DNA from: Deefgea piscis
GTDB taxonomy: Bacteria > Pseudomonadota > Gammaproteobacteria > Burkholderiales > Chitinibacteraceae
Reading direction: 5' to 3'
Length of the DNA: 64,000 nucleotides
NCBI RefSeq assembly: GCF_013284055.1
Contig: NZ_CP054143.1
Span: 2,914,001-2,978,000, forward strand
Shown: positions 1 to 64,000 of the stretch, piece by piece
Layout of the letters: each line of letters opens with the position of its first letter
Position numbering within the stretch: the stretch's first letter is position 1
Position numbers and translations under genes: made by a program
Notes under the pieces: generated by a model
Databases searched by the model: none
Told to the model about the DNA's origin: nothing
Seen by the model: the letters and a program-made list of their open reading frames with translations, nothing else

Positions 1-350
1 CGGGCAATCAACTCGAACTTAAAGATACTTACGATCGCGCTTGGCGCCGTGTTGGCCTAGCCTTTGATCGAATTGGTTATACCGTAGAAGATCGCAATCG
101 CAATGAAGGCACATTTATTGTGCAACGTGCTGCTGCGAATATTTCGAAAGAAAAAGAAACCGATTACCTAGGTAGCTTGGCATTTTGGCGTAGCAAAGAA
201 AATCCAAAAGAAACACCGATGCAGCAATATCAAGTTCAGTTAAAACAAGAGCTAGATCGCACTCGTATCACGGCAAAACCACTCAATGGTGGCGCAAACG
301 ATGCAAACAGCAAACAAATCTTGCAAGACTTGCTGCAGCAATTGAAATAA
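1..350 (+). CDS. bamC: BamC outer-membrane assembly lipoprotein, C-terminal part
   Basis: This is the 3' end of a gene that begins before the window, read in the frame starting at base 3. About 115 residues are visible. They include AWRRVGLAFDRIGYTVEDR followed by a basic residue-rich segment and EGTFIVQ, which matches the second helix-grip domain of BamC (NlpB/DapX family). BamC is an accessory lipoprotein of the BAM complex, which inserts beta-barrel proteins into the outer membrane. The lipobox and N-terminal domain are outside the window. The gene ends in a lysine-rich tail with TAA at 348-350 and is followed by a hairpin and a shared terminator. The family call rests on motif memory, not on a search. 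Confidence 0.8.
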   Translation, partial: GNQLELKDTYDRAWRRVGLAFDRIGYTVEDRNRNEGTFIVQRAAANISKEKETDYLGSLAFWRSKENPKETPMQQYQVQLKQELDRTRITAKPLNGGANDANSKQILQDLLQQLK

Positions 351-400
351 ACGCCAATACACACTGTGCGCTATTGCGATAGCACACTGTGTGTAACCAT

Positions 401-430
401 AAAAAAATCGACCCGAAGGTCGATTTTTTT
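401..430. terminator. Bidirectional intrinsic terminator between bamC and the phasin gene
   Basis: The stem aaaatcgacc / ggtcgatttt closes a short cgaa loop. It has a run of A on the left and a run of T on the right, so it can terminate both converging genes. A weaker imperfect hairpin (about 359-394) lies just upstream on the bamC side. Confidence 0.85.
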
Positions 431-445
431 ATGCGTCAAACCGAA

Positions 446-982
446 TTATTTTGCCGCGTGAGCAACAGTTTTTGCGCTGGTTTCTACTGCAGCAACAGTG
501 GCATCAGTGAGGTTAGTCACAATGCGTTGGCTGGTTTTATTGATGGCATCGTAAGCGCTGCTTGCACTCTCAACCGCTTTTTTCATTGCCGCAACTGCTG
601 GGCTAGCCGCTGGCGTTTGTGCTACAGCTTTGTCCAAGCTAGACACTAGATTTTTGTTGAATTCAAGTACTTGCTCTTCAACTAATTTATTCAATTCAGC
701 TTGAGTGCTGCTAGCTGCTTCATAAACGGTACGAGCAACAGCAATGCTTTTCTCAACATTAGGTTGCGCCAAGCCTTTTTGTAATTCAACCAATTCTTGA
801 ACCGACTTAACACCCGACAAAGCTTTTGCTGTTTTTGCGTTTTCAGTCAACAAATCACGTGCAATACCCATTTGCAATTGGAACAAACGCTCAGCACCGC
901 TCAAAGCGATATTAGTTAAACGTAAAGATTTTTCTAGTTGGGCTTGGCCAAGATCAGCAAACTGTTGTTGAGTATTAAACAT
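446..982 (-). CDS. Phasin family protein (PHB granule coat)
   Basis: This 178-residue protein starts MFNTQQQFADLGQAQLEKSL and is almost entirely helical, rich in Ala, Gln, Lys and Val. It matches the TIGR01841/Phasin_2 family, whose members coat polyhydroxybutyrate granules. The ATG at 980-982 is chosen because GGAGA lies about 8 bases upstream. A longer in-frame start at 1054 lacks a ribosome site and adds a non-phasin stretch. A promoter with a perfect TTGACA box sits upstream. phaB at 37,708 supports a PHB-making host, although the two genes are not linked. Family call is firm; the exact granule role is inferred. Confidence 0.88.
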   Translation of the reverse strand: MFNTQQQFADLGQAQLEKSLRLTNIALSGAERLFQLQMGIARDLLTENAKTAKALSGVKSVQELVELQKGLAQPNVEKSIAVARTVYEAASSTQAELNKLVEEQVLEFNKNLVSSLDKAVAQTPAASPAVAAMKKAVESASSAYDAINKTSQRIVTNLTDATVAAVETSAKTVAHAAK

Positions 983-1026
983 GTAGAATCTCCAAATGGT
1001 TGAATTGTGCACTGCATCAATGGTCA

Positions 1027-1054
1027 TTTTTAGCTTGCGGCCATCGAATGTCAA
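1027..1054 (-). promoter_or_regulatory. Sigma-70 type promoter of the phasin gene
   Basis: On the minus strand a perfect -35 box TTGACA (1049-1054) is separated by 16 bases from a -10-like TAAAAA (1027-1032), about 45 bases before the phasin start. The -10 is weak, so strength and exact start are uncertain. Confidence 0.55.
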
Positions 1055-1076
1055 GTTTTATTTGTGCAGCGCACCA

Positions 1077-3371
1077 TTAACCACTGAGTTGCTTTTGTTT
1101 GATGGCCAAAATCGCCTGATTGCGCAGCGTTTTTAGTAAATTAAGCTGCTCTGGCGCAATGACTAAAGATTGTGCCTGACATTTGTCTGCGTAAAACAAA
1201 CCAATGGTTTTTTTATCTAGCACCAAAGGAAATACAATCAAAGTTTGCGCTGGCACGAGCGCTCGATACCAAGCAGGAATCCGATCAGTAATATTCTTGG
1301 CATTAATATCCTCAACTAGCACATCCGCTTGCTGCGCGATCACCCATTGAAATACGTCGAGCACCGGCTCTAATTTAAATTGAAACTGCGGCAAAATCCG
1401 TTCAATTTCCGTACCAAATCCAAATCGTGCCACCATCCCTGCTGACTTGATGTCTCGCGTACAAAATAAAACCCGCTCAAAACCCACACTGCGATACATG
1501 GTTTCTAAGATCATTCGCAGCACATCGTTTAATTTAAACTCTCCCACCATGGTATTGGTGATGTCTTGCACCCCAGCGGCTAAGCTGGCGGCGGCGTTAG
1601 GCGTTGATGCCGGCTCTTGCAAACGAATTGCGGCCGCTTGCATGCCATCGACTTCTACGCCCTCGGTAGGTATATCGCCGTGCATCACGAGTTTCTTAAT
1701 GCTGCGGGCAAATACACTACCTTGAATATCGACCCCCAGAATCGACAAATAAGACAAATATTGCTGTGCCGCAGATCGCAGCACCTCATGATAAGCAGCC
1801 TCTTTGAAAGCAACTGCTCCGGCATAGCGCTGAGCTACTTGCTGTAAATGCGTCGTTGACGCCTTGCCCGACATACCGACCAAGGGCAATAAATCAGAAG
1901 ATAAATTAGCAAATACGCGTAAACGGTCTGCTTGATTTTGGGGAACATGCCGCACGCTTGGCAATTCACGTAGGCTTTGGGTGATCCGCTCCGGGAAATG
2001 CCATGTGTGCATCACCAAAGCGGCGAGCTCTCGATAGGTAATGCCTAGCACAGCTTCGGCCGCCACCGACTCGCTTTCTTGATTTTGTTGTTCTCGTTTA
2101 TTGATTTCTAAGCTTTCTTCATGAAAATAATACAAAGTCAGCAACCGACCCAAATGCTGAAATACGCCGCAAATAAGTAACTCCTCAACATCGCGCCAAG
2201 CACTTTTTACACCCAACTCGCGGGCTAAAATACCGCCAAAAAAGCTTTGCAATACCGCCTCACGCAAACGCTCGGCCTGCCCTTTGTTTTGCATGTGTTC
2301 AAACAGCAAAATCGTAATGGCTAAATTGCGAACGGTATCAAAACCTAAAATCACAATGGCCCGCGAAATCGTACTAATCGAACCACCAAATTGACCATAA
2401 GTGGCCGAATTGACCATTTTGAGTAATTTATTGGTTAAAGAAAAATCCTGCAAAATCACGCTCGATAGATTTTGCAAACGCTCACCTTCAACATCATTGA
2501 GCTTATTAATGGCACTAATGGTTTGCGACAGCGATGGAAAGTCGGCGGTATGGCGCATTCGCCGCAACAAAAAATCAAAGGTACTATTACGCTGCGCTGC
2601 ATGAGCGTGCTGACCCTCGCTACTGAGTAGCCATGCCGAGAGTGCCGTTTGCAATGCGCCAATATCGGCATAAGCAGGCTGTTCGCCCTCGCACAGCGCC
2701 ATCATCAACAAATGATTTAATTGCGGATCAATCGCCACATCGTGCGTTGATGACAACATCCCGCTCGCAATGGCTGTTAGCACCTCTGGCAGCGCATCCG
2801 GCGTTAAATACTGACCACTTAACAGCTGATATAACATCAAACCATAAGCAAAAACCACCGCCGATTGACTATCAACCTGACGACCGATCGCTTCAGATAG
2901 CAAAGCAGCGTCACCATTTAAAATCCCTGGGCTGATGGTAAAATCCATTAGCTTAACTTGGCCACTGGCGTTTAAAAAAACGTTATGCAATACACTGCCT
3001 TGTACCGTCACCCCTAATTGCGCCGCAGCGCCAACGCCGTCCAATACACACAGCATCCATTGCACTGCAACGACGGGCGACACTGGACCCGTCGATTGCA
3101 AATATTCAACCATGGTTTGCCCTTCAATCCACTCAAAGACCACGCAAGGATGCCCTTGATCCACTAAAATCTCGTACAGGCTCACCATATTGGGATGATT
3201 GAATTGACTTAAAATTTGTGCTGATTGAAGTTGCTCGATGGCGTGACTATGCAGCACCTTTAAAGCCACACGTCGCTGCTGCTGTGTATCGTTAACTAAA
3301 TACACCAAGCCCTGCTGGCCCTGCCCTAATTTTTTTTCAACGATAAAGCGGCCATTGGCAAAGCTTTTCAT
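1077..3371 (-). CDS. Protein kinase-like / HDOD / GAF regulator (probable pseudokinase)
   Basis: This is a 764-residue multidomain signalling protein. Residues 1-260 have the bacterial Ser/Thr kinase fold: glycine loop LGQGQQGLVY (15-24) and the VALKVL lysine (K38). The HRD catalytic loop reads VQG at 123-125, and the DFG motif reads DFT at 143-145. The proton-acceptor Asp is therefore missing, and the domain is probably a nucleotide- or partner-binding pseudokinase. Residues of about 270-480 form an HDOD domain (DFPSLSQTISAINKL, then FGGSISTISRAIVILGF). About 600-755 form a GAF domain. The start has AAGGAAG about 8 bases upstream. The gene stands alone, divergent from pnuC. The ligand of the GAF domain and the output are unknown. 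Confidence 0.8.
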   Translation of the reverse strand: MKSFANGRFIVEKKLGQGQQGLVYLVNDTQQQRRVALKVLHSHAIEQLQSAQILSQFNHPNMVSLYEILVDQGHPCVVFEWIEGQTMVEYLQSTGPVSPVVAVQWMLCVLDGVGAAAQLGVTVQGSVLHNVFLNASGQVKLMDFTISPGILNGDAALLSEAIGRQVDSQSAVVFAYGLMLYQLLSGQYLTPDALPEVLTAIASGMLSSTHDVAIDPQLNHLLMMALCEGEQPAYADIGALQTALSAWLLSSEGQHAHAAQRNSTFDFLLRRMRHTADFPSLSQTISAINKLNDVEGERLQNLSSVILQDFSLTNKLLKMVNSATYGQFGGSISTISRAIVILGFDTVRNLAITILLFEHMQNKGQAERLREAVLQSFFGGILARELGVKSAWRDVEELLICGVFQHLGRLLTLYYFHEESLEINKREQQNQESESVAAEAVLGITYRELAALVMHTWHFPERITQSLRELPSVRHVPQNQADRLRVFANLSSDLLPLVGMSGKASTTHLQQVAQRYAGAVAFKEAAYHEVLRSAAQQYLSYLSILGVDIQGSVFARSIKKLVMHGDIPTEGVEVDGMQAAAIRLQEPASTPNAAASLAAGVQDITNTMVGEFKLNDVLRMILETMYRSVGFERVLFCTRDIKSAGMVARFGFGTEIERILPQFQFKLEPVLDVFQWVIAQQADVLVEDINAKNITDRIPAWYRALVPAQTLIVFPLVLDKKTIGLFYADKCQAQSLVIAPEQLNLLKTLRNQAILAIKQKQLSG

Positions 3372-3564
3372 TTCTGGCTTCCTTTTTTTCTCTATTCAAT
3401 ATAGTCTGCGGCCTGAAAAAAATGCAGCTCCCGATTGATATGTCATTTATTTGCCGTGTTTTCACGCTGTTGTCTGCATATCAGCAAGACGATACTTAAA
3501 ACCCTGACTACACCACTTTCGGTATCACGCATTAACGACGTAATGGATTAACAGGTTAAATTGA

Positions 3565-4116
3565 ATGAGTTCGATTGAAATTATTGGCTTTGTAATTAGT
3601 TTACTCGCGATTTATTTAGCGACACGCCAGCACCGTTTTACTTGGCCTTTGCAAATCATCGCCAGCTTGTTATATGTGTATTTATTTTTAAATGCGCATT
3701 TATATGGCGAAAGCCTATTGCAATTGGTGTATGCCGGCATTGCTGCTTATGGCTTTTATCATTGGCGCAATCAAACCCAAAACGATGATGTCAAAATCGA
3801 GCGCTTAAGTCGTAAAGAATGGCTGTATATTAATGCCGCCGGCATTGTGTTGCTGTTGCTGGTGGCGCAATTTCAAGTGCAATTTCTGCCTACTGACGTG
3901 CCATATTTGGATTCCAGCGTGTTTATTTTTGGATTAATTGCCCAATGGATGCAAGCTCGTAAAAAAATAGAAAACTGGATTTATTGGATTGTGCTCGACT
4001 TAATTTCTGCTGGTATCTATTGGTATAAAGATTTGCAGCTTACTGCCGTGCTGTATCTTATTTTGACTGTTTTGGCGCTAACAGGCTGGCTAACTTGGCG
4101 CAAAAAGCTGCGATGA
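3565..4116 (+). CDS. pnuC: Nicotinamide riboside transporter PnuC
   Basis: This 183-residue protein is almost wholly hydrophobic, with about seven membrane segments. It carries the PnuC signature region AAYGFYHWRNQ and ends with a basic tail. PnuC proteins facilitate uptake of nicotinamide riboside for NAD salvage. The ATG at 3565 gives the usual family length. Its stop overlaps the start of the downstream kinase (ATGA), so the two are translationally coupled, and phosphorylation by that kinase would trap the substrate. An imperfect palindrome, CATTA-acgacg-TAATG, lies at 3530-3545 and could be an operator, though this is weak. No riboswitch was recognised in the 193-base leader region. Confidence 0.88.
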   Translation: MSSIEIIGFVISLLAIYLATRQHRFTWPLQIIASLLYVYLFLNAHLYGESLLQLVYAGIAAYGFYHWRNQTQNDDVKIERLSRKEWLYINAAGIVLLLLVAQFQVQFLPTDVPYLDSSVFIFGLIAQWMQARKKIENWIYWIVLDLISAGIYWYKDLQLTAVLYLILTVLALTGWLTWRKKLR

Positions 4117-4628
4117 AAATCGCCATCGTTGGACCTGAATCTTGCGGCAAGTCAACACTTGGCATGGCCTTGGCGACGCATTTTCAATGCGGCTATGTTG
4201 CTGAATATGCGAGAGAATATTTTGCAACACACCCCCATCAACATTACAGCATCAACGATGTCATTCGCATTGCACAACTGCAATTTCAACAAGAAACCGC
4301 GACAGCCAGCCAGTACGCACATTTGATCTGTGATACCTCGCCATTGGTGTGCCGAATTTGGAGCGAAGTGAAATTTGGCCACTGCCCGGCAGATATTGAG
4401 CAATTAGAATTGGCCTCACGCTATGACGGCATCTTACTCTGTGCGCCGGATTTGCCATGGCAAGCCGACCCCTTGCGAGAAAACCCCACTGATCGCAATG
4501 CAATCTTTGAGCGCTATGCACAACGCTTACAAATAGGCAGTACGCCATTTCGAGTTGTAACCGGACTGGGCGCCCAAAGATTCACTTGTGCACAACAACA
4601 AATAAGCACAATGGGTATCGAACTGTAG
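4113..4628 (+). CDS. NadR-like ribosylnicotinamide kinase (AAA_28 ATPase)
   Basis: This 171-residue P-loop protein has Walker A GPESCGKST at residues 7-15. It resembles the C-terminal ribosylnicotinamide kinase domain of NadR (AAA_28), including the central DTSPLVCRIWSEVKFG region. It lacks the HTH and NMN-adenylyltransferase domains of full-length NadR, so only conversion of nicotinamide riboside to NMN is predicted. The ATG at 4113 overlaps the pnuC stop and puts the P-loop at the usual place; an upstream in-frame TTG at 4095 is less likely. Genomic pairing with pnuC supports the substrate assignment. Confidence 0.82.
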   Translation: MKIAIVGPESCGKSTLGMALATHFQCGYVAEYAREYFATHPHQHYSINDVIRIAQLQFQQETATASQYAHLICDTSPLVCRIWSEVKFGHCPADIEQLELASRYDGILLCAPDLPWQADPLRENPTDRNAIFERYAQRLQIGSTPFRVVTGLGAQRFTCAQQQISTMGIEL

Positions 4629-4709
4629 CCTTTGATGCATAAAAGCTACCGGAATATACTGCATTAAATAGTTGGTATTTTGCACAGGGCGTAGATTGGC
4701 TGAGTTGAC

Positions 4710-4744
4710 GATGTGCGGCAATCGCCACATCAGTGCTATTTTTT
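4710..4744 (+). terminator. Possible terminator in the kinase-yajC gap
   Basis: In the 279-base gap between the kinase gene and yajC, GATGTG and CACATC pair (with two more pairs after a bulge) in a hairpin at 4710-4731, and a T-run starts about 7 bases later. The distance to the T-run makes it a weak candidate. The rest of the gap probably holds the yajC promoter, but I could not place its boxes. Confidence 0.35.
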
Positions 4745-4907
4745 GCCTTAAACAAGCATTTCTTGTGCACTTTATGACCCAGCGCAGAACTTTTTTACCC
4801 CATCTTAGTCATGATGAATGCCGTCTCTAAAATGCAGAGCGGTGGATTTTACCTGCGACACCCGCTAGAATAGTCCGCCTTTGTTTGGCTTACACACTGG
4901 AAACCAT

Positions 4908-5234
4908 ATGTTGATTGCACCTGCTTTCGCTAATGCTGCTGCGCCAGGCGCAGAAGCAAGCTTTATGTCATTTTTGCCAATGATCGCTATTTTTGCGATT
5001 TTCTGGTTTTTAATGATTCGCCCACAACAGAAAAAAGCAAAAGAACTTCGTGCCATGCTCGAAGCACTGCAAAAAAATGACGAAGTCATCACCACCGGTG
5101 GCGTCGTAGGCAAAATCGTTAAATTAAACGACCAATTTGTTACGCTTGAATTGTCAGACAATGTTGAGATCTTAGTTCAGCGTGCGGCCATCGGTCAGCG
5201 CCTGGAAAAAGGCACCCTAAAAAACAATAAATAA
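4908..5234 (+). CDS. yajC: Sec translocon accessory subunit YajC
   Basis: This 108-residue protein has a short periplasmic N-terminus (MLIAPAFANAAAPG), one membrane helix (FLPMIAIFAIFWFLMIRPQ) and a cytosolic domain with MLEALQKNDEVITTGGVVG, the classical YajC core. YajC associates with SecD and SecF and helps protein export. The ATG at 4908 is chosen because GGAAA precedes it and the protein then has the family's usual N-terminus. An in-frame TTG at 4881 would add nine unusual residues. It heads the yajC-secD-secF operon, with a hairpin in the gap before secD. Confidence 0.95.
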   Translation: MLIAPAFANAAAPGAEASFMSFLPMIAIFAIFWFLMIRPQQKKAKELRAMLEALQKNDEVITTGGVVGKIVKLNDQFVTLELSDNVEILVQRAAIGQRLEKGTLKNNK

Positions 5235-5240
5235 TCAATG

Positions 5241-5263
5241 ATACGGCAGCCCTGCTGCCGTAT
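5241..5263 (+). other. Intercistronic hairpin between yajC and secD
   Basis: A perfect 9-base-pair stem (atacggcag / ctgccgtat) closes a five-base loop, six bases after the yajC stop and about 16 bases before the secD start. No proper U-run follows, so full termination is unlikely. It may set relative yajC and secD mRNA stability or cause partial attenuation. Confidence 0.7.
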
Positions 5264-5279
5264 TTGTTGGGGCCCAAGC

Positions 5280-7103
5280 ATGAACCGCTATCCTCTCTGG
5301 AAGTACCTTCTTATTGTTGCGTCGATTCTGATTGCAGCGATTTACACGATTCCTAATTTCTACGGTGAAAGCCCTGCGCTACAAATCTCTAGCGCCCGCG
5401 CAACGATTAAAGTCAGCGATGCCATGGTGGCACGCGCTGATACGATTCTAAAGGCCATCGGCGTCACTCCGGTTGACAGCTATTTCGAAGGCACTTCAGT
5501 TAAAGTTCGCTTTAAAGATACCGACACCCAACTCAAAGCCAAAGATGCAATCCAAGCGGCCTTGGGCGACGACTATATCGTGGCGTTAAATTTAATTTCA
5601 GACACGCCAGTTTGGCTCACCAAACTGCATGCCAAACCGATGGTACTGGGTCTGGATTTACGCGGTGGTGTGCATTTCTTGCTTGAAGTGGACATGAAAG
5701 CGGCAGTAGATAAAGCCCTTGAAAAAACCGCCGGCGACGTTCGCCGCGAACTCAAAGACAAAAAAATCCGTTACGGCAAAGTGAGCCGAGAGCGTGATCG
5801 CGTTGAAGTACAACTGCGCGACGAAGCAACACTTAAAGCCGCTAATTTCGCGGTGCGTAAAATCTTGGGCAATCTAAAAGTTCAAGACGTTGCCGAAAAT
5901 GGCACCTACAAACTCGTCATCACCTATCCAGCTGCCGAGATTACCAAGCTTAAAAATGACGCCGTTTTACAAAACATCACCACGCTACACAATCGGGTGA
6001 ATGAATTGGGCGTTGCCGAGCCGGTGATCCAACAGCAAGGCGAAGGCCGTATTGTCGTGCAATTGCCTGGTGTACAAGACACCGCCAAAGCCAAAGATAT
6101 TCTTGGCCGCACCGCCACCCTCGAAGTACGCATGGTCGCGGATGATCAAGCGCTGCTGACTGAAGCCATTAATGGCAATGTACCAGCAGGTTACGAGCTA
6201 ATGAGTGAGCGCCGTGCTGATGGTCGTAATGTGCCAATCTTGTTGAAAAAAGAAGTTGAACTCACCGGTGAAAACATCAACGACGCACAAGCGGGCTTTG
6301 ATGACAAAAACGAACCTGCAGTTCATCTAGGCTTAGACTCAACTGGCGCAGCGATTTTCAAAGTATTAACGCGCGATAACGTTGGCAAACGCGTGGCAAT
6401 GATCTTGGTTGAAAAAGGCAAAGGCGAAGTGGTTACTGCGCCAGTAGTTCGTGGAGAAATTGGTGGTGGTCGCGTGCAGATTTCTGGCTCGATGGGCGTT
6501 GCCGAAGCCAATGACACCGCGCTACTGCTTCGCGCCGGTTCGCTTGCGGCACCAATGAACATCGTTGAAGAACGCACCATCGGCCCATCATTGGGTAAAG
6601 AAAACATCAGCAAGGGCTTTAACTCAACCTTGTATGGCTTCTTGGCGATTGCGGTATTTATGATGTTCTATTACCGCGTATTTGGTGTGGTCTCAACCCT
6701 TGCACTGGGTGCCAACTTGTTATTCTTGCTGGCATTGCTGTCGTTACTGGGCGTTACACTGACATTACCGGGGATTGCGGCGATTGCCTTGACCCTGGGG
6801 ATGGCGATTGATGCCAACGTACTGATTAATGAACGGGTACGTGAAGAGTTACGCAATGGCGCAACACCGCAATTGGCAATCAAAAACGGTTATGACCATG
6901 CGTTTGCGACCATTTTGGATTCGAATATCACCACCTTGATCGCTGGTTTGGCGCTATTGATTTTTGGTTCGGGCGCGATCCGTGGTTTTGCTTGGGTGCA
7001 TTGCATCGGGATTTTGACTTCAATGTATAGCGCAGTCTTTGTATCACGCGCCATGATCAACCTCATCTACGGCAACCGTCGTGTGAACACGTTAGCAGTT
7101 TAA
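5280..7103 (+). CDS. secD: Protein translocase subunit SecD
   Basis: This 607-residue protein has an N-terminal membrane helix (YLLIVASILIAAIYTIP), a large periplasmic region with LGLDLRGGVHFLLEVD, and a C-terminal bundle of five helices. That bundle contains GMAIDANVLINERVREE, the conserved proton-pathway Asp motif of SecD/RND proteins. With SecF it uses the proton gradient to pull secreted proteins out of SecYEG. The start MNRYPLWKY is preceded by TTGGGG; a longer reading from 5238 would run through the yajC-secD hairpin and is rejected. Confidence 0.97.
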   Translation: MNRYPLWKYLLIVASILIAAIYTIPNFYGESPALQISSARATIKVSDAMVARADTILKAIGVTPVDSYFEGTSVKVRFKDTDTQLKAKDAIQAALGDDYIVALNLISDTPVWLTKLHAKPMVLGLDLRGGVHFLLEVDMKAAVDKALEKTAGDVRRELKDKKIRYGKVSRERDRVEVQLRDEATLKAANFAVRKILGNLKVQDVAENGTYKLVITYPAAEITKLKNDAVLQNITTLHNRVNELGVAEPVIQQQGEGRIVVQLPGVQDTAKAKDILGRTATLEVRMVADDQALLTEAINGNVPAGYELMSERRADGRNVPILLKKEVELTGENINDAQAGFDDKNEPAVHLGLDSTGAAIFKVLTRDNVGKRVAMILVEKGKGEVVTAPVVRGEIGGGRVQISGSMGVAEANDTALLLRAGSLAAPMNIVEERTIGPSLGKENISKGFNSTLYGFLAIAVFMMFYYRVFGVVSTLALGANLLFLLALLSLLGVTLTLPGIAAIALTLGMAIDANVLINERVREELRNGATPQLAIKNGYDHAFATILDSNITTLIAGLALLIFGSGAIRGFAWVHCIGILTSMYSAVFVSRAMINLIYGNRRVNTLAV

Positions 7104-7117
7104 GGCGGGAGCGAAAA

Positions 7118-8056
7118 ATGATTGAATTTTTTCATGTAAAACGTGACATCCCATTTATGAGCTACGGCAAGCTCACGACGGCGATTTCATTGGCGACCTT
7201 TGTATTGGCGGTGTTTTTCTTGGTCGCCAAAGGTTTAAATTTTGGTATCGAATTTACTGGCGGCACCGTCATGGAATTACGCTACCAAAAAGCCGCTAAT
7301 CTCAATGAGATTCGCCATGAAGTGGATGCTTTAAAGTACGGCGAAGCACAAGTACAATCGATGGGTACCACCACCGATGTTATGCTGCGCTTACCGAATA
7401 TTAAAGACAAAAATAGTGCTCAGCTTTCCAATGAAGTACTCACCGCGCTGCAAAAAAGTCGCAGTGATGTTGAATTGCGTAAAGTTGAATTTATCGGTCC
7501 ATCGGTGGGCGACGAGCTATTCACGCATGGTTTAACTGCGCTTATTTTGGTGTGTTTAGGCATTATTGCGTATTTAGCAATGCGTTTTGAATGGCGCTTT
7601 GCCGTGTCGGCGGTGATTGCCAATATGCATGACGTGGTGATCATTTTGGGTTGTTTTGCCCTCTTTCAGTGGGAATTCAACCTCACGGTATTAGCTGGGA
7701 TCTTGGCGGTATTGGGTTATTCGGTGAATGAATCAGTGGTGGTGTTTGACCGGATCCGCGAAAACTTCCGTCAACCGGCTTTGCGTGGCAAAACCGTACC
7801 AGAAGTGATCGACAACGCCATTACTGCGACCATTAGCCGTACCATCATTACCCACGGTTCAACCGAGTGCATGGTGTTATCAATGCTGTTGTTTGGTGGC
7901 GCTGCGTTACATGGTTTTGCCATGGCCCTTACCATCGGTATCGTGTTTGGGATTTATTCATCAGTACTTGTAGCCTCGCCACTGTTGCTGATGTTTGGCA
8001 TTACCCGCGACAATATGATCAAGCCAGTCAAAGTGAAAGAAGAAGCGGTAGTTTAA
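7118..8056 (+). CDS. secF: Protein translocase subunit SecF
   Basis: This 312-residue protein starts with a basic stretch and one helix, followed by LNFGIEFTGGTVMELRY, the SecF signature. The C-terminal bundle carries VLGYSVNESVVVFDRIREN, including the conserved Asp. It partners SecD, which lies 14 bases upstream with GGGAG before the SecF ATG. A strong terminator follows and closes the operon. Confidence 0.97.
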   Translation: MIEFFHVKRDIPFMSYGKLTTAISLATFVLAVFFLVAKGLNFGIEFTGGTVMELRYQKAANLNEIRHEVDALKYGEAQVQSMGTTTDVMLRLPNIKDKNSAQLSNEVLTALQKSRSDVELRKVEFIGPSVGDELFTHGLTALILVCLGIIAYLAMRFEWRFAVSAVIANMHDVVIILGCFALFQWEFNLTVLAGILAVLGYSVNESVVVFDRIRENFRQPALRGKTVPEVIDNAITATISRTIITHGSTECMVLSMLLFGGAALHGFAMALTIGIVFGIYSSVLVASPLLLMFGITRDNMIKPVKVKEEAVV

Positions 8057-8080
8057 GCGCCTTCAATCGCATACAATCAG

Positions 8081-8108
8081 CGCCGACGAACCTTCGTCGG
8101 CGTTTTTC
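8081..8108 (+). terminator. Intrinsic terminator of the yajC-secD-secF operon
   Basis: The perfect 10-base-pair stem cgccgacgaa / ttcgtcggcg with a two-base CC loop is followed directly by TTTTT. It lies 25 bases after the secF stop. Confidence 0.92.
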
Positions 8109-8133
8109 TTGAGTCACTTCTGCGGAGCCCAGT

Positions 8134-8775
8134 ATGGACTTTAATCTCATCAATATTTTCTTACATCTGGATGTGTATCTGGCGCAATGGGTTGCCCTGT
8201 ATGGCGTTTGGATTTATGCCATCTTATTTGCCGTGATTTTTTGTGAAACCGGCCTGGTCGTCACACCATTTTTACCCGGTGACTCTTTACTCTTTGTCGC
8301 AGGCATGATTGCCGCAACCGGTGCAATGAATGTCCATTTATTAGTTGCGTTGCTGTTTATTGCGGCAGTGCTGGGTGATGCGCTCAATTACACTATTGGC
8401 AAATACTTTGGCCATCGTTTGTTTGCCAACAAAGATTCAAAAATTTTCCGCCCAGAATACTTAAGCAAAACCCACGATTTTTTTGAAAAATACGGTGGAA
8501 AGACCATTATCATCGCCCGCTTTGTGCCGATTGTTCGCACCTTTGCGCCGTTTGTTGCTGGTATGGCGGCAATGACGTACCGGAAATTTTTTGCTTATAA
8601 CGTCATCGGTGGTGCGGCTTGGGTTGGCTCACTACTCTATGCCGGTTATTTATTGGGCGGCATAGAAATCATCCAAAAAAACCTCAGCGCGATTATCTTA
8701 GGGATTATTTTCCTCTCAATCTTGCCGGGCATTATTGAAATTGTGAAACACAAAATGGCGAAGGCGCCGACATGA
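8134..8775 (+). CDS. DedA family membrane protein (VTT domain)
   Basis: This 213-residue integral membrane protein has the DedA/SNARE-associated signature: [19 protein letters not shown] near residue 40, then the GD..NY..GK..G segment and [19 protein letters not shown]. DedA proteins act in lipid carrier recycling (undecaprenyl phosphate or phosphatidylethanolamine flipping) and membrane potential homeostasis; which substrate applies here is unknown. GGAG precedes the ATG. Its stop overlaps the bioC start, so it is probably the first gene of a unit running to ycgR. Confidence 0.9.
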
Positions 8776-9668
8776 ACGAAACGTTTTACAATCAGAAAGA
8801 TCGAATTCGCAGCGCATTTGATAAAGCCGCCAGTAGCTACGACGCAGCGGCAGTCTTACAAAGAGAAGTGGTTGACCGCTTATTTGACCGCCTCACAGTG
8901 ATCAATATCGACCCCAAAGTGATTCTTGATGCCGGCTGCGGCACTGGCTATGCCCGTTCATTTTTACGGCAACGCTTTAATCATGCCCAGTATATTGAGC
9001 TTGATTTAGCGCTCAATATGCTCAAAGCGTCGCAGGCAAAAACCAGCACGCTCAAACAATGGCTGTCGGTTTTTGACAAAAACAAAGCCAATTCGCTTTG
9101 CGCCGATATTGAACAAATTCCACTAGCTGATGAATCGGTCGATTTAATTTGGTCCAGCCTGACGCTGCAATGGTGTAATACGCCCGATGCGGCGTTTAAA
9201 GAATTTAATCGCATCTTAAAACCCGGTGGCGTGATTATTTTTGCCACCCTAGGGCCAGACACGCTCAAAGAGCTACGTAGTGCATTTGCCGGCATTGATG
9301 GCCACCAACATGTCAATCAGTTTATTGATATGCATGATTTAGGTGATGCGCTGGTCAAACATGGCTTGACGATGCCCGTTATGGACATGGAGCACATTAC
9401 AATAACCTATGCCAAAGCCAAAGATGTGATGCAAGATTTAAAACACATTGGCGCCAGCAATAAAATGGATGGCCGACCTAATGGCTTATTAGGCAAAGCG
9501 GCATGGCTAAAAATCCAAGCGCAATACGAAGTATTTCGTCGCAATGGCGTTTTACCCTGCACTTATGAAGTCGTGTATGGCCATGCTTTCAAACCGACAT
9601 TAAAAAGCAATGCGCGTTCTGATGGCAGCCAAATTATCAATTTCCGTCCGAGAACTCCGTCAGAATGA
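8772..9668 (+). CDS. bioC: Malonyl-ACP O-methyltransferase BioC
   Basis: This 298-residue class I SAM methyltransferase has motif I at [10 protein letters not shown] (51-60) and the post-motif [37 protein letters not shown], which is diagnostic of BioC. BioC methylates malonyl-ACP so that fatty acid synthase can build pimeloyl-ACP for biotin. It overlaps dedA upstream by ATGA and bioD downstream by ATGA, so translation of all three is coupled. bioA, bioF, bioB and the bioH esterase are not in the window. Confidence 0.93.
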
Positions 9669-10369
9669 GTAGCAAACTATTTTTTGTGACTGGCACAGAC
9701 ACCGACGTCGGCAAAACTGTAGCCAGCGCGCAGCTGATTCGTGGTTTTGTTCGGGCTGGATTTGATGCCGTGGGTATGAAGCCAGCAGCCTCGGGCTGCA
9801 TCAGGTCTGGCGATATACTCATTAATACCGACGTAGAAATGCACCGCGCAGCCAGCAATGTCCAAGCACCGGCAGCACTCTGTAGCCCCTATTTATTCGA
9901 GCCGGCGATTTCGCCGCACATTGCGGCACACGAAGCCGGTATAGATATTGATTTACAACACCTAAAAAATTGCGCCGAGCAGCTAACCCGCATTGCCGAT
10001 CGCGTCATTATCGAAGGTGCGGGCGGATGGTTTGCGCCTCTCTCGACTCAGGCAACGATTGCTGATTTGGCAACGGAACTACAAGCGCCGGTCATTATGG
10101 TGGTTGGCATGCGGCTTGGCTGCTTAAATCATGCCATGCTCACGGCCAAAGCCATTGAGCAGCAAGGCTTAACACTGGCCGGCTGGATCGCCAATCCAGT
10201 TGACCCTCTATTTAGCCGATACGCTGAAAATTTAGCGTATTTAAAACAACAGCTTGCCGCGCCATTACTAGCGGAGCTGAGCTATACGCCAGAGGCATTA
10301 AATGCCGCCATTTCGCCGGCCGCAATCGCGCAACTAGAACAATTTAAATCGCCGCCCGACTCTATTTAA
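9665..10369 (+). CDS. bioD: Dethiobiotin synthetase BioD
   Basis: This 234-residue P-loop enzyme starts [18 protein letters not shown], with the ATP-binding loop GTDTDVGKT at residues 10-18. The second conserved motif, IIEGAGGWFAPL, lies in the middle. BioD closes the ureido ring of dethiobiotin from DAPA, CO2 and ATP in the cytoplasm. Its ATG overlaps the bioC stop. Together the two genes supply an early and a late biotin step. Confidence 0.95.
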   Translation: MSSKLFFVTGTDTDVGKTVASAQLIRGFVRAGFDAVGMKPAASGCIRSGDILINTDVEMHRAASNVQAPAALCSPYLFEPAISPHIAAHEAGIDIDLQHLKNCAEQLTRIADRVIIEGAGGWFAPLSTQATIADLATELQAPVIMVVGMRLGCLNHAMLTAKAIEQQGLTLAGWIANPVDPLFSRYAENLAYLKQQLAAPLLAELSYTPEALNAAISPAAIAQLEQFKSPPDSI

Positions 10370-10387
10370 CGCCAATGAGAGCATTGC

Positions 10388-10954
10388 ATGAAAAAAATAA
10401 TTCTGATGAGCTTGTTGTTGATCTTACTGGGCGGCTGCAGCAAGCCTGAATTTAAAGGGGCCGACATCACGAATGGTCCAATTGGCGGCGATTTTAAACT
10501 CACTGATCACCACGGTAAGCCACGGTCACTGCAAGATTTTAAAGGCAAAGTCGTGGTTTTATTTTTCGGCTTCACCCAATGCCCTGAAGTTTGCCCCACC
10601 ACACTCTCTGAATTAAAATCAGCAATGCAACAATTGGGCGAAAAAGCCAATCGCGTTCAAGTTTTATTTGTTACGGTCGATCCAGAGCGTGACAGCCAGA
10701 CTATTCTTGCGGCGTATGTTCCAGCTTTTGATCAGCGATTTATCGGTTTACGCGGCAACGACAGTCAATTGGCTGATATTGCCCAAATATATAAAATCAT
10801 CTATCAAAAGCAGCCACAGGGAGATAGTTATACGATGGATCATACTGCGGGTAGTTATTTAATCGATGCAGAAGGAAAAACCCGTGTCATGATTAATTAT
10901 GGGGCCGGTGCAGCTGTATTTGCGCATGATTTAGATTTACTATTAACAGAATAA
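10388..10954 (+). CDS. SCO1/SenC copper chaperone lipoprotein
   Basis: This 188-residue protein has a lipoprotein signal peptide (MKKIILMSLLLILLGGC, lipid Cys17) and a thioredoxin fold. The copper ligands are CPEVC (C65, C69) and His152 in MDHTAGSYLID. SCO proteins deliver copper to, or reduce, the CuA site of cytochrome c oxidase in the periplasm. It follows bioD by 18 bases and probably shares its transcript. No oxidase genes are in the window, so its client is inferred from family. Confidence 0.92.
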   Translation: MKKIILMSLLLILLGGCSKPEFKGADITNGPIGGDFKLTDHHGKPRSLQDFKGKVVVLFFGFTQCPEVCPTTLSELKSAMQQLGEKANRVQVLFVTVDPERDSQTILAAYVPAFDQRFIGLRGNDSQLADIAQIYKIIYQKQPQGDSYTMDHTAGSYLIDAEGKTRVMINYGAGAAVFAHDLDLLLTE

Positions 10955-10976
10955 AAATATCAATACAGGATATACG

Positions 10977-11738
10977 ATGTCAGATGAAGTGAATGGCGGC
11001 ATTGCCCCAATTGGTGAGCAAGAAGACATTGCCCCCTACCGCATCACCGCCATTATGGAAATTGCCTTTGTATTGCGCAATTTAGCGCAAAGCAATGCCA
11101 ATTTGGCGCTGTATTTTAATGCTGGGCGCGACATGATGTTGTCGCGCGTATTAAGTGTTGATACAAAAGCGCAGCAATTTATTATTGACGTTGGCGGACA
11201 CGAGGCCACCAATACCGCGATCACCCAAGCCAGCAAAATCTTATTTGTCACGGCACTGGACAACGTTAAAATTCAATTCTCTGTTGGCCTTGCCAAACGC
11301 TGTCAATTTGAAGGCAAAGCGGCGTTTACGATTCAATTTCCCAACGATTTGATTAAATTACAGCGCCGAGAATTCTTTCGCTTACTCACCCCCATCACCA
11401 ATCCATTGACGTGTGAATTAAGCCTCCCCAACTCGCAAAAAATGCAACTTGAGCTGCATGATATTTCTTTGGGTGGCGCTGGCATTTGGTTAAAAGAAGA
11501 GCCCAAAGATGAATTTCCGTCTGGTCTGGTTTTAAATCAAGTCAATTTTGACTTGGCCAGCGCTGGCTTTGCAAAAGTCGATATTGAAATTCGCTCTACA
11601 CATTCAGTCACCATGGCCGATGGTAAAGTGCGCTGGTTATTAGGGGTGCGTTTTGTTGATTTGCCGCGCCCAATCGAGAATAGTTTGCAGCGTTTACTCG
11701 CTAATCTAGAGCGCGAACGTAAAGCCTTGATTGGTTAG
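10977..11738 (+). CDS. ycgR: YcgR-type flagellar brake protein (PilZ domain)
   Basis: This 253-residue protein has an N-terminal YcgR domain (about 20-120) and a C-terminal PilZ domain. The c-di-GMP motifs are intact: RREFFR (RxxxR at 131-135) and DISLGG (DxSxxG at 162-167). YcgR binds c-di-GMP and slows the flagellar motor. It follows the SCO gene closely and ends before a strong terminator. With the diguanylate cyclase at 44,846 and the EPS cluster it fits a motile-to-sessile switch, but that link is inference. Confidence 0.88.
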   Translation: MSDEVNGGIAPIGEQEDIAPYRITAIMEIAFVLRNLAQSNANLALYFNAGRDMMLSRVLSVDTKAQQFIIDVGGHEATNTAITQASKILFVTALDNVKIQFSVGLAKRCQFEGKAAFTIQFPNDLIKLQRREFFRLLTPITNPLTCELSLPNSQKMQLELHDISLGGAGIWLKEEPKDEFPSGLVLNQVNFDLASAGFAKVDIEIRSTHSVTMADGKVRWLLGVRFVDLPRPIENSLQRLLANLERERKALIG

Positions 11739-11839
11739 TTTTAGTCTTTTTTAAGTTCTCTTTTGGCATTAAAACGCATCGATCTCTTCCTTGTACGCTA
11801 TGCGCTATTGCTAATTTAGCGAAAAGAAAACTTAGCTGG

Positions 11840-11870
11840 AATCGATTGCCATGTGCAATCGATTTTTTTT
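11840..11870 (+). terminator. Intrinsic terminator after ycgR
   Basis: The perfect 10-base-pair stem aatcgattgc / gcaatcgatt with a catgt loop merges into a run of eight T. It lies about 100 bases after ycgR and only about 22 bases before the next start codon, so the next gene's promoter must overlap or precede it. Confidence 0.92.
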
Positions 11871-11892
11871 GTTGCCCCCTTTGGATATCGTC

Positions 11893-13773
11893 ATGCATAA
11901 GCCAAATCAGTTTGACCTAATGGGTCAGAAGCGTTTTCTACCGCTATTTCTCACTCAGTTTACTGGCGCATTTAATGATAATTTATTTAAAAATGCGTTT
12001 TTGGTGTTAATTGCTTTTCATGGACTCTCTACAGCGGGGCTCAATAGTGCGGTGCTAATTAATATGGCCGCCGGAATTTTTATCTTACCTTTCTTTCTGT
12101 TCTCAACGCTGGCTGGGCAACTGGCAGAAAAATATGACAAGGCGCTACTGGCACGTTGGATTAAAGGTTTAGAGATCATCATCATGCTGCTAGCGGGGTT
12201 TGGATTTATTTGGCACAACGCTGTACTCTTAATGGGCTGTTTATTTTTAATGGGGGTTCATTCAGCATTTTTTGGCCCATTAAAATATTCCGTTTTACCG
12301 CAATATTTAAAAAGTAATGAAATTCTCGGTGGCAATGGCTTAATCGAGATGGGCACTTTTGTCGCAATTTTATTAGGGCAAATTGCTGGCACATTGATTA
12401 TTCAGCAGCAACCCTATGGTGAGATTTATATTATTATCGCCTGTCTTGGTTTTGCAATTATTGGCTACTTTTGCAGCCGTGCCATGCCTGCGGCGCCACC
12501 CACGGCACCAAATCTAAAAATCGGCTGGAATGTATTTGCTGAGACCGCAAAAATCCTTTCCCATACCCGAAAAAACAAAACCGTATTTAATAGCCTACTT
12601 GGTATTTCTTGGTTCTGGTTTTTTGGCTCAATTTATCTCACCCAATTTCCACACTTTGCCAAAGAAACACTGCATGGTGATGCATCTGTATACACATTAT
12701 TAATGACCTTATTTTCACTTGGCGTGGCCATTGGCTCACTACTCTGTGAAAAGCTGTCTGATGCGACCGTTGAATTAGGACTGGTGCCATTTGGCTCAAT
12801 TGGACTATCAGTCTTTGCCATTGATTTATTTTTTGCCAGCCAGAGCTTAGCCCCAGCTAGTTATACCGCCTATACATTCTTGACTGGTCTCTCTAGCTGG
12901 CGAATTATTATTGATATTTTATTAATCGGCGTTTTTGGCGGGTTCTTTATTGTACCTTTATACGCGCTAATTCAAATTCGCACTGAACATGAATTCACTT
13001 CCCGCGCGATTGCCGCCAATAATATTTTAAACTCATTGTTTATGGTTGTTGCCGCAGCAATGAGTATTGTATTGCTTGAAGCAGGCGTAAGTGTATCGCA
13101 GCTATTATTGCTCGCAGGCATTTTAAATATTTTTGTTGCGATTTATATTTACACTTTAATTCCAGAATTTTTAATGCGATTTATGGTATGGATTTTGACG
13201 CATACTTTATACCGAATCAAAAAAACAGGCGTAGAAAACATCCCCGAGCATGGTGCAGTGGTATTAACCTGCAATCACGTTAGCTTTATGGATGCGATGA
13301 TTCTCGCTGGTGCAATTCGTCGCCCGGTGCGTTTTGTAATGGATCATCGCATTTACAATTTACCCATCATGAATTTCATTTGCCGCACTGCTAATGCTAT
13401 TCCAATTGCGCCAACCAAAGAAAGCGCACAAATGAAAGACAGCGCTTTTACTCAAATCGCGCAAGCACTGGCCGACGGCGAAATTGTGGCTATTTTTCCT
13501 GAAGGGCGAATTACCAGCAACGGCAAAATCAATCGCTTTATGCCCGGCATTGAACAAATCATTAAAACCACCCCCGTACCAGTCATTCCAATGGCGCTAC
13601 AAGGTTTATGGGGTAGTTTTTTTAGCCGTAAAGACGGCGCTGCCATGCTTAAGATGCCTCGCGGCATTTTCTCTAAAATCGGTCTCGTCGTTGGCAAGCC
13701 CATTGCGCCTGAATCCGTTACCCGATTAAATCTCGAGCAAGAAACACATGTATTGCGTGGCGATTGGCAATAA
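11893..13773 (+). CDS. Lysophospholipid flippase (LplT-type MFS) fused to PlsC acyltransferase
   Basis: This 626-residue fusion has residues 1 to about 415 as an MFS transporter of the LplT type (TQFTGAFNDNLFKNAFLV at the start). About 430-620 is a 1-acylglycerol-3-phosphate acyltransferase domain with NHVSFMD (H462, D467) and FPEGR (535-539). Such proteins import lysophospholipids across the inner membrane and re-acylate them. The longer family members add an acyl-ACP synthetase domain (Aas), which is absent here. The ATG at 11893 is chosen because the 14 extra codons from 11851 would start inside the terminator hairpin. Confidence 0.88.
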   Translation: MHKPNQFDLMGQKRFLPLFLTQFTGAFNDNLFKNAFLVLIAFHGLSTAGLNSAVLINMAAGIFILPFFLFSTLAGQLAEKYDKALLARWIKGLEIIIMLLAGFGFIWHNAVLLMGCLFLMGVHSAFFGPLKYSVLPQYLKSNEILGGNGLIEMGTFVAILLGQIAGTLIIQQQPYGEIYIIIACLGFAIIGYFCSRAMPAAPPTAPNLKIGWNVFAETAKILSHTRKNKTVFNSLLGISWFWFFGSIYLTQFPHFAKETLHGDASVYTLLMTLFSLGVAIGSLLCEKLSDATVELGLVPFGSIGLSVFAIDLFFASQSLAPASYTAYTFLTGLSSWRIIIDILLIGVFGGFFIVPLYALIQIRTEHEFTSRAIAANNILNSLFMVVAAAMSIVLLEAGVSVSQLLLLAGILNIFVAIYIYTLIPEFLMRFMVWILTHTLYRIKKTGVENIPEHGAVVLTCNHVSFMDAMILAGAIRRPVRFVMDHRIYNLPIMNFICRTANAIPIAPTKESAQMKDSAFTQIAQALADGEIVAIFPEGRITSNGKINRFMPGIEQIIKTTPVPVIPMALQGLWGSFFSRKDGAAMLKMPRGIFSKIGLVVGKPIAPESVTRLNLEQETHVLRGDWQ

Positions 13774-13854
13774 ATATCGGCGTGATTTTCATTGCCGCAT
13801 GCTGCGATATTCAATCGATTTACAGCAATTCCTAAGCAATAAACTATAAAAAAA

Positions 13855-13875
13855 AGGCCGCTATCTAAGCGGCCT
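13855..13875. terminator. Terminator between two convergent genes
   Basis: The stem aggccgct / agcggcct with an atcta loop has eight A on its left side, giving a strong U-run for the minus-strand protease gene. An atttattt tract on the right may serve the plus-strand fusion gene. Confidence 0.85.
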
Positions 13876-13895
13876 ATTTATTTATTCACCTACCA

Positions 13896-14387
13896 TCAAT
13901 TTTGATCAATCAGTTTTAAATGCATTTGCTGGTCTTGGGTACGAATATCAAAATGACGAATGATATTCATCCCCAGCAATACTTCATCACCCAAATTGGG
14001 CAACACCCCCACGCTGACGTTTTCAAAGCGAAATGGGCCAAAACTTAAGTCATTCAGTCGCGATTCGTAACCTTCCACCTCGCCATTGGCGGTGCGGGCA
14101 ATAAACGAGTCGCCGCGAGGCAAATTTAGGCGCTCAGCCAAGCGTTCACTGAGCGTAATCGATGTCGCGCCCGTATCGAGCAGCAGCGTGACTGCGGCAC
14201 CATTGATGTGGCCATTGATCCGAAAATGACCATCTCTGGCGCGCGGCAAAGTGAGTTCAGCGGCATTGCCAGATTGGACGATTTGCATTTTGGGTTGATA
14301 TTGCTGAGCGATAAAGCTACTAAACACCCAATAAATCAACGACAACACCAGCGCCCAAACCAAGAAAATAGCCCAATTCGATCGCAT
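13896..14387 (-). CDS. Membrane-anchored retropepsin-like aspartic protease
   Basis: This 163-residue protein has one N-terminal membrane helix (FLVWALVLSLIYWVFSSF) and then a periplasmic clan AA aspartic protease domain with LLLDTGATS (catalytic D71). The second part, DEVLLGMNIIRHFDI, is the usual LG-x-N-x-L region of the TIGR02281 family. These proteins act as homodimers because each chain has one catalytic Asp. The substrate is unknown. It is the last gene of a minus-strand group (DUF1631, ABC-F, protease) and is followed by a terminator. Confidence 0.88.
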   Translation of the reverse strand: MRSNWAIFLVWALVLSLIYWVFSSFIAQQYQPKMQIVQSGNAAELTLPRARDGHFRINGHINGAAVTLLLDTGATSITLSERLAERLNLPRGDSFIARTANGEVEGYESRLNDLSFGPFRFENVSVGVLPNLGDEVLLGMNIIRHFDIRTQDQQMHLKLIDQN

Positions 14388-14448
14388 AACTACCTCAGGG
14401 TATTGCCCGCTAGATCAATACCATCATAATTTCGCGGGCAATACATCA

Positions 14449-16380
14449 TCACACAGACAGATTGTCGATTTCTTCGCTCACACTCACCCAAGCAAGCTCA
14501 CGCTCGGCGAGCTTTTCTTTTAGCTTAAGTTCGCTGGCTAAGATTTTTTGCAACGCGTCTTTACGTTCAGGCAAATACAAGGTTTCATCGGCCAAAGTAC
14601 TGGTAATGGTCGCTTGCTCAGCGCTAATTCGGGCCATTTCAGCTTCAATTCGCGCCAAATCTTTTTCCAACGGTTTACGCGCATTGGCCAATTTTTGCCT
14701 AGCTTCAGCTTCAAGGCGTTTTTGCTCTTTGCGATTCACCGTTGGCGCAACGCTATTGCTGATCGCATTCGCGGCAGCAACCACAGCGGATTTATCACTA
14801 CTGCGTTTTTCTTGGCTGTAACGGGTGTAATCGTCCAAATCGCCATCAAAAGGCTGAACTTTACCGTCTTCAATCAACCAAAAATCATCCACCGTGGCAC
14901 GCAAAATATGTCGATCATGCGATACCACAATCAAAGCACCATCAAAATCTTGTAGCGCAAACGTGAGCGCCTCACGCATTTCGATGTCCAAGTGATTGGT
15001 TGGCTCGTCAAGTAGCAACAGATTCGGTTTTTGCCAAATCAGCAAAGCCAAGGCCAAACGTGCTTTTTCGCCCCCCGAAAATGGCGCAATGGGATTGAGC
15101 GCCATCTGGCCGTGAAAATTAAACCCACCTAAGAAATTGCGATGCTCTTGCTCGCGGGTGGTTGGGTCGATTTTTTGCATATGCCACAGTGGCGACTCAT
15201 CGATACGCAAGTATTCGAGCTGATGCTGAGCAAAATAACCAATTTTTAAGCCTTTGCCTTCGGTACGGATCCCCGACAGCAAATCTTGCTCGCCCGCCAA
15301 TGAGCGAATAAAAGTCGATTTACCGGCACCATTCACCCCGAGCAAACCCAAGCGCGCTGAATTGTCGACACTCAGGTTGATACCCGACAAAATTGGGTGA
15401 TCGGCACTATAACCTGCTGCGGCTGCCTCAAGTCGCACCAGCGGATTCGGGCTTGAATCGGGTTCGCGGAAAGAGAAATTAAATGGCGAATCCACGTGCG
15501 CTGCAGCGATTTTCTCCATTTTCTCAAGCGCTTTCACCCGGCTTTGCGCCTGCTTGGCTTTACTGGCCTTGGCTTTAAAGCGGGTAATAAAGCTTTCTAA
15601 ATGGGCAATTTGTCGTTGCTGCTTATCAAAAGCTTGTGATTGCTGCGCTAAGCGCTCGGCACATTGATTTTCAAAGTCTTCGTAAGTACCGGTGTAAACG
15701 GTGAGTTGGGCGTTATCAACGTGCAAAATTTGTTTGATGGTGCTGTCTAAAAAGTCGCGATCATGCGAAATAATCAACAACATGCCAGGATAGGTTTTTA
15801 GCCATTCTTCCAACCAAACCACGGTTTCTAAGTCCAAGTGATTGGTAGGTTCATCGAGCAGCAATAGGTCTGAGCGGCACATCAATGCTTGCGCTAAATT
15901 CAAACGCATCCGCCAACCACCGGAAAAACTCGACACCGGACGTGAGTTTTCTTCTAAAGAAAAGCCCAAGCCGGCTAATAACTTGGCCGCGCGCGCTTGC
16001 GCGGTATAGCCGTCAATGGCTTCAAGGCGAGCAAATAGCTCACCGTGCGCCATGCCGTCATCATCGGCATCGTAAGTAATCGCGGCAATTTCGGCTTCGA
16101 TTTTACGTAGCTCAATGTCACCATCAAGCACGTAATCAAGTGCCGAACACGGCAATGCAGGGGTTTCTTGCGCCACGTGCGCAATCGCCACCCGAGGTGG
16201 CATTTCTAAATCACCTTCATCAGCATGAATTTCATCACGCAATAAGGCAAAAAAACTGGATTTACCCGCGCCATTGGCTCCAACTACCCCAGTTTTTGAG
16301 CCAGGTTGTAGTGTGAGTTCGACACGATTAAGGAGCACCTTGGTGCCGCGACGGAGTGTGAGTGTTTTAAGTCTGATCAT
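14449..16380 (-). CDS. ABC-F family ATPase (YheS-like)
   Basis: This 643-residue soluble protein has two ABC cassettes and no membrane helices. Walker A motifs are GANGAGKSS (cassette 1) and GVNGAGKST (cassette 2). Signature motifs are SFSGGWRMRLNLAQAL and FSGGEKARLALALL. A charged linker (KAKASKAKQAQSRVKALEKM) separates the cassettes, and a coiled-coil C-terminal tail follows. ABC-F proteins bind the ribosomal E site and relieve translational stalling. Length and tail fit the YheS/Uup branch. The ATG at 16380 starts MIRLKTLTL; an in-frame TTG at 16428 is less likely. No strong ribosome site is seen. Confidence 0.92.
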   Translation of the reverse strand: MIRLKTLTLRRGTKVLLNRVELTLQPGSKTGVVGANGAGKSSFFALLRDEIHADEGDLEMPPRVAIAHVAQETPALPCSALDYVLDGDIELRKIEAEIAAITYDADDDGMAHGELFARLEAIDGYTAQARAAKLLAGLGFSLEENSRPVSSFSGGWRMRLNLAQALMCRSDLLLLDEPTNHLDLETVVWLEEWLKTYPGMLLIISHDRDFLDSTIKQILHVDNAQLTVYTGTYEDFENQCAERLAQQSQAFDKQQRQIAHLESFITRFKAKASKAKQAQSRVKALEKMEKIAAAHVDSPFNFSFREPDSSPNPLVRLEAAAAGYSADHPILSGINLSVDNSARLGLLGVNGAGKSTFIRSLAGEQDLLSGIRTEGKGLKIGYFAQHQLEYLRIDESPLWHMQKIDPTTREQEHRNFLGGFNFHGQMALNPIAPFSGGEKARLALALLIWQKPNLLLLDEPTNHLDIEMREALTFALQDFDGALIVVSHDRHILRATVDDFWLIEDGKVQPFDGDLDDYTRYSQEKRSSDKSAVVAAANAISNSVAPTVNRKEQKRLEAEARQKLANARKPLEKDLARIEAEMARISAEQATITSTLADETLYLPERKDALQKILASELKLKEKLAERELAWVSVSEEIDNLSV

Positions 16381-16666
16381 GGGGCAAGATTCTAACAGAG
16401 CTAGCCGCCTTGATTGCCTTTGCAACAAGGAAAATTACCCAGTTTACGGAAAAATAATGCCACTTGAATGCATCTAACGCGAAGATCGACCCAAGCTATG
16501 CATATCAACGCAATAAATAACGGGGTTGACCATCAAAGAACAGTAGTCGGGCACGATGAAGATCGTGACCAATAACGGCGCAGCACGATCAAGAACACAA
16601 ATGGATCGTCGCCTGCCCAACCGCATCAGCTCAAGCCCCTTTCCACGCCATCCTTTGTCAATCAAC

Positions 16667-18805
16667 TCATTTCAAATTGCTTTTTAATGCATCCAAAGCT
16701 TGATCCATTAAACTATTGCCGGCTTGAATGCGGCGAATTCGACCGCTATTGAGCGCCTCGAGCAACTCGGCATGTAAAAAGGCTTGGCTATTGCCACCAT
16801 GGCGATTGGTAAACAAATAACGCGTGGCCTTCGGGCTAATCCACGACAAACGTAAGCGTAAAACTTCATTTTGCTCACCGACCCACTCCACCCACTCACC
16901 CCGAATGGGAAAATCACTGTGCGGCGGCAAAGGTTCACACTGCTCGGCCTCTTTATTTTCTTTAGCGGTTTCAATGTCGCTCGACGGCAAAGTCAGCTCG
17001 GCAGGTGCCGCCACCGGCGCGACGGCTGGGCGTAAACCATTGCGAATGGCTGCAGCATGGCAATGCACTAATTCGGCAAAAAACGACTTGGCTGCCGCAT
17101 CGCTCATGCCCTGTTCGCGAGCAATGTCTTCTAATGATTTCAGCATGCCGGGCAACACATTGACCAAGGCAAAGCGCGCATCGGCGCCTTGTTTGGCTTG
17201 AACGCTCCAAATCAAATCGTCCATGGTTTTTAGGGCAGCGATAAATTCTGGCGCATTCTCACCCACAATACCAAAGCGCTGCGCTAAAGCGAGGGGCCAA
17301 TATTGCGCAAGAAAATCTCGTACCAAGGCTGGCATATCTGACTGACTCAAGCGCGACTGCACCAAGGCCTCGCTGGTGACCGTTGCCAACTCGGCCATCT
17401 CGTTTTGCAATAAAGCCTGCGCATTGCTGTGCAACGCGTCTTCAAGCGCCGCAACTTCCGCATCTTGCAATGCTTTAAGCGCGACCAATGCTTGATCAAA
17501 AACAGCGATATCATCGGTAAATTGCTGGCTTATCTGAGTAACAATGACGGCAATTTGATCGTAACGCGCGTCGCCAGCCAACATATCGGGCGCGTCGAGG
17601 GTGATTTCTGCCAAGGTATCGAGCAAAACTCGTGCACTGTGTTTTTTATTGGCAAAAAAACCAGCATCCAGCATCGCCACTTTCAAAATTGGAATTTGTA
17701 GCCGTGCAATCAAGCCCTTGATCGACGCCGAGAGTCGCGCATCATCAAACATGCGCTCAAACAGTAAAGCAATGAGCTCTAAGGTCATTGCATCCATTTG
17801 CGGTAGATTTTTGGCCCAACCAGAATGCCGTAACACGCCCAATATATTGCGCTCAAAAACCGCCGCATCGGCGCCATTGAGCGCACTCGCCACTGGCGGC
17901 TTATGTTGCAACACATCCAAAAACGACATCCAACCCGGCGCGGCCTCGACTACATTTTCGGCTAACGGTGCTTGAGCTAAATGCGCTAAATGCGCCGCTA
18001 ATGGCATGGGTGCCGCTACGCTCGAGCCCAGTGCGGCATCGACCGCACCGACACCGGCTTGCGGCTCAAATGAAGATGCAGCATGGCTTTGGCGCTTGAT
18101 CGAGCCAGGCATCACGCGCTCAACATTTTGCGCAATTAAGTATTGATTGACGTGCCGATAAACGTCGGCCACTTGATTAGACAGCTCGTTTTCAAAGGCT
18201 TTTAGCGCCACTAAACGGGCATCAATCCCCGTTTCAAGCTGTTTACATGCCTGCATAAATGCATCGCAAATGGCTTCTGGCGAGAGCGGATTGATTGCGC
18301 CATCGGCTTGCTCGGGCATTAAGCCGGCAAAACGCTGCTCAAGCTCGGTCAGCGCATCGCCTCCGGTATGTTTAAAGGCTTTAACAATTAAATCTGCCGA
18401 AAGATGCTCTTCATATTCTTCGTTGGCCACCAAGCTGAGTTGATCTGGATGGGCTTGAACACGATAAAACGGACTACCCGCTTCTGAAGCATCAGCAGTC
18501 GCCGTCTTACTCATGCGATCATTAAAACTCGACAAAAAATTGCGCTTAAACTGCTCCGCCAATATCTCGCGCTTTTGGTGTGTTTCTTCGCGTGCCGCAA
18601 AATAATCATCGCGCAGTTTGCGATCAAACGTCGTATCGGCCAACTCAAAATAAGTATCTTCTAGCCGCTCAAAAAAACCTTCCATGGATTGGCTTAACAT
18701 TTTTAACGCCAAATCACGGCACATGAGCAACATTGGATCGACATCGGTCGATGCGGTCATGACGGCTGATGTGGAATCAGCAAGGATAGAGCGAACTTGG
18801 CTCAT
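16667..18805 (-). CDS. DUF1631 family protein
   Basis: This 712-residue protein is rich in Ala, Leu and Asp, mostly helical, without a signal peptide or membrane helix. Its N-terminus (CRDLALKMLSQSMEGFFERLEDTYFELAD split over residues 28-56) and C-terminal PilZ-like stretch WVEWVGEQNEVLRLRLSWIS match DUF1631, a family frequent in beta- and gammaproteobacteria. The molecular function is not known. The ATG at 18805 is chosen because AGAGG lies about 8 bases upstream; the longer reading from 18874 has no ribosome site. A 286-base gap follows before the ABC-F gene, in which I see no supported gene. Confidence 0.85.
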   Translation of the reverse strand: MSQVRSILADSTSAVMTASTDVDPMLLMCRDLALKMLSQSMEGFFERLEDTYFELADTTFDRKLRDDYFAAREETHQKREILAEQFKRNFLSSFNDRMSKTATADASEAGSPFYRVQAHPDQLSLVANEEYEEHLSADLIVKAFKHTGGDALTELEQRFAGLMPEQADGAINPLSPEAICDAFMQACKQLETGIDARLVALKAFENELSNQVADVYRHVNQYLIAQNVERVMPGSIKRQSHAASSFEPQAGVGAVDAALGSSVAAPMPLAAHLAHLAQAPLAENVVEAAPGWMSFLDVLQHKPPVASALNGADAAVFERNILGVLRHSGWAKNLPQMDAMTLELIALLFERMFDDARLSASIKGLIARLQIPILKVAMLDAGFFANKKHSARVLLDTLAEITLDAPDMLAGDARYDQIAVIVTQISQQFTDDIAVFDQALVALKALQDAEVAALEDALHSNAQALLQNEMAELATVTSEALVQSRLSQSDMPALVRDFLAQYWPLALAQRFGIVGENAPEFIAALKTMDDLIWSVQAKQGADARFALVNVLPGMLKSLEDIAREQGMSDAAAKSFFAELVHCHAAAIRNGLRPAVAPVAAPAELTLPSSDIETAKENKEAEQCEPLPPHSDFPIRGEWVEWVGEQNEVLRLRLSWISPKATRYLFTNRHGGNSQAFLHAELLEALNSGRIRRIQAGNSLMDQALDALKSNLK

Positions 18806-18981
18806 GCTACGGCCTCTTTGTTGTCTGCGGACAATGCACACATTAGCATTCAATAATATAGAATTATTACCCATTGGTCATTTTTATTGTGCGTTTTGTT
18901 CAAACACTTATTACTTCAAGGCTTTATGACTCTGTCACCAAAGCAATTAAGCCATTAAATAGGTGGTAACCCTTGTTGGAA

Positions 18982-19022
18982 GGAGTTGCAACTCCGTCTA
19001 CAGTGGAGGACTGCATCCAGTC
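18982..19022 (+). other. Two small hairpins in the NAD-GDH leader
   Basis: The palindrome ggagttgcaactcc (18982-18995) and the stem-loop gactg-catc-cagtc (19009-19022) lie in the 234-base gap before the glutamate dehydrogenase gene, the second ending 17 bases before its ATG. The first contains GGAG in its stem, so it could hide or offer a ribosome-binding site. There is no U-run and no leader peptide that I can support. Confidence 0.4.
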
Positions 19023-19039
19023 GATAGGCCACAGTCAAA

Positions 19040-22000
19040 ATGAGCACAAGCACGCCTTTGCAAGCCCTACAAACGTGGGCAACAGAACATGTTTCAGGCG
19101 ACATCGCCACGGCGCTACAACAATATTACGCCAACGTGCCCGAGGACGATTTACAGTCCCGCGCTACAGAGGATTTAGCCGGCGCGCTACTCGCGCACTG
19201 GCGCATGGCGGCACCACGCCAACCTCAGCAACGCCTAATTCGCGTTTACAACCCCAATTTAAGCGAGCATGGCTGGCAATGCCCGCACACTGTGATTGAA
19301 ATTGTCCAAGATGACATGCCGTTTTTAGTCGATTCAGTGGGTATTGTGCTAGCACGTTTAAAATACACGGCGCATAGCGTTATACATCCGGTATTTAAGG
19401 TTTTACGCGACGCTGAGGGGCGAATCACTCAACTCGACCCAAAAGGTTGTGCCGAATCATGGATGCACTTTGAAATCAATCGCATCAGTGATGCCGCTAG
19501 CATGGCCCACATCGAGCAGGAGATTAATCAAGCGCTCGACAGCATCGCCATCTCAGTTGCGGATTGGCCAGCGATGACCGATCGCGTCATGGCGGCACTT
19601 GAGCAATTACGCAGCGACCCGCCACCACTACCGCGCTCAGTGGTCACTGAAACCATTGCCTATCTTGAATGGCTACTGTCAGGTCACTTTGTTTTTCTCG
19701 GTCTGCGCGACTACCAATTTAGCGGCGAGTCACTTAATGTTGTGGCGCACTCAGGCAAAGGCCTGCTGCGCGACAACGGCTTAGCTCAGCCCTCTCATAT
19801 CTGGGCTAGCTTATCGCCGGATTTACGGCAAATCGCCTACACGCCCGATCGCTTACTCATGCTCACCAAGTCAGATCATCGCTCCATGGTGCATCGCCCC
19901 GTTTACTTAGATACCGTTCTGCTTCGGCATCTGAATGCCGACGGCCAATTGATGGGCGAATTACGCATTGTTGGGCTGTATTCTGCCAGCGCGTATACCG
20001 CACCACCGCGGCAAATCCCTATTCTGCGGCAAAAAATTGATCATGCCATGGCGTTGTGTGGCGCAGAATTAACCGGTTATCGTGGCAAAGCCTTGCTCAA
20101 TGTATTGGACACTTATCCGCGCGATGAGCTCATTGAAATCGAGGTCGCTGAATTGGCACGCATTGCCAATGGCGTGGTCAATTTGCATGAGCGAAATCGG
20201 GTTCGCGCGTTTTTTAGAGATGATATTTACCGTCGCTATGTATCGGTGATGGTCTTTGTGCCGCGCGACAACTACAGCACCGATGTGCGCATCAAGATTG
20301 GCAATCTCTTAATGCAGCACCTCAATGGCAACGCCACTGAATTTAATGTATTACTGAGCGACAACCCTCTAGCGCGAATTCATTACATTGTTCGCCGCTC
20401 GGCCGTTAGCGACACGCAATACGATGCAAAAGCCATTGAAATCGAAATTGAACACTTGGCGCAGCGCTGGCAAGACGGTCTGCATCAGCAATTAATTCAA
20501 AGTTTTGGTGAAGAAAAAGGCGGCACGCTACAACAAAAATACTTAAATGCCTTCCCTGCCGCCTACTGCGCAGATTTTTCCGCCCGCGTGGCCATTCATG
20601 ATGTCGAGGCGCTAGAGCGAGCATTGCAATCGCAGCAATTGGTCGCCACCCTCACGCCAGGCAGTGCACTTGACGAAATGGTATGGCGCTTAAAGCTCTA
20701 CCAACACCAGGCCATTGAACTCTCTGACTTTTTGCCGCTGCTTGAGAGCCTAGGCGTGCGCATTCTTGACGAGCGCCCTTACACCATTCATTTTGAACAG
20801 CAAACTGCGTGGATTGTCGACATCGGCATTCGCCTACCGGCACAAGCTTCGCTTGAATCGGCAGAACAACGGCTACGGTTTTTAGCGGCTTTTATCGCGC
20901 TTTCAAAAGGCGCGGCAGAAAACGACAAGCTCAATCAACTGATTTTGCATAACGGTTTGGCTTGGCGTGATGTACTGATTTTGCGTGCGTATTCGCGCTT
21001 TTTAAAGCAAGTCGCGCTCAAATACGATATGGACACCATCGCCGATTGCTTATTGCGCTACGGCACACAAGCTCAGCAATTGGTGCATGCCTTTGAACTA
21101 CTGCACCATCCACAACAGGCCGAGCCTGCGGTCGCTGAAATCACGCTGGAAGAAATCGCGCAAGCAGCGCGCGCCATGCCCAATATTGATGATGAAAAAA
21201 TCATTAGCGGCTTACTGTCGGCAATACAAGCCACGCTGCGGACCAATTTTTATCAAGACAACGGCAACAAAACTTACTTATCGCTCAAAATCGCCTCCGG
21301 CCAAATGCCGATGATGCCGCAACCGGTACCGATGTTTGAAATTTTCGTGTATTCACCGCAAATGGAAGGCGTGCATTTACGCGGCGGCAAAGTGGCGCGT
21401 GGTGGCTTACGCTGGTCCGATCGGCGCGAAGATTTCCGCACCGAAGTGCTGGGCCTGGTGAAAGCGCAAATGGTTAAAAACACCGTGATTGTGCCGGTAG
21501 GCTCCAAAGGTGGTTTTATTGTTAAAAATCCTCCGCTGGAGCGCGAGGCCTTGCTCGCTAGCGGCGTAGCCTGCTACCAAACCTTTATTCGCGGTTTACT
21601 GGATTTAACCGACAACTTTATCAATGGGCAAATCATTCCACCGGCCAATGTTTTGCGCCGCGACGGCGACGATCCTTACTTGGTGGTTGCCGCCGATAAA
21701 GGCACTGCAACTTTCTCCGACATCGCCAACGCCATCTCGCAAGAATATAACTTCTGGTTGGACGATGCGTTTGCATCGGGTGGCTCAGTCGGTTACGACC
21801 ATAAAAAGATGGGCATTACCGCCCGAGGTGCTTGGATTTCTGTCGAGCGCAGCTTCCGTGAAATGGGCATCGACACCAATACTGACGCATTCACCGCCGT
21901 CGGCATTGGTGACATGTCGGGCGACGTGTTTGGCAATGGTTTATTGCGCACACCAACCATTCAACTGTTGGCTGCATTTGATCATCGCCACATTTTCTTA

Positions 22001-23767
22001 GACCCACAGCCCGATAGCGCCGTGGCTTTTGCTGAGCGTGCTCGCATGTACGCGCTGCCGCGTTCTTCATGGGCCGATTACAATCCAGAGCTCATCTCAG
22101 AAGGCGGCGGGGTATATGCTCGCACCCTGAAGAAAATCAAAATCTCTGAGCAAATACGTCAGCGATTGCAAATCGAAGATGCCGAGCTTGAGCCTGACCA
22201 GCTGATTCAGGCGCTACTCAAGGCGCCGGTTGATTTGCTCTACAACGGTGGCATTGGTACTTATGTTAAGTCCAGCGCACAAACCCATGCCGAAGTAAAT
22301 GATCGCAATAACGACGCCGTGCGCGTTGATGGTCGCGACTTACGCTGCAAAGTCATTGCCGAGGGTGGGAACTTAGGCTTTACGCAACTCGGCCGCATTG
22401 AATACGCGCTCAACGGCGGCAGAATTCATACCGACGCCATTGATAACTCTGCCGGGGTGGATTGCTCAGACCATGAAGTAAATATCAAAATTTTACTGGG
22501 CCGCATCGTCGCCGATGGCGATTTAACGCTCAAGCAACGCAATGAAGTGCTCGCTAGCATGACCGACGAAGTCGGCCATTTAGTCCTACGTGACAATGAA
22601 TTACAAACTTTGGCCATTTCGTTAGAGTTCTCGCAATCATTATCCTTGGCCTCAGTTCATTTGCGCCTCATGCAATCGATGGAAGCGGCTGGCAAGCTAT
22701 CGCGTCGTATTGAATACCTGCCAAGCAATAATCAGCTCATCGAACGTCAAGCGCTAGGACTGGGTCTTTCTCGCCCGGAAATAGCGGTTTTGATGGCTTA
22801 CGCCAAGATTGTAATCAAGCAAAACTTACTCGATGAGTCGTTAATTGACGACAGCAAATGGAATCAGCGACTGACTCAATACTTCCCGAGCCGCTTGCGT
22901 GAATCTTTTGCCGCGCAACTCCCTTTGCATCCTTTGCGACGTGAAATCATTGCCACCGTGCTGACTAATCACATTGTTAATCGCTTTGGTACCAATTCAG
23001 TTTATCGCTTACAAGAAGAAACCGAGCGCAGCTGCAGCGACATTGTCGACGCTTTAATCGCCGCCGAAAGCTTGCTTGATAGTGAAACGCTGGCGCTTGA
23101 AATTGAGCAAAACGCCGATCAATGCAGTAGCGAAGGTCAAAATACGCTACTACTTCAAGTTCGCCGCCAAACTGAGCGTGTCGCACGTTGGCTGTTGCAG
23201 CAAACCTTAAGCAAGCCGGCGCTCGATCATATGCGCACTTGTGCGGCGCTAGCCCTACCGCAACTACCACTGTGGCTAACTAGCAGCCCAAGCCATCAAA
23301 CACAGGCGCTGCAATGGCAAGCCGCAGGTGTGAGTGGCGGATTGGCCATGAAAGTGCTGGCAGTCCAAGAAGCACAATCCTTGCTTGAGCTAAGCCAGTG
23401 CAGCAATGACTCTGGGCAGCTGGCAGAGCACATGCGAATGTATTTGGCACTGGGTGAGGCTTTAGAGCTGAAATGGTTAGCACTCGCCATCGAGCAATTG
23501 CCGCGTGAAAGCCGCTGGCAGACGCTCGCTCGTTTGGCGGTGCGCGATGACTTGCAACGCCTACACAAAGAGCTATTTATGCAAGCATGGCAACAAAGCC
23601 CTGACAACTTGAGCGAATGGCTGGCGCAAAACAGTAGCGCTCGCGAGCGAGTCAGCGCCATGTTTACTGAGCTACGTGCAGCCAACCCAGATTTGGCGAT
23701 GATTTCAGCGGCACTGCGCGAGCTACGCCACCGATTAATCGTTAAAACTGCACTTAGCGAGGTTTAG
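19040..23767 (+). CDS. Large NAD-specific glutamate dehydrogenase
   Basis: This 1575-residue protein belongs to the 180-kDa class of NAD-dependent glutamate dehydrogenases (Bac_GDH), which convert glutamate to 2-oxoglutarate and ammonia. The long regulatory N-terminal region includes QDDMPFLVDSVGIVLAR. The catalytic core has GGKVARGGLRWSDRREDFR, VPVGSKGGFIVK and, in the NAD-binding part, LYNGGIGTYVKSS and VIAEGGNLGFTQLGRIEYA. The length is normal for the class. The ATG at 19040 gives the usual start, although its ribosome site is weak. It is a monocistronic gene, divergent from DUF1631. Confidence 0.95.
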   Translation: MSTSTPLQALQTWATEHVSGDIATALQQYYANVPEDDLQSRATEDLAGALLAHWRMAAPRQPQQRLIRVYNPNLSEHGWQCPHTVIEIVQDDMPFLVDSVGIVLARLKYTAHSVIHPVFKVLRDAEGRITQLDPKGCAESWMHFEINRISDAASMAHIEQEINQALDSIAISVADWPAMTDRVMAALEQLRSDPPPLPRSVVTETIAYLEWLLSGHFVFLGLRDYQFSGESLNVVAHSGKGLLRDNGLAQPSHIWASLSPDLRQIAYTPDRLLMLTKSDHRSMVHRPVYLDTVLLRHLNADGQLMGELRIVGLYSASAYTAPPRQIPILRQKIDHAMALCGAELTGYRGKALLNVLDTYPRDELIEIEVAELARIANGVVNLHERNRVRAFFRDDIYRRYVSVMVFVPRDNYSTDVRIKIGNLLMQHLNGNATEFNVLLSDNPLARIHYIVRRSAVSDTQYDAKAIEIEIEHLAQRWQDGLHQQLIQSFGEEKGGTLQQKYLNAFPAAYCADFSARVAIHDVEALERALQSQQLVATLTPGSALDEMVWRLKLYQHQAIELSDFLPLLESLGVRILDERPYTIHFEQQTAWIVDIGIRLPAQASLESAEQRLRFLAAFIALSKGAAENDKLNQLILHNGLAWRDVLILRAYSRFLKQVALKYDMDTIADCLLRYGTQAQQLVHAFELLHHPQQAEPAVAEITLEEIAQAARAMPNIDDEKIISGLLSAIQATLRTNFYQDNGNKTYLSLKIASGQMPMMPQPVPMFEIFVYSPQMEGVHLRGGKVARGGLRWSDRREDFRTEVLGLVKAQMVKNTVIVPVGSKGGFIVKNPPLEREALLASGVACYQTFIRGLLDLTDNFINGQIIPPANVLRRDGDDPYLVVAADKGTATFSDIANAISQEYNFWLDDAFASGGSVGYDHKKMGITARGAWISVERSFREMGIDTNTDAFTAVGIGDMSGDVFGNGLLRTPTIQLLAAFDHRHIFLDPQPDSAVAFAERARMYALPRSSWADYNPELISEGGGVYARTLKKIKISEQIRQRLQIEDAELEPDQLIQALLKAPVDLLYNGGIGTYVKSSAQTHAEVNDRNNDAVRVDGRDLRCKVIAEGGNLGFTQLGRIEYALNGGRIHTDAIDNSAGVDCSDHEVNIKILLGRIVADGDLTLKQRNEVLASMTDEVGHLVLRDNELQTLAISLEFSQSLSLASVHLRLMQSMEAAGKLSRRIEYLPSNNQLIERQALGLGLSRPEIAVLMAYAKIVIKQNLLDESLIDDSKWNQRLTQYFPSRLRESFAAQLPLHPLRREIIATVLTNHIVNRFGTNSVYRLQEETERSCSDIVDALIAAESLLDSETLALEIEQNADQCSSEGQNTLLLQVRRQTERVARWLLQQTLSKPALDHMRTCAALALPQLPLWLTSSPSHQTQALQWQAAGVSGGLAMKVLAVQEAQSLLELSQCSNDSGQLAEHMRMYLALGEALELKWLALAIEQLPRESRWQTLARLAVRDDLQRLHKELFMQAWQQSPDNLSEWLAQNSSARERVSAMFTELRAANPDLAMISAALRELRHRLIVKTALSEV

Positions 23768-23801
23768 TTATGCATTTCCGCTACTGCGAAGGCGCACAGA
23801 C

Positions 23802-23810
23802 TGATATAAT
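23802..23810 (+). promoter_or_regulatory. Extended -10 promoter of prfB
   Basis: TGATATAAT is a perfect -10 box with the extended TGn motif, 36 bases before the prfB start. No convincing -35 was found, which is usual for extended -10 promoters. Confidence 0.55.
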
Positions 23811-23846
23811 TCACGGTTTTGCAATAGCAAACGCGGATTCTATCGC

Positions 23847-24950
23847 ATGGAAGCGGAACAGCTTAATCAGATTGAAAACCAGCTCAAAGAGCTAGGCATA
23901 CGCGCAGACGAACTTAAGCGCTATCTTGACTACCCCGGAAAAGTCGATCGACTCGAAGAAGTCGTTCGACTTTCTGAGGCGCCAGAAACCTGGAACGACC
24001 CCAAAAAAGCCCAAGAAGTAGGCCGAGAACGAAAAGCCTTAGAGGATATCGTTCTGGTTTTAGATCGTGTCGCCGATGGCGTCACCGATTCGCTTGAGCT
24101 ATTTGAAATGGCCAAAGAAGAAGGTGACTTTGGCACTGCCGAAGTGATCGCGCAAGAATACGCCCTACTTGAAGCCGAAGTGGCCAAGCTCGAGTTTCGC
24201 CGGATGTTCAATAACCCAATGGATCCAAATCCTTGCTTTATTGATATTCAATCTGGCGCTGGCGGCACTGAGGCGCAAGACTGGGCCGGCATGCTATTGC
24301 GGATGTATGTTCGCTACGGCGAGCGCAAAGGCTTTACCGTTGAAGTGATGGAGCAATCGGATGGCGACATCGTCGGCATCAGCCAAGCCACCATCAAACT
24401 GACTGGCGATTATGCTTATGGCTTTTTACGCACCGAAACCGGCGTTCACCGCCTAGTTCGCTGCTCGCCATACGATTCTAACAATCGTCGTCACACCTCA
24501 TTTGCCTCGGTATTTGTATACCCAGAAGTGGATGACAGTTTTGAAATTGATATCAACCCTTCTGACGTGCGTACCGATACGTATCGCGCTTCAGGCGCGG
24601 GTGGTCAACACATCAACAAAACCGATTCTGCCGTTCGTTTAACGCACATTCCGACCAATACCGTCGTGCAATGCCAAAACGATCGATCACAGCATAAAAA
24701 CCGTGATGAAGCGTGGAAGATGTTACGGGCTAAGTTGTTTGAACTTGAGCTACGCAAACGCATGGAAGCACAGCAATCGCTCGAGGCGACCAAGTCGGAC
24801 ATCGGCTGGGGACATCAAATTCGTTCTTACGTATTCGATCAAAGCCGCATTAAAGATTTACGCACCAGCTACGAAGTGGGCAATATCAAAGGCGTCATGG
24901 ACGGTGATCTTGACAACTTTATTGCGGCCAGCCTCAAACAAGGCGTTTAA
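23847..24950 (+). CDS. prfB: Peptide chain release factor 2
   Basis: This 367-residue release factor reads UGA and UAA stop codons and triggers peptide release. The GGQ motif lies in [20 protein letters not shown]. The codon-recognition tripeptide, normally SPF, reads SPY at residues 207-209. Unlike most bacterial prfB genes it needs no programmed frameshift: where others have CTT-TGA-C, this one has CTT-GAC (codons 27-28), so the frame is continuous. The upstream Shine-Dalgarno-like stimulator is also gone. lysS follows, the usual prfB-lysS pair, after a hairpin. Confidence 0.96.
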
Positions 24951-24965
24951 TTTATAGCATCCAAG

Positions 24966-24989
24966 CAGGGAGCGATCATTCGCTCCCTG
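24966..24989 (+). other. Intercistronic hairpin between prfB and lysS
   Basis: A perfect 10-base-pair stem, cagggagcga / tcgctccctg, with a tcat loop begins 15 bases after the prfB stop. No U-run follows, so it is more likely an mRNA-stability or partial attenuation element than a terminator. Confidence 0.75.
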
Positions 24990-25019
24990 ATGTCATTAAG
25001 TGTATTGAGTGGAAAAACG

Positions 25020-26540
25020 ATGAGTGAAAATCAAGTTGCAAGCCAAGCCGTCGAAGTGGCGGTCGATGAAAATCAAATTATCTTAGAGCGCCGCGCCAAG
25101 CTAGCGGCCATTCGCGCCAAGGGCATTGCTTTTCCAAACGATTTTAAGCGTGAACACCTCTCAGGCCCGCTGCACGATCAATACAATGCACTCGAAAAAG
25201 CCGATCTAGAAGCACAAGCCGTTGAAGTGTCGGTTGCTGGCCGTATGATGCTTAAACGCTTGATGGGTAAAGCCAGCTTTGCCACCATCCAAGACGGCAC
25301 TGGCCGTATTCAGTTTTACATCAGCAAAGAAAGCGTTGGCGAAGCCGTTTATGACGACTTTAAAACATGGGATTTGGGTGACATCGTTGCCGCACGCGGC
25401 ACACTGATGAAAACCAAAACCGGCGAGCTCTCCGTTCACGTGACTGAGTTGCGCCTATTGACTAAATCATTGCGCCCATTGCCGGACAAACACCACGGCA
25501 TGGCTGATCAAGAGCAGATCTATCGTCAACGCCATCTTGATCTGATTACCAACGATCATAGCCGCAGCACATTCATCAAACGCTCAAAAATCATCCAGCG
25601 TTTACGTGAATTCATGGTGCACGAAGACTACCTCGAAGTCGAAACGCCAATGATGCATTCGATTCCTGGTGGTGCAACCGCCAAGCCATTTGTGACGCAT
25701 CACAATGCACTCGACATGCCGCTGTATTTGCGTATTGCACCTGAGCTCTACCTCAAACGCTTGGTTGTCGGCGGCTTAGAGCGGGTATTTGAAATCAACC
25801 GTTCATTCCGCAACGAAGGCATGAGCACACGCCACAACCCAGAATTCACCATGATCGAATTCTACGAAGCGTATGCTGACTACCAACGCATGATGGAAAT
25901 GGCCGAAGGTATTATTCGTGCCTGCGCCAAAGAAGCAACCGGCGACACTGTGATTGAATATCAAGGCAAAATGGTTGATCTATCAAAACCATTTACCCGT
26001 TTCACCATTGCCCAAGCCATTCAGCACTACAACCCTGAATACACCGACGCGCAATTGAATGACGCAGACTTCCTCAAAGCCGAGATCGCTCGCCTTGGCG
26101 GAAAACCGGTACTGACTGCGGGGATTGGCGGCTTGCAATTGAGTTTGTTTGAAGAAAACACGGAAAGCAAACTATGGGAACCTACCTTCATCGTTGACTA
26201 CCCTGCTGAAGTTTCGCCACTGGCGCGCGCATCAGACACGCAAGCCGGGCTGACTGAACGTTTTGAATTATTCATCGTTGGTCGCGAACATGCTAACGGC
26301 TACTCAGAGTTGAACGACCCTGAAGACCAAGCAGCGCGCTTCCAAGCTCAGGTCGACCTTAAAGACAAGGGTGACGACGAAGCGATGCATTACGACGCCG
26401 ACTATGTTCGCGCGCTGGAGCATGGCTTAGCGCCAACAGGTGGTTGTGGTATTGGTATTGACCGACTGGTCATGCTGCTCACCAACGCCCCAAGCATTCG
26501 TGATGTTATTTTGTTCCCACAAATGCGCCGCGAAGACTAA
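25020..26540 (+). CDS. lysS: Lysyl-tRNA synthetase, class II
   Basis: This 506-residue enzyme attaches lysine to tRNA-Lys. It has an N-terminal OB-fold anticodon-binding domain ([20 protein letters not shown]) and the class II catalytic core with motif 2 [20 protein letters not shown] and motif 3 [13 protein letters not shown]. The ATG at 25020 (MSENQVASQ) has GTGGAAA upstream and is preferred to an in-frame start at 24990 next to the hairpin. A strong terminator follows. Confidence 0.97.
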
Positions 26541-26571
26541 GCACCACCCGTATTGCTGTCCAGACTATTGA

Positions 26572-26600
26572 AAATATAGGCTAGATAGCAATACCCATAA
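26572..26600. repeat. Dispersed intergenic repeat, copy 1
   Basis: AATATAGGCTAG followed a few bases later by AGCAATACCCA matches, with one short gap, a second copy at 35330-35357 upstream of kdsA. Both lie outside genes. This copy abuts the lysS terminator. Confidence 0.45.
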
Positions 26601-26627
26601 AAAAACCGGCTATACGCCGGTTTTTTT
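26598..26627. terminator. Bidirectional terminator between lysS and the HU gene
   Basis: The stem aaaaaaccggc / gccggtttttt with a tatac loop has A and T tracts on opposite sides and serves two convergent genes. Confidence 0.92.
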
Positions 26628-26646
26628 GTTGTTTTCTAATCAATGC

Positions 26647-26964
26647 TTACACTGATTTTTCTTGCGCAGCATCATGCTGAGCAACCGCATCTTTGAGTGC
26701 TTTTGCCGCGGTAAACTTAAGTACACGCTTGGCTGGGACTTGCACTGCTTCACCGGTACGCGGATTGCGCCCAACTCGCGCATCGCGTGACTTTAATGCC
26801 ACTTTAGCCACATTAGGCAAAACCACCTCACCACCGCCACTCACCGTCGCCAAAATCACTTCGGATAAAGTTTCAATCGTTGCTGCAACCGCTTTCTTGG
26901 AAACTTCCGGATGATCAATCGCCACTAGGTTATGGACAATCGCAATTAATTCAGTTTTATTCAT
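26647..26964 (-). CDS. HU family DNA-binding protein
   Basis: This 105-residue histone-like protein starts MNKTELIAIV and carries the HU/IHF arm signature, here GRNPRTGEAVQVPAKRVLKF. HU binds and bends DNA in the nucleoid without strict sequence preference. The ATG at 26964 has AAGG upstream; the longer reading from 27048 adds residues that no HU has. The C-terminus (KDAVAQHDAAQEKSV) is about 12 residues longer than a typical 90-residue HU and is charged. It is transcribed divergently from mdfA and converges on lysS. Confidence 0.93.
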   Translation of the reverse strand: MNKTELIAIVHNLVAIDHPEVSKKAVAATIETLSEVILATVSGGGEVVLPNVAKVALKSRDARVGRNPRTGEAVQVPAKRVLKFTAAKALKDAVAQHDAAQEKSV

Positions 26965-27134
26965 AAAAGACCTTTTAATGGGCGCAGCGCATAGATTAGA
27001 TAAGCTATTATGCCGCAGCCCATCAAAATAAGCTTTAGCTTTGCGCATAGTTTTTCATTTATGCAAAATGCACTATTCACCTCGCTTTTAAATAGCAAAC
27101 CGAGGAAAATGCGAATGTCACACAGAGAGATGAC

Positions 27135-28361
27135 ATGAACACCCGTAGCCAATCGCCAATTCCCAATATCACATTCTTAGCGCTTTTATTTCCTCTGGCC
27201 TTAGTTTTGTTTGAATTTGCAACATACATTTCAAACGACATGATTCTGCCGGCAATGCCGACCATTGTTAATTCATTTGCAATTGATCCAATTCATATTC
27301 CATCAGCCATGTCGATTTGTTTATTGGGTGGTGCCAGCCTGCAATGGTTACTAGGGCCACTCTCAGATCGAATCGGCCGCCGCCCAGTCATGCTGGCTGG
27401 CGTAATGCTGTTTATTCTGTCTTGCATTGCCATCGTATTTTCTGAATCTTACAGTTGGTTTTTATTTTGCCGCTTTTTGCAAGGCACTGGCATGTGCTTT
27501 ATCGGCGCAGTTGGCTACGCCGCCATTCAAGAAAGCTTTGCTGAAGCCACCGCCATTCGTGTTACCGCCTTAATGGCCAATGTGGCGTTGATTGCACCAC
27601 TCATTGGTCCTTTGGCAGGCGCCATGGTGTTGCAAGTAGCCAGTTGGTATTGGATCTTTATTTTTGTGGCGATTGTCGCTAGCTGCTCAGCGTTTGGCCT
27701 CTGGCGCTTTATGCCAGAAACTTCACCCAAGATTGATACACCGTTGCGCATTGGTCGCTTACGCCAAGACTACACCGCGGTACTGAGCAACCGTCGCTTC
27801 TTAGCGGGTGCCATTTCCATTGGTTGCACTTCAGCGCCTTTATTGGCGTGGATCGCTTTAGCGCCAGTGATTTTGATGCAAGACGCGCAACTATCCACGA
27901 TTGCCTATGGCTATTGGCAAACGCCGGTCTTTGTCGGCTTAATTTTAGGCAATCTGATCTTGGCCAAAGTCGTGACCAGCGTACCGATTTATCGCATCAT
28001 CAAGCTAGGCTCCATTCCGTTAATGGTGGGCCTTGCGATGACGCTGTTGCTATTTAAAGCACCAATGGACTGGCAATGGCTGATTGCGTCACTCTCGGTG
28101 GCCGCCGTTGGGATTGGCATTATCAATGCGGCACAATTTAGATTGGCATTATTTGCCAGCGACCAAAGCAAAGGCACGGTTTCCGCCATGCTGGGCATTA
28201 TTATTATGGTGATTTTTTCGATCGCGATTGAATCCGCCAAACTCGGCCATGAGCTTTGGGGCAATCGTGGCTTTATTGTGATCTGCTTAATTATGGGCTG
28301 CTGCGCCATTAGCGCCAGACGCTACTTTTTACGTGGGCCGCTTGGCGAACAAGCCGATTAA
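27135..28361 (+). CDS. mdfA: MdfA-type multidrug/proton antiporter
   Basis: This 408-residue MFS transporter has 12 predicted helices. Long stretches match E. coli MdfA: LFPLALVLFEFATYISNDM in helix 1, QWLLGPLSDRIGRRPVMLAG, then CFIGAVGYAAIQESF and ITALMANVALIAP-like segments. The two acidic residues needed for drug and proton coupling, E27 and D35 (equivalent to E26 and D34), are present. MdfA exports chloramphenicol, cationic dyes and other compounds. GAGAGATGAC precedes the ATG. mnmC follows at once and may be cotranscribed. Substrate range here is inferred from family. Confidence 0.93.
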   Translation: MNTRSQSPIPNITFLALLFPLALVLFEFATYISNDMILPAMPTIVNSFAIDPIHIPSAMSICLLGGASLQWLLGPLSDRIGRRPVMLAGVMLFILSCIAIVFSESYSWFLFCRFLQGTGMCFIGAVGYAAIQESFAEATAIRVTALMANVALIAPLIGPLAGAMVLQVASWYWIFIFVAIVASCSAFGLWRFMPETSPKIDTPLRIGRLRQDYTAVLSNRRFLAGAISIGCTSAPLLAWIALAPVILMQDAQLSTIAYGYWQTPVFVGLILGNLILAKVVTSVPIYRIIKLGSIPLMVGLAMTLLLFKAPMDWQWLIASLSVAAVGIGIINAAQFRLALFASDQSKGTVSAMLGIIIMVIFSIAIESAKLGHELWGNRGFIVICLIMGCCAISARRYFLRGPLGEQAD

Positions 28362-28373
28362 TTGAGTACATCG

Positions 28374-30224
28374 ATGCAAGACACAGCATTAATCAAAGCC
28401 AGCGCTGAATGGCCAGCAACATTTCAGTCTGCTCTACACCACACGCAGACTGCTTTACTTAGCCACCTTGCCACCAATCACCCCCAATCGAAACAGTCGA
28501 TTCTCAGTCTCGATTGGGCGCAAGGCGCGGCATTCTTGGCAACGTGCCAGCATTGGCTCACGACTCGCCCTGCCACGGCACGGCTCCATTTTGTCAGTCT
28601 CATTCCGAGTACATTTCCAGTCAGCCGTTTGCATAGCATTGCCCAGCAATACCCCGAATTTGCCAGCTTGATCCATCAATTACAAGCAATGTGGCCACGC
28701 TGGCAAACGGGGTTTCATCGACTGCATTTAGCACAAGGGCAAATCAGCCTTACCCTTGTGTTTGGTGACGCTGCACAACTCAGTGAAATCAGCGGCCCAA
28801 TCGATCTTATTTACCTAGATTTAGCGACGCCATCGTCACTAACGCTCATTCAATGCAAGCAATTGCGTCGCCTTGCCACGCAAAATAGTTTGGTCATTGG
28901 GCAATGCCATGATTCGCTACTTCGCCAGTATTTAGCTCAAGTTGGCTTTATATTGCCAGCAGCGACATCCACAAACGATTTTTGGGTAGCAACAACGCGT
29001 CAACATCGCCATGAAAGCAAAGCAACACCCATCGAGCCAGAAGCCATCATCATTGGCGCCGGCATGGCGGGCTGCGCCATGGCCAACCAGCTCGCCGAAC
29101 GCGGCTGGCAAGTCAAACTGATCGACGCCCAAGCCGACATTGCCAGTCAAGCCTCAGGCAATCATGTGGGTCTTTGCCACCCGACGCTAAGCCGTGATGA
29201 TAATTTTCAAGCCCGCCTGTCACGCGCAGGCTTTGCCGCCACACAACAAAAACTCAAGCAACTGAGCCAGCAAGGTGTACAGGTTCATTTTGGTGCAGAT
29301 GGTCATTTGCAATTAGCCAAAGACAGCGCTGCGGCGTCGTTGATGCAAACGATCTGCGCCGAACAACCGCATCTTGCACAGATGGTTCACTGGCTAGATC
29401 GACAACAATGCCTGACCCAACTTGCGATAGACTGCGAATTTGGCGGCTGGTGGTTTCCAGAAGGAATGTGGGCCAATCCGTACAGCATTTGCAAGGGGTA
29501 TGTTACTCAATACATTAATTTAATTGATCTGCAACTCAATACCCATGTAGATCAAATTAAACTAATCGATCAGCACTGGCATCTTTACGATACCGAACAA
29601 CAACTGATTGCCAAAAGCAAAACACTGATTTTAGCCAGTGCCAATGATGCGACTCGCTTGATCCCCGAGGCCGAACTACCGCTCTCGGCGAGCTTACGCA
29701 GCGTTTCCAAAGTGTGGGGCGGCGATCTACCCGCAAGCACTTTCAGCCTTTCAGGTCTGAGTTATTTAACCCCTGCTCTCGCTGGCTGGCGCTGCGCAGG
29801 AGCAAGTCTCGTTGACACGCAATATCCACAATATGCAGAACAACAAAACCTCGACGATTTGAGTCAGCTCATCGGCACAACCGTAGTCACCAGCAAACCA
29901 ATTGAAACTCGGTTATGTTTTCGCCCCAATTCATCAGATCGACTACCTTTGGCAGGTCAAATCCCAGAGCGCAACTCTATCTCTCGCTCAGTCGATCAGC
30001 TCTTTCAAATTCCTCGCCAATCCGGTCTATATGGTCTATTGGGACTTGGCGCACGCGGCATGAGCTGGCATGTTTTGATTGCTGAAATATTGGCGTGTCA
30101 ACTCAACCAAGAGCCCCTGGCGATTGAGCGCAGCCTTGTCGGCGCGATCGATCCAGCACGATTTGCTTTGCGTGAGCTGCGCAAAATGGCCCACGACTCA
30201 ACGAAAGAATGCAGAAAGCCCTAA
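28374..30224 (+). CDS. mnmC: MnmC-like tRNA wobble-uridine enzyme with degenerate methyltransferase half
   Basis: In this 616-residue protein residues 1 to about 210 align in layout with the MnmC methyltransferase domain (LHFVSLIPSTFPVSRL, WPRWQTGFHRLHLAQGQ). The SAM-binding loop, usually GFGTGLNF, is replaced by WAQGAAFL (48-55), and the catalytic DGFAP region reads DLATPS. Residues 220-600 form an intact FAD domain with IIIGAGMAG (225-233) and ASQASGNHVGLCHP. The FAD half removes the carboxymethyl group from cmnm5s2U34 in tRNA; the methylating half looks inactive. The ATG at 28374 is preferred to a TTG that abuts the mdfA stop. Confidence 0.82.
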   Translation: MQDTALIKASAEWPATFQSALHHTQTALLSHLATNHPQSKQSILSLDWAQGAAFLATCQHWLTTRPATARLHFVSLIPSTFPVSRLHSIAQQYPEFASLIHQLQAMWPRWQTGFHRLHLAQGQISLTLVFGDAAQLSEISGPIDLIYLDLATPSSLTLIQCKQLRRLATQNSLVIGQCHDSLLRQYLAQVGFILPAATSTNDFWVATTRQHRHESKATPIEPEAIIIGAGMAGCAMANQLAERGWQVKLIDAQADIASQASGNHVGLCHPTLSRDDNFQARLSRAGFAATQQKLKQLSQQGVQVHFGADGHLQLAKDSAAASLMQTICAEQPHLAQMVHWLDRQQCLTQLAIDCEFGGWWFPEGMWANPYSICKGYVTQYINLIDLQLNTHVDQIKLIDQHWHLYDTEQQLIAKSKTLILASANDATRLIPEAELPLSASLRSVSKVWGGDLPASTFSLSGLSYLTPALAGWRCAGASLVDTQYPQYAEQQNLDDLSQLIGTTVVTSKPIETRLCFRPNSSDRLPLAGQIPERNSISRSVDQLFQIPRQSGLYGLLGLGARGMSWHVLIAEILACQLNQEPLAIERSLVGAIDPARFALRELRKMAHDSTKECRKP

Positions 30225-30350
30225 ATTTGAGCATAACAGTCGTGAAATCATCACAATTGAATGCTCAACTTGCATACAGTTTGCCACTAAGCAGCTGGGC
30301 TGAATCGACGTATAGTAGATCTCATCCCAAACCGTTATGAGGGCTTCATC

Positions 30351-30617
30351 ATGCAAACCACTCAACTTAATCACGCCCAAGTGAGCGCCTTGCAAGCGAA
30401 ACATTGCTGGATACATTGCGAAGCGGGTCAACTTTGGCTTAGCCACGATGGCGAAGATATTGTGCTGGAACGAGGTCAAAAATACTTTGTGCATCAAGAG
30501 GATTTAGTTGTGATCGAAGCGTTGCAAAATAGCCGTTATCGGGTACAAGCCCAAACCGCAATTAACGCCCAATCAACACCAAAAACAGCGATACCTACAG
30601 CAGCACTGGCCCAGTAA
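30351..30617 (+). CDS. DUF2917 family protein
   Basis: This 88-residue cytoplasmic protein has the DUF2917 pattern, a small cupin-like fold: CWIHCEAGQLWLSHDGEDIVL, then LERGQKYFVHQEDLVVIEAL. It resembles a short beta-sandwich with no metal-binding histidine cluster that I can define. Its function is unknown. GAGGG lies 8 bases before the ATG, and a possible -10 box TATAGT is at 30311-30316. The C-terminal tail (from residue 66) is low-complexity Thr/Ala/Pro. It stands alone between mnmC and a small exported protein. Confidence 0.75.
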   Translation: MQTTQLNHAQVSALQAKHCWIHCEAGQLWLSHDGEDIVLERGQKYFVHQEDLVVIEALQNSRYRVQAQTAINAQSTPKTAIPTAALAQ

Positions 30618-30758
30618 AGAAGTCGGACTTACCGTTAATCTGCCATTCTGAACGAATAAGAAACCTCAGATTGCGAATCAAAGATCCGCCTGCCGATAGT
30701 AAAGGCAGGCTGGCAGTTGCACTTCATTCGAAGCGCCGTCCGCCATTGGAGGTGGGCT

Positions 30759-31058
30759 ATGCGCGGAAAATTGCTTCTGATATCACTGCTGTCAGGATTT
30801 GTATCCTTGAGCAGCAACGCACAAATTATTGACGACATTATCAATGTTAACGACATTTTGGCCGCCGCCTGTGGCGAGCGCACCATTGTGCTGTGGGTCG
30901 ATGAGAGTGCGCAAATAGAGCCCTGCTTAATGGCCTATTCTGCGCGTTGCGTTGAAGTTCAATCCAACGAAGCCAAAAGCTGCCTGAATGTAATGCAAAA
31001 GCATGAAGCCGCAGAAAATAAAATTGATGACGCCTCAGTGCAAATGACGGCGTATTAA
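30759..31058 (+). CDS. Small exported protein of unknown function
   Basis: This 99-residue protein has a clear signal peptide (MRGKLLLISLLSGFVSLSSNA) followed by a short mature domain with four cysteines, in AAACGERTI, EPCLMAY, SARCVEV and KSCLNVM, which could form two disulfides in the periplasm. I do not recognise the family. The ATG at 30759 is chosen because GGAGG lies 7 bases upstream. A longer reading from 30717 lacks a signal peptide at its start. The gene is convergent with the MocR gene and has no terminator that I can see. Confidence 0.65.
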   Translation: MRGKLLLISLLSGFVSLSSNAQIIDDIINVNDILAAACGERTIVLWVDESAQIEPCLMAYSARCVEVQSNEAKSCLNVMQKHEAAENKIDDASVQMTAY

Positions 31059-31080
31059 ATACACCGTCACGCCATCACTC

Positions 31081-32544
31081 TTACTCGAATTGATTAATAT
31101 AACCTTGAGCCATCTGACCTAAGCGTTCGATGGCCTTTTCATGCGTTACAGTCCAAGGCTCGCCACAACAAATACGTAAGCAATTGCGATAACTACTGCT
31201 AGGCGAAAACATCACCCCAGGCGTAAAGCTAATTCCTTCAGTTAAAGCTTGCTGCAATAGCTGCAATGTATCTACTTTTTCATTGAGCTCCAACCAAAGT
31301 ACATAACCACCCTGCGGCACATGTAAGCGAGTGTCGGCAGGGAAAAAGCGCTGAATCGCATCGACTGCATCATTAATCTGCTCGGCACAATGCTTACGTA
31401 AGCGCCTTAAATGATGATCGTATCCACCACTTTCTAAAAAATGAGCGATCGTTCTTTGCAACACCAATGACGTTGAATAGGTATTAATAAACTTCAGCTG
31501 CTCAATTTCTTTTTGCCAACGACCACCAAATACCCAGCCAATTCGAAATGCAGGCGCCAATAATTTGGTAAACGACGCAATCAGCATAACATTGCCAGTT
31601 TGATCATAGGCTTTGGCTGGACGCGGGCGATCACCTTGGTAACAAAATTCACCATAAATATCATCTTCAATTAAAGGGATATTTCTTTGTTCTAATAATT
31701 CAACTAATCTTTTTTTATTTTCATCGGGCATTAAACTGCCACAAGGATTAGAGTAATTAGGTAATAATACGCAGGCTGTCACAGCCCCATTTCTTGAAGC
31801 CAATTCCAGCGCCTCAATAGAAATCCCCGTTTTGGGATGCGTCGGGATTTCTAAGGCTTTTAATTTAAAACTTTCCAGAATTTGCAACAAACCAAAATAT
31901 GCGGGCGACTCAATCGCAACCACGTCACCAGGTTTGGTCACTGCGCGCAGACACAGATTTAACCCTTCAATTGCACCATGCGTAATTAAGACATCATCAG
32001 CTTCAATTTGACCACCCCAAGTTAAAGAGCGGCGCGCGATTTGCCGCCGTAACTGAATATCGCCAAGCGATTCACCATAATCGGCGATCATATCGGGATC
32101 ATTTCGGGTTACTTGTGACAAAATTCTTTGAATTTGCTGATTTGGAAATAGTTTGGGTGACAAAATAGCCAAGCCAAAGTCGACTTTCAACGCATTAATT
32201 CGCGCCAATACACTAGGGGTTAACAATGGATCTATCACCACATGCGAGGGGCGTTGTGGCGGCTTAGTCAACTCAGGTGAGGCCAAGTGGCGAATGGCGC
32301 GAACATAAAAACCAGATTGCGGGCGCGCCTCAACCAATCCACGATCTTCCAGCTCTCGGTAGGCTTCCATGATGGTGGAAAGACTTAAATGACGCTCTGA
32401 AGATAGCTTGCGAATGGAAGGTAATTTCTCACCAGCACGCAAAATGCCGGCATGAATCGCTTGTGCTAGCTCTTCAGCCAATTGAAAGTACAGTGTTTCT
32501 GATTTTTTTCGCTGTGATTGATCCAGCAATGTAAGGTCATTCAT
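31081..32544 (-). CDS. MocR-type GntR/aminotransferase-like regulator
   Basis: This 487-residue protein has an N-terminal GntR winged helix (LYFQLAEELAQAIHAGILRA, LPSIRKLSSERHLSLSTIME) joined to a fold-type I aminotransferase domain. The domain carries YSNPCGSLMP and the PLP lysine in ASFTKLLAPAFRIGWVFGG. MocR proteins use PLP as a cofactor or effector sensor and control genes of amino-acid, GABA or vitamin B6 metabolism. No divergent target gene adjoins it, so its regulon is unknown. GGGAGGG lies just before the ATG. Candidate operator half-sites lie upstream. Confidence 0.9.
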   Translation of the reverse strand: MNDLTLLDQSQRKKSETLYFQLAEELAQAIHAGILRAGEKLPSIRKLSSERHLSLSTIMEAYRELEDRGLVEARPQSGFYVRAIRHLASPELTKPPQRPSHVVIDPLLTPSVLARINALKVDFGLAILSPKLFPNQQIQRILSQVTRNDPDMIADYGESLGDIQLRRQIARRSLTWGGQIEADDVLITHGAIEGLNLCLRAVTKPGDVVAIESPAYFGLLQILESFKLKALEIPTHPKTGISIEALELASRNGAVTACVLLPNYSNPCGSLMPDENKKRLVELLEQRNIPLIEDDIYGEFCYQGDRPRPAKAYDQTGNVMLIASFTKLLAPAFRIGWVFGGRWQKEIEQLKFINTYSTSLVLQRTIAHFLESGGYDHHLRRLRKHCAEQINDAVDAIQRFFPADTRLHVPQGGYVLWLELNEKVDTLQLLQQALTEGISFTPGVMFSPSSSYRNCLRICCGEPWTVTHEKAIERLGQMAQGYINQFE

Positions 32545-32558
32545 TTCGCCCTCCCCCG

Positions 32559-32632
32559 ATAGTCAATACACTATAACTGAGGGTTTAGAAAAAAAACAGT
32601 TTTACATTTTTTGCTGTAACAAAAATAGTGTA
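32559..32632. promoter_or_regulatory. Candidate MocR operator half-sites
   Basis: TACACTAT (32567-32574) and its inverse ATAGTGTA (32625-32632) lie about 50 bases apart in the short gap before the mocR gene. The first is also part of ATAGT-caatac-like inverted arms at 32559-32574. The arrangement suits autoregulation but is unproven. Confidence 0.35.
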
Positions 32633-32637
32633 CCGGA

Positions 32638-33003
32638 TCAATGCGCTTGGGGTGGCGAGCTAGAGGTAGCTGTATTGGCTGTATTGGCTGTATTGGCTGT
32701 ATTTGGCTTGATTGTAGCGATACTTTCTGGCGACTGATCGAGCACCTGAAAAAACACTTCACCCTGCCGAATCATACCCAGTTCATTACGGGCACGCTCT
32801 TCAATGGCATCAGTGCCATTCTTTAAATCCTGCACTTCAGCCTCGAGTGCCTCATTACGCTCTTTTAATTTGGCATTGCTTTCACGATGTTGGCTTAATT
32901 GCGAATCCAACTGCCAAACTCGTAACCAGCTTCCTTTGCCAACCCAGAGCGGCCACTGCAAAGCAACAATAATAATCGCAAAAAAAATTGCCAGTATGCG
33001 CAT
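32638..33003 (-). CDS. ftsB: Cell division protein FtsB
   Basis: This 121-residue bitopic membrane protein has one N-terminal helix ([20 protein letters not shown]), a leucine-zipper-like coiled coil (residues 28-65) and the FtsB/DivIC motif [20 protein letters not shown]. FtsB joins FtsL and FtsQ in the divisome and helps activate septal wall synthesis. The C-terminal tail holds a repeated Asn-Thr-Ala block from a 9-base DNA repeat, unusual for FtsB. It follows eno on the same strand, as in other proteobacteria, but a terminator-like hairpin lies between them. Confidence 0.92.
32671..32705. repeat. 9-base tandem repeat in the ftsB tail
   Basis: Three perfect copies of tgtattggc and a partial fourth lie inside the 3' end of ftsB and encode an (Asn-Thr-Ala) repeat. 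The unit is a multiple of three, so copy-number change would alter the tail length but not the frame. Confidence 0.85.
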
Positions 33004-33011
33004 ACAAACCT

Positions 33012-33048
33012 TCGTGACAAAATAAAACCGGAGCTAGGCTCCGGTTTT
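33012..33048 (-). terminator. Terminator between eno and ftsB
   Basis: A perfect 11-base-pair stem, aaaaccggagc / gctccggtttt, with a three-base loop (33024-33048) is followed on the minus strand by TTTTATTTT. It lies after eno and about 20 bases before the ftsB start. Confidence 0.8.
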
Positions 33049-33100
33049 ACATCTTACTACAGACGCTAATTTACGTCGAAATAATTACCAATAAAAAGGG

Positions 33101-34441
<1,341 letters not shown>

Positions 34442-34453
34442 TTACACAACACT

Positions 34454-35293
34454 TTACAATGTATGCTCAATAAAGGAGTGTGCCTTAACTACACGGTCAA
34501 TGTCTTTGAGGACGGTCAGCAATTCCTTCATTCTCGCGATTGGCATGACATTCGGACCATCAGACATCGCTTTACATGGATCAGGATGGGTTTCCATAAA
34601 GACCCCAGCAACACCTGAGGCAATCGCCGCACGCGCCAATACCGGCACAAACTCACGCTGGCCACCGGATTTATCACCCAAGCCACCAGGTTGCTGCACC
34701 GAATGGGTCGCATCAAACACCACTGGGCACTGCGTATCACGCATAATGGCCAAGCCGCGCATATCACTGACCAAGGTGTTATAGCCAAAAGAAGTGCCGC
34801 GGTCACAAACCATAATATTGTCGATACCGCCATTGGCCTCTTTGGCTTTTTCAACAACATTCTTCATATCCCAAGGTGCCATAAACTGGCCCTTTTTGAT
34901 ATTCACTGGCTTACCAGTGGCACAAACCGCATGAATAAAGTCAGTTTGGCGCGCCAAAAAAGCGGGCGTTTGCAATACATCCACTACTTGCGCTGCAATC
35001 GCCGCCTCGGCCTCGGTATGAATATCAGTAAGAACAGGCACTCCAAGCTGACGCTTCACTTCTGAAAGAATTCGCAGACCTTCATCAATTCCCAAACCCC
35101 GAAACGATTTACCAGATGAACGATTGGCTTTGTCGAAGCTAGATTTATAGATAAATGGGATGTTTAACTCGGTAGTGAGTTCTTTTAAATAACCTGCAGT
35201 ATCGATTGCAAGTTGCTCACTTTCAATCACACAAGGACCGGCAATGAGAAAAAAAGGATGCTCAATACCCACATCAAAGCCACATAACTTCAC
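34454..35293 (-). CDS. kdsA: 3-deoxy-8-phosphooctulonate synthase (KDO-8-P synthase)
   Basis: This 279-residue aldolase condenses arabinose 5-phosphate and phosphoenolpyruvate, the first committed step to the KDO sugar of lipopolysaccharide. Motifs include [28 protein letters not shown] and [12 protein letters not shown]. The start is GTG at 35293, supported by GAGGAGG five bases upstream, one of the strongest ribosome sites in the window. It lies between pyrG and eno on the same strand. Confidence 0.97.
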
Positions 35294-35329
35294 GCCAACC
35301 TCCTCGGGTATACCGCTCTAAATTTGATC

Positions 35330-35357
35330 TAATATAGGCTAGCAGCCAATACCCAAT
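35330..35357. repeat. Dispersed intergenic repeat, copy 2
   Basis: AATATAGGCTAG, then AGCCAATACCCA, matches copy 1 at 26572-26600 apart from a small gap and one inserted base. It lies in the pyrG-kdsA gap, 37 bases upstream of the kdsA start. Confidence 0.45.
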
Positions 35358-35395
35358 AGAGCAATACACAAATACACATCAAATATTTGGATTCA

Positions 35396-35422
35396 CCTCG
35401 AGCAATTGACATTGCATCGAGG
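35396..35422 (-). other. Hairpin in the pyrG-kdsA gap
   Basis: The arms cctcga/tcgagg and gcaat/attgc pair around a tgac loop with one bulged base. No U-run follows on the minus strand. It resembles the other hairpins between co-directional genes in this window. Confidence 0.55.
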
Positions 35423-35470
35423 CCTCCAAACGACAGCACGACCCCAAATTAAAGCAGCATTAAATGCTAC

Positions 35471-37707
<2,237 letters not shown>

Positions 37708-38442
37708 ATGGCAAAAGTTGCACTAGTTACTGGCGGCATGGGTGGCATTGGTACGGCAATCTGTCGCAAACTGGCCGATGATGGCTTTAAAGTGGTCACG
37801 ACATACTCCAAACCAGGCAAAGAAACCAGCTGGCTGTCGGACAATCAAGCTGCAGGCTATCATTTCCACGCCTATGAGTGCGATGTAACTGATTACTCAG
37901 CTTGTGCTGCCTTGGCAGAAAAAATCAACAGCGAATTGGGGCAAGTTGACGTCCTAGTCAATAACGCGGGCATTACACGCGACGCTTCATTTAAAAAGCT
38001 GAGTAAAACAGACTGGGATATGGTGATTGGCACCAATCTAAATTCTGTATTTAATATTTCCAAACATTTTGTTGACGGCATGGCAGATCGTGGCTGGGGC
38101 CGTGTCATTAACATCTCGTCAATTAACGGCCAGAAAGGTCAGTTTGGACAAACCAATTACTCGGCAGCGAAGGCTGGCATGCATGGATTTAGCATGGCCT
38201 TGGCGCAAGAAGTTGCCAAAAAAGGTGTCACAGTCAATACCGTATCGCCTGGCTACATTGCTACCGAAATGGTCATGGCTGTTCCTGAAGATGTTCGTAA
38301 TAAAATTATCGCCAACATCCCGGTTGCTCGCCTTGGTCTTCCTGAAGAAATTGCCGGCTTAATTAGCTACCTTGCATCTGATCTGGCTGGATTTATGACC
38401 GGCGCCAATCTTGCAATCAATGGCGGCCAACACACCTGCTAA
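37708..38442 (+). CDS. phaB: Acetoacetyl-CoA reductase (PHB synthesis)
   Basis: This 244-residue short-chain dehydrogenase starts MAKVALVTGGMGGIGTAICR, with the cofactor motif TGGMGGIG. It carries NNAGITRD, ISSINGQKGQFGQTNYSAAKAG split by the usual spacing (catalytic Ser, Tyr, Lys) and a C-terminal GFMTGANLAINGGQH. The DASFKKLSKTDWDMVIGTNL segment is typical of PhaB, which reduces acetoacetyl-CoA with NADPH to make the PHB monomer. The ATG at 37708 is preferred over an upstream in-frame start at 37627. A terminator follows. The phasin at 446 points to the same pathway. Confidence 0.92.
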   Translation: MAKVALVTGGMGGIGTAICRKLADDGFKVVTTYSKPGKETSWLSDNQAAGYHFHAYECDVTDYSACAALAEKINSELGQVDVLVNNAGITRDASFKKLSKTDWDMVIGTNLNSVFNISKHFVDGMADRGWGRVINISSINGQKGQFGQTNYSAAKAGMHGFSMALAQEVAKKGVTVNTVSPGYIATEMVMAVPEDVRNKIIANIPVARLGLPEEIAGLISYLASDLAGFMTGANLAINGGQHTC

Positions 38443-38473
38443 ATAAACATAAATTATTAATTCTAACGATTTC

Positions 38474-38504
38474 AAACCGGTCATTTTATGGCCGGTTTTT
38501 TATT
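38474..38504 (+). terminator. Intrinsic terminator of phaB
   Basis: The stem aaaccggtc / ggccggttt (one T-G wobble) with an attttat loop is followed by six T, 32 bases after the phaB stop. Confidence 0.9.
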
Positions 38505-38634
38505 TATAGATTGCCCTCAATTCCAGAGACAAAAGCCCCTGTATAGTAGGTAGCGCACATAGCAAGTGTGTACAATTACAAAATCTTAAGGGCTCATCAG
38601 TTTCACTTAAGCTGTTAAACTACGCCCATTTTTT

Positions 38635-38650
38635 TGCCTATCAATAGGCA
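38635..38650 (+). promoter_or_regulatory. Palindrome upstream of the RND efflux operon
   Basis: TGCCTA-tcaa-TAGGCA is a perfect inverted repeat 70 bases before the acrA-like start codon. It could be a repressor site for the operon. No regulator gene adjoins the operon, so the binding protein is unknown. Confidence 0.35.
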
Positions 38651-38720
38651 TATAAGCAATTAGATACATTTGTTTCTTTTTAAACCCCAATACAATTTAA
38701 ATTTATTTGGAGTGCTTTGC

Positions 38721-39878
38721 ATGCAAAACACCACGACGACATTTCGAAGAATATCGATCAGCCTACTCATCGTTTCGGCATTAGCTGCGTGCGACAAAGC
38801 GCCAGAAAAAAAAGAACGTCCACCTGCGCCCGTCAGCGTCATTGAAGCCAAGCCATCCGATGTACCACTCACCAAAGAAATGGTCGGTGAAACCGCAGGT
38901 TATCGCGACGTTGATGTCCGTGCACGTGTCAGTGGCATTTTACTCAAACGCACCTATGTCGAAGGACAGCCCGTTCAAGCTGGGCAAGTTCTATTTGAAA
39001 TTGATCCAGAACCCTATAAAGCAGAGCTCGACCAAGCCCAAGGTATTTTGTCTCAAGAAGTGGCCAAGCTTGAAAAAGCACGCGCCGATCGTGATCGCAT
39101 TGTGCCTCTTTTTAAAGAAAACGCAGTTAGCCGCAAAGATTATGACGATGCCAACGCTGCCTATAACGCTGCCGTAGCGAGCAATAGCGCCGCACAAGCT
39201 CGTGTTAGACAAGCAGAACTAAATCTAGGCTACACCAAAGTCACTGCGCCGATTTCAGGCACAACCAGTAAACTCGTACAATCTGAAGGTAGCTTAATTA
39301 CCGCCACTGGCGACTCTGGCAAATTAACCACGATCTCGCAACTTGATCCGCTTTATGTCAATTTTTCATATTCAGAACAAGACAAACAAGAACTTAACGC
39401 AGCGCAACATAGCGGTTCAGTCGAGCTAAAACCATCGAAAGAAGTTTTTGCCAAACTCAAGCTTGCCGACGGCAGCCAATATAACGAAGTGGGTAAAATC
39501 AATTTCTCGGACAATCGAGTCGATCCTAAAACCGGCACCATTCGTGCCCGCGCAATTTTTAACAATCCAAAAGGCGAATTACTACCAGGCCAATTCGTAC
39601 GTGTCACGCTCGATCTTGGCACACGTAGAAATGCCATCTTGGTACCTGAACGCGCCGTAATGCAATCGCAAGCCGATCACATCGTCATGACCGTCGACAA
39701 AGACAATAAAGTAGTGCCAAAACCTGTAACACTCGGCTCGGTCTACCAAGGTCAAGTCGTCATCAATAGCGGTTTAAAATCTGGCGACAAAGTGATTGTC
39801 GAAGGCCAAATGAAAGCGCCCCCAGGCTCAATTGTTAAACCTATTCCTGCTAGCTCACCTGCTACGGCCAGCAAATAA
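38721..39878 (+). CDS. RND efflux periplasmic adaptor (AcrA-like)
   Basis: This 385-residue lipoprotein has a signal peptide with lipobox LAAC (lipid Cys24). It is a membrane fusion protein with the split lipoyl halves ([21 protein letters not shown] and [17 protein letters not shown]), a coiled-coil hairpin between them, and beta-barrel and membrane-proximal domains ([23 protein letters not shown]). It links the pump to the outer-membrane channel. The ATG at 38721 has GGAG upstream and yields the signal peptide; the longer reading from 38670 does not. It is the first gene of a three-gene efflux operon. Confidence 0.94.
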
Positions 39879-39889
39879 TCGGAGTCGGT

Positions 39890-42800
39890 ATGTTTTCTAA
39901 ATTTTTTATTGAACGGCCCATCTTTGCTAGCGTAATCTCGATCATTATCGTGATTCTCGGCTTAGCAGGGATGAAGTCTTTGCCGATTGAGCAATACCCG
40001 GGGATTACCCCGCCAGTGGTTTCGGTGACGGCGTTTTTCCCTGGCGCCACCCCTGAAGTCATCGCACAAACTGTTGCCGCACCACTTGAGCAGCAGATTA
40101 ATGGCGTAGAAAAAATGCTTTATGTGCAATCTGGCTCAGCCTCAAACGGCCAGATGAATATGAACGTTTATTTCGCCATTGGCACCGATCCCGACCAAGC
40201 CACCATTAACGTGAACAATCGCGTTTCTGCGGCGATGGCGCAATTACCTGAAGAGGTGAAGCGTCAAGGTGTGACGGTGAAAAAGAAATCGACATCGATC
40301 CTGAACGTGATTGCAATCAACTCACCAAATGGCCGCTACGATACAACTTACCTATCAAACTATGCATTGCTGAATATTGTTGATGAAATCAAACGTATTC
40401 CTGGCGTGGGTGATTTGACGATGTTCGGGGGCACTGATTACGCGATGCGCGTATGGTTGCGCCCTGATCGCTTAGCTCAGTTAAGCCTGACCCCGAGCGA
40501 TGTGATCAATGCAATTCGTGAGCAAAATGCGCAGTTCTCTGCCGGTAAAATTGGTGCACAGCCAACCACTGAAGCCATTGATTTCACGTATACCGTGAAT
40601 GCACAAGGCCGTCTTAAATCAGTGGATGAATTCAATAACATCATTGTGCGCTCAACCGCAGATGGCGCAACAATTCGACTTAAAGACGTCGCTCGCGTTG
40701 AAATTGGCGGCAAGGATTACGACCTTAAAGCCAGTATTAATGGCAAATCAGCCGTCGCCATGGGGATTTATTTACAACCAGGCGCTAATGCCATTGGTGT
40801 TGCAGCAGCAATTACCAAAAAAATGGACGAGCTTAAAAAACGTTTCCCTGAAGGAATTGAATACTCAATCCCATACGACACCACAACGTTCGTAAAAATC
40901 TCGATTGAAGAAGTGGTCCATACGCTAGCCGAAGCCATCGTACTGGTGTTTTTGGTGGTTTATCTGTTTCTACAAAACTTTAGAGCAACGCTCATTCCGT
41001 GTATTGCCGTGCCAATTTCATTAATTGGTACCTTTGCCGGTATGCTCGCGTTTGGCTTCTCTATCAACTTATTGACTCTGTTTGGTTTAGTGCTGGCGAT
41101 TGGTATCGTGGTCGATGATGCGATCGTGGTACTTGAGAACGTCGAACGGATCATGAGTGAAACCAAGTGCTCAGCCAAAGAAGCCTCAATTAAAGCGATG
41201 GAAGAAGTGTCTGGCCCCGTTGTGGCGATTGTTTTAGTGCTTTGCGCAGTATTTTTACCCGTCGCCTTTATGGGCGGCATGACCGGTGTGATGTACCAAC
41301 AGTTTGCCGTTACCATTGCGATTTCAGTTGTGATTTCCGGCATTGTGGCATTAACGCTCACACCAGCACTGTGCGCGATTATGCTTAAAAACGCACACCA
41401 TGAGCCAAATCGCTTCTTTAAAGCGTTTAACCGTAATTTCGACAAAATCACCAACGGCTATGTCAGCGGCGTATCATTTTTAAATCGCCGAGTTGCCATT
41501 GCGTTTATGATTTTTGCCGGCATTATTGTCTCGATGTTCGTCTTGCTAAAACAAGTGCCTAGCTCTTTGGTTCCCGACGAAGATCAAGGTTACTTGCTCA
41601 GCGCGGTAATGCTGCCTGACGCGGCCTCACTCAATCGTACTGAAGCCACCAGCGCTAGTTTTGACAAAATGCTCATGGCGAATAAAAACGTTGAGAATGT
41701 GGTGTCATTTGCTGGTTTTGACCTACTTTCTGGCGCAGTGATTAGTAGCGGCGGTGTTTCTTTTGTCACACTCAAAGACTGGTCTGAGCGACAAGGTAAA
41801 GGCGACAGTTCATTTGACCTAGCCAACACCTTCCAAGGCATGGCGTATATGGGCATTAAAGACGGCTTTGCAGCCACCTTTAATCCCCCTCCAATTAGCG
41901 GCATGTCAACGACTGGTGGTATTGAAGGTTACTATCAAAATCGTGGTACGGGCGACATCGCCACCTTCTCGGCGGCAGTGAATGAATTTGTGGCACAAGC
42001 TAAAAAACGCCCCGAATTCGCTAGTGTTTCAACCACATTCCGCGCCAATGTACCGCAAATTTATCTTGATCTCGATCGAGAAAAAGCCAAAGCACTTGGC
42101 GTGAACGTCAACCAAGTTTTTGATGCGATGTCTGCCACCTTTGGTCAAGTTTATGTCAATGACTTTAACCAGTTTGGCCGTACTTACCGCGTTCAATTGC
42201 AATCTGAAGCCGATTACCGCGCTCGCCCAGACGACATTCGTAACGTCTATGTTCGCTCTGATAAAGGCACCATGATTCCATTGACGAGCTTGGTTCATGT
42301 TAAGACATCAATGGGTCCAGAATTAGTTGAGCGTTTTAATGTATTCCAAGCCGCAAAAATCATGGCAACCCCCGCTCAAGGCGTGAGCTCAGGGCAAGCG
42401 ATTAAAGCGCTGGAAGAAGTCGAAGCCGAAATGGGATCTTCGGACTACAAACTTGAATGGACTGGCTCAGCGTATCAAGAGCAAGCCTCAAGTGGTACTG
42501 CCGCGACTGCATTCTTGATGGGTATTTTGATGGTATTCTTGATCTTGGCTGCGCAGTATGAACGCTGGAGTTTGCCATTTGCGGTCATCACCGCCGTACC
42601 ATTTGCGTTGTTTGGTGCCTTATTGGCGGTGTACCTCACCGGTCAAACTAATAACGTGTATTTCCAAGTGGGTCTCATTACCTTGGTGGGCTTGGCAGCT
42701 AAAAATGCGATTCTAATCGTTGAATTTGCCATCATGAAATATGAAGAAGGTGAAACGCTACTCAATGCGGCACTCGAAGCAGCTCGTTTACGCTTCCGCC

Positions 42801-43018
42801 CTATCGTTATGACTTCACTGGCCTTTATCTTGGGTTGCGTACCGCTAGTTACATCCAGCGGTGCAGGTTCAGGTAGTCGTTTTGCACTGGGTGTACCCGT
42901 TATTGGCGGTATGTTGGCGGCTACATTTATTGCTATTTTCTTTATCCCACTCTTTTTCCGTCTGATCATGCAAATGACCGAGAAAAAATCAAAACCAGAA
43001 GGAGAGAATCATGCTTAA
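39890..43018 (+). CDS. RND multidrug efflux pump (AcrB-like, HAE1 family)
   Basis: This 1042-residue inner-membrane pump starts [20 protein letters not shown], the classical HAE1 start, and has 12 helices with two large periplasmic loops. The proton-relay Asp pair is present in [20 protein letters not shown]. The second half has the matching [20 protein letters not shown] with the Lys of helix 10. It exports hydrophobic drugs, dyes and detergents; the actual substrates cannot be read from the sequence. It lies 11 bases after the adaptor and overlaps the channel gene by 8 bases. Confidence 0.96.
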
Positions 43019-44405
43019 AACCATTCTTTCCCTCAGCGTCGCCCTCGCCTTTACCGGCTGCGCGTTCACGCCAGACAATGTATTGCCAAAAACTGAGCTT
43101 CCTACCGCAATGGAAGCCAAGGTGTCGGTAGAAAAAAACTGGTGGACTCAATTTAATGATCCAGTTTTAAATCAATTGGTCGCGACTGCACTACAAAACA
43201 GCCAAAACTTGGCTTTAGTCACCGCTAAAGTTGATGAAGCTCGCGCTCGTTTAGGGATTGCAGACTCTGCCAAACTGCCACGGATCGACCTTAGTGGTCG
43301 TGGCGCGCGAGCACAAGCATCGCAAAACAGCACAGGTCTTGATTTGCCGCCTAGCAATAACTTCCAACTTGCAGGCCAAGCATCTTGGGAAATCGACTTC
43401 TGGGGACGTGTACGAAACACCGCCACTGCAGCACAACAAGACCTGATGGCGGTTGAGTACAATCGTGATGCCGCCATCTTGGCGCTCACCACCGAAGTGA
43501 CGCAAAACTACTTCAATTTGCGGGCTTTGGATGCGCAGCTAGAAATCACCAAGCACACGGTTCAATCACGTTTTGAAGCGTATGATTTGCAACAAAAACG
43601 CTATCGTGGTGGCGTCACATCAGAGTTAGATGTGAAACAAGCAGAAGTTGAGCTCGCCAATGCGCGAAGTAACTTGCCTGATTTTAAAGAGGCAATTGCT
43701 CGACTTGAAAGCGCACTCAGCGTCTTGGTCGGACAATCTCCGCGCGCGATGATGGAGCAAGGTATTGGACGTGGCAAATCAATCTCTGAGCTACAAATTA
43801 ACAATGAAATTCCAGACCAACTGAGTTCAGAATTATTGTTACAACGTCCAGATATCGCCCAAGCAGAAGCCAATTTGTTAGCCACACGCGCCCGAGTGCA
43901 AGTGGCTCGTGCAGCTTACTTTCCACGTATCTCACTCACGGGTTTACTTGGTGTGCAAAGTAACAGCCTAGACACCTTATTTAATCAAGGCACTCGAGGC
44001 TGGTCTTTTGCTGGCGACTTAGCGATGCCACTCTTTAATGGCGGCCTGACAGCAGCGCAAATTGACCAAGCAAAAGCACAAGAAAAGCAAGCCGTTGCGC
44101 AATATCAACTGGCAATTCAAACCGCATTTGCCGAAACCCGTTCAAGCTTAATTGTGAATCAAACAGTACAAGCTAAAACTGGTTTTGAACAAACACAAGT
44201 GAGCGCATTAAAGCAGCAGCTAAAATTAGCTACACTTCGTTATGACAATGGGTACTCAAGTTATCTTGAAGTGCTTGATGCACAACGTAGTTTATTTAAC
44301 TCTCAATTAAATTTGGTTAAAGCACAACGCAACCAAATTAATGCCCGAGTTGAGCTTTATAAAGCGCTTGGTGGTGGTTGGTCAAAAACACCTACACCGC
44401 AGTAA
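43011..44405 (+). CDS. Outer-membrane efflux channel lipoprotein (NodT/OprM family)
   Basis: This 464-residue protein has a lipoprotein signal ([10 protein letters not shown], Cys17) and two OEP repeats. It includes [50 protein letters not shown] and [13 protein letters not shown]-like segments typical of the NodT branch. It forms the TolC-like trimeric channel for the AcrAB-type pump encoded just upstream. GGAGAG precedes the ATG. A hairpin without a U-run follows the operon. Confidence 0.95.
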
Positions 44406-44415
44406 TAAAGAAAAA

Positions 44416-44450
44416 CAGTAAAGGCCAATACAAAACATTGGCCTTTACTG
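44416..44450 (+). terminator. Terminator-like hairpin after the efflux operon
   Basis: A perfect 14-base-pair stem (cagtaaaggccaat / attggcctttactg) with a seven-base loop begins 11 bases after the stop codon. Its 3' side lacks a T-run, so it may act mainly as a 3'-end stability element. Confidence 0.6.
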
Positions 44451-44523
44451 CAAATAAACATGATCCGCACGCCGATTTACAACATAAAACGCTGAAATTC
44501 ATTCACATTGAAAATGTAGATTC

Positions 44524-44532
44524 TGATATAAT
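44524..44532 (+). promoter_or_regulatory. Extended -10 promoter of the tRNA-Gly gene
   Basis: TGATATAAT is a perfect -10 with TGn extension, ending 11 bases before the tRNA. No clear -35 is seen. Confidence 0.6.
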
Positions 44533-44543
44533 TTAACACTTAC

Positions 44544-44614
44544 GCGGGCGTCGTATAATGGTAATACCCTAGCTTCCCAAGCTAGAGCCGTGAGTTCGAT
44601 TCTCATCGCCCGCT
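44544..44614 (+). tRNA. tRNA-Gly (anticodon CCC)
   Basis: The 71-base cloverleaf has acceptor arms gcgggcg / cgcccgc, a discriminator T, anticodon stem ctagc / gctag around the seven-base loop ttcccaa, and a TTCGATT T-loop. The anticodon CCC (44576-44578) reads GGG. The CCA end is not encoded. A recombinase remnant lies about 95 bases downstream, the usual side for integrated elements. Confidence 0.95.
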
Positions 44615-44709
44615 CATCAATCTCCTTTGTTATTCAATAAGATACTGTTTTAAATGGCTTTTAATTGCACACTGATACGGTCGGGTGATACGGTTAGAGC
44701 ATTAAAGTC

Positions 44710-44838
44710 ATGGCAAAACACACAGGCGTAAGCCTTCGCGGCAAGCACCTACCTCTCGTCTTCACATCCCCAAAGACCTCCAGTCATTCATTAAGAGCGG
44801 CTCAGAGAAACTAATTAGCCTACGCACCAAAGACCAAT
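44710..44838 (+). pseudogene. Remnant of a tyrosine recombinase (integrase) N-terminus
   Basis: From the ATG at 44710 the first frame gives MAKHTGVSLRGKH. After a frameshift near 44748 the next frame gives RLHIPKDLQSF, IKSGSEKLISLRTKDQS. Together these match the N-terminal domain (DUF6538 type) of tRNA-associated tyrosine integrases. Homology stops at about 44838, next to the stop of the diguanylate cyclase gene, so the catalytic domain is gone. A direct repeat tgatacggt (44673-44681 and 44686-44694) lies just before it. The frameshift and truncation make it non-functional. Its place after a tRNA-Gly marks an old integration event. Confidence 0.7.
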
Positions 44839-44845
44839 CGATTAT

Positions 44846-46147
44846 TTATTCGGCAAAGCGATACACATTTTTCCCTGCCGCCTTGGCTGAGTACATCGCC
44901 TCATCAGCCCTTTTAAGTAAGGCTTCCGGGGTGCATGCGCGGTCTTTGAGTACCGCAATACCGATGGATGTACCAATATGAGCTTCTGCATTATCAAAGT
45001 GCATTGGCTCATTAACGACAGAAATAACGCGTGCACCAATCTGTGCAATAGCGTCACCGTTCTCTGGGTTATCCAGAAGAATAACAAACTCATCGCCACC
45101 AAGTCGTGCCACTGTGTCTGTGTTGCGGAGCAAACTAGATAACCGCGTTGCAACTGTTTTCAGAACCTCATCGCCTATTGAGTGGCCTAAGGTGTCGTTA
45201 ACCTTCTTGAAGCCATCCAAATCCAGAAACATTAACGCAATCTGACGCGAATCACGATGCGACTTGGCGATCATTTGGCCCAGTCTTTCCATGAGAAGCG
45301 TACGATTTGGAAGTCCCGTCAGTCCATCATGTAGTGCCATTTGATGAATCAGTTGTTCCCTATCCCATCTTTCTGTGATGTCCGAACAAAGACCAACATA
45401 TTGCAAAATTACATCATTTTGGTCGCATATTGCAGATATGGATAACTGCCCTAGAAAAATGGAGCCGTCTTTTCGCTGGCTCCAAACTTCGCCATTCCAA
45501 ATTTTATTTTCTTGTAAGCTTTGAAACGTAGCGAGAAAAAAATCCGCTTCATGCCGATCGGACTTGAGAAAGCGTGCGTTCTGCCCAATCATTTCCTCCT
45601 GCGAATAGCCAGTGAGCTTAGCAAAGGCAGGGTTAACGGAAATGATCGTCGCATCCGAATCAGTCACCATGATGCCTTCGCTTGTGGCTTCGAATACACC
45701 TCGTATAAAAGATTCGCTTTTTGCCAGCGCAGCAGACACATTATCCGTTCTCTGTCTTGACTCCAGTAACTCCTGTTCGAATCGACTTCGTTCAATTGTT
45801 ACAAATAGAACCCAAGTAAACAGATCGACGCCTTCTTGGTTCGTTTTCTGGCAATTCACAAAGACGGGTAAGCTATTGCCACCCGAGTCAAGTAGCTGCA
45901 ACCGGATTTCTCGGACATGCCCATCTCGCAAAATCATCGGCCAGATGTGCGTATGCAAGAATATCCTGCTGGCCATCGGAAACATAAGCTCCATCGATTT
46001 TGTTAGCCAGCGCTCCTTGTCAGCCCCAATAAGTAGCAGTAGATTCTGATTCAACGATTGAATAACTCCAGCACGATCGGTAACCAATACGGCGCAGGGA
46101 ATTTGATCAAATGAAGGAATTAGCGCATCTGCGCTTTTACTAGGCAC
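44846..46147 (-). CDS. PAS-PAS-GGDEF diguanylate cyclase
   Basis: This protein is about 433 residues from the GTG at 46147, whose codon overlaps the stop of the upstream hydrolase (GTGCCTAG); an earlier GTG at 46201 is possible. It has an N-terminal PAS domain (IPCAVLVTDRAGVIQSLNQN), a second PAS (GIMVTDSDATIISVNPAFAKLTGY) with PAC, and a GGDEF domain. The catalytic motif RLGGDEFVIL is intact and the RxxD inhibitory site (RNTD) lies five residues before it. It should make c-di-GMP and be product-inhibited. The coupled RsbQ-like hydrolase probably supplies the signal read by a PAS domain. No EAL domain is present. Confidence 0.88.
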   Translation of the reverse strand: MPSKSADALIPSFDQIPCAVLVTDRAGVIQSLNQNLLLLIGADKERWLTKSMELMFPMASRIFLHTHIWPMILRDGHVREIRLQLLDSGGNSLPVFVNCQKTNQEGVDLFTWVLFVTIERSRFEQELLESRQRTDNVSAALAKSESFIRGVFEATSEGIMVTDSDATIISVNPAFAKLTGYSQEEMIGQNARFLKSDRHEADFFLATFQSLQENKIWNGEVWSQRKDGSIFLGQLSISAICDQNDVILQYVGLCSDITERWDREQLIHQMALHDGLTGLPNRTLLMERLGQMIAKSHRDSRQIALMFLDLDGFKKVNDTLGHSIGDEVLKTVATRLSSLLRNTDTVARLGGDEFVILLDNPENGDAIAQIGARVISVVNEPMHFDNAEAHIGTSIGIAVLKDRACTPEALLKRADEAMYSAKAAGKNVYRFAE

Positions 46148-46952
46148 CGACAAAATCACGCATCGCTTCGACAAAGAGCAGAGGCTCTGCCATGTGCGCA
46201 CAATGGCCTTGAACTTCTAAGATTTTTAAGGTGCTTCCAGCTATTTCAGTGTGAACGTACTCCCCAACGCTAAGGGGGGCCAGCGTGTCAGTGCGGTGCT
46301 GCAAAATCAGGCAAGGCACTTTTACCTTGGGGAGATCAGCCCTGTTGTCAGAGAAAAAAGTAGTTCTAGCAAAAACTTTGGCTACAGTCGGGTCAGTAGA
46401 GCAAAAACTATCTGACAGTTCTGCCGTAACCACGCTGTTCTCCCCCTTCGCTGACACGACGGGAGCCAAATAATTTGCCCATCCGATGTAGTTCTGTTCC
46501 ATCAAGTCTAGCAAGCCCTCAAGGTCTTCTTTTTCAAAGCCTCCGATATAATCCGGTGCATGGTTTACAAAGCATGGGTTGGGGCCTAGCAATACCAACT
46601 TACTAAATAGCTCTGGCCGGGCGATGGACGCCAACACGCCAATACTGCAACTCACTGAATGTCCTACGAACGTTACCCCGCTTTTCAAATCCAAAGCGTC
46701 GCAAATGTCTAATACGTCTTGGGCATAGCCACTGAGATTGCTATATTTGGCGGCATCAAAAGCGGCAATATTGGATTTTCCGCTGCCGACATAGTCAAAT
46801 AGAACTTGTTTGTGGGTTGACTTGAACGCGGGTGTTACACGATCCCACATATTTTGATTACAACCAAATCCATGAGCGTAAAGAAGAACAGGACCATCAC
46901 CATCAATAATTTTGACGTTATTTCGTGCAAGGATTTTTTCGTTCTGAAGCAT
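46140..46952 (-). CDS. RsbQ-like alpha/beta hydrolase
   Basis: This 270-residue alpha/beta hydrolase is close to RsbQ and the plant KAI2/D14 receptors: HGFGCNQNMWDRVTP, VLFDYVGSGKSNIAAF and RYSN-like KYSNLSGYAQDVLDICDAL. The triad is Ser in GHSVSC, Asp in HRTDTLAPL and His in QGHCAHMAEP. In Bacillus, RsbQ partners RsbP (PAS-PP2C) and hands it a small molecule; here the partner is the overlapping PAS-GGDEF gene. GGAG lies 7 bases before the ATG at 46952. The ligand is unknown. Confidence 0.9.
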   Translation of the reverse strand: MLQNEKILARNNVKIIDGDGPVLLYAHGFGCNQNMWDRVTPAFKSTHKQVLFDYVGSGKSNIAAFDAAKYSNLSGYAQDVLDICDALDLKSGVTFVGHSVSCSIGVLASIARPELFSKLVLLGPNPCFVNHAPDYIGGFEKEDLEGLLDLMEQNYIGWANYLAPVVSAKGENSVVTAELSDSFCSTDPTVAKVFARTTFFSDNRADLPKVKVPCLILQHRTDTLAPLSVGEYVHTEIAGSTLKILEVQGHCAHMAEPLLFVEAMRDFVGA

Positions 46953-46970
46953 TTGACACTCCAACCTTAA

Positions 46971-47102
46971 GGATTTGATACAGCGCGTGAGATTAACCCC
47001 AAAGTGGCAGAGGAGCTAGTCTGCTTGAACAATACCGGTGTTATTGTTGGTTTTGTTGTTGTGACCAACGCGTTATTGACCCACCTGCCGATGTTTGACT
47101 GA
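46971..47102 (+). other. Short orphan open frame in the gap before the EPS cluster
   Basis: The 283-base gap between the hydrolase and the flippase gene contains a 43-codon open stretch ending CLNNTGVIVGF, VVVTNALLTHLPMFD, stop. It has no convincing start codon or ribosome site and lies next to the recombinase-associated pair, so it may be the tail of a lost gene. I do not recognise it. The flippase promoter should be in the remaining 130 bases but was not placed. Confidence 0.25.
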
Positions 47103-47235
47103 CCCAAAGTCAAAATCACACTTCAAGCCCACCTGATTTACTAAAGATAATCAGCTTTTAACCCTCTTTTACATTCTCGCCATCATTGTATTGCACTCTC
47201 GTATTTAAATGAGCTATTGCTCATCGAGGTGCATC

Positions 47236-48747
47236 ATGTCTACTAGCTTTCAGCGTGCGGTTCTTGAGAGTATCTTCGCAAAAGTATTGTATTTATTTAC
47301 TAGGCTGGCCATACCCCCAATGGTTTTAACGCAAGTGGGGTTGCCAGAATATGGACTTTGGTCAATTTCTTTTGTTCTAGTGGGGTATTTAGGGCTTTCG
47401 GTTTCTGGACTAGCGACCGTTTATGTGCGGGAAATAGCTAAAGCTTTTGAGCAACAAGACGCGCATCGCGCCAGCGGCATGCTCAGTACTGGCGTGGCGC
47501 TGGCTTTGCTGCTTGGTAGTGGCTTTTGTTTGGGTTTAACGTTATTGATGCCTTGGCTTTTAGGTAAATTTGAAGTGAGCCCTGCGCTACACCCACTCGC
47601 GACTTTACTAATGCTCACAACTGCTTTTGTCTTTCTCGCTGATTTAACCTTGGGTGCATGGGGTTATGTATTACATGGCTTAAATCGTGTCCATGAGCAA
47701 CAGCGTATTTGGGTTGCGAGCTTTATGCTCGAATGGTTGATAATTGCAAGCTTGCTCTACCGGAATTGGGGTATGACTGCGCTATTGGGCGGCTTTGTGC
47801 TCCGTTATGTATTTTCAATCAGCTGTGCATGGTGGCGAGTACATCTAATCTGGCCCGACTTGCAGCTCAGACCCAAATTTGTGAGCAAAGTCTATCTTCA
47901 GCCGTTTCTTAAATTAGGCATGAAAAGCCAATTGAGCGATACGTTCGCCATGATTTTGCATTCAGCAGATCGTGTTTTGGCGGGCGTGCATTTTGGTAGT
48001 GCGGCAACGGCCCTTGTCGACTTGGGTAGCAAATTACCAGCGACAGCCACGTCGATTTCGTCGGGGATTAGCGCAGTCGTCTTGCCGCGCTCTGCCTGCA
48101 TGGATAAAGCTCAGTTAGCCGAGTTCTATCCTAAGGCTCTGCGACTGGCTCTATTTTCATTGTTATGGATTATGCCGCTCATTGTTTCCTGCGCGCCAGC
48201 GATTCATCTTACATGGCTAGGACTCAGGCCCGAATCAGCGCTCATCCTGCAAATGCTGCTTTGGCTGACGCCCGCTTGGCACCTACACACTTTAACGGGG
48301 TGTGCATCCAGCGCTTTGCGCGGGCAAGCCGAGCTAAGATTGGAGTTTGTATACCATATTCTGCGCCTTATTTCTGCCGGCATCGCCTATCTCAGCGCAA
48401 CTAGTCTGCTGCAATTTATTGCTTACTTTACGATAGGCAATGGGCTTGCTGCTGTGATTTATTTGCTCATCGCAAGCCAGCGTCTCTCTATGCCGCCTGC
48501 GCTAGTTTTCCGCCAAACGCTATGGCCACTTCTGATTGTTTATACCTTGGGCTACAGCTTTTCGTGGTTTTGGCCATGGCAACTGATCAGCCGCAACATG
48601 GCCGCACTGGAATTAGTTCAAGCGAGCAGTCTATTTATGCTCATTTTGTTTTGGGCGATTTGGAAATTGGTTTTAACTCAAAGCGAAAAACAGTGGCTAA
48701 CTAATCAATGCACAAAGTTTTTCAAACGTGAGGTTTATCATGCTTAA
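47236..48747 (+). CDS. Polysaccharide flippase (Wzx-like, PST/MATE superfamily)
   Basis: This 503-residue protein has 12-14 predicted membrane helices and starts MSTSFQRAVLESIFAKVLYL. The N-terminal part (LTQVGLPEYGLWSISFVLVG) resembles O-antigen and exopolysaccharide flippases, which move lipid-linked repeat units to the periplasm. The ATG at 47236 has GAGGT nearby and is preferred to an ATG at 47209. Its end overlaps the wza-like gene by 8 bases. It is the first visible gene of the exopolysaccharide cluster. Confidence 0.82.
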   Translation: MSTSFQRAVLESIFAKVLYLFTRLAIPPMVLTQVGLPEYGLWSISFVLVGYLGLSVSGLATVYVREIAKAFEQQDAHRASGMLSTGVALALLLGSGFCLGLTLLMPWLLGKFEVSPALHPLATLLMLTTAFVFLADLTLGAWGYVLHGLNRVHEQQRIWVASFMLEWLIIASLLYRNWGMTALLGGFVLRYVFSISCAWWRVHLIWPDLQLRPKFVSKVYLQPFLKLGMKSQLSDTFAMILHSADRVLAGVHFGSAATALVDLGSKLPATATSISSGISAVVLPRSACMDKAQLAEFYPKALRLALFSLLWIMPLIVSCAPAIHLTWLGLRPESALILQMLLWLTPAWHLHTLTGCASSALRGQAELRLEFVYHILRLISAGIAYLSATSLLQFIAYFTIGNGLAAVIYLLIASQRLSMPPALVFRQTLWPLLIVYTLGYSFSWFWPWQLISRNMAALELVQASSLFMLILFWAIWKLVLTQSEKQWLTNQCTKFFKREVYHA

Positions 48748-49726
48748 GCTAATCCCATACATATTGATGAGTACGGTTTTGATGGCCTGCAGCTCGATGC
48801 CAACGAATATCCCCAGCAATACACAGTCATTTCAACCAGCGCAAAAATCAGAGCAAATAGACTACGCCAGCCCCGAGGTTTTGATGGAATTAGAACGCGG
48901 CGGTGAGAATATTTATCGCCTCGCCGAAGGGGATTCATTGCAAATTACCGTTTGGAATCGTCCAGAACTATCCGGCAAGCAATTACTCGGGCCTGATGGA
49001 CGCCTCACCATTCCACTGGCGGGCACAATGAAACTCAACGGAGAAACCAGAGAAACTGCTGCTAAACAAATAAGCGACTCACTATCACCGTATATACGTA
49101 AACCTGCTGTATTTGTTGGCGTTGATCAATATACTGGCAATAGAGTAACAATCTTAGGCCGAGTTCAAAATCCAGGTGTACAGCAATTTGATCGACCTCC
49201 CACTTTATTAGAAGCCTTGGCTCGCGCGGGGTCTTTGCCTGTTATCGACAAACAAGCTACTTTAACTCGCGTTGCTGTTTTTCGCGGTCGGGATCGCATT
49301 ATCTGGGTTGATCTAAAGAAACTACTCAATCGCGGCGAACTGGCTTACAACATCAGCCTAAAACCCAATGATCTAGTGTACATACCCGATTCTTTCGATA
49401 CCTTGGTGTATGTCTTGGGTGCGGTTCACAAACCCGGCGCGTATCGATTAACGCCTGACATGTCACTCATGGATGCGCTATCCCAAGCGGGCGGACCTAA
49501 CGATGACGCCGCGCCCGAGCAAATCGCCATTTACCGCCCTAGCAAACAAGCGAACGAAACCACCCCACTCAAAACTTTGCTAAATCGTGACAAGATGGTC
49601 AACTTTTCTCTTGAAGAAGGTGATGTCATTTTTGTTCCAAAAAGTAGCGTTGCCGAGGCGGGTTATGTAATTCGGCAACTTATTCCCGGATTGTCCATAC
49701 TAACCATGGGTTTGGGCGCTTTTTAG
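48740..49726 (+). CDS. Wza-type polysaccharide export lipoprotein
   Basis: This 328-residue outer-membrane protein has a lipoprotein signal (LMSTVLMAC). It has a Poly_export domain, YRLAEGDSLQITVWNRPEL, with LLGPDGRLTIPLAGTMKL, then two SLBB domains (VTILGRVQNPGVQQFDRPP and VYVLGAVHKPGAYRLTPDM). It ends in an amphipathic helix suitable for the outer-membrane pore of Wza. It exports polysaccharide. It is shorter than E. coli Wza (about 380 residues). The ATG at 48740 overlaps the flippase stop and has GAGG upstream. The H-NOX gene follows after 12 bases, so both are probably cotranscribed. Confidence 0.93.
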   Translation: MLKLIPYILMSTVLMACSSMPTNIPSNTQSFQPAQKSEQIDYASPEVLMELERGGENIYRLAEGDSLQITVWNRPELSGKQLLGPDGRLTIPLAGTMKLNGETRETAAKQISDSLSPYIRKPAVFVGVDQYTGNRVTILGRVQNPGVQQFDRPPTLLEALARAGSLPVIDKQATLTRVAVFRGRDRIIWVDLKKLLNRGELAYNISLKPNDLVYIPDSFDTLVYVLGAVHKPGAYRLTPDMSLMDALSQAGGPNDDAAPEQIAIYRPSKQANETTPLKTLLNRDKMVNFSLEEGDVIFVPKSSVAEAGYVIRQLIPGLSILTMGLGAF

Positions 49727-49738
49727 GAGACGGTCAAT

Positions 49739-50284
49739 ATGTACGGCATTGTGAATAAAGCATTACAAGAAATGGTATGCGCGGATTACGGTGGCGAGAC
49801 TTGGCAACAAATTTTGCTCAAAGCTGACATTTCGGATGAGTTCTTTCTATCAAGCGAGGCATACCCAGACTCAACAACCTACTCCTTAGTCGGAGCTGCA
49901 TCGGCCATCACCGGACTACCTGCAGAGCAATTACTGCAACAATTTGGGCGCTACTGGGTGCTCGAAACAGGGCAACGCAGCTATGGTCATTTACTCAAAG
50001 CAGGCGGGGAAAATCTACAAGATTTCCTAATCAACCTACCCAATTTCCATGCCCGTATTTTTTTGATTTACCCCAATCTACAACCCCCTGAATTTTTATG
50101 TGAGCCAAATGGATTGCAAGGCGTTCGGCTCAAGTATTTTTCACATCGCGCAGGATTAGCGCCTTTTGTGGTCGGATTACTCTTTGGTTTAGGCGAGTTG
50201 TTTGAAACCGCCGTCACGGTAAACCAAAGCAAAAGTCGTGCGACAGCGAATGACTTTGATGAATTTCTCGTCGCCTGGCAATAA
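49739..50284 (+). CDS. H-NOX heme-based gas sensor protein
   Basis: This 181-residue stand-alone H-NOX protein starts MYGIVNKALQEMV. The proximal heme ligand is His104 (LPNFHARIF). The heme-propionate motif YxSxR is complete at Y133, S135 and R137 (YFSHR). H-NOX domains bind NO, and in some lineages O2, at ferrous heme, and pass the signal to a partner protein. Here the partner is most likely the HNOBA-PP2C protein encoded 2 bases downstream. GGAG lies before the ATG. Lack of a clear distal Tyr was not verified by alignment, so NO rather than O2 selectivity is inferred. Confidence 0.94.
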   Translation: MYGIVNKALQEMVCADYGGETWQQILLKADISDEFFLSSEAYPDSTTYSLVGAASAITGLPAEQLLQQFGRYWVLETGQRSYGHLLKAGGENLQDFLINLPNFHARIFLIYPNLQPPEFLCEPNGLQGVRLKYFSHRAGLAPFVVGLLFGLGELFETAVTVNQSKSRATANDFDEFLVAWQ

Positions 50285-50286
50285 GC

Positions 50287-52314
50287 ATGCAAGCCGAACA
50301 TCTACGTCTTCCCGCGAGTGTTTTTCCCTTTCATTTTCGACTAGATAGAACACTCAAATTCGTGGCGTTTGGACCTGCGCTGACACGCGTGATTCCAAAT
50401 CTCGCTATTGGGCTGCAATGGCAAACATTAATTAGCCAAGTAAGGCCAAGCACCGCGATTGAAAACATTTGGTCTAGCACGCCAGTGATGCAGGCTCGTA
50501 CCTTGTATGTGTTTCGTGTCCTCAGTAATCAGCTACTTCTTCGTGGCCAAGTGCTATGTGACGAAACAAGCGACTCCCTGCTTTTTTTGGGCTCACCGTG
50601 GCTCAATGATCCGGCACAACTGCCTGCTTACGGTTTGTCACTAAACGATTTTGCGGTTCACGATGCAAGCACTGATTTATTGCAAGTAATCCAAGATTTA
50701 AAAAATTCATTACAAGAAAGTCGAGAAATCGCGAACCTTTTTCAAAAGCAACGCGCACTCTTACACAACATTTTGAACACCGCCCCCGATGCAATTATCA
50801 CGAGCGATGCCAAAGGGTGTGTTGAAAGTTTTAACCCAGCGGCTCAGGCTATGTTTGGCTGGAGTGAGCCTGAAATGCTGGGTAAAGATGTCGCCATTTT
50901 GACTGCATCAGAATATACCTCAAGCCACCACGAATACTTAGCCACTGCCTCGGCGCGAGCTTTCAGCCCTCATTTTAATCGCCGCCGAGAGGTCATCGCG
51001 CGTCGTCGTGACAACGAGGAGTTTCCCGCAGAAATTTCACTGAGCAGCCTGCAAATCGGGGATGAAATTCACTTCACCGCGATTGTTCGTGACATTAGTG
51101 AGCGTAAAGCGCAACAAATGGCGCTTACCGAATCGCGAGAGCGTGAATTGCAACTCGGCCATGATATTCAACAGTCTTTGCTTTTTGGTACACCACGGAG
51201 TTTACGCGGACTGGAGATCTCGGCATTTACACAGCCCTCGCAAGGGATTGATGGGGACTTCTTTGATTTTTTCACTTTGGGCGAACAATGCCTTGATGTG
51301 TTCACGGGTGATGTGATGGGCAAAGGCGTTGTCGCAGCCATGATTGGTGCCGCTTTAAAAAGTCAATACAACCGCAGCATGGCCGAGCTACTCGGCGCCA
51401 ATCACGGCCAAGCCCCGGATACTGATCAGATCATCAATAGTGTCCACACCCGAGTAACGCCTAAATTGCAGCGGCTTGAATCCTTTGTCACCTTGATTTT
51501 TGCGCGTATTGATTTGCTCAACAATCGCATCAGTTACATCAACGCAGGTCACCCTGAGGGATTAATCTTTACCGCCAATGGCGCTATCATTTCCTTAAGC
51601 GGTGATTTTTTACCCATGGGCGTCGATCACCGCGAGCAATATAAATCGATTGATACACCCTTTTTATCTGGCGACTTTTTATTATTATTTTCCGATGGAG
51701 TTAGCGAAGCACGTAACGAACACCTTGAATTACTCGGAATCGAACCCGTGATAGATCTCGTGCGCCGACTGATCAGCGCGGCTATTCCGCCCGCCATTAT
51801 TTTGCAAAAGTTGCGGCAACTCGTGGATTTGCATGAATCATCGCATCGGCGCTCTGATGACTTTACCGCCATCGGAATTTTTAGACACAACGATAACGCC
51901 CCGACCAGTCGAGAGTTTATGCGCACCATGAGTGTATTAACACCGCTGCGTCAATGGCTGCGAAATCAAATCTCACTCGATGAAACCCAACTGGCCGCCA
52001 TTGAACTGGCAGCAGTTGAAGTTGCTACCAATATTATTCGGCATGTGGCGATCACCTTGGCCGACACCCCGTTTGTAGTTCACCTCAGCGAACTAAATGA
52101 GTTACTTTGGATTGATTTTTATTATGTGGGAGATGCTTTTGATTCCACTCAGGTCCCGATGCCTGATTTTAGTGGCGGGCGTGAAGGCGGCTTTGGTATG
52201 TATATCATTCGGCACTGTGTCGATGATGTGCAATACAGCACCCCCGCGAGCGATGTAAATCGAATTCGTTTGCAAATACGACGGCAGACTCAAGCAGAAA
52301 CAGCTATAAATTAG
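50287..52314 (+). CDS. HNOBA-PAS-SpoIIE phosphatase-RsbW-like ATPase signalling protein
   Basis: This 675-residue protein has residues 1-135 as an HNOBA domain, as in soluble guanylate cyclases: FPFHF, LLLRGQV (84-90), LLFLGSP (98-104) and GLSLNDFAVHDAS (116-128). A coiled coil (132-160) and a PAS domain (160-272) follow. Residues of about 305-520 are a SpoIIE/PP2C phosphatase with DGDFFDF (D324), GDVMGKG (D342), LFSDGVSEA and RSDDFTAIGI. Residues of about 545-672 are an RsbW-like HATPase with EVATNIIRH and GGFGMYIIRH. In the ATPase G1 box, the usual DxG reads YVG. It is coupled to the H-NOX gene. Likely output is dephosphorylation of an STAS-type antagonist, not seen in this window. Confidence 0.9.
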   Translation: MQAEHLRLPASVFPFHFRLDRTLKFVAFGPALTRVIPNLAIGLQWQTLISQVRPSTAIENIWSSTPVMQARTLYVFRVLSNQLLLRGQVLCDETSDSLLFLGSPWLNDPAQLPAYGLSLNDFAVHDASTDLLQVIQDLKNSLQESREIANLFQKQRALLHNILNTAPDAIITSDAKGCVESFNPAAQAMFGWSEPEMLGKDVAILTASEYTSSHHEYLATASARAFSPHFNRRREVIARRRDNEEFPAEISLSSLQIGDEIHFTAIVRDISERKAQQMALTESRERELQLGHDIQQSLLFGTPRSLRGLEISAFTQPSQGIDGDFFDFFTLGEQCLDVFTGDVMGKGVVAAMIGAALKSQYNRSMAELLGANHGQAPDTDQIINSVHTRVTPKLQRLESFVTLIFARIDLLNNRISYINAGHPEGLIFTANGAIISLSGDFLPMGVDHREQYKSIDTPFLSGDFLLLFSDGVSEARNEHLELLGIEPVIDLVRRLISAAIPPAIILQKLRQLVDLHESSHRRSDDFTAIGIFRHNDNAPTSREFMRTMSVLTPLRQWLRNQISLDETQLAAIELAAVEVATNIIRHVAITLADTPFVVHLSELNELLWIDFYYVGDAFDSTQVPMPDFSGGREGGFGMYIIRHCVDDVQYSTPASDVNRIRLQIRRQTQAETAIN

Positions 52315-52343
52315 CCATCTTTAGCCTGAGTTCTACTCTCACC

Positions 52344-53036
52344 ATGTTCATTGCCATTGTCGAAGACGACCCAATTCAAGCTGACATGCTTGCCTTAACA
52401 CTCAAAAGCGGCGGGCATGAAACCAACGTATTTCATACCAGCCTCGCCTTCTTTGCAACACTCAAAGACACGCACTTTGATTTATTGCTATTAGATTGGA
52501 ATTTACCTGATTACTCTGGAGGTATGATCATCAAATGGGTGCGTGAGAACATCGGTTGGCAAATACCCATTATGGTCGCTACTGCAATAGATGATGAAAG
52601 TAATGTAGTAGCAGGGCTAAAAGCAGGGGCAGATGATTATTTGGTCAAGCCGATTAAACCCTTGGAAATTCTTGCGCGGATTGACGTGCTGGCCCGTCGC
52701 TTCAAATCGATTGCCCCTCAACTCGTGCATCTTGGTTTGTATGAAATCGATACCAGCCAGCGCCTGATTCGCAAATCGGGCAGCGAAGTTGAACTTACAC
52801 AAAAAGAATATGATTTAGCGCTGTATTTATTTCAGCATCCAGGTAAGTTATTTTCTCGAATGAATTTACTCGAAAAGATTTGGGGTTTGAATGTAGAGAT
52901 TGATACTCGCACCGTCGACACCCATATCAGCCGTTTACGCAAAAAATTATCGCTCGATGGACAGCTGCAATGGCAACTCACCTCTGTCTACGGCTATGGT
53001 TATCGACTAGAATCGACTTCGCTCGTCACCCCTTAA
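52344..53036 (+). CDS. OmpR-family response regulator
   Basis: This 230-residue two-domain regulator has a receiver domain with phospho-acceptor D51 (LLLDWNLPD), acidic pocket VEDD and lysine in VKPIKP. Its DNA-binding winged helix has ELTQKEYDLALYLFQHPGK and RTVDTHISRLRKKL. It follows the HNOBA-PP2C gene by 29 bases and is probably in the same unit. Its TAA stop shares the sequence ttaa with the stop of the convergent Hpt gene. The convergent kinase is its likely phosphodonor, either directly or through the Hpt protein, but this is inference. Target promoters may be the EPS genes. Confidence 0.92.
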   Translation: MFIAIVEDDPIQADMLALTLKSGGHETNVFHTSLAFFATLKDTHFDLLLLDWNLPDYSGGMIIKWVRENIGWQIPIMVATAIDDESNVVAGLKAGADDYLVKPIKPLEILARIDVLARRFKSIAPQLVHLGLYEIDTSQRLIRKSGSEVELTQKEYDLALYLFQHPGKLFSRMNLLEKIWGLNVEIDTRTVDTHISRLRKKLSLDGQLQWQLTSVYGYGYRLESTSLVTP

Positions 53037-53350
53037 GCAAGCAACACGGCTGCGGCTGCTTGTTCAAGCTTTTCAAAATCACGCAACGATAATTTCGCGT
53101 CACGCGGCAACGCTTGCAGCTCTTTCTCAAGTTGCCTTGCTGTGTTGGCCAATGAATCAAAGCCCAGTGAACCTGCAGCACCAGCCAAGCGATGCAGCTC
53201 ATTCAGTACATCCTCATCTGCCTGCCAAATTAGTGTCGGTATTGGTGACGTCGGAACGATTTGCTTGAGCCGAGCTGGCAAGCCGGCCACAAACTTAGCT
53301 TTTAACTCAATCATCCCAGCTGCAAACAGCGCTTCGTTAAATGCGGGCAC
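53033..53350 (-). CDS. Hpt domain phosphotransfer protein
   Basis: This 105-residue four-helix-bundle protein has the phospho-His in ELHRLAGAAGSLGF (His53). The start is GTG at 53350, supported by GGGAG about 8 bases upstream inside the end of the receiver gene; this gives a 14-base overlap. Longer readings lack a ribosome site. The last codon's stop TAA overlaps the plus-strand regulator's TAA by 4 bases. It would pass phosphate between a receiver and a response regulator in a relay with the kinase and receiver encoded upstream. Confidence 0.85.
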   Translation of the reverse strand: MPAFNEALFAAGMIELKAKFVAGLPARLKQIVPTSPIPTLIWQADEDVLNELHRLAGAAGSLGFDSLANTARQLEKELQALPRDAKLSLRDFEKLEQAAAAVLLA

Positions 53351-53732
53351 AATATAACTCCCAATATTCCTGCAACAATTGTGGCAAAAGCATGGGATCA
53401 AATGGCTTCTGAGCGACAAAATCTGCGCCAGCATCCAGTAAACCAGACAATTCTGTTTGTGATACTTTTGCGGTCAGCATCACCACACAAACCGAGTCGC
53501 CGCCTTTTATTTTTCGCAACAGCGGTATAAATTCTTTGCCGCTCATTTCAGGCATCATCACATCAAGCAAAATCATTTGCGGAAGAGTATCTTCATGTAT
53601 TGATTTGATTGCAATACTTGCAAGCACATACTGCTGGACATCAAAAGCACCCAACGTGCTGAGACACAGATGAATCAAATGCCGAATATCATCATCATCC
53701 TCAACGACAATAATCTGACGTAATTGACTCAT
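53337..53732 (-). CDS. Single-domain response regulator (CheY-like)
   Basis: This 131-residue receiver has the acidic pocket VVEDDDD (10-15), phospho-acceptor D57 in ILLDVMMPEMSG and conserved Lys in QKPFDP. There is no output domain. It starts directly after the kinase stop (TAA then ATG) and overlaps the Hpt gene, so the three genes form a tight operon. It would act as an intermediate or phosphate sink. Confidence 0.92.
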   Translation of the reverse strand: MSQLRQIIVVEDDDDIRHLIHLCLSTLGAFDVQQYVLASIAIKSIHEDTLPQMILLDVMMPEMSGKEFIPLLRKIKGGDSVCVVMLTAKVSQTELSGLLDAGADFVAQKPFDPMLLPQLLQEYWELYCARI

Positions 53733-55181
53733 TTATGCGCCCTTCAAAGGTAATAAGACGATGAATTCACTCCCACCGCCTTGAGCGGCTTGATACGAAA
53801 TAGTGCCTCCCAAAGCGGAGCAGAGCTGCCGAGAGATCGCCAAACCCAAACCTGTTCCACCGTACAGTCTGGAGTCACTGGCATCGGCCTGCGTAAAGGG
53901 GTCAAACAAATGTGGCAAAAAACTTCCGGCAATCCCTGGCCCACGATCTTGCACAATAATCTGCCAAACAGAGTCTGCAGTACTGGCAATGACTTTAACC
54001 TCGCTGCGCGCAGGTGAGTATTTACAAGCATTGGAGATTAAATTCGACATAATTTGCCCAAAGCGCATTTTGTCCGTACGTATCTCGCAAGTGGCATCAA
54101 TCTCAACATATAATTGTAAATCCACATCATATTTCGCCGCATAGCCCTGATTTTCTTCAACAAACTCAGCGAGCAAAGTCAGTAATGGATAAACACCTAG
54201 CTCTAGTTGCAATGCGCCGGCCGCCGCTTTATTTAAATCCAATAACTCATTGACCATATGCAGTAATCGCGAGGCATTACGATCAGCAATCTCCAGTAAG
54301 GGGAACGCACGCTCATCCACCGCAGCAAATTGAGAGCTCTGTAGCATTTTCAAAGAGCCAATAATCGAAGTTAGAGGTGTGCGCAGTTCATGACTGAGCG
54401 TGGCGATAAATTGCTGCTTAAGTCGATCAACACGCTGGCGCTCACTCACATCACGCAAAATCAGCAGCCAAAACTGCTCATTACCTTGCTCAACAAGCGT
54501 CAAACCCAGCTCCACTGCAATCGCATCTCCGATTAGAGGTTGCATCTCCAGCTGCTGCAGCTGACCATGATGCGCGCCATGTTTGGCTTTGCCAAAATCT
54601 AGACCTGGCAAAAATGCCTTCACCTGCAGCCCAAGCATCATATCGCGCTCTGTTTTCAACAATCGCTCCGCCGCTAAATTAAGCCCTTGTATCATTTCAT
54701 CGCTATCTACGATCAGAATGCCATCAAAACTATTTTCACTGACGGCCATCGATTTACTCAACAGCACAGCGTGTTGCTGCTGCAAGACCAAAACTCGAGC
54801 CAGATTTTTGAACTTGCTGGCTAAAATGGCGGGCTCTGCCGGCTTTTGCAAAAAGTCATCAGCCCCCGCCTCTAAGGCCGCCAGCAAATGTTGCTCACCC
54901 TCCAAACCAGATAAAACAACAACAGGCACCCATTTGTTCCCAGCCAGATTTTTAATACGACGAGTCACTTCAAAACCATCGATGCCAGGCATCAGCAAAT
55001 CCAGCAAAACCATATCAGGCTTAGCCTGCTCATATGCGAGCAGCGCAGTCTCACCGTCCTCAGCCAAGATGACGCGATGACCCATCTTTTGAACCAGACT
55101 ACTCAAAACCCGGCGTGTACTCGCAATATCATCAACCACCAACACGGTTAATGCAGTCGCAGCAAAATCATGAAAAGGCAT
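53733..55181 (-). CDS. Receiver-PAS-histidine kinase
   Basis: In this 482-residue cytoplasmic kinase residues 9-130 are a receiver domain with phospho-acceptor D61 (MVLLDLLMPGIDG). About 145-250 is a PAS domain. HisKA has phospho-His264 (LSHELRTPLTS) and HATPase_c has NLISNACKYSP, DRGPGIAG and GGTGLGLAISR. No membrane helix is present, so the signal is internal. It is the first gene of the kinase-receiver-Hpt operon, divergent from the sugar transferase genes. It sits between the two halves of the exopolysaccharide cluster. Confidence 0.92.
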   Translation of the reverse strand: MPFHDFAATALTVLVVDDIASTRRVLSSLVQKMGHRVILAEDGETALLAYEQAKPDMVLLDLLMPGIDGFEVTRRIKNLAGNKWVPVVVLSGLEGEQHLLAALEAGADDFLQKPAEPAILASKFKNLARVLVLQQQHAVLLSKSMAVSENSFDGILIVDSDEMIQGLNLAAERLLKTERDMMLGLQVKAFLPGLDFGKAKHGAHHGQLQQLEMQPLIGDAIAVELGLTLVEQGNEQFWLLILRDVSERQRVDRLKQQFIATLSHELRTPLTSIIGSLKMLQSSQFAAVDERAFPLLEIADRNASRLLHMVNELLDLNKAAAGALQLELGVYPLLTLLAEFVEENQGYAAKYDVDLQLYVEIDATCEIRTDKMRFGQIMSNLISNACKYSPARSEVKVIASTADSVWQIIVQDRGPGIAGSFLPHLFDPFTQADASDSRLYGGTGLGLAISRQLCSALGGTISYQAAQGGGSEFIVLLPLKGA

Positions 55182-55275
55182 AAGCAGAACTCAAGTTTTA
55201 CAAGTTGATCACAATTGCATGGGCGAGAGATGCTTCAATCACAGCATAGACCACGCCTTCAGAAGGGGGTGCAAA

Positions 55276-55989
55276 ATGCTCTCCAAAGTGATTCAACCCA
55301 ATTTGCGGGAACTCGAACAACGATTTAGTCAGCCCGAACAGAGACGCAAAGCCGTTGCAGCGCTACGCCGTACTTTGATATTCAAACAAAGGTTCGGTCA
55401 CGTCCTAAGGCGCACATGGGATATCGGAGCGGCGCTCTTTGCCCTTGTGCTCGGCTGGCCTCTCTGGTTGTTTTTGGCACTCATTATCAAGCTCACTGAT
55501 GGTGGCCCAGTACTGTATTGGCAATCTCGCGTGGGCTATCGGGGGCGACTTTTTGCATTTCCCAAGTTTCGTAGCATGCGAATCAATGCGGATCAATGCC
55601 AAGGAATACTTGAAAACCAACATGCTGATCAACGCACTTTCAAACTCAAAAACGATCCTCGAATTACCCCTATTGGTCGTTGGATGCGCCGTTTTAGTTT
55701 GGATGAAATACCACAATTGTGGTGCGTACTCATCGGCGACATGACTTTAGTCGGCCCTCGCCCCCCCCTCCCCAAAGAAGTCCAACTTTATGGTTTACAT
55801 GCCCGCCAACGGCTTGAAATCACACCGGGTCTCACTTGCATTTGGCAAATCAGTGGCCGTTCAACGATTGCTTTTGACGGCCAACTCGCGATGGATCTGC
55901 AGTACATACGCCAGCGCAGTATCAAACTCGACATCCGTATTTTGTTACTGACTTTGCCTGCGGTTTTCGTTGGGCATGGCGCCTATTAA
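55276..55989 (+). CDS. Initiating sugar-phosphate transferase (PF02397)
   Basis: This 237-residue monotopic enzyme has one helix (IGAALFALVLGWPLWLFLALI) and then the catalytic core: DGGPVLYWQSRVGYRGRLF, FPKFRSMRINAD, RRFSLDEIPQLWCVLIGDMT and LVGPRPPLPKEV. It transfers a sugar-phosphate to undecaprenyl phosphate and so starts repeat-unit assembly. AGAAGGGGG lies before the ATG at 55276. It lacks the multi-helix N-terminal domain of WbaP/WcaJ. The GPRPPLP codons contain a run of eight C. The downstream GT26 gene follows after 13 bases. Confidence 0.93.
   Translation: MLSKVIQPNLRELEQRFSQPEQRRKAVAALRRTLIFKQRFGHVLRRTWDIGAALFALVLGWPLWLFLALIIKLTDGGPVLYWQSRVGYRGRLFAFPKFRSMRINADQCQGILENQHADQRTFKLKNDPRITPIGRWMRRFSLDEIPQLWCVLIGDMTLVGPRPPLPKEVQLYGLHARQRLEITPGLTCIWQISGRSTIAFDGQLAMDLQYIRQRSIKLDIRILLLTLPAVFVGHGAY
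55761..55773 (+). repeat. Poly-C tract inside the initiating transferase gene
   Basis: Eight consecutive C (55761-55768), then T and four more C, lie within the coding sequence. Slippage of one base would shift the frame about two-thirds of the way through the enzyme. Confidence 0.8.
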
Positions 55990-56002
55990 AAGGATCAGGA
56001 TC

Positions 56003-58432
56003 ATGACTTCATTTTCCCAATACAGCTATCAGCGATATGCCAAACCCCTTGGCCGAGTCGTAGCAACCATCGTATCCATGATCATTTGGCCATTCACACG
56101 ACTGGGTATAGGAATACAGCACCAGCAGCAGCTACAAAAGATCGCGAAAGGGCACTTACAATGGATTGGTGCAAATTCGGCCGGCACGATCGGACTCATT
56201 TCAAGCTACCGGTTACATTTACGCATGGCACTGGCGCTCAACGATGAAGCCGAGTGGGATAGCCATGACCAGAATTCACGTGGTTGGCGCTTTGATCTAG
56301 CCCTGCTGTTGCGCTACGGTTGGAGCTTATTGATTGGACACACCGTGAGCCAAACCGAAGACCGCTGGCCTCTACTTGGTTTGTGGCTGGATAATTTGCA
56401 ACACGCACAAATTGAATCGCAACTTCAAATTTGGCGCCAGCAAAGTCATCAACGCCGGATTGCTTTTGTTAATCCACATTGCGCCAATCTGGCCAGTAAA
56501 GACCCGCTGTATCGTGGGGTGCTCAATTCAGCCGATTTACTTTTACCCGATGGCAGCGGCGTGTTACTGGCGAGCCGTATTTTGAAAACCCCTTTGCAAG
56601 AAAATACCAATGGCACGGATTTATTTCCTATTTTGTGCCAGCAATGGCAAAAAGATGGCGCAAACTTGTATTTATTAGGTGGTCGCCACGGCGTCGCGGA
56701 AGAAGTTGCACGGCACTTGCTAAGAAAATACCCCGGCCTGCATATCGCGGGAACCCACCATGGATATAGCGCCAGTAAAGATACCCCAGCATTAATTGAA
56801 GACATCCAGCAAAGTAAAGCCGATGTTTTGGTCGTCGCGATGGGCGTACCCTTACAAGACAATTGGATTGCCTGCTACCAAGAAGACACAGGAGTCCCTT
56901 TAGCAATCGGTGTGGGTGGTTTATTCGATTTTCTATCTGGCCGAATTCCCCGCGCGCCCGTTTGGTTGCGCGAATTGGGCTTGGAATGGTGTTGGCGCTT
57001 ATTACAAGAGCCATCCAGAATGTGGCAGCGTTATTTGGTGGGCAATTTCACCTTTCTCGCTCGCGTAATGCGGCAAAAATTTCAACTCGCCCCCAAAGCA
57101 CTTCTACCAAATACGCGCGAGCAACATCACGAACTGGATCACCGCCCTCAAGCCGTGGTGCTAACTGATTATGCACTTTGGCAGGGAGACGATCCAATTG
57201 GCACGCTATTGACGCCCATCGTGGGACATAGCCTGCTTGAACTGAGCCTCATTCGGCTGGTCGAACAGGGCGTGAAATTAGTCCACTTATTTGCCGATGA
57301 GGGCTACTCTGCGATAGCTACACAACTAGGAAAAGGTGAGCGCTGGGGTATTGAGATTCGATACTACCTTTCTGGTCAGCAGCTACAAACTCGCCGCCGT
57401 CTTGCTGCCCTTCCCTTACCAGAGCATGTCTGGCTAGTGGCACCTGGCTGCTTACCGAGTAGCAATCTAACCAGTTCGACCCAATGCCAGTGGGAGTTGG
57501 CCAAGGGCATCTGGTCTGGTTGGGCGTATCTCAATTCAAAACGGCTCAAATTAACACTGAATCAAAGCCAACTTCCCTTACCACCCAATACAGCACTTTT
57601 TAATGGGCTTAGCTTGCGCAACGAGCAAGAGCTCAATCGAGCTCTGCCTGAACTATTGAAAAAAGCACCGCCCTATATTCCAGACTACCAAGAAATCAAA
57701 CATCAAGTCTGGCTGGCCGCAGGTGTGGTTTGTGAGAAAAACGTCACGCTGGATGGGCCGGTATTAATTGGCCGCAACTGCTTAATCCGGCAAGGAAGCC
57801 ACATTGGGCCCAATGTGGTGATCGGAGAAGGCTGCGTGCTAGATCGACAAGTTGATATCCACAACAGCCTACTCAAACCTTTTAGCTATATCGCGGCACA
57901 AATGAGCATTGGCCACAGTCTCGTGGGCAATCGAAAACTGCACTTGGTGCGCGACAACACCATTCTGCACTTCAAAGCCGAGGAATGTTTAATTGATGAA
58001 ATGGGCAAACCACTGAGCCATCCGAGTATGGCTGAGCGAGTGCAAGCCGTAGTGGCTTTCATTTGGCTGCGTGGGCACCAGCAACAATTCGATCTCGCAC
58101 GTTGGCAAAACGTAGCCAATCGATTGAAAAAAGTCATACATGGCGAATGTCATTTGATTGGTCTGCCGGTATTACCCAGCAAAATGGACGGTACATTAGC
58201 AAGAAAAAGTCTGCGACTCGGGGCAATTCGCCTATCTGAATTACAAGCAGAAACCTTACCTGCAAAAGGTCTTAGCCGAGCTGAGCAAGATTGCCTTACC
58301 GATTTGTATGGCGCAGCGGTACCGCACCATTTGAACTGGGAAAAACTGCAGCACTTAGTTCACACCTTAAAACGCGGTACAAAAAGCACATTTTACAAAT
58401 CGGACATCATTTCGCCGCCCAGTCCGCTGTAA
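56003..58432 (+). CDS. WecG/TagA-type glycosyltransferase fused to nucleotidyltransferase-like and left-handed beta-helix domains
   Basis: This 809-residue fusion has a hydrophobic segment near residues 18-37 and an unassigned region to 150. Then comes a GT26 domain (about 151-358): AFVNPHCANLASKDP, LLLPDGSGVLLASRIL, NGTDLFPIL, VAMGVPLQDNWIA and GVGGLFDFLSGRIPRAPVW. Residues 383 to about 565 resemble a sugar nucleotidyltransferase fold (LTPIVGHSLLELSLIRL), but the GGxGTR nucleotide motif is missing. Residues 572-645 are hexapeptide repeats (GPVLIGRNCLIRQGSHIG). It probably adds the second sugar to the lipid-linked unit. AGGATC precedes the ATG. It ends with a basic tail. Confidence 0.8.
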   Translation: MTSFSQYSYQRYAKPLGRVVATIVSMIIWPFTRLGIGIQHQQQLQKIAKGHLQWIGANSAGTIGLISSYRLHLRMALALNDEAEWDSHDQNSRGWRFDLALLLRYGWSLLIGHTVSQTEDRWPLLGLWLDNLQHAQIESQLQIWRQQSHQRRIAFVNPHCANLASKDPLYRGVLNSADLLLPDGSGVLLASRILKTPLQENTNGTDLFPILCQQWQKDGANLYLLGGRHGVAEEVARHLLRKYPGLHIAGTHHGYSASKDTPALIEDIQQSKADVLVVAMGVPLQDNWIACYQEDTGVPLAIGVGGLFDFLSGRIPRAPVWLRELGLEWCWRLLQEPSRMWQRYLVGNFTFLARVMRQKFQLAPKALLPNTREQHHELDHRPQAVVLTDYALWQGDDPIGTLLTPIVGHSLLELSLIRLVEQGVKLVHLFADEGYSAIATQLGKGERWGIEIRYYLSGQQLQTRRRLAALPLPEHVWLVAPGCLPSSNLTSSTQCQWELAKGIWSGWAYLNSKRLKLTLNQSQLPLPPNTALFNGLSLRNEQELNRALPELLKKAPPYIPDYQEIKHQVWLAAGVVCEKNVTLDGPVLIGRNCLIRQGSHIGPNVVIGEGCVLDRQVDIHNSLLKPFSYIAAQMSIGHSLVGNRKLHLVRDNTILHFKAEECLIDEMGKPLSHPSMAERVQAVVAFIWLRGHQQQFDLARWQNVANRLKKVIHGECHLIGLPVLPSKMDGTLARKSLRLGAIRLSELQAETLPAKGLSRAEQDCLTDLYGAAVPHHLNWEKLQHLVHTLKRGTKSTFYKSDIISPPSPL

Positions 58433-58459
58433 TAGAAACCTACCGCAAGGGGTACAACA

Positions 58460-59515
58460 ATGAAAACCCTCATTTACATCTTGCACAGCGGCCAGCGCTA
58501 CGGAACAGAAAGAATGGCGCTGGCCACGCTGGCACAACTAAAAACCTGCACCCAAGCCGTGTTATTCGCCCCGCTTGGGCCAGTTCAACAACTCGCCCAA
58601 GAGCAAGGCGTTTTATGCCTTGGCTTTCGCAACAGACTTGAATTAGCTCGCCAATTATGGCGCTATCTGGCCCAGCCTGAGCTCTGTATTTGTAGCACAG
58701 GGGTGAGCCAAGCCTTGCTGGTGATTTTACTCACACTAATGCGCGGCAAATGGCCCGATCAGATCCATATCGTCCACGGCGGCACCAATGAAAGATTGAG
58801 TTATGGTCGCAAACATTGGCTGCAATATTTAGGGGTGAAGCTGGTTGCGGTTTCTGAATTTGTCAAAACCCGACTATTGGCTCATGGCTGCAAGAGCAAG
58901 CACATCACGGTCATTGAAAACTTTCTGACTACACGGCAAAGCCATCGCCCAGCCTTTACCCTGAGTGGCATCGCAAAAATTGCCATGATCACGCGCATCG
59001 ACCCCATCAAACAGGTCGGCGTGGCCATCGCCGCATGGCGTAAATACCCCAATCTACCGGAGCTACACATCTGCGGTACAGGCTGGCAAAGCGATGAACT
59101 ACAGACGCAAAGCGCACACCTTACGCAAGTGAAATGGCACGGATTCGTTGAGTATACGTCCAGAGTACTCATTCAATCTGATCTGTATATACATACCTGC
59201 GATAGCGAGCCATTCGGCTTGGCGATTCTTGAGGCCATGGCGGCTGGTGTACCTGTTCTTGTACCCGATCAGGGTGGCGCTGCTGACTTGGTCAACAATG
59301 GGGTCACTGGATTTTACTTCCGCGCTGGCGACAGCCACGATTTGGCGCTGCAAATTCAATGGATTAATCAATTACCCACAAGCACGCTGAACGCTATTGT
59401 TGCCAATGCAAGCGCTCAATTGGCTAATCGGTTTTCAGCAACCCAGCGCATCGCGGACTACGCCAGATTGTGTGGCATCAAGGGGATACATGATGAATCA
59501 GCCACCCTTAATTAG
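58460..59515 (+). CDS. GT4 family glycosyltransferase
   Basis: This 351-residue GT-B enzyme has an N-terminal acceptor domain (YILHSGQRYGTERMALATL) and a C-terminal donor domain. The donor domain holds ITRIDPIKQVGVAIAAW and the E-x7-E motif EPFGLAILEAMAAGVPVL, typical of retaining GT4 transferases. It adds one sugar of the exopolysaccharide repeat. AGGGG precedes the ATG. Its last 26 bases overlap the following GT2 gene. Donor and acceptor cannot be read from the sequence. Confidence 0.92.
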   Translation: MKTLIYILHSGQRYGTERMALATLAQLKTCTQAVLFAPLGPVQQLAQEQGVLCLGFRNRLELARQLWRYLAQPELCICSTGVSQALLVILLTLMRGKWPDQIHIVHGGTNERLSYGRKHWLQYLGVKLVAVSEFVKTRLLAHGCKSKHITVIENFLTTRQSHRPAFTLSGIAKIAMITRIDPIKQVGVAIAAWRKYPNLPELHICGTGWQSDELQTQSAHLTQVKWHGFVEYTSRVLIQSDLYIHTCDSEPFGLAILEAMAAGVPVLVPDQGGAADLVNNGVTGFYFRAGDSHDLALQIQWINQLPTSTLNAIVANASAQLANRFSATQRIADYARLCGIKGIHDESATLN

Positions 59516-60479
59516 CGTCGTTGTTATCGGCCATAACGAAGGGCAGCGTTTAATCCGATGCCTTACTTCAGTGCGCGAGTGTAGCTATCCCAATATTGAG
59601 CTGCTCTATATTGACTCCCACTCTAGCGACGATAGCGTAGCCCAAGCGGCAAACTTGAGCGACAGCGTCTATCTGGCCAGTCAAAAAGGGGCGGCGGCGG
59701 CTCGCAATGTCGGCCTAGCGCACGCTCAAGGCGACTGGATTATGTTTTTAGATGGTGACACGATATTGGCACCTTTGTTTTTGTCACAAGCCTTAGCCGA
59801 TTTACAGGCTGACACGCAACTCGCTTGTGCCTGGGGGCATCGTGTTGAGAAAGATCCACAGCAATCAATTTATGTACGAGTACTTGATCTAGATTGGCGT
59901 TACCCACCGGGTGAAACCGCATTTTGTGGCGGAGATGCCTTGTTTCGACGCGAAGCGCTGCTTCAAGTCGAAGGTTTTAATGCACGCTTATTAGCCGGAG
60001 AAGAGCCAGAAATATGCTTCTGGCTACGCAAAAAAGGCTGGAAAATAATGCACCTCGATCTGGCGATGACGCAGCATGATTTGGCCATCACACAATTTAA
60101 GCAATATTGGCAACGCACCTGTCGCGCCGGTTATGCCTATGCCGCAGTCAGCGCAATGACACAGGATTTTTGGATTCAAGAGGTGCGTCACAACTATCGA
60201 CAATCGAGTATTTTGCTCAGCCTAATGCTGATCTTTATGCTGGGTGCAATATGGCAACCACTCCTTAGCGCCGCCGCATTACTCACCTTAACCCTATTAA
60301 TGCTCCGCAGCAGCTGGCGTGCACGTTGGCGCAGCCCACATTGGCACAACTTATTACTCTATGGTGTGCATAGCTGGTTTGCACAAATTCCAATCACAAT
60401 GGGGATTTGGCGCTGCAAACGTGACCGAGCGGCAAAAAGGCGAGCCTCTTTTGGTAACTATAAAGAGGTCAAAAAATGA
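59490..60479 (+). CDS. GT2 family glycosyltransferase
   Basis: This 329-residue GT-A enzyme starts MMNQPPLISVVVIGHNEGQ, has SHSSDDSVAQAA and the metal-binding DxD-like LDGD in WIMFLDGDTI. Two C-terminal hydrophobic helices (SSILLSLMLIFMLGAIW and LLSAAALLTLTLLML) anchor it in the membrane. The start is inside the preceding GT4 gene, with AGGGG just upstream; either of two adjacent ATGs (59490, 59493) may be used. Its stop overlaps the acyltransferase start (ATGA). It adds a sugar to the repeat unit. Confidence 0.9.
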   Translation: MMNQPPLISVVVIGHNEGQRLIRCLTSVRECSYPNIELLYIDSHSSDDSVAQAANLSDSVYLASQKGAAAARNVGLAHAQGDWIMFLDGDTILAPLFLSQALADLQADTQLACAWGHRVEKDPQQSIYVRVLDLDWRYPPGETAFCGGDALFRREALLQVEGFNARLLAGEEPEICFWLRKKGWKIMHLDLAMTQHDLAITQFKQYWQRTCRAGYAYAAVSAMTQDFWIQEVRHNYRQSSILLSLMLIFMLGAIWQPLLSAAALLTLTLLMLRSSWRARWRSPHWHNLLLYGVHSWFAQIPITMGIWRCKRDRAAKRRASFGNYKEVKK

Positions 60480-61084
60480 AACGGCTCCTCTATCTGTGTT
60501 GTTCCTTATGGCTAGGCGCTTTACTTGATGTCTTTGCCCAGATTCAACGTGGCACTGCATGGTTACGCTTGGCTTGCCGGATTCCGCTAGACCCAAGCAA
60601 TGTTATTTTAGGCAAGGTCGAATTACATGGTTCCCGCCAAATCCAATTCGGTCTGCGCGCTTTGATCTATCCTGGGCTTTATCTTGAAACCCAAGATTTG
60701 GGGCGCATCACGTTGGGAGATGGCATCGTCATCTCTCGTGGCGTGCACTTAGTATCTCACAGCCACATCAGCATTGGTTCTGGGTCGATGTTGGGTGAAT
60801 ACAGCAGCGTGCGCGATGCCAACCATCGCAGGCAATCGTCAACTCCGCTGCGCGAGGCGGGCTTTACTGCTGCCGCGATCATCATTGGCAAAGAAGTCTG
60901 GATTGGCCGCGGAGCCATTATTTTGCCTGGTGTTTGTATCGGTGATGGCGCGACCATCGCGGCAAATGCGGTTGTTACCCATGATGTACTCGCAGGAACC
61001 ACCGTGGGTGGCGTACCCGCTAAACCACTTCGTAGCGCAAAGGACATTCAAAAATGGACCCGAGTAAACGCCCAATTTTATTAG
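60476..61084 (+). CDS. Hexapeptide-repeat acyltransferase
   Basis: This 202-residue left-handed beta-helix protein of the WcaF/LbH-MAT type has repeats from about residue 45 to 180: ITLGDGIVISRGVHLVSHSH, IGSGSMLGEYSSVRD, IIIGKEVWIGRGAIILPGV and IGDGATIAANAVV. The N-terminus has a short hydrophobic stretch (LLYLCCSLWLGALLDVF). Such enzymes O-acetylate or otherwise acylate exopolysaccharide sugars. It is coupled to the GT2 gene by ATGA overlap and overlaps the next glycosyltransferase by 31 bases. Confidence 0.88.
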   Translation: MKRLLYLCCSLWLGALLDVFAQIQRGTAWLRLACRIPLDPSNVILGKVELHGSRQIQFGLRALIYPGLYLETQDLGRITLGDGIVISRGVHLVSHSHISIGSGSMLGEYSSVRDANHRRQSSTPLREAGFTAAAIIIGKEVWIGRGAIILPGVCIGDGATIAANAVVTHDVLAGTTVGGVPAKPLRSAKDIQKWTRVNAQFY

Positions 61085-62364
61085 TTGCCTACCAATGTGC
61101 CCCGAATATGGGTTCAGTATCGCAAATTGGTTGGGAATGGTATCAGCGCCTGACCAAACGTCGCCCCGTCACGCTGATCACCCACAGTCGAAATCGTGCG
61201 GCACTTGAAAAAGCAGGTGCACCATTCAACGGCAGCACCATTGAATACATTGATACTGAATGGCTGGCAGGGCCACTCTATCGAACCGCATCACGTCTTT
61301 TTCCCGGCAAAGAACATGCCATTTTTCTACTCAGCTCACTCGATTACTATCTTTTTGATTTTCTAGCTTTACGTCGTGCACGTCAAAAACGTGCACAAGG
61401 CAATAAGTGGGCGGCAGTGCACGTCCCTACACCTGTTAGCTCGGCAGCAGGCACCCGACTTCATCAACTGGGTTTGCCACTGATACGCGGCCCACTCAAT
61501 TGTGGCTTAGGTAATCCAGCGGGATTTGATGAAGTCTTGCAGCAAGAATCCCAATGGCTCAATCGTGGTCGACAACTTGGGCAATGGTTTTCTGCGCTGT
61601 TAGAAAAATCGAGTGATCGGCAAATCACTCTAACAGCCACCACTGCAACACGAGCCGTGCTCCCACCGAACCAGCGCACTCAGCCATTACTTGAGAATGG
61701 CATTGATCTCCGCCATTTCACCGCCAGCCCCGTGCTTGAGCGCAGTGCCCGCGACACGCTCAAAGTCTTATTTGTCGGTCGAATGTTACCTGTAAAAGGC
61801 GTTAACTTTCTCCTTCAAGCATGCGCGCAGTTAATCGCTCAGGGCTATCCGATTGAAATCACCCTCGTTGGCGATGGTATCAAACGCCAAGCATGGGAAA
61901 CAGAGTCTGTCGAATTGGGTATTGGCCAGCACTGCCATTTCACTGGAAATTTACCTTTAGCTGAAGTGCCCTTGCTGATGCAGCAATGCCATGTATTTTG
62001 CCTGCCTTCGATTCGCGAGTCTGGCGGCGCAGTGATTCTCGAAGCCATGGCTTGTGGTCGGCCGGTGATTGCTTATCGCTTTGGCGGCCCAGCAGAGTTG
62101 GTAACCACCGAAACGGGCGTACTTCTTGATGCGCATTGCGCATCCGAGTTAGTCGAGCAATTGAAAGAGACTTTGCGTCAATGCCACCAACAACCAAAGC
62201 AATGGGCGGCGATGGGCGCAACTGCCGCCCGCTTATTGCATCAGCCACACCCCATGGGTTTTGACTGGGAACACAAAATTGATCTCGTTGAGCAGTTGTA
62301 CGAACAAATGCAAAACCACGAGGATTTACCTTCTTGTCACAATTTAGCGGCGCGAGTTAATTAA
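61054..62364 (+). CDS. GT4 family glycosyltransferase
   Basis: This 436-residue GT-B transferase has the N-terminal VAYQCAPNMGSVSQIGWEW, a pattern found in WcaC-like and related enzymes. The C-terminal donor domain carries LFVGRMLPVKGVNFLLQA, then RESGGAVILEAMACGRPVI with E-x7-E-type spacing. AAGGA precedes the ATG at 61054, which lies inside the end of the acyltransferase gene. It is the last glycosyltransferase visible in the cluster. Donor sugar unknown. Confidence 0.92.
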   Translation: MDPSKRPILLVAYQCAPNMGSVSQIGWEWYQRLTKRRPVTLITHSRNRAALEKAGAPFNGSTIEYIDTEWLAGPLYRTASRLFPGKEHAIFLLSSLDYYLFDFLALRRARQKRAQGNKWAAVHVPTPVSSAAGTRLHQLGLPLIRGPLNCGLGNPAGFDEVLQQESQWLNRGRQLGQWFSALLEKSSDRQITLTATTATRAVLPPNQRTQPLLENGIDLRHFTASPVLERSARDTLKVLFVGRMLPVKGVNFLLQACAQLIAQGYPIEITLVGDGIKRQAWETESVELGIGQHCHFTGNLPLAEVPLLMQQCHVFCLPSIRESGGAVILEAMACGRPVIAYRFGGPAELVTTETGVLLDAHCASELVEQLKETLRQCHQQPKQWAAMGATAARLLHQPHPMGFDWEHKIDLVEQLYEQMQNHEDLPSCHNLAARVN

Positions 62365-62392
62365 ACTGAGCTAAATACACCCAGGGGGAATC

Positions 62393-64000
62393 ATGCCAAA
62401 AACACTACTTATAATGGCCTTGATCAATATACCCCTACACTGCATCGCAGCAACAATCACACTTAATATTGATCGCCAAATCGATCCACAAACCTTTCCA
62501 CGTTACGGACTCAATCTCGGTGGACCATCCTACTGGGGTGCCGAGCAATTACGCGCCAATATTGTGCGTAATCCTGGATTTATGCCGCTACTGGATCGCA
62601 GTATCGTGCTGGTCGAGCAAGTCGAGGGTCGGCAAATTAAAGACAAAGATGCTTGGGTCGCTCGCCCCGACGGATTTTGGACTGGCGGACGTTATCAGAT
62701 ATTGAGTGGTGCTCATGCCAACATGCAAGGACGCATCTTTGACTATCGCCGCAAAGCACAAAGTAATGGCTTGTTTTGGCTCGATCAAAACCTCAATGAA
62801 CTGCGCATTGGCGACGCCATCAGCGTAGAAAAAACCAGCCAATCACAAGCGATTCCTCAGTGGTGGAGCTCGGGCCGGACCAGTTTAGTGGCGAAAAAAG
62901 AAGGTGGATTCGCCGCGAGATTACAGCCGAGCCAGCAAACTGCAGCCGCATTAGCAAGCTATTTTGATTCCTTAGGCGGAACAGCGGGACGCCTGCTTCC
63001 TGTTGCGGGCGACTGGCAGTTAAAATTTAAAGTACGCAGCGAGCGCGCTGGCGCCAAACTGCAAGTTCGCTTTGCACGAGATAAGCAAACCGCTTTTGTG
63101 CACCAAACCATCGAGCCCACCGCTCAATGGCAAACCATCGAGCTAGACTGGCGGGGTAGCGAAGGCGTATCGAACACCTCAGCCCCCCTCTCGCTCACAT
63201 TTCAAGCCGAGGGCGACGGCGAGATTTGGGTTGATGACGTCTACCTTGGCGAAAAATCACCGTTACCGAGCGGATTTCGACGTGTCGTCGTTGATACACT
63301 CAAAACATTGCGACCAGGCTATCTGCGCGACTGGCAGGGACAACTGGGCGACAATGTGCCCAACCGATTTATCGGCGAAATGGCGCGCCACCCTATCCGC
63401 TATCGACCCGGCGAAAATGAAAGCTTTTTTGCCTATAGCATCCCTGATTTTTTCTCTTTGTGCGCCCAAATCCAAGCCCACCCCTGGGTTGTTGGCCCAA
63501 CCACGTTATCACGCGCAGAATGGTTTAATTTTGGTAAGCAACTTAGAATCCACGCCGATCAAGCCCAATTACGTGAAGTCGTACTCGAATTTGGTAATGA
63601 AAACTGGAATGCTCTATTTCGCCCGGCAGGTTTTACCGATGTTCGCCAGCACCAGCAAATTGCCGATGAAGCGTTAGCTGCCGCAAAAAAGGGCTTTGGT
63701 GATGGCAGCAAACTCATTACCGTGGTGAATGCGCCATTTTTATGGGGCGATAGCCCGGGAGCGATCATTCATAGCAAAGTCGCTGATCGCGTCGCCGTTG
63801 CCCCCTACTTCCTTTATAAAATCGACAACAATGAAACAGAAAAACAATTGCGTCAGCGTGCACTGGCCAGCCAACTCCCACTGCTTGTCAAGCAACAACA
63901 GTTAAGTAAAGCCAAGAATAAACCGCTCGCCGTGTATGAAATCAACTTTCACAGTTCCATGGGAAATGCACCCGCCGCACTACGCAATTTAGTGTTAAAC
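62393..64000 (+). CDS. Exported glycoside-hydrolase-like protein (partial)
   Basis: The gene is open to the right edge: 536 codons are visible without a stop. A signal peptide (MPKTLLIMALINIPLHCIAA) is followed by a region up to residue 180. Next is a carbohydrate-binding-like jelly roll (about 185-285, DWQLKFKVRSERAGAKLQVR and GEIWVDDVYLGE). A TIM-barrel-like region has LKTLRPGYLRDWQGQLGDN and EFGNENWNALF (E403), resembling clan GH-A enzymes such as the arabinofuranosidase-like group. It may trim or degrade the exopolysaccharide in the periplasm or outside. CCAGGGGGAATC precedes the ATG. Family and activity are tentative. Confidence 0.75.
   Translation, partial: MPKTLLIMALINIPLHCIAATITLNIDRQIDPQTFPRYGLNLGGPSYWGAEQLRANIVRNPGFMPLLDRSIVLVEQVEGRQIKDKDAWVARPDGFWTGGRYQILSGAHANMQGRIFDYRRKAQSNGLFWLDQNLNELRIGDAISVEKTSQSQAIPQWWSSGRTSLVAKKEGGFAARLQPSQQTAAALASYFDSLGGTAGRLLPVAGDWQLKFKVRSERAGAKLQVRFARDKQTAFVHQTIEPTAQWQTIELDWRGSEGVSNTSAPLSLTFQAEGDGEIWVDDVYLGEKSPLPSGFRRVVVDTLKTLRPGYLRDWQGQLGDNVPNRFIGEMARHPIRYRPGENESFFAYSIPDFFSLCAQIQAHPWVVGPTTLSRAEWFNFGKQLRIHADQAQLREVVLEFGNENWNALFRPAGFTDVRQHQQIADEALAAAKKGFGDGSKLITVVNAPFLWGDSPGAIIHSKVADRVAVAPYFLYKIDNNETEKQLRQRALASQLPLLVKQQQLSKAKNKPLAVYEINFHSSMGNAPAALRNLVLN

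Follow-up and report, generated by a model that had tools for sequence, protein, structure and literature searches.

Introduction

The nearest described counterparts of the locus reported here are partner switches and H-NOX gas-sensing pathways. For example, in the SypE–SypA system of Vibrio fischeri a kinase/phosphatase protein acts on a STAS protein and controls polysaccharide (PMC3610818), and nitric oxide (NO) reaches syp in this bacterium via the histidine kinase HahK, not directly via SypE (PMC12369376). Another example is the HsbR–HsbA pair of Pseudomonas aeruginosa, which controls biofilm (PMC6482189). On the sensor side, a distal-pocket Tyr marks the O2-binding H-NOX proteins (PMC8738867), and S-helix proteins in general include some with PP2C outputs (PMC1592074). 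In the open-licence literature consulted, including PMC2828450 and PMC4976288, no report of a direct link between H-NOX and SpoIIE, PP2C or STAS was found. In Deefgea piscis, an exopolysaccharide (EPS) locus carries an H-NOX gene beside that of a phosphatase/ATPase protein, and it is rather likely that an NO-gated serine partner switch is built into this locus; NO binding, the substrate, the direction of the effect and the effect on EPS are what we infer.

Organization of the locus

The window, that is, the whole stretch of 64,000 nt that was analysed (forward strand of NZ_CP054143.1, 2,914,001–2,978,000; GCF_013284055.1), contains the genes listed in Table 1, with positions counted in the window. 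The H-NOX gene and its partner sit between those for Wza and the OmpR-type regulator, and the EPS setting claimed in the earlier note is borne out by the Wza-like gene upstream and by the Bac_transf, WecG and other glycosyltransferase genes downstream. The product of the flippase-like gene had no match in the Pfam search. Orthologues of the hybrid kinase have been found in five of the seven other genomes with this cluster (one of them only in part, where the stretch ends); in the remaining two the fetched stretch starts about at this gene and gives a receiver cross-match only. The phosphorelay of hybrid kinase, REC and HPt, as well as a PilZ protein, had been absent from the first reading. By eye, no sigma or anti-sigma gene was seen in the stretch read. 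An RsbQ-like/PAS-GGDEF neighbour was dropped as a part of the module, since the other cluster loci gave no RsbQ match and PAS cross-matches only.

Table 1. Features of the Deefgea piscis EPS locus within the window
Feature	Position	Strand	Evidence and conservation
Multi-membrane-span protein, flippase (Wzx)-like	47209..48747	+	By eye; 55–75% identity at same place in 7/7 other cluster genomes
Wza-like polysaccharide export lipoprotein	48740..49726	+	Poly_export and SLBB domains (Pfam)
Stand-alone H-NOX (HNOB) of 181 aa, a haem gas sensor	49739..50284	+	PF07700, 160.8 bits
HNOBA–helix–FixL-like PAS–helix–SpoIIE/PP2C–RsbW-like HATPase, 675 aa	50287..52314	+	Pfam, solved-structure profiles, AlphaFold2, fold match
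HNOBA, best Pfam stretch, residues 80–155	50524..50751	+	Pfam
SpoIIE/PP2C domain, residues 334–530	51286..51876	+	Pfam
HATPase_c_2, residues 551–663	51937..52275	+	Pfam
OmpR-type response regulator	52344..53036	+	Response_reg 77.0 bits, Trans_reg_C 83.3 bits; 78–90% identical in 7/7 other cluster genomes
HPt protein	53033..53434	-	PF01627, 35.9 bits; 40–60% identity, matched in 7/7 other cluster genomes
Single-domain receiver (REC)	53337..53732	-	PF00072, 64.4 bits; matched in 7/7 other cluster genomes, one partial at contig end
REC-histidine kinase (hybrid kinase)	53733..55181	-	Pfam; weak PAS between, below cut-off
Initiating sugar transferase	55219..55989	+	Bac_transf 200.6 bits
WecG-type glycosyltransferase with C-terminal hexapeptide part	55970..58432	+	Glyco_tran_WecG 207.0 bits, Hexapep 29.9 bits
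Three glycosyltransferases and hexapeptide-repeat transferase	58460..62364	+	EPS locus, running on beyond window end

The H-NOX and its four-domain partner

The earlier note had described a complete stand-alone H-NOX with H104 and a YxSxR motif, and so it proved. The frame opens with an ATG at 49739 and its stop ends at 50284, the HNOB match (E 3.5e-47, Pfam) covers profile positions 1–162 of 163, and H104, Y133, S135 and R137 are the same in all eight cluster H-NOX proteins aligned. F143 aligns with a Met of Alr2278, and Phe occupies this position in the eight cluster proteins and in three from outside the cluster (L046–L048, see below). Since O2-binding H-NOX proteins presumably have their distal Tyr at this position, the window protein is predicted to be of the NO type and not of the O2 type. 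That it senses redox state or a ligand other than NO is quite improbable: some H-NOX proteins do answer oxidants via zinc-site cysteines (PMC8738867), but the full haem motif and the Phe at the distal position argue against it here.

The partner begins with an ATG at 50287, 2 bases past the H-NOX stop, a spacing that makes it very likely that both genes form one operon; both frames are open, which rules out broken or frameshifted genes. The domains that had been read from the sequence were all recovered, HNOB and the four of the partner being above their Pfam cut-offs: HNOBA (67.8 bits against a cut-off of 23.4, in two stretches), PAS (53.0 bits, residues 159–270), SpoIIE (103.5 bits) and HATPase_c_2 (44.1 bits). 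In the whole-genome profile search the HNOBA match came in two pieces (profile 10–64 and 111–191), with the middle unmatched. The earlier note would have been contradicted had residues 1–135 given no HNOBA match, but they do give one, and the HNOBA call is supported by solved-structure profile matches to 2p04 (E 1e-17), 2p08 (E 1.6e-17) and sGC beta-1 (E 3.5e-12 to 9.2e-12); 2p04 and 2p08, labelled signal transduction histidine kinase in the match table, we take to be H-NOX-associated domains. Chance matches are ruled out by four domains over cut-off and by their conservation in eight genomes. The AlphaFold2 model of the partner has a mean pLDDT of 83.3, and its best fold match, to the RsbU–RsbW domains of Rv1364c (3ke6, E 6.4e-21), spans the PP2C and RsbW part. 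No REC domain was matched in the partner (Pfam), whose domain order is also unlike that of SypE.

The closest solved structure of the PAS domain is FixL (E 7.7e-29), which is also among the fold matches, and a His stands at what is presumably the FixL haem-ligand position in five of the eight cluster proteins, including that of the window, and in L046–L048. A two-gas sensor, with NO read by H-NOX/HNOBA and O2 (or redox) by a haem-bearing FixL-type PAS, would fit these observations; we hold it to be unlikely, for likeness to FixL is common among PAS domains of haem-less proteins and at that position S, Y or P is found in three of the Deefgea members, so that the feature is not general.

In the phosphatase domain, the motifs DGDFFDF (just upstream of residues 334–530), GDVMGKG, SDG and SDDFT, whose Asp residues we take to be metal-binding, are intact, and they are kept in all 18 proteins aligned. 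The kinase activity of the HATPase domain is doubtful, on the other hand, because the G1 Asp is replaced by Tyr in 8/8 cluster proteins (alignment). It is possible, if less than probable, that this domain lacks kinase activity and is a docking or anti-sigma part only, the enzyme then being a one-way phosphatase set against a separate kinase. In favour of this, the genome's own HsbR-like protein has DSGEG at this site (by eye); against it, the N-box residues E578/N582 and the glycine-rich lid (GGFG) are intact and the G1 Asp is also missing in 8 of the 10 aligned relatives from outside the cluster, and perhaps its absence is normal in the subfamily.

Relatives outside the cluster

The statement of the earlier note that the H-NOX partners known so far are for the most part kinases, cyclases/phosphodiesterases or chemoreceptors agrees with a review (PMC8738867) and with a Pfam scan of 23 HNOBA proteins from outside the cluster. 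These comprise 20 histidine kinases, one GGDEF-EAL protein, one SpoIIE protein (L046) and one (L110) cut off by the contig end ahead of any output domain; the count leaves aside the HNOBA proteins of L022, L062, L075, L078, L080 and L083 and further HNOBA frames in L064 and L071. In the order-wide survey 47 of 399 genomes had a match at E <= 0.001 (18 over cut-off), 38 of which were dropped as HNOBA because they cover the profile end only (from about 160–184 to 216, the signalling-helix end); class-wide, 5 of 369 matched, 3 over cut-off.

H-NOX beside a PP2C-HATPase protein has been found again on an Eremiobacterota-labelled contig of 5 kb (L046) and on two near-identical contigs (L047/L048); in L047, the genes for H-NOX, PP2C-HATPase and STAS overlap one another. 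No match was obtained when the EPS proteins were tried against L046, so the tie between module and EPS may not be general. Outside the family, 13 loci with PP2C plus HATPase of this type were compared, several of them closely related to one another. In 11 of the 13 a STAS frame is fused or lies no more than 400 bases away; no STAS was seen in the other two, whose contigs end 447 and 144 bases downstream.

A candidate STAS substrate

The EPS locus also encodes a stand-alone STAS protein, absent from the first reading; its gene lies beyond the window, 21.5 kb downstream. Its STAS match (71.3 bits) includes a DSSGLG motif as in SpoIIAA, with the phospho-serine motif intact, and DSSGLG is seen in the four cluster STAS proteins aligned. 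All eight cluster genomes have the STAS in the EPS locus, its gene overlapping an NTP-transferase gene by 4 bases in D. piscis and abutting one in the other seven. The D. piscis genome has three SpoIIE domains, and each of the other two has a STAS close by, at about 0.6 and 1.1 kb, which leaves the locus STAS for the window phosphatase; this STAS is the likely output of the switch. Cross-talk is possible because the genome has ten STAS matches in all and a second PP2C protein, the HsbR-like REC-PP2C-HATPase.

Among the 43 genomes of the family (Chitinibacteraceae) searched, cluster-type H-NOX, locus STAS and Wza occur in exactly the same eight; the Wza copies of the seven others are 78–91% identical, and the next best match is at 38%. 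A survey of co-occurrence, as proposed in the earlier note, recovered H-NOX, four-domain protein and OmpR regulator in this order in 7/7 other cluster genomes, and the pairing is therefore not due to chance. Pairwise identities of H-NOX, PP2C and STAS correlate with one another (r 0.85–0.94, vs 0.16–0.34 with rpoB), and their trees have the main splits in common and at odds with rpoB; from these patterns, it seems that the locus passes as one unit from genus to genus. That STAS and PP2C are inherited together was dropped as proof of substrate, being confounded with the linked EPS locus, because Wza shows the same 8/43.

A different target, a STAS or another protein elsewhere in the cell (general stress or motility, cf. 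CrsR–CrsA and HsbR–HsbA), with the EPS placement due to hitch-hiking, is in our judgement improbable. The distance between STAS and phosphatase genes in the cluster genomes (7–22 kb, unlike the adjacency in their kin), the further STAS and REC-PP2C-HATPase proteins of the genome and the 5 kb contig with no EPS gene would agree with it, whereas the trio and Wza are present or absent together across the 43 genomes and a STAS of its own lies near each of the two remaining SpoIIE proteins. The confidences given to this and the other alternatives are not mutually exclusive.

Proposed mechanism

In the favoured reading, an NO-gated partner switch, the haem of H-NOX would bind NO rather than O2 and H-NOX would dock on the HNOBA domain, and the signal would pass via the helices at residues 127–165 and 271–299 into the PP2C dimer. 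RsbU has been shown to use a route of this kind through helical linkers, and the same is predicted of further PP2C sensors (PMC12143880). The PP2C domain would strip the phosphate from Ser57 of the locus STAS, and the HATPase domain would add it, or merely bind around it; depending on its phosphate state, the STAS would permit or block polysaccharide production, probably at a level below transcription, like SypA. Transcription of the locus would fall to the phosphorelay, a pathway apart made up of hybrid kinase, REC, HPt and OmpR regulator. By analogy with V. fischeri, NO may be expected to lower EPS. The last step is without a worked-out model because SypA has been judged unlikely as an anti-sigma antagonist (PMC11112999).

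A broader proposal is held tentatively, at a little below even confidence: H-NOX directly gates the combined PP2C/RsbW enzyme, and through STAS also EPS, as the first NO-to-serine-phosphatase route, maybe with two origins and, in some members, maybe with a second, FixL-like haem sensor. The two origins may be via HNOBA (Chitinibacteraceae cluster and L046) and via a bare coiled coil (L047/L048).

Comparison with known systems

If the proposal holds, partner-switch serine phosphatases join the known outputs of H-NOX, most of which are at present histidine kinases or c-di-GMP enzymes, and the exchange of sensor modules among kinases, cyclases and PP2C phosphatases via helical linkers, as has been proposed (PMC12143880), is supported. 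Through this pairing, slime production could come under the influence of a gas signal. With sensor and likely substrate in one EPS locus, it also offers a tractable case for how a STAS controls polysaccharide, a question still open for SypA (PMC8256260).

As where H-NOX is paired with an HNOBA histidine kinase or a GGDEF/EAL protein, the H-NOX lies directly upstream of the HNOBA protein, but the output is PP2C plus an RsbW-like ATPase in place of a kinase or cyclase. The stressosome RsbR of Vibrio brasiliensis likewise has a gas-binding haem sensor that feeds a STAS/serine-phosphorylation system, although the gas is O2, the sensor a globin fused to STAS in an RsbR/S/T complex, and H-NOX is not part of it (PMC4976288). 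Rv1364c (PAS-PP2C-RsbW-STAS) resembles the window protein in its PP2C and RsbW fold and N-terminal PAS (PMC12143880). It differs in that the STAS is fused in the same chain. To our knowledge, Rv1364c has neither HNOBA nor an H-NOX partner. HsbR–HsbA and CrsR–CrsA (Shewanella oneidensis) share the sensor-PP2C-kinase/anti-sigma order and the STAS antagonist (PMC6482189), but HsbR has a receiver-domain input fed by HptB and its targets are FlgM, RpoS and HsbD. Finally, SypE–SypA has kinase and phosphatase in one protein, a STAS in the same polysaccharide locus and hybrid-kinase input (PMC3610818, PMC8256260, PMC12369376, PMC3843225); SypE, however, is a kinase-REC-phosphatase protein under REC control, whereas the window protein is HNOBA-PAS-PP2C-HATPase with H-NOX input. 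The earlier view of a different signalling logic was therefore overstated, given that SypE–SypA is known and that H-NOX acts on syp via HahK; what stands as unusual is an H-NOX directly beside a partner-switch enzyme.

The H-NOX gene and its neighbour

A NO-gated partner switch is the most likely working of the H-NOX/PP2C module in the exopolysaccharide (EPS) locus of Deefgea piscis, and the genes, domains, motifs and conservation of this proposed switch are established. An earlier note had proposed that a complete H-NOX gene is followed, after 2 bases, by a gene coding for a four-domain protein, and this has been confirmed, both genes being intact: the first product matches HNOB, and the second (the PP2C protein) matches HNOBA, PAS, SpoIIE and HATPase_c_2, each over the curated Pfam cut-off. 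In the alignment, the H-NOX keeps H104 and YxSxR, and F143 lies at what we take to be the position of the Tyr of O2-binding H-NOX proteins. A distal Tyr has been described in a review as the mark of O2-binding H-NOX (PMC8738867). In profile searches against solved structures, the N-terminus of the PP2C protein matches 2p04/2p08 and the alpha-1 and beta-1 chains of sGC, the PAS domain (window 50761-51096) is closest to FixL, the phosphatase part matches SpoIIE and entries 3es2/3eq2 (two-component regulators, under the name RssB in the fold search), and a match to Rv1364c spans the phosphatase into the ATPase part. The AlphaFold2 model (16 aligned sequences; mean pLDDT 83.3, pTM 0.58) links the sensor domains to the phosphatase through long helices (127-165 and 271-299); among the best 50 of its 1147 PDB fold matches, the RsbU-RsbW part of Rv1364c ranks first (E 6.4e-21), followed by FixL PAS dimers, and no HNOBA structure is present. 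By alignment, the PP2C motifs are intact and the HATPase part keeps E578, N582 and GGFG, with the G1 Asp replaced by Tyr in all eight cluster proteins; an HsbR-like protein elsewhere in the genome retains this Asp (by eye). The presumed FixL ligand position of the PAS domain is occupied by His in five of the eight cluster proteins, including that of the window, and in loci L046-L048 from outside the family, and by S, Y or P in three Deefgea cluster proteins.

The EPS locus

The EPS locus extends beyond the window end into locus L013 of the same genome (see table). The RND and OEP genes upstream are ordinary efflux genes outside the H-NOX/PP2C module. The RsbQ-like/PAS-GGDEF pair, which adjoins the EPS locus, belongs to a type of module known for control of the RsbP phosphatase; in this case it sits on a diguanylate cyclase. 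The other cluster stretches yielded no such pair. The PilZ protein, in which RxxxR and DxSxxG-like motifs were recognized by eye, has matches in all seven other cluster loci (22-59% identity) and is a possible c-di-GMP input into the EPS locus. The 575-aa protein is perhaps a secreted surface protein, and the 708-aa protein, which has a look-alike by eye in a Chitinilyticum locus (L044:19517-21634), is perhaps secreted and glycoside-hydrolase-like.

Features of the EPS locus and its surroundings
Feature	Location	Strand	Remarks
RND transporter and outer-membrane efflux protein	window 39890-44405	+	ACR_tran 1157.9 bits; OEP 181.4 bits
RsbQ-like alpha/beta hydrolase and adjoining PAS-GGDEF protein	window 44846-46964	-	best match RsbQ 1wom, E 1.6e-91
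Wza-like exporter	upstream of H-NOX		stop 12 bases before H-NOX start
H-NOX	window 49739-50284	+	
PP2C protein	window 50287-52314	+	
OmpR-type regulator	29 bases downstream of PP2C gene		
HPt, REC and REC-kinase genes	past OmpR-type regulator	opposite	
Sugar transferase, WecG and glycosyltransferase genes	beyond REC-kinase gene		
708-aa protein	window 62393-64000, on into L013:2394-4520	+	no Pfam match
575-aa protein	L013:5983-7710, inside EPS locus		DUF4842 and DUF4114 (Pfam)
PilZ protein	L013:12943-13689, 9 kb past window end, just upstream of STAS gene		35.1 bits
STAS protein, 113 aa	L013, window-equivalent position 73800		gene overlaps NTP-transferase gene by 4 bases
Wzc-like gene	L013, after STAS/NTP-transferase genes		assigned by eye; nothing above the Pfam cut-off
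Glycosyltransferase-like and methyltransferase-like genes	L013, after Wzc-like gene		by eye

The STAS protein and the family

The STAS protein bears a DSSGLG motif, the first Ser of which (Ser57) aligns with an Ala in one SpoIIAA chain, presumably a phospho-Ser mutant. Three SpoIIE domains are encoded in this genome, and two of them, that of the HsbR-like protein and a 32-bit match, have a STAS at about 0.6 and 1.1 kb, respectively; by elimination, the STAS of the EPS locus is the likeliest partner of the PP2C protein. Cluster-type H-NOX (E <= 2.4e-85), STAS (E <= 3.3e-59) and Wza (78-91% identity; next best 38%) occur in the same 8 of 43 family genomes (17, 11 and 41, respectively, when weaker matches are counted), with the four-domain protein directly after H-NOX in all eight. 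Within the genus, HNOBA is present in four of seven genomes. In genome G773, an intermediate H-NOX (1.2e-42) adjoins an HNOBA-PAS histidine kinase, and the search of the 43 genomes found no cluster-type STAS there. In all seven other cluster genomes, matches exist for the genes of the OmpR regulator, HPt, REC, STAS and NTP-transferase and for the Wzc-like gene. None was obtained for the initiating sugar transferase or the WecG gene within the stretches compared of G003, G005 and G006. In these three and G774, the STAS is placed about 7 kb upstream of H-NOX; in G000, G770, G772 and G787 it is 21-24 kb downstream.

The window genome shares 97-99% rpoB identity with three other Deefgea, 62-63% for H-NOX, 53-54% for the PP2C protein and 66-69% for STAS; the corresponding values with G787, from another genus, are 81, 81 and 83%, and for STAS the identity is higher again (88-89%) with G770 and G772, which belong to a third genus. 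The trees of H-NOX and PP2C agree in shape; the STAS tree keeps the main split, with G770 and G772 swapped and one node weakly supported. Pairwise identities of the three proteins correlate with each other (r 0.85-0.94) and not with rpoB (0.16-0.34). On these comparisons taken together, the locus was probably transferred between genera as one unit. Given joint transfer, co-inheritance alone is no proof of STAS as the substrate.

Outside the family

Loci from outside the family were drawn from a genome-collection scan (43 loci) and our own profiles. In L046, labeled Eremiobacterota from its metagenome bin, H-NOX (HNOB 157.5 bits) immediately precedes these same four domains (HNOBA 72.8, SpoIIE 149, HATPase_c_2 64.9). 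Its 5 kb contig has no match to any EPS protein tried. Ahead of the pair (L046:1-1256), a MerR-like regulator and a short YHS-like protein with cysteines were noted by eye, and these suggest a metal-related setting rather than an EPS one. In the near-identical L047 and L048, counted as one case, an HNOB gene (89.6 bits, cut by the contig end, and 134.8 bits, respectively) is followed by a coiled-coil-PAS-PP2C-HATPase protein in which no HNOBA match was found; a STAS gene (58.3 bits) comes next in L047, overlapping the PP2C-HATPase gene. Among 13 non-family loci with PP2C and HATPase of this type (including L055, split over two neighbouring genes), a STAS frame is fused or at most 400 bases away in 11, and the contigs of the other two end 447 and 144 bases downstream; loci with a PP2C and no HATPase match have an adjacent STAS in 2 of 11 cases. 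Histidine kinases account for 20 of the 23 non-cluster HNOBA proteins scanned with Pfam.

Comparison with known systems

A review names kinase, GGDEF, EAL, FIST, Nudix and others as H-NOX gene neighbours; SpoIIE and STAS are absent from its text and figure legend on these neighbourhoods, the figure covering only families in at least 20% of genomes (PMC8738867, section 10). In passages from most of the open-licence papers that mention H-NOX together with SpoIIE, PP2C or STAS, no report was found of H-NOX or HNOBA joined to a SpoIIE/PP2C protein. All the parts are known; the H-NOX-to-PP2C joint is new relative to these sources. In the proposed switch, H-NOX would bind NO, dock on the PP2C protein and control its phosphatase, for which STAS would be the substrate, and EPS would be altered. 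A helical linker has been reported to control the PP2C dimer in RsbU, and the same is predicted in RsbP, Rv1364c and others (PMC12143880). In Vibrio fischeri, SypE inhibits biofilm by promoting SypA phosphorylation (PMC3610818), and HnoX restrains HahK, with NO lowering biofilm (PMC12369376). The window locus looks like both arms of the V. fischeri system, with the NO input shifted onto the partner switch.
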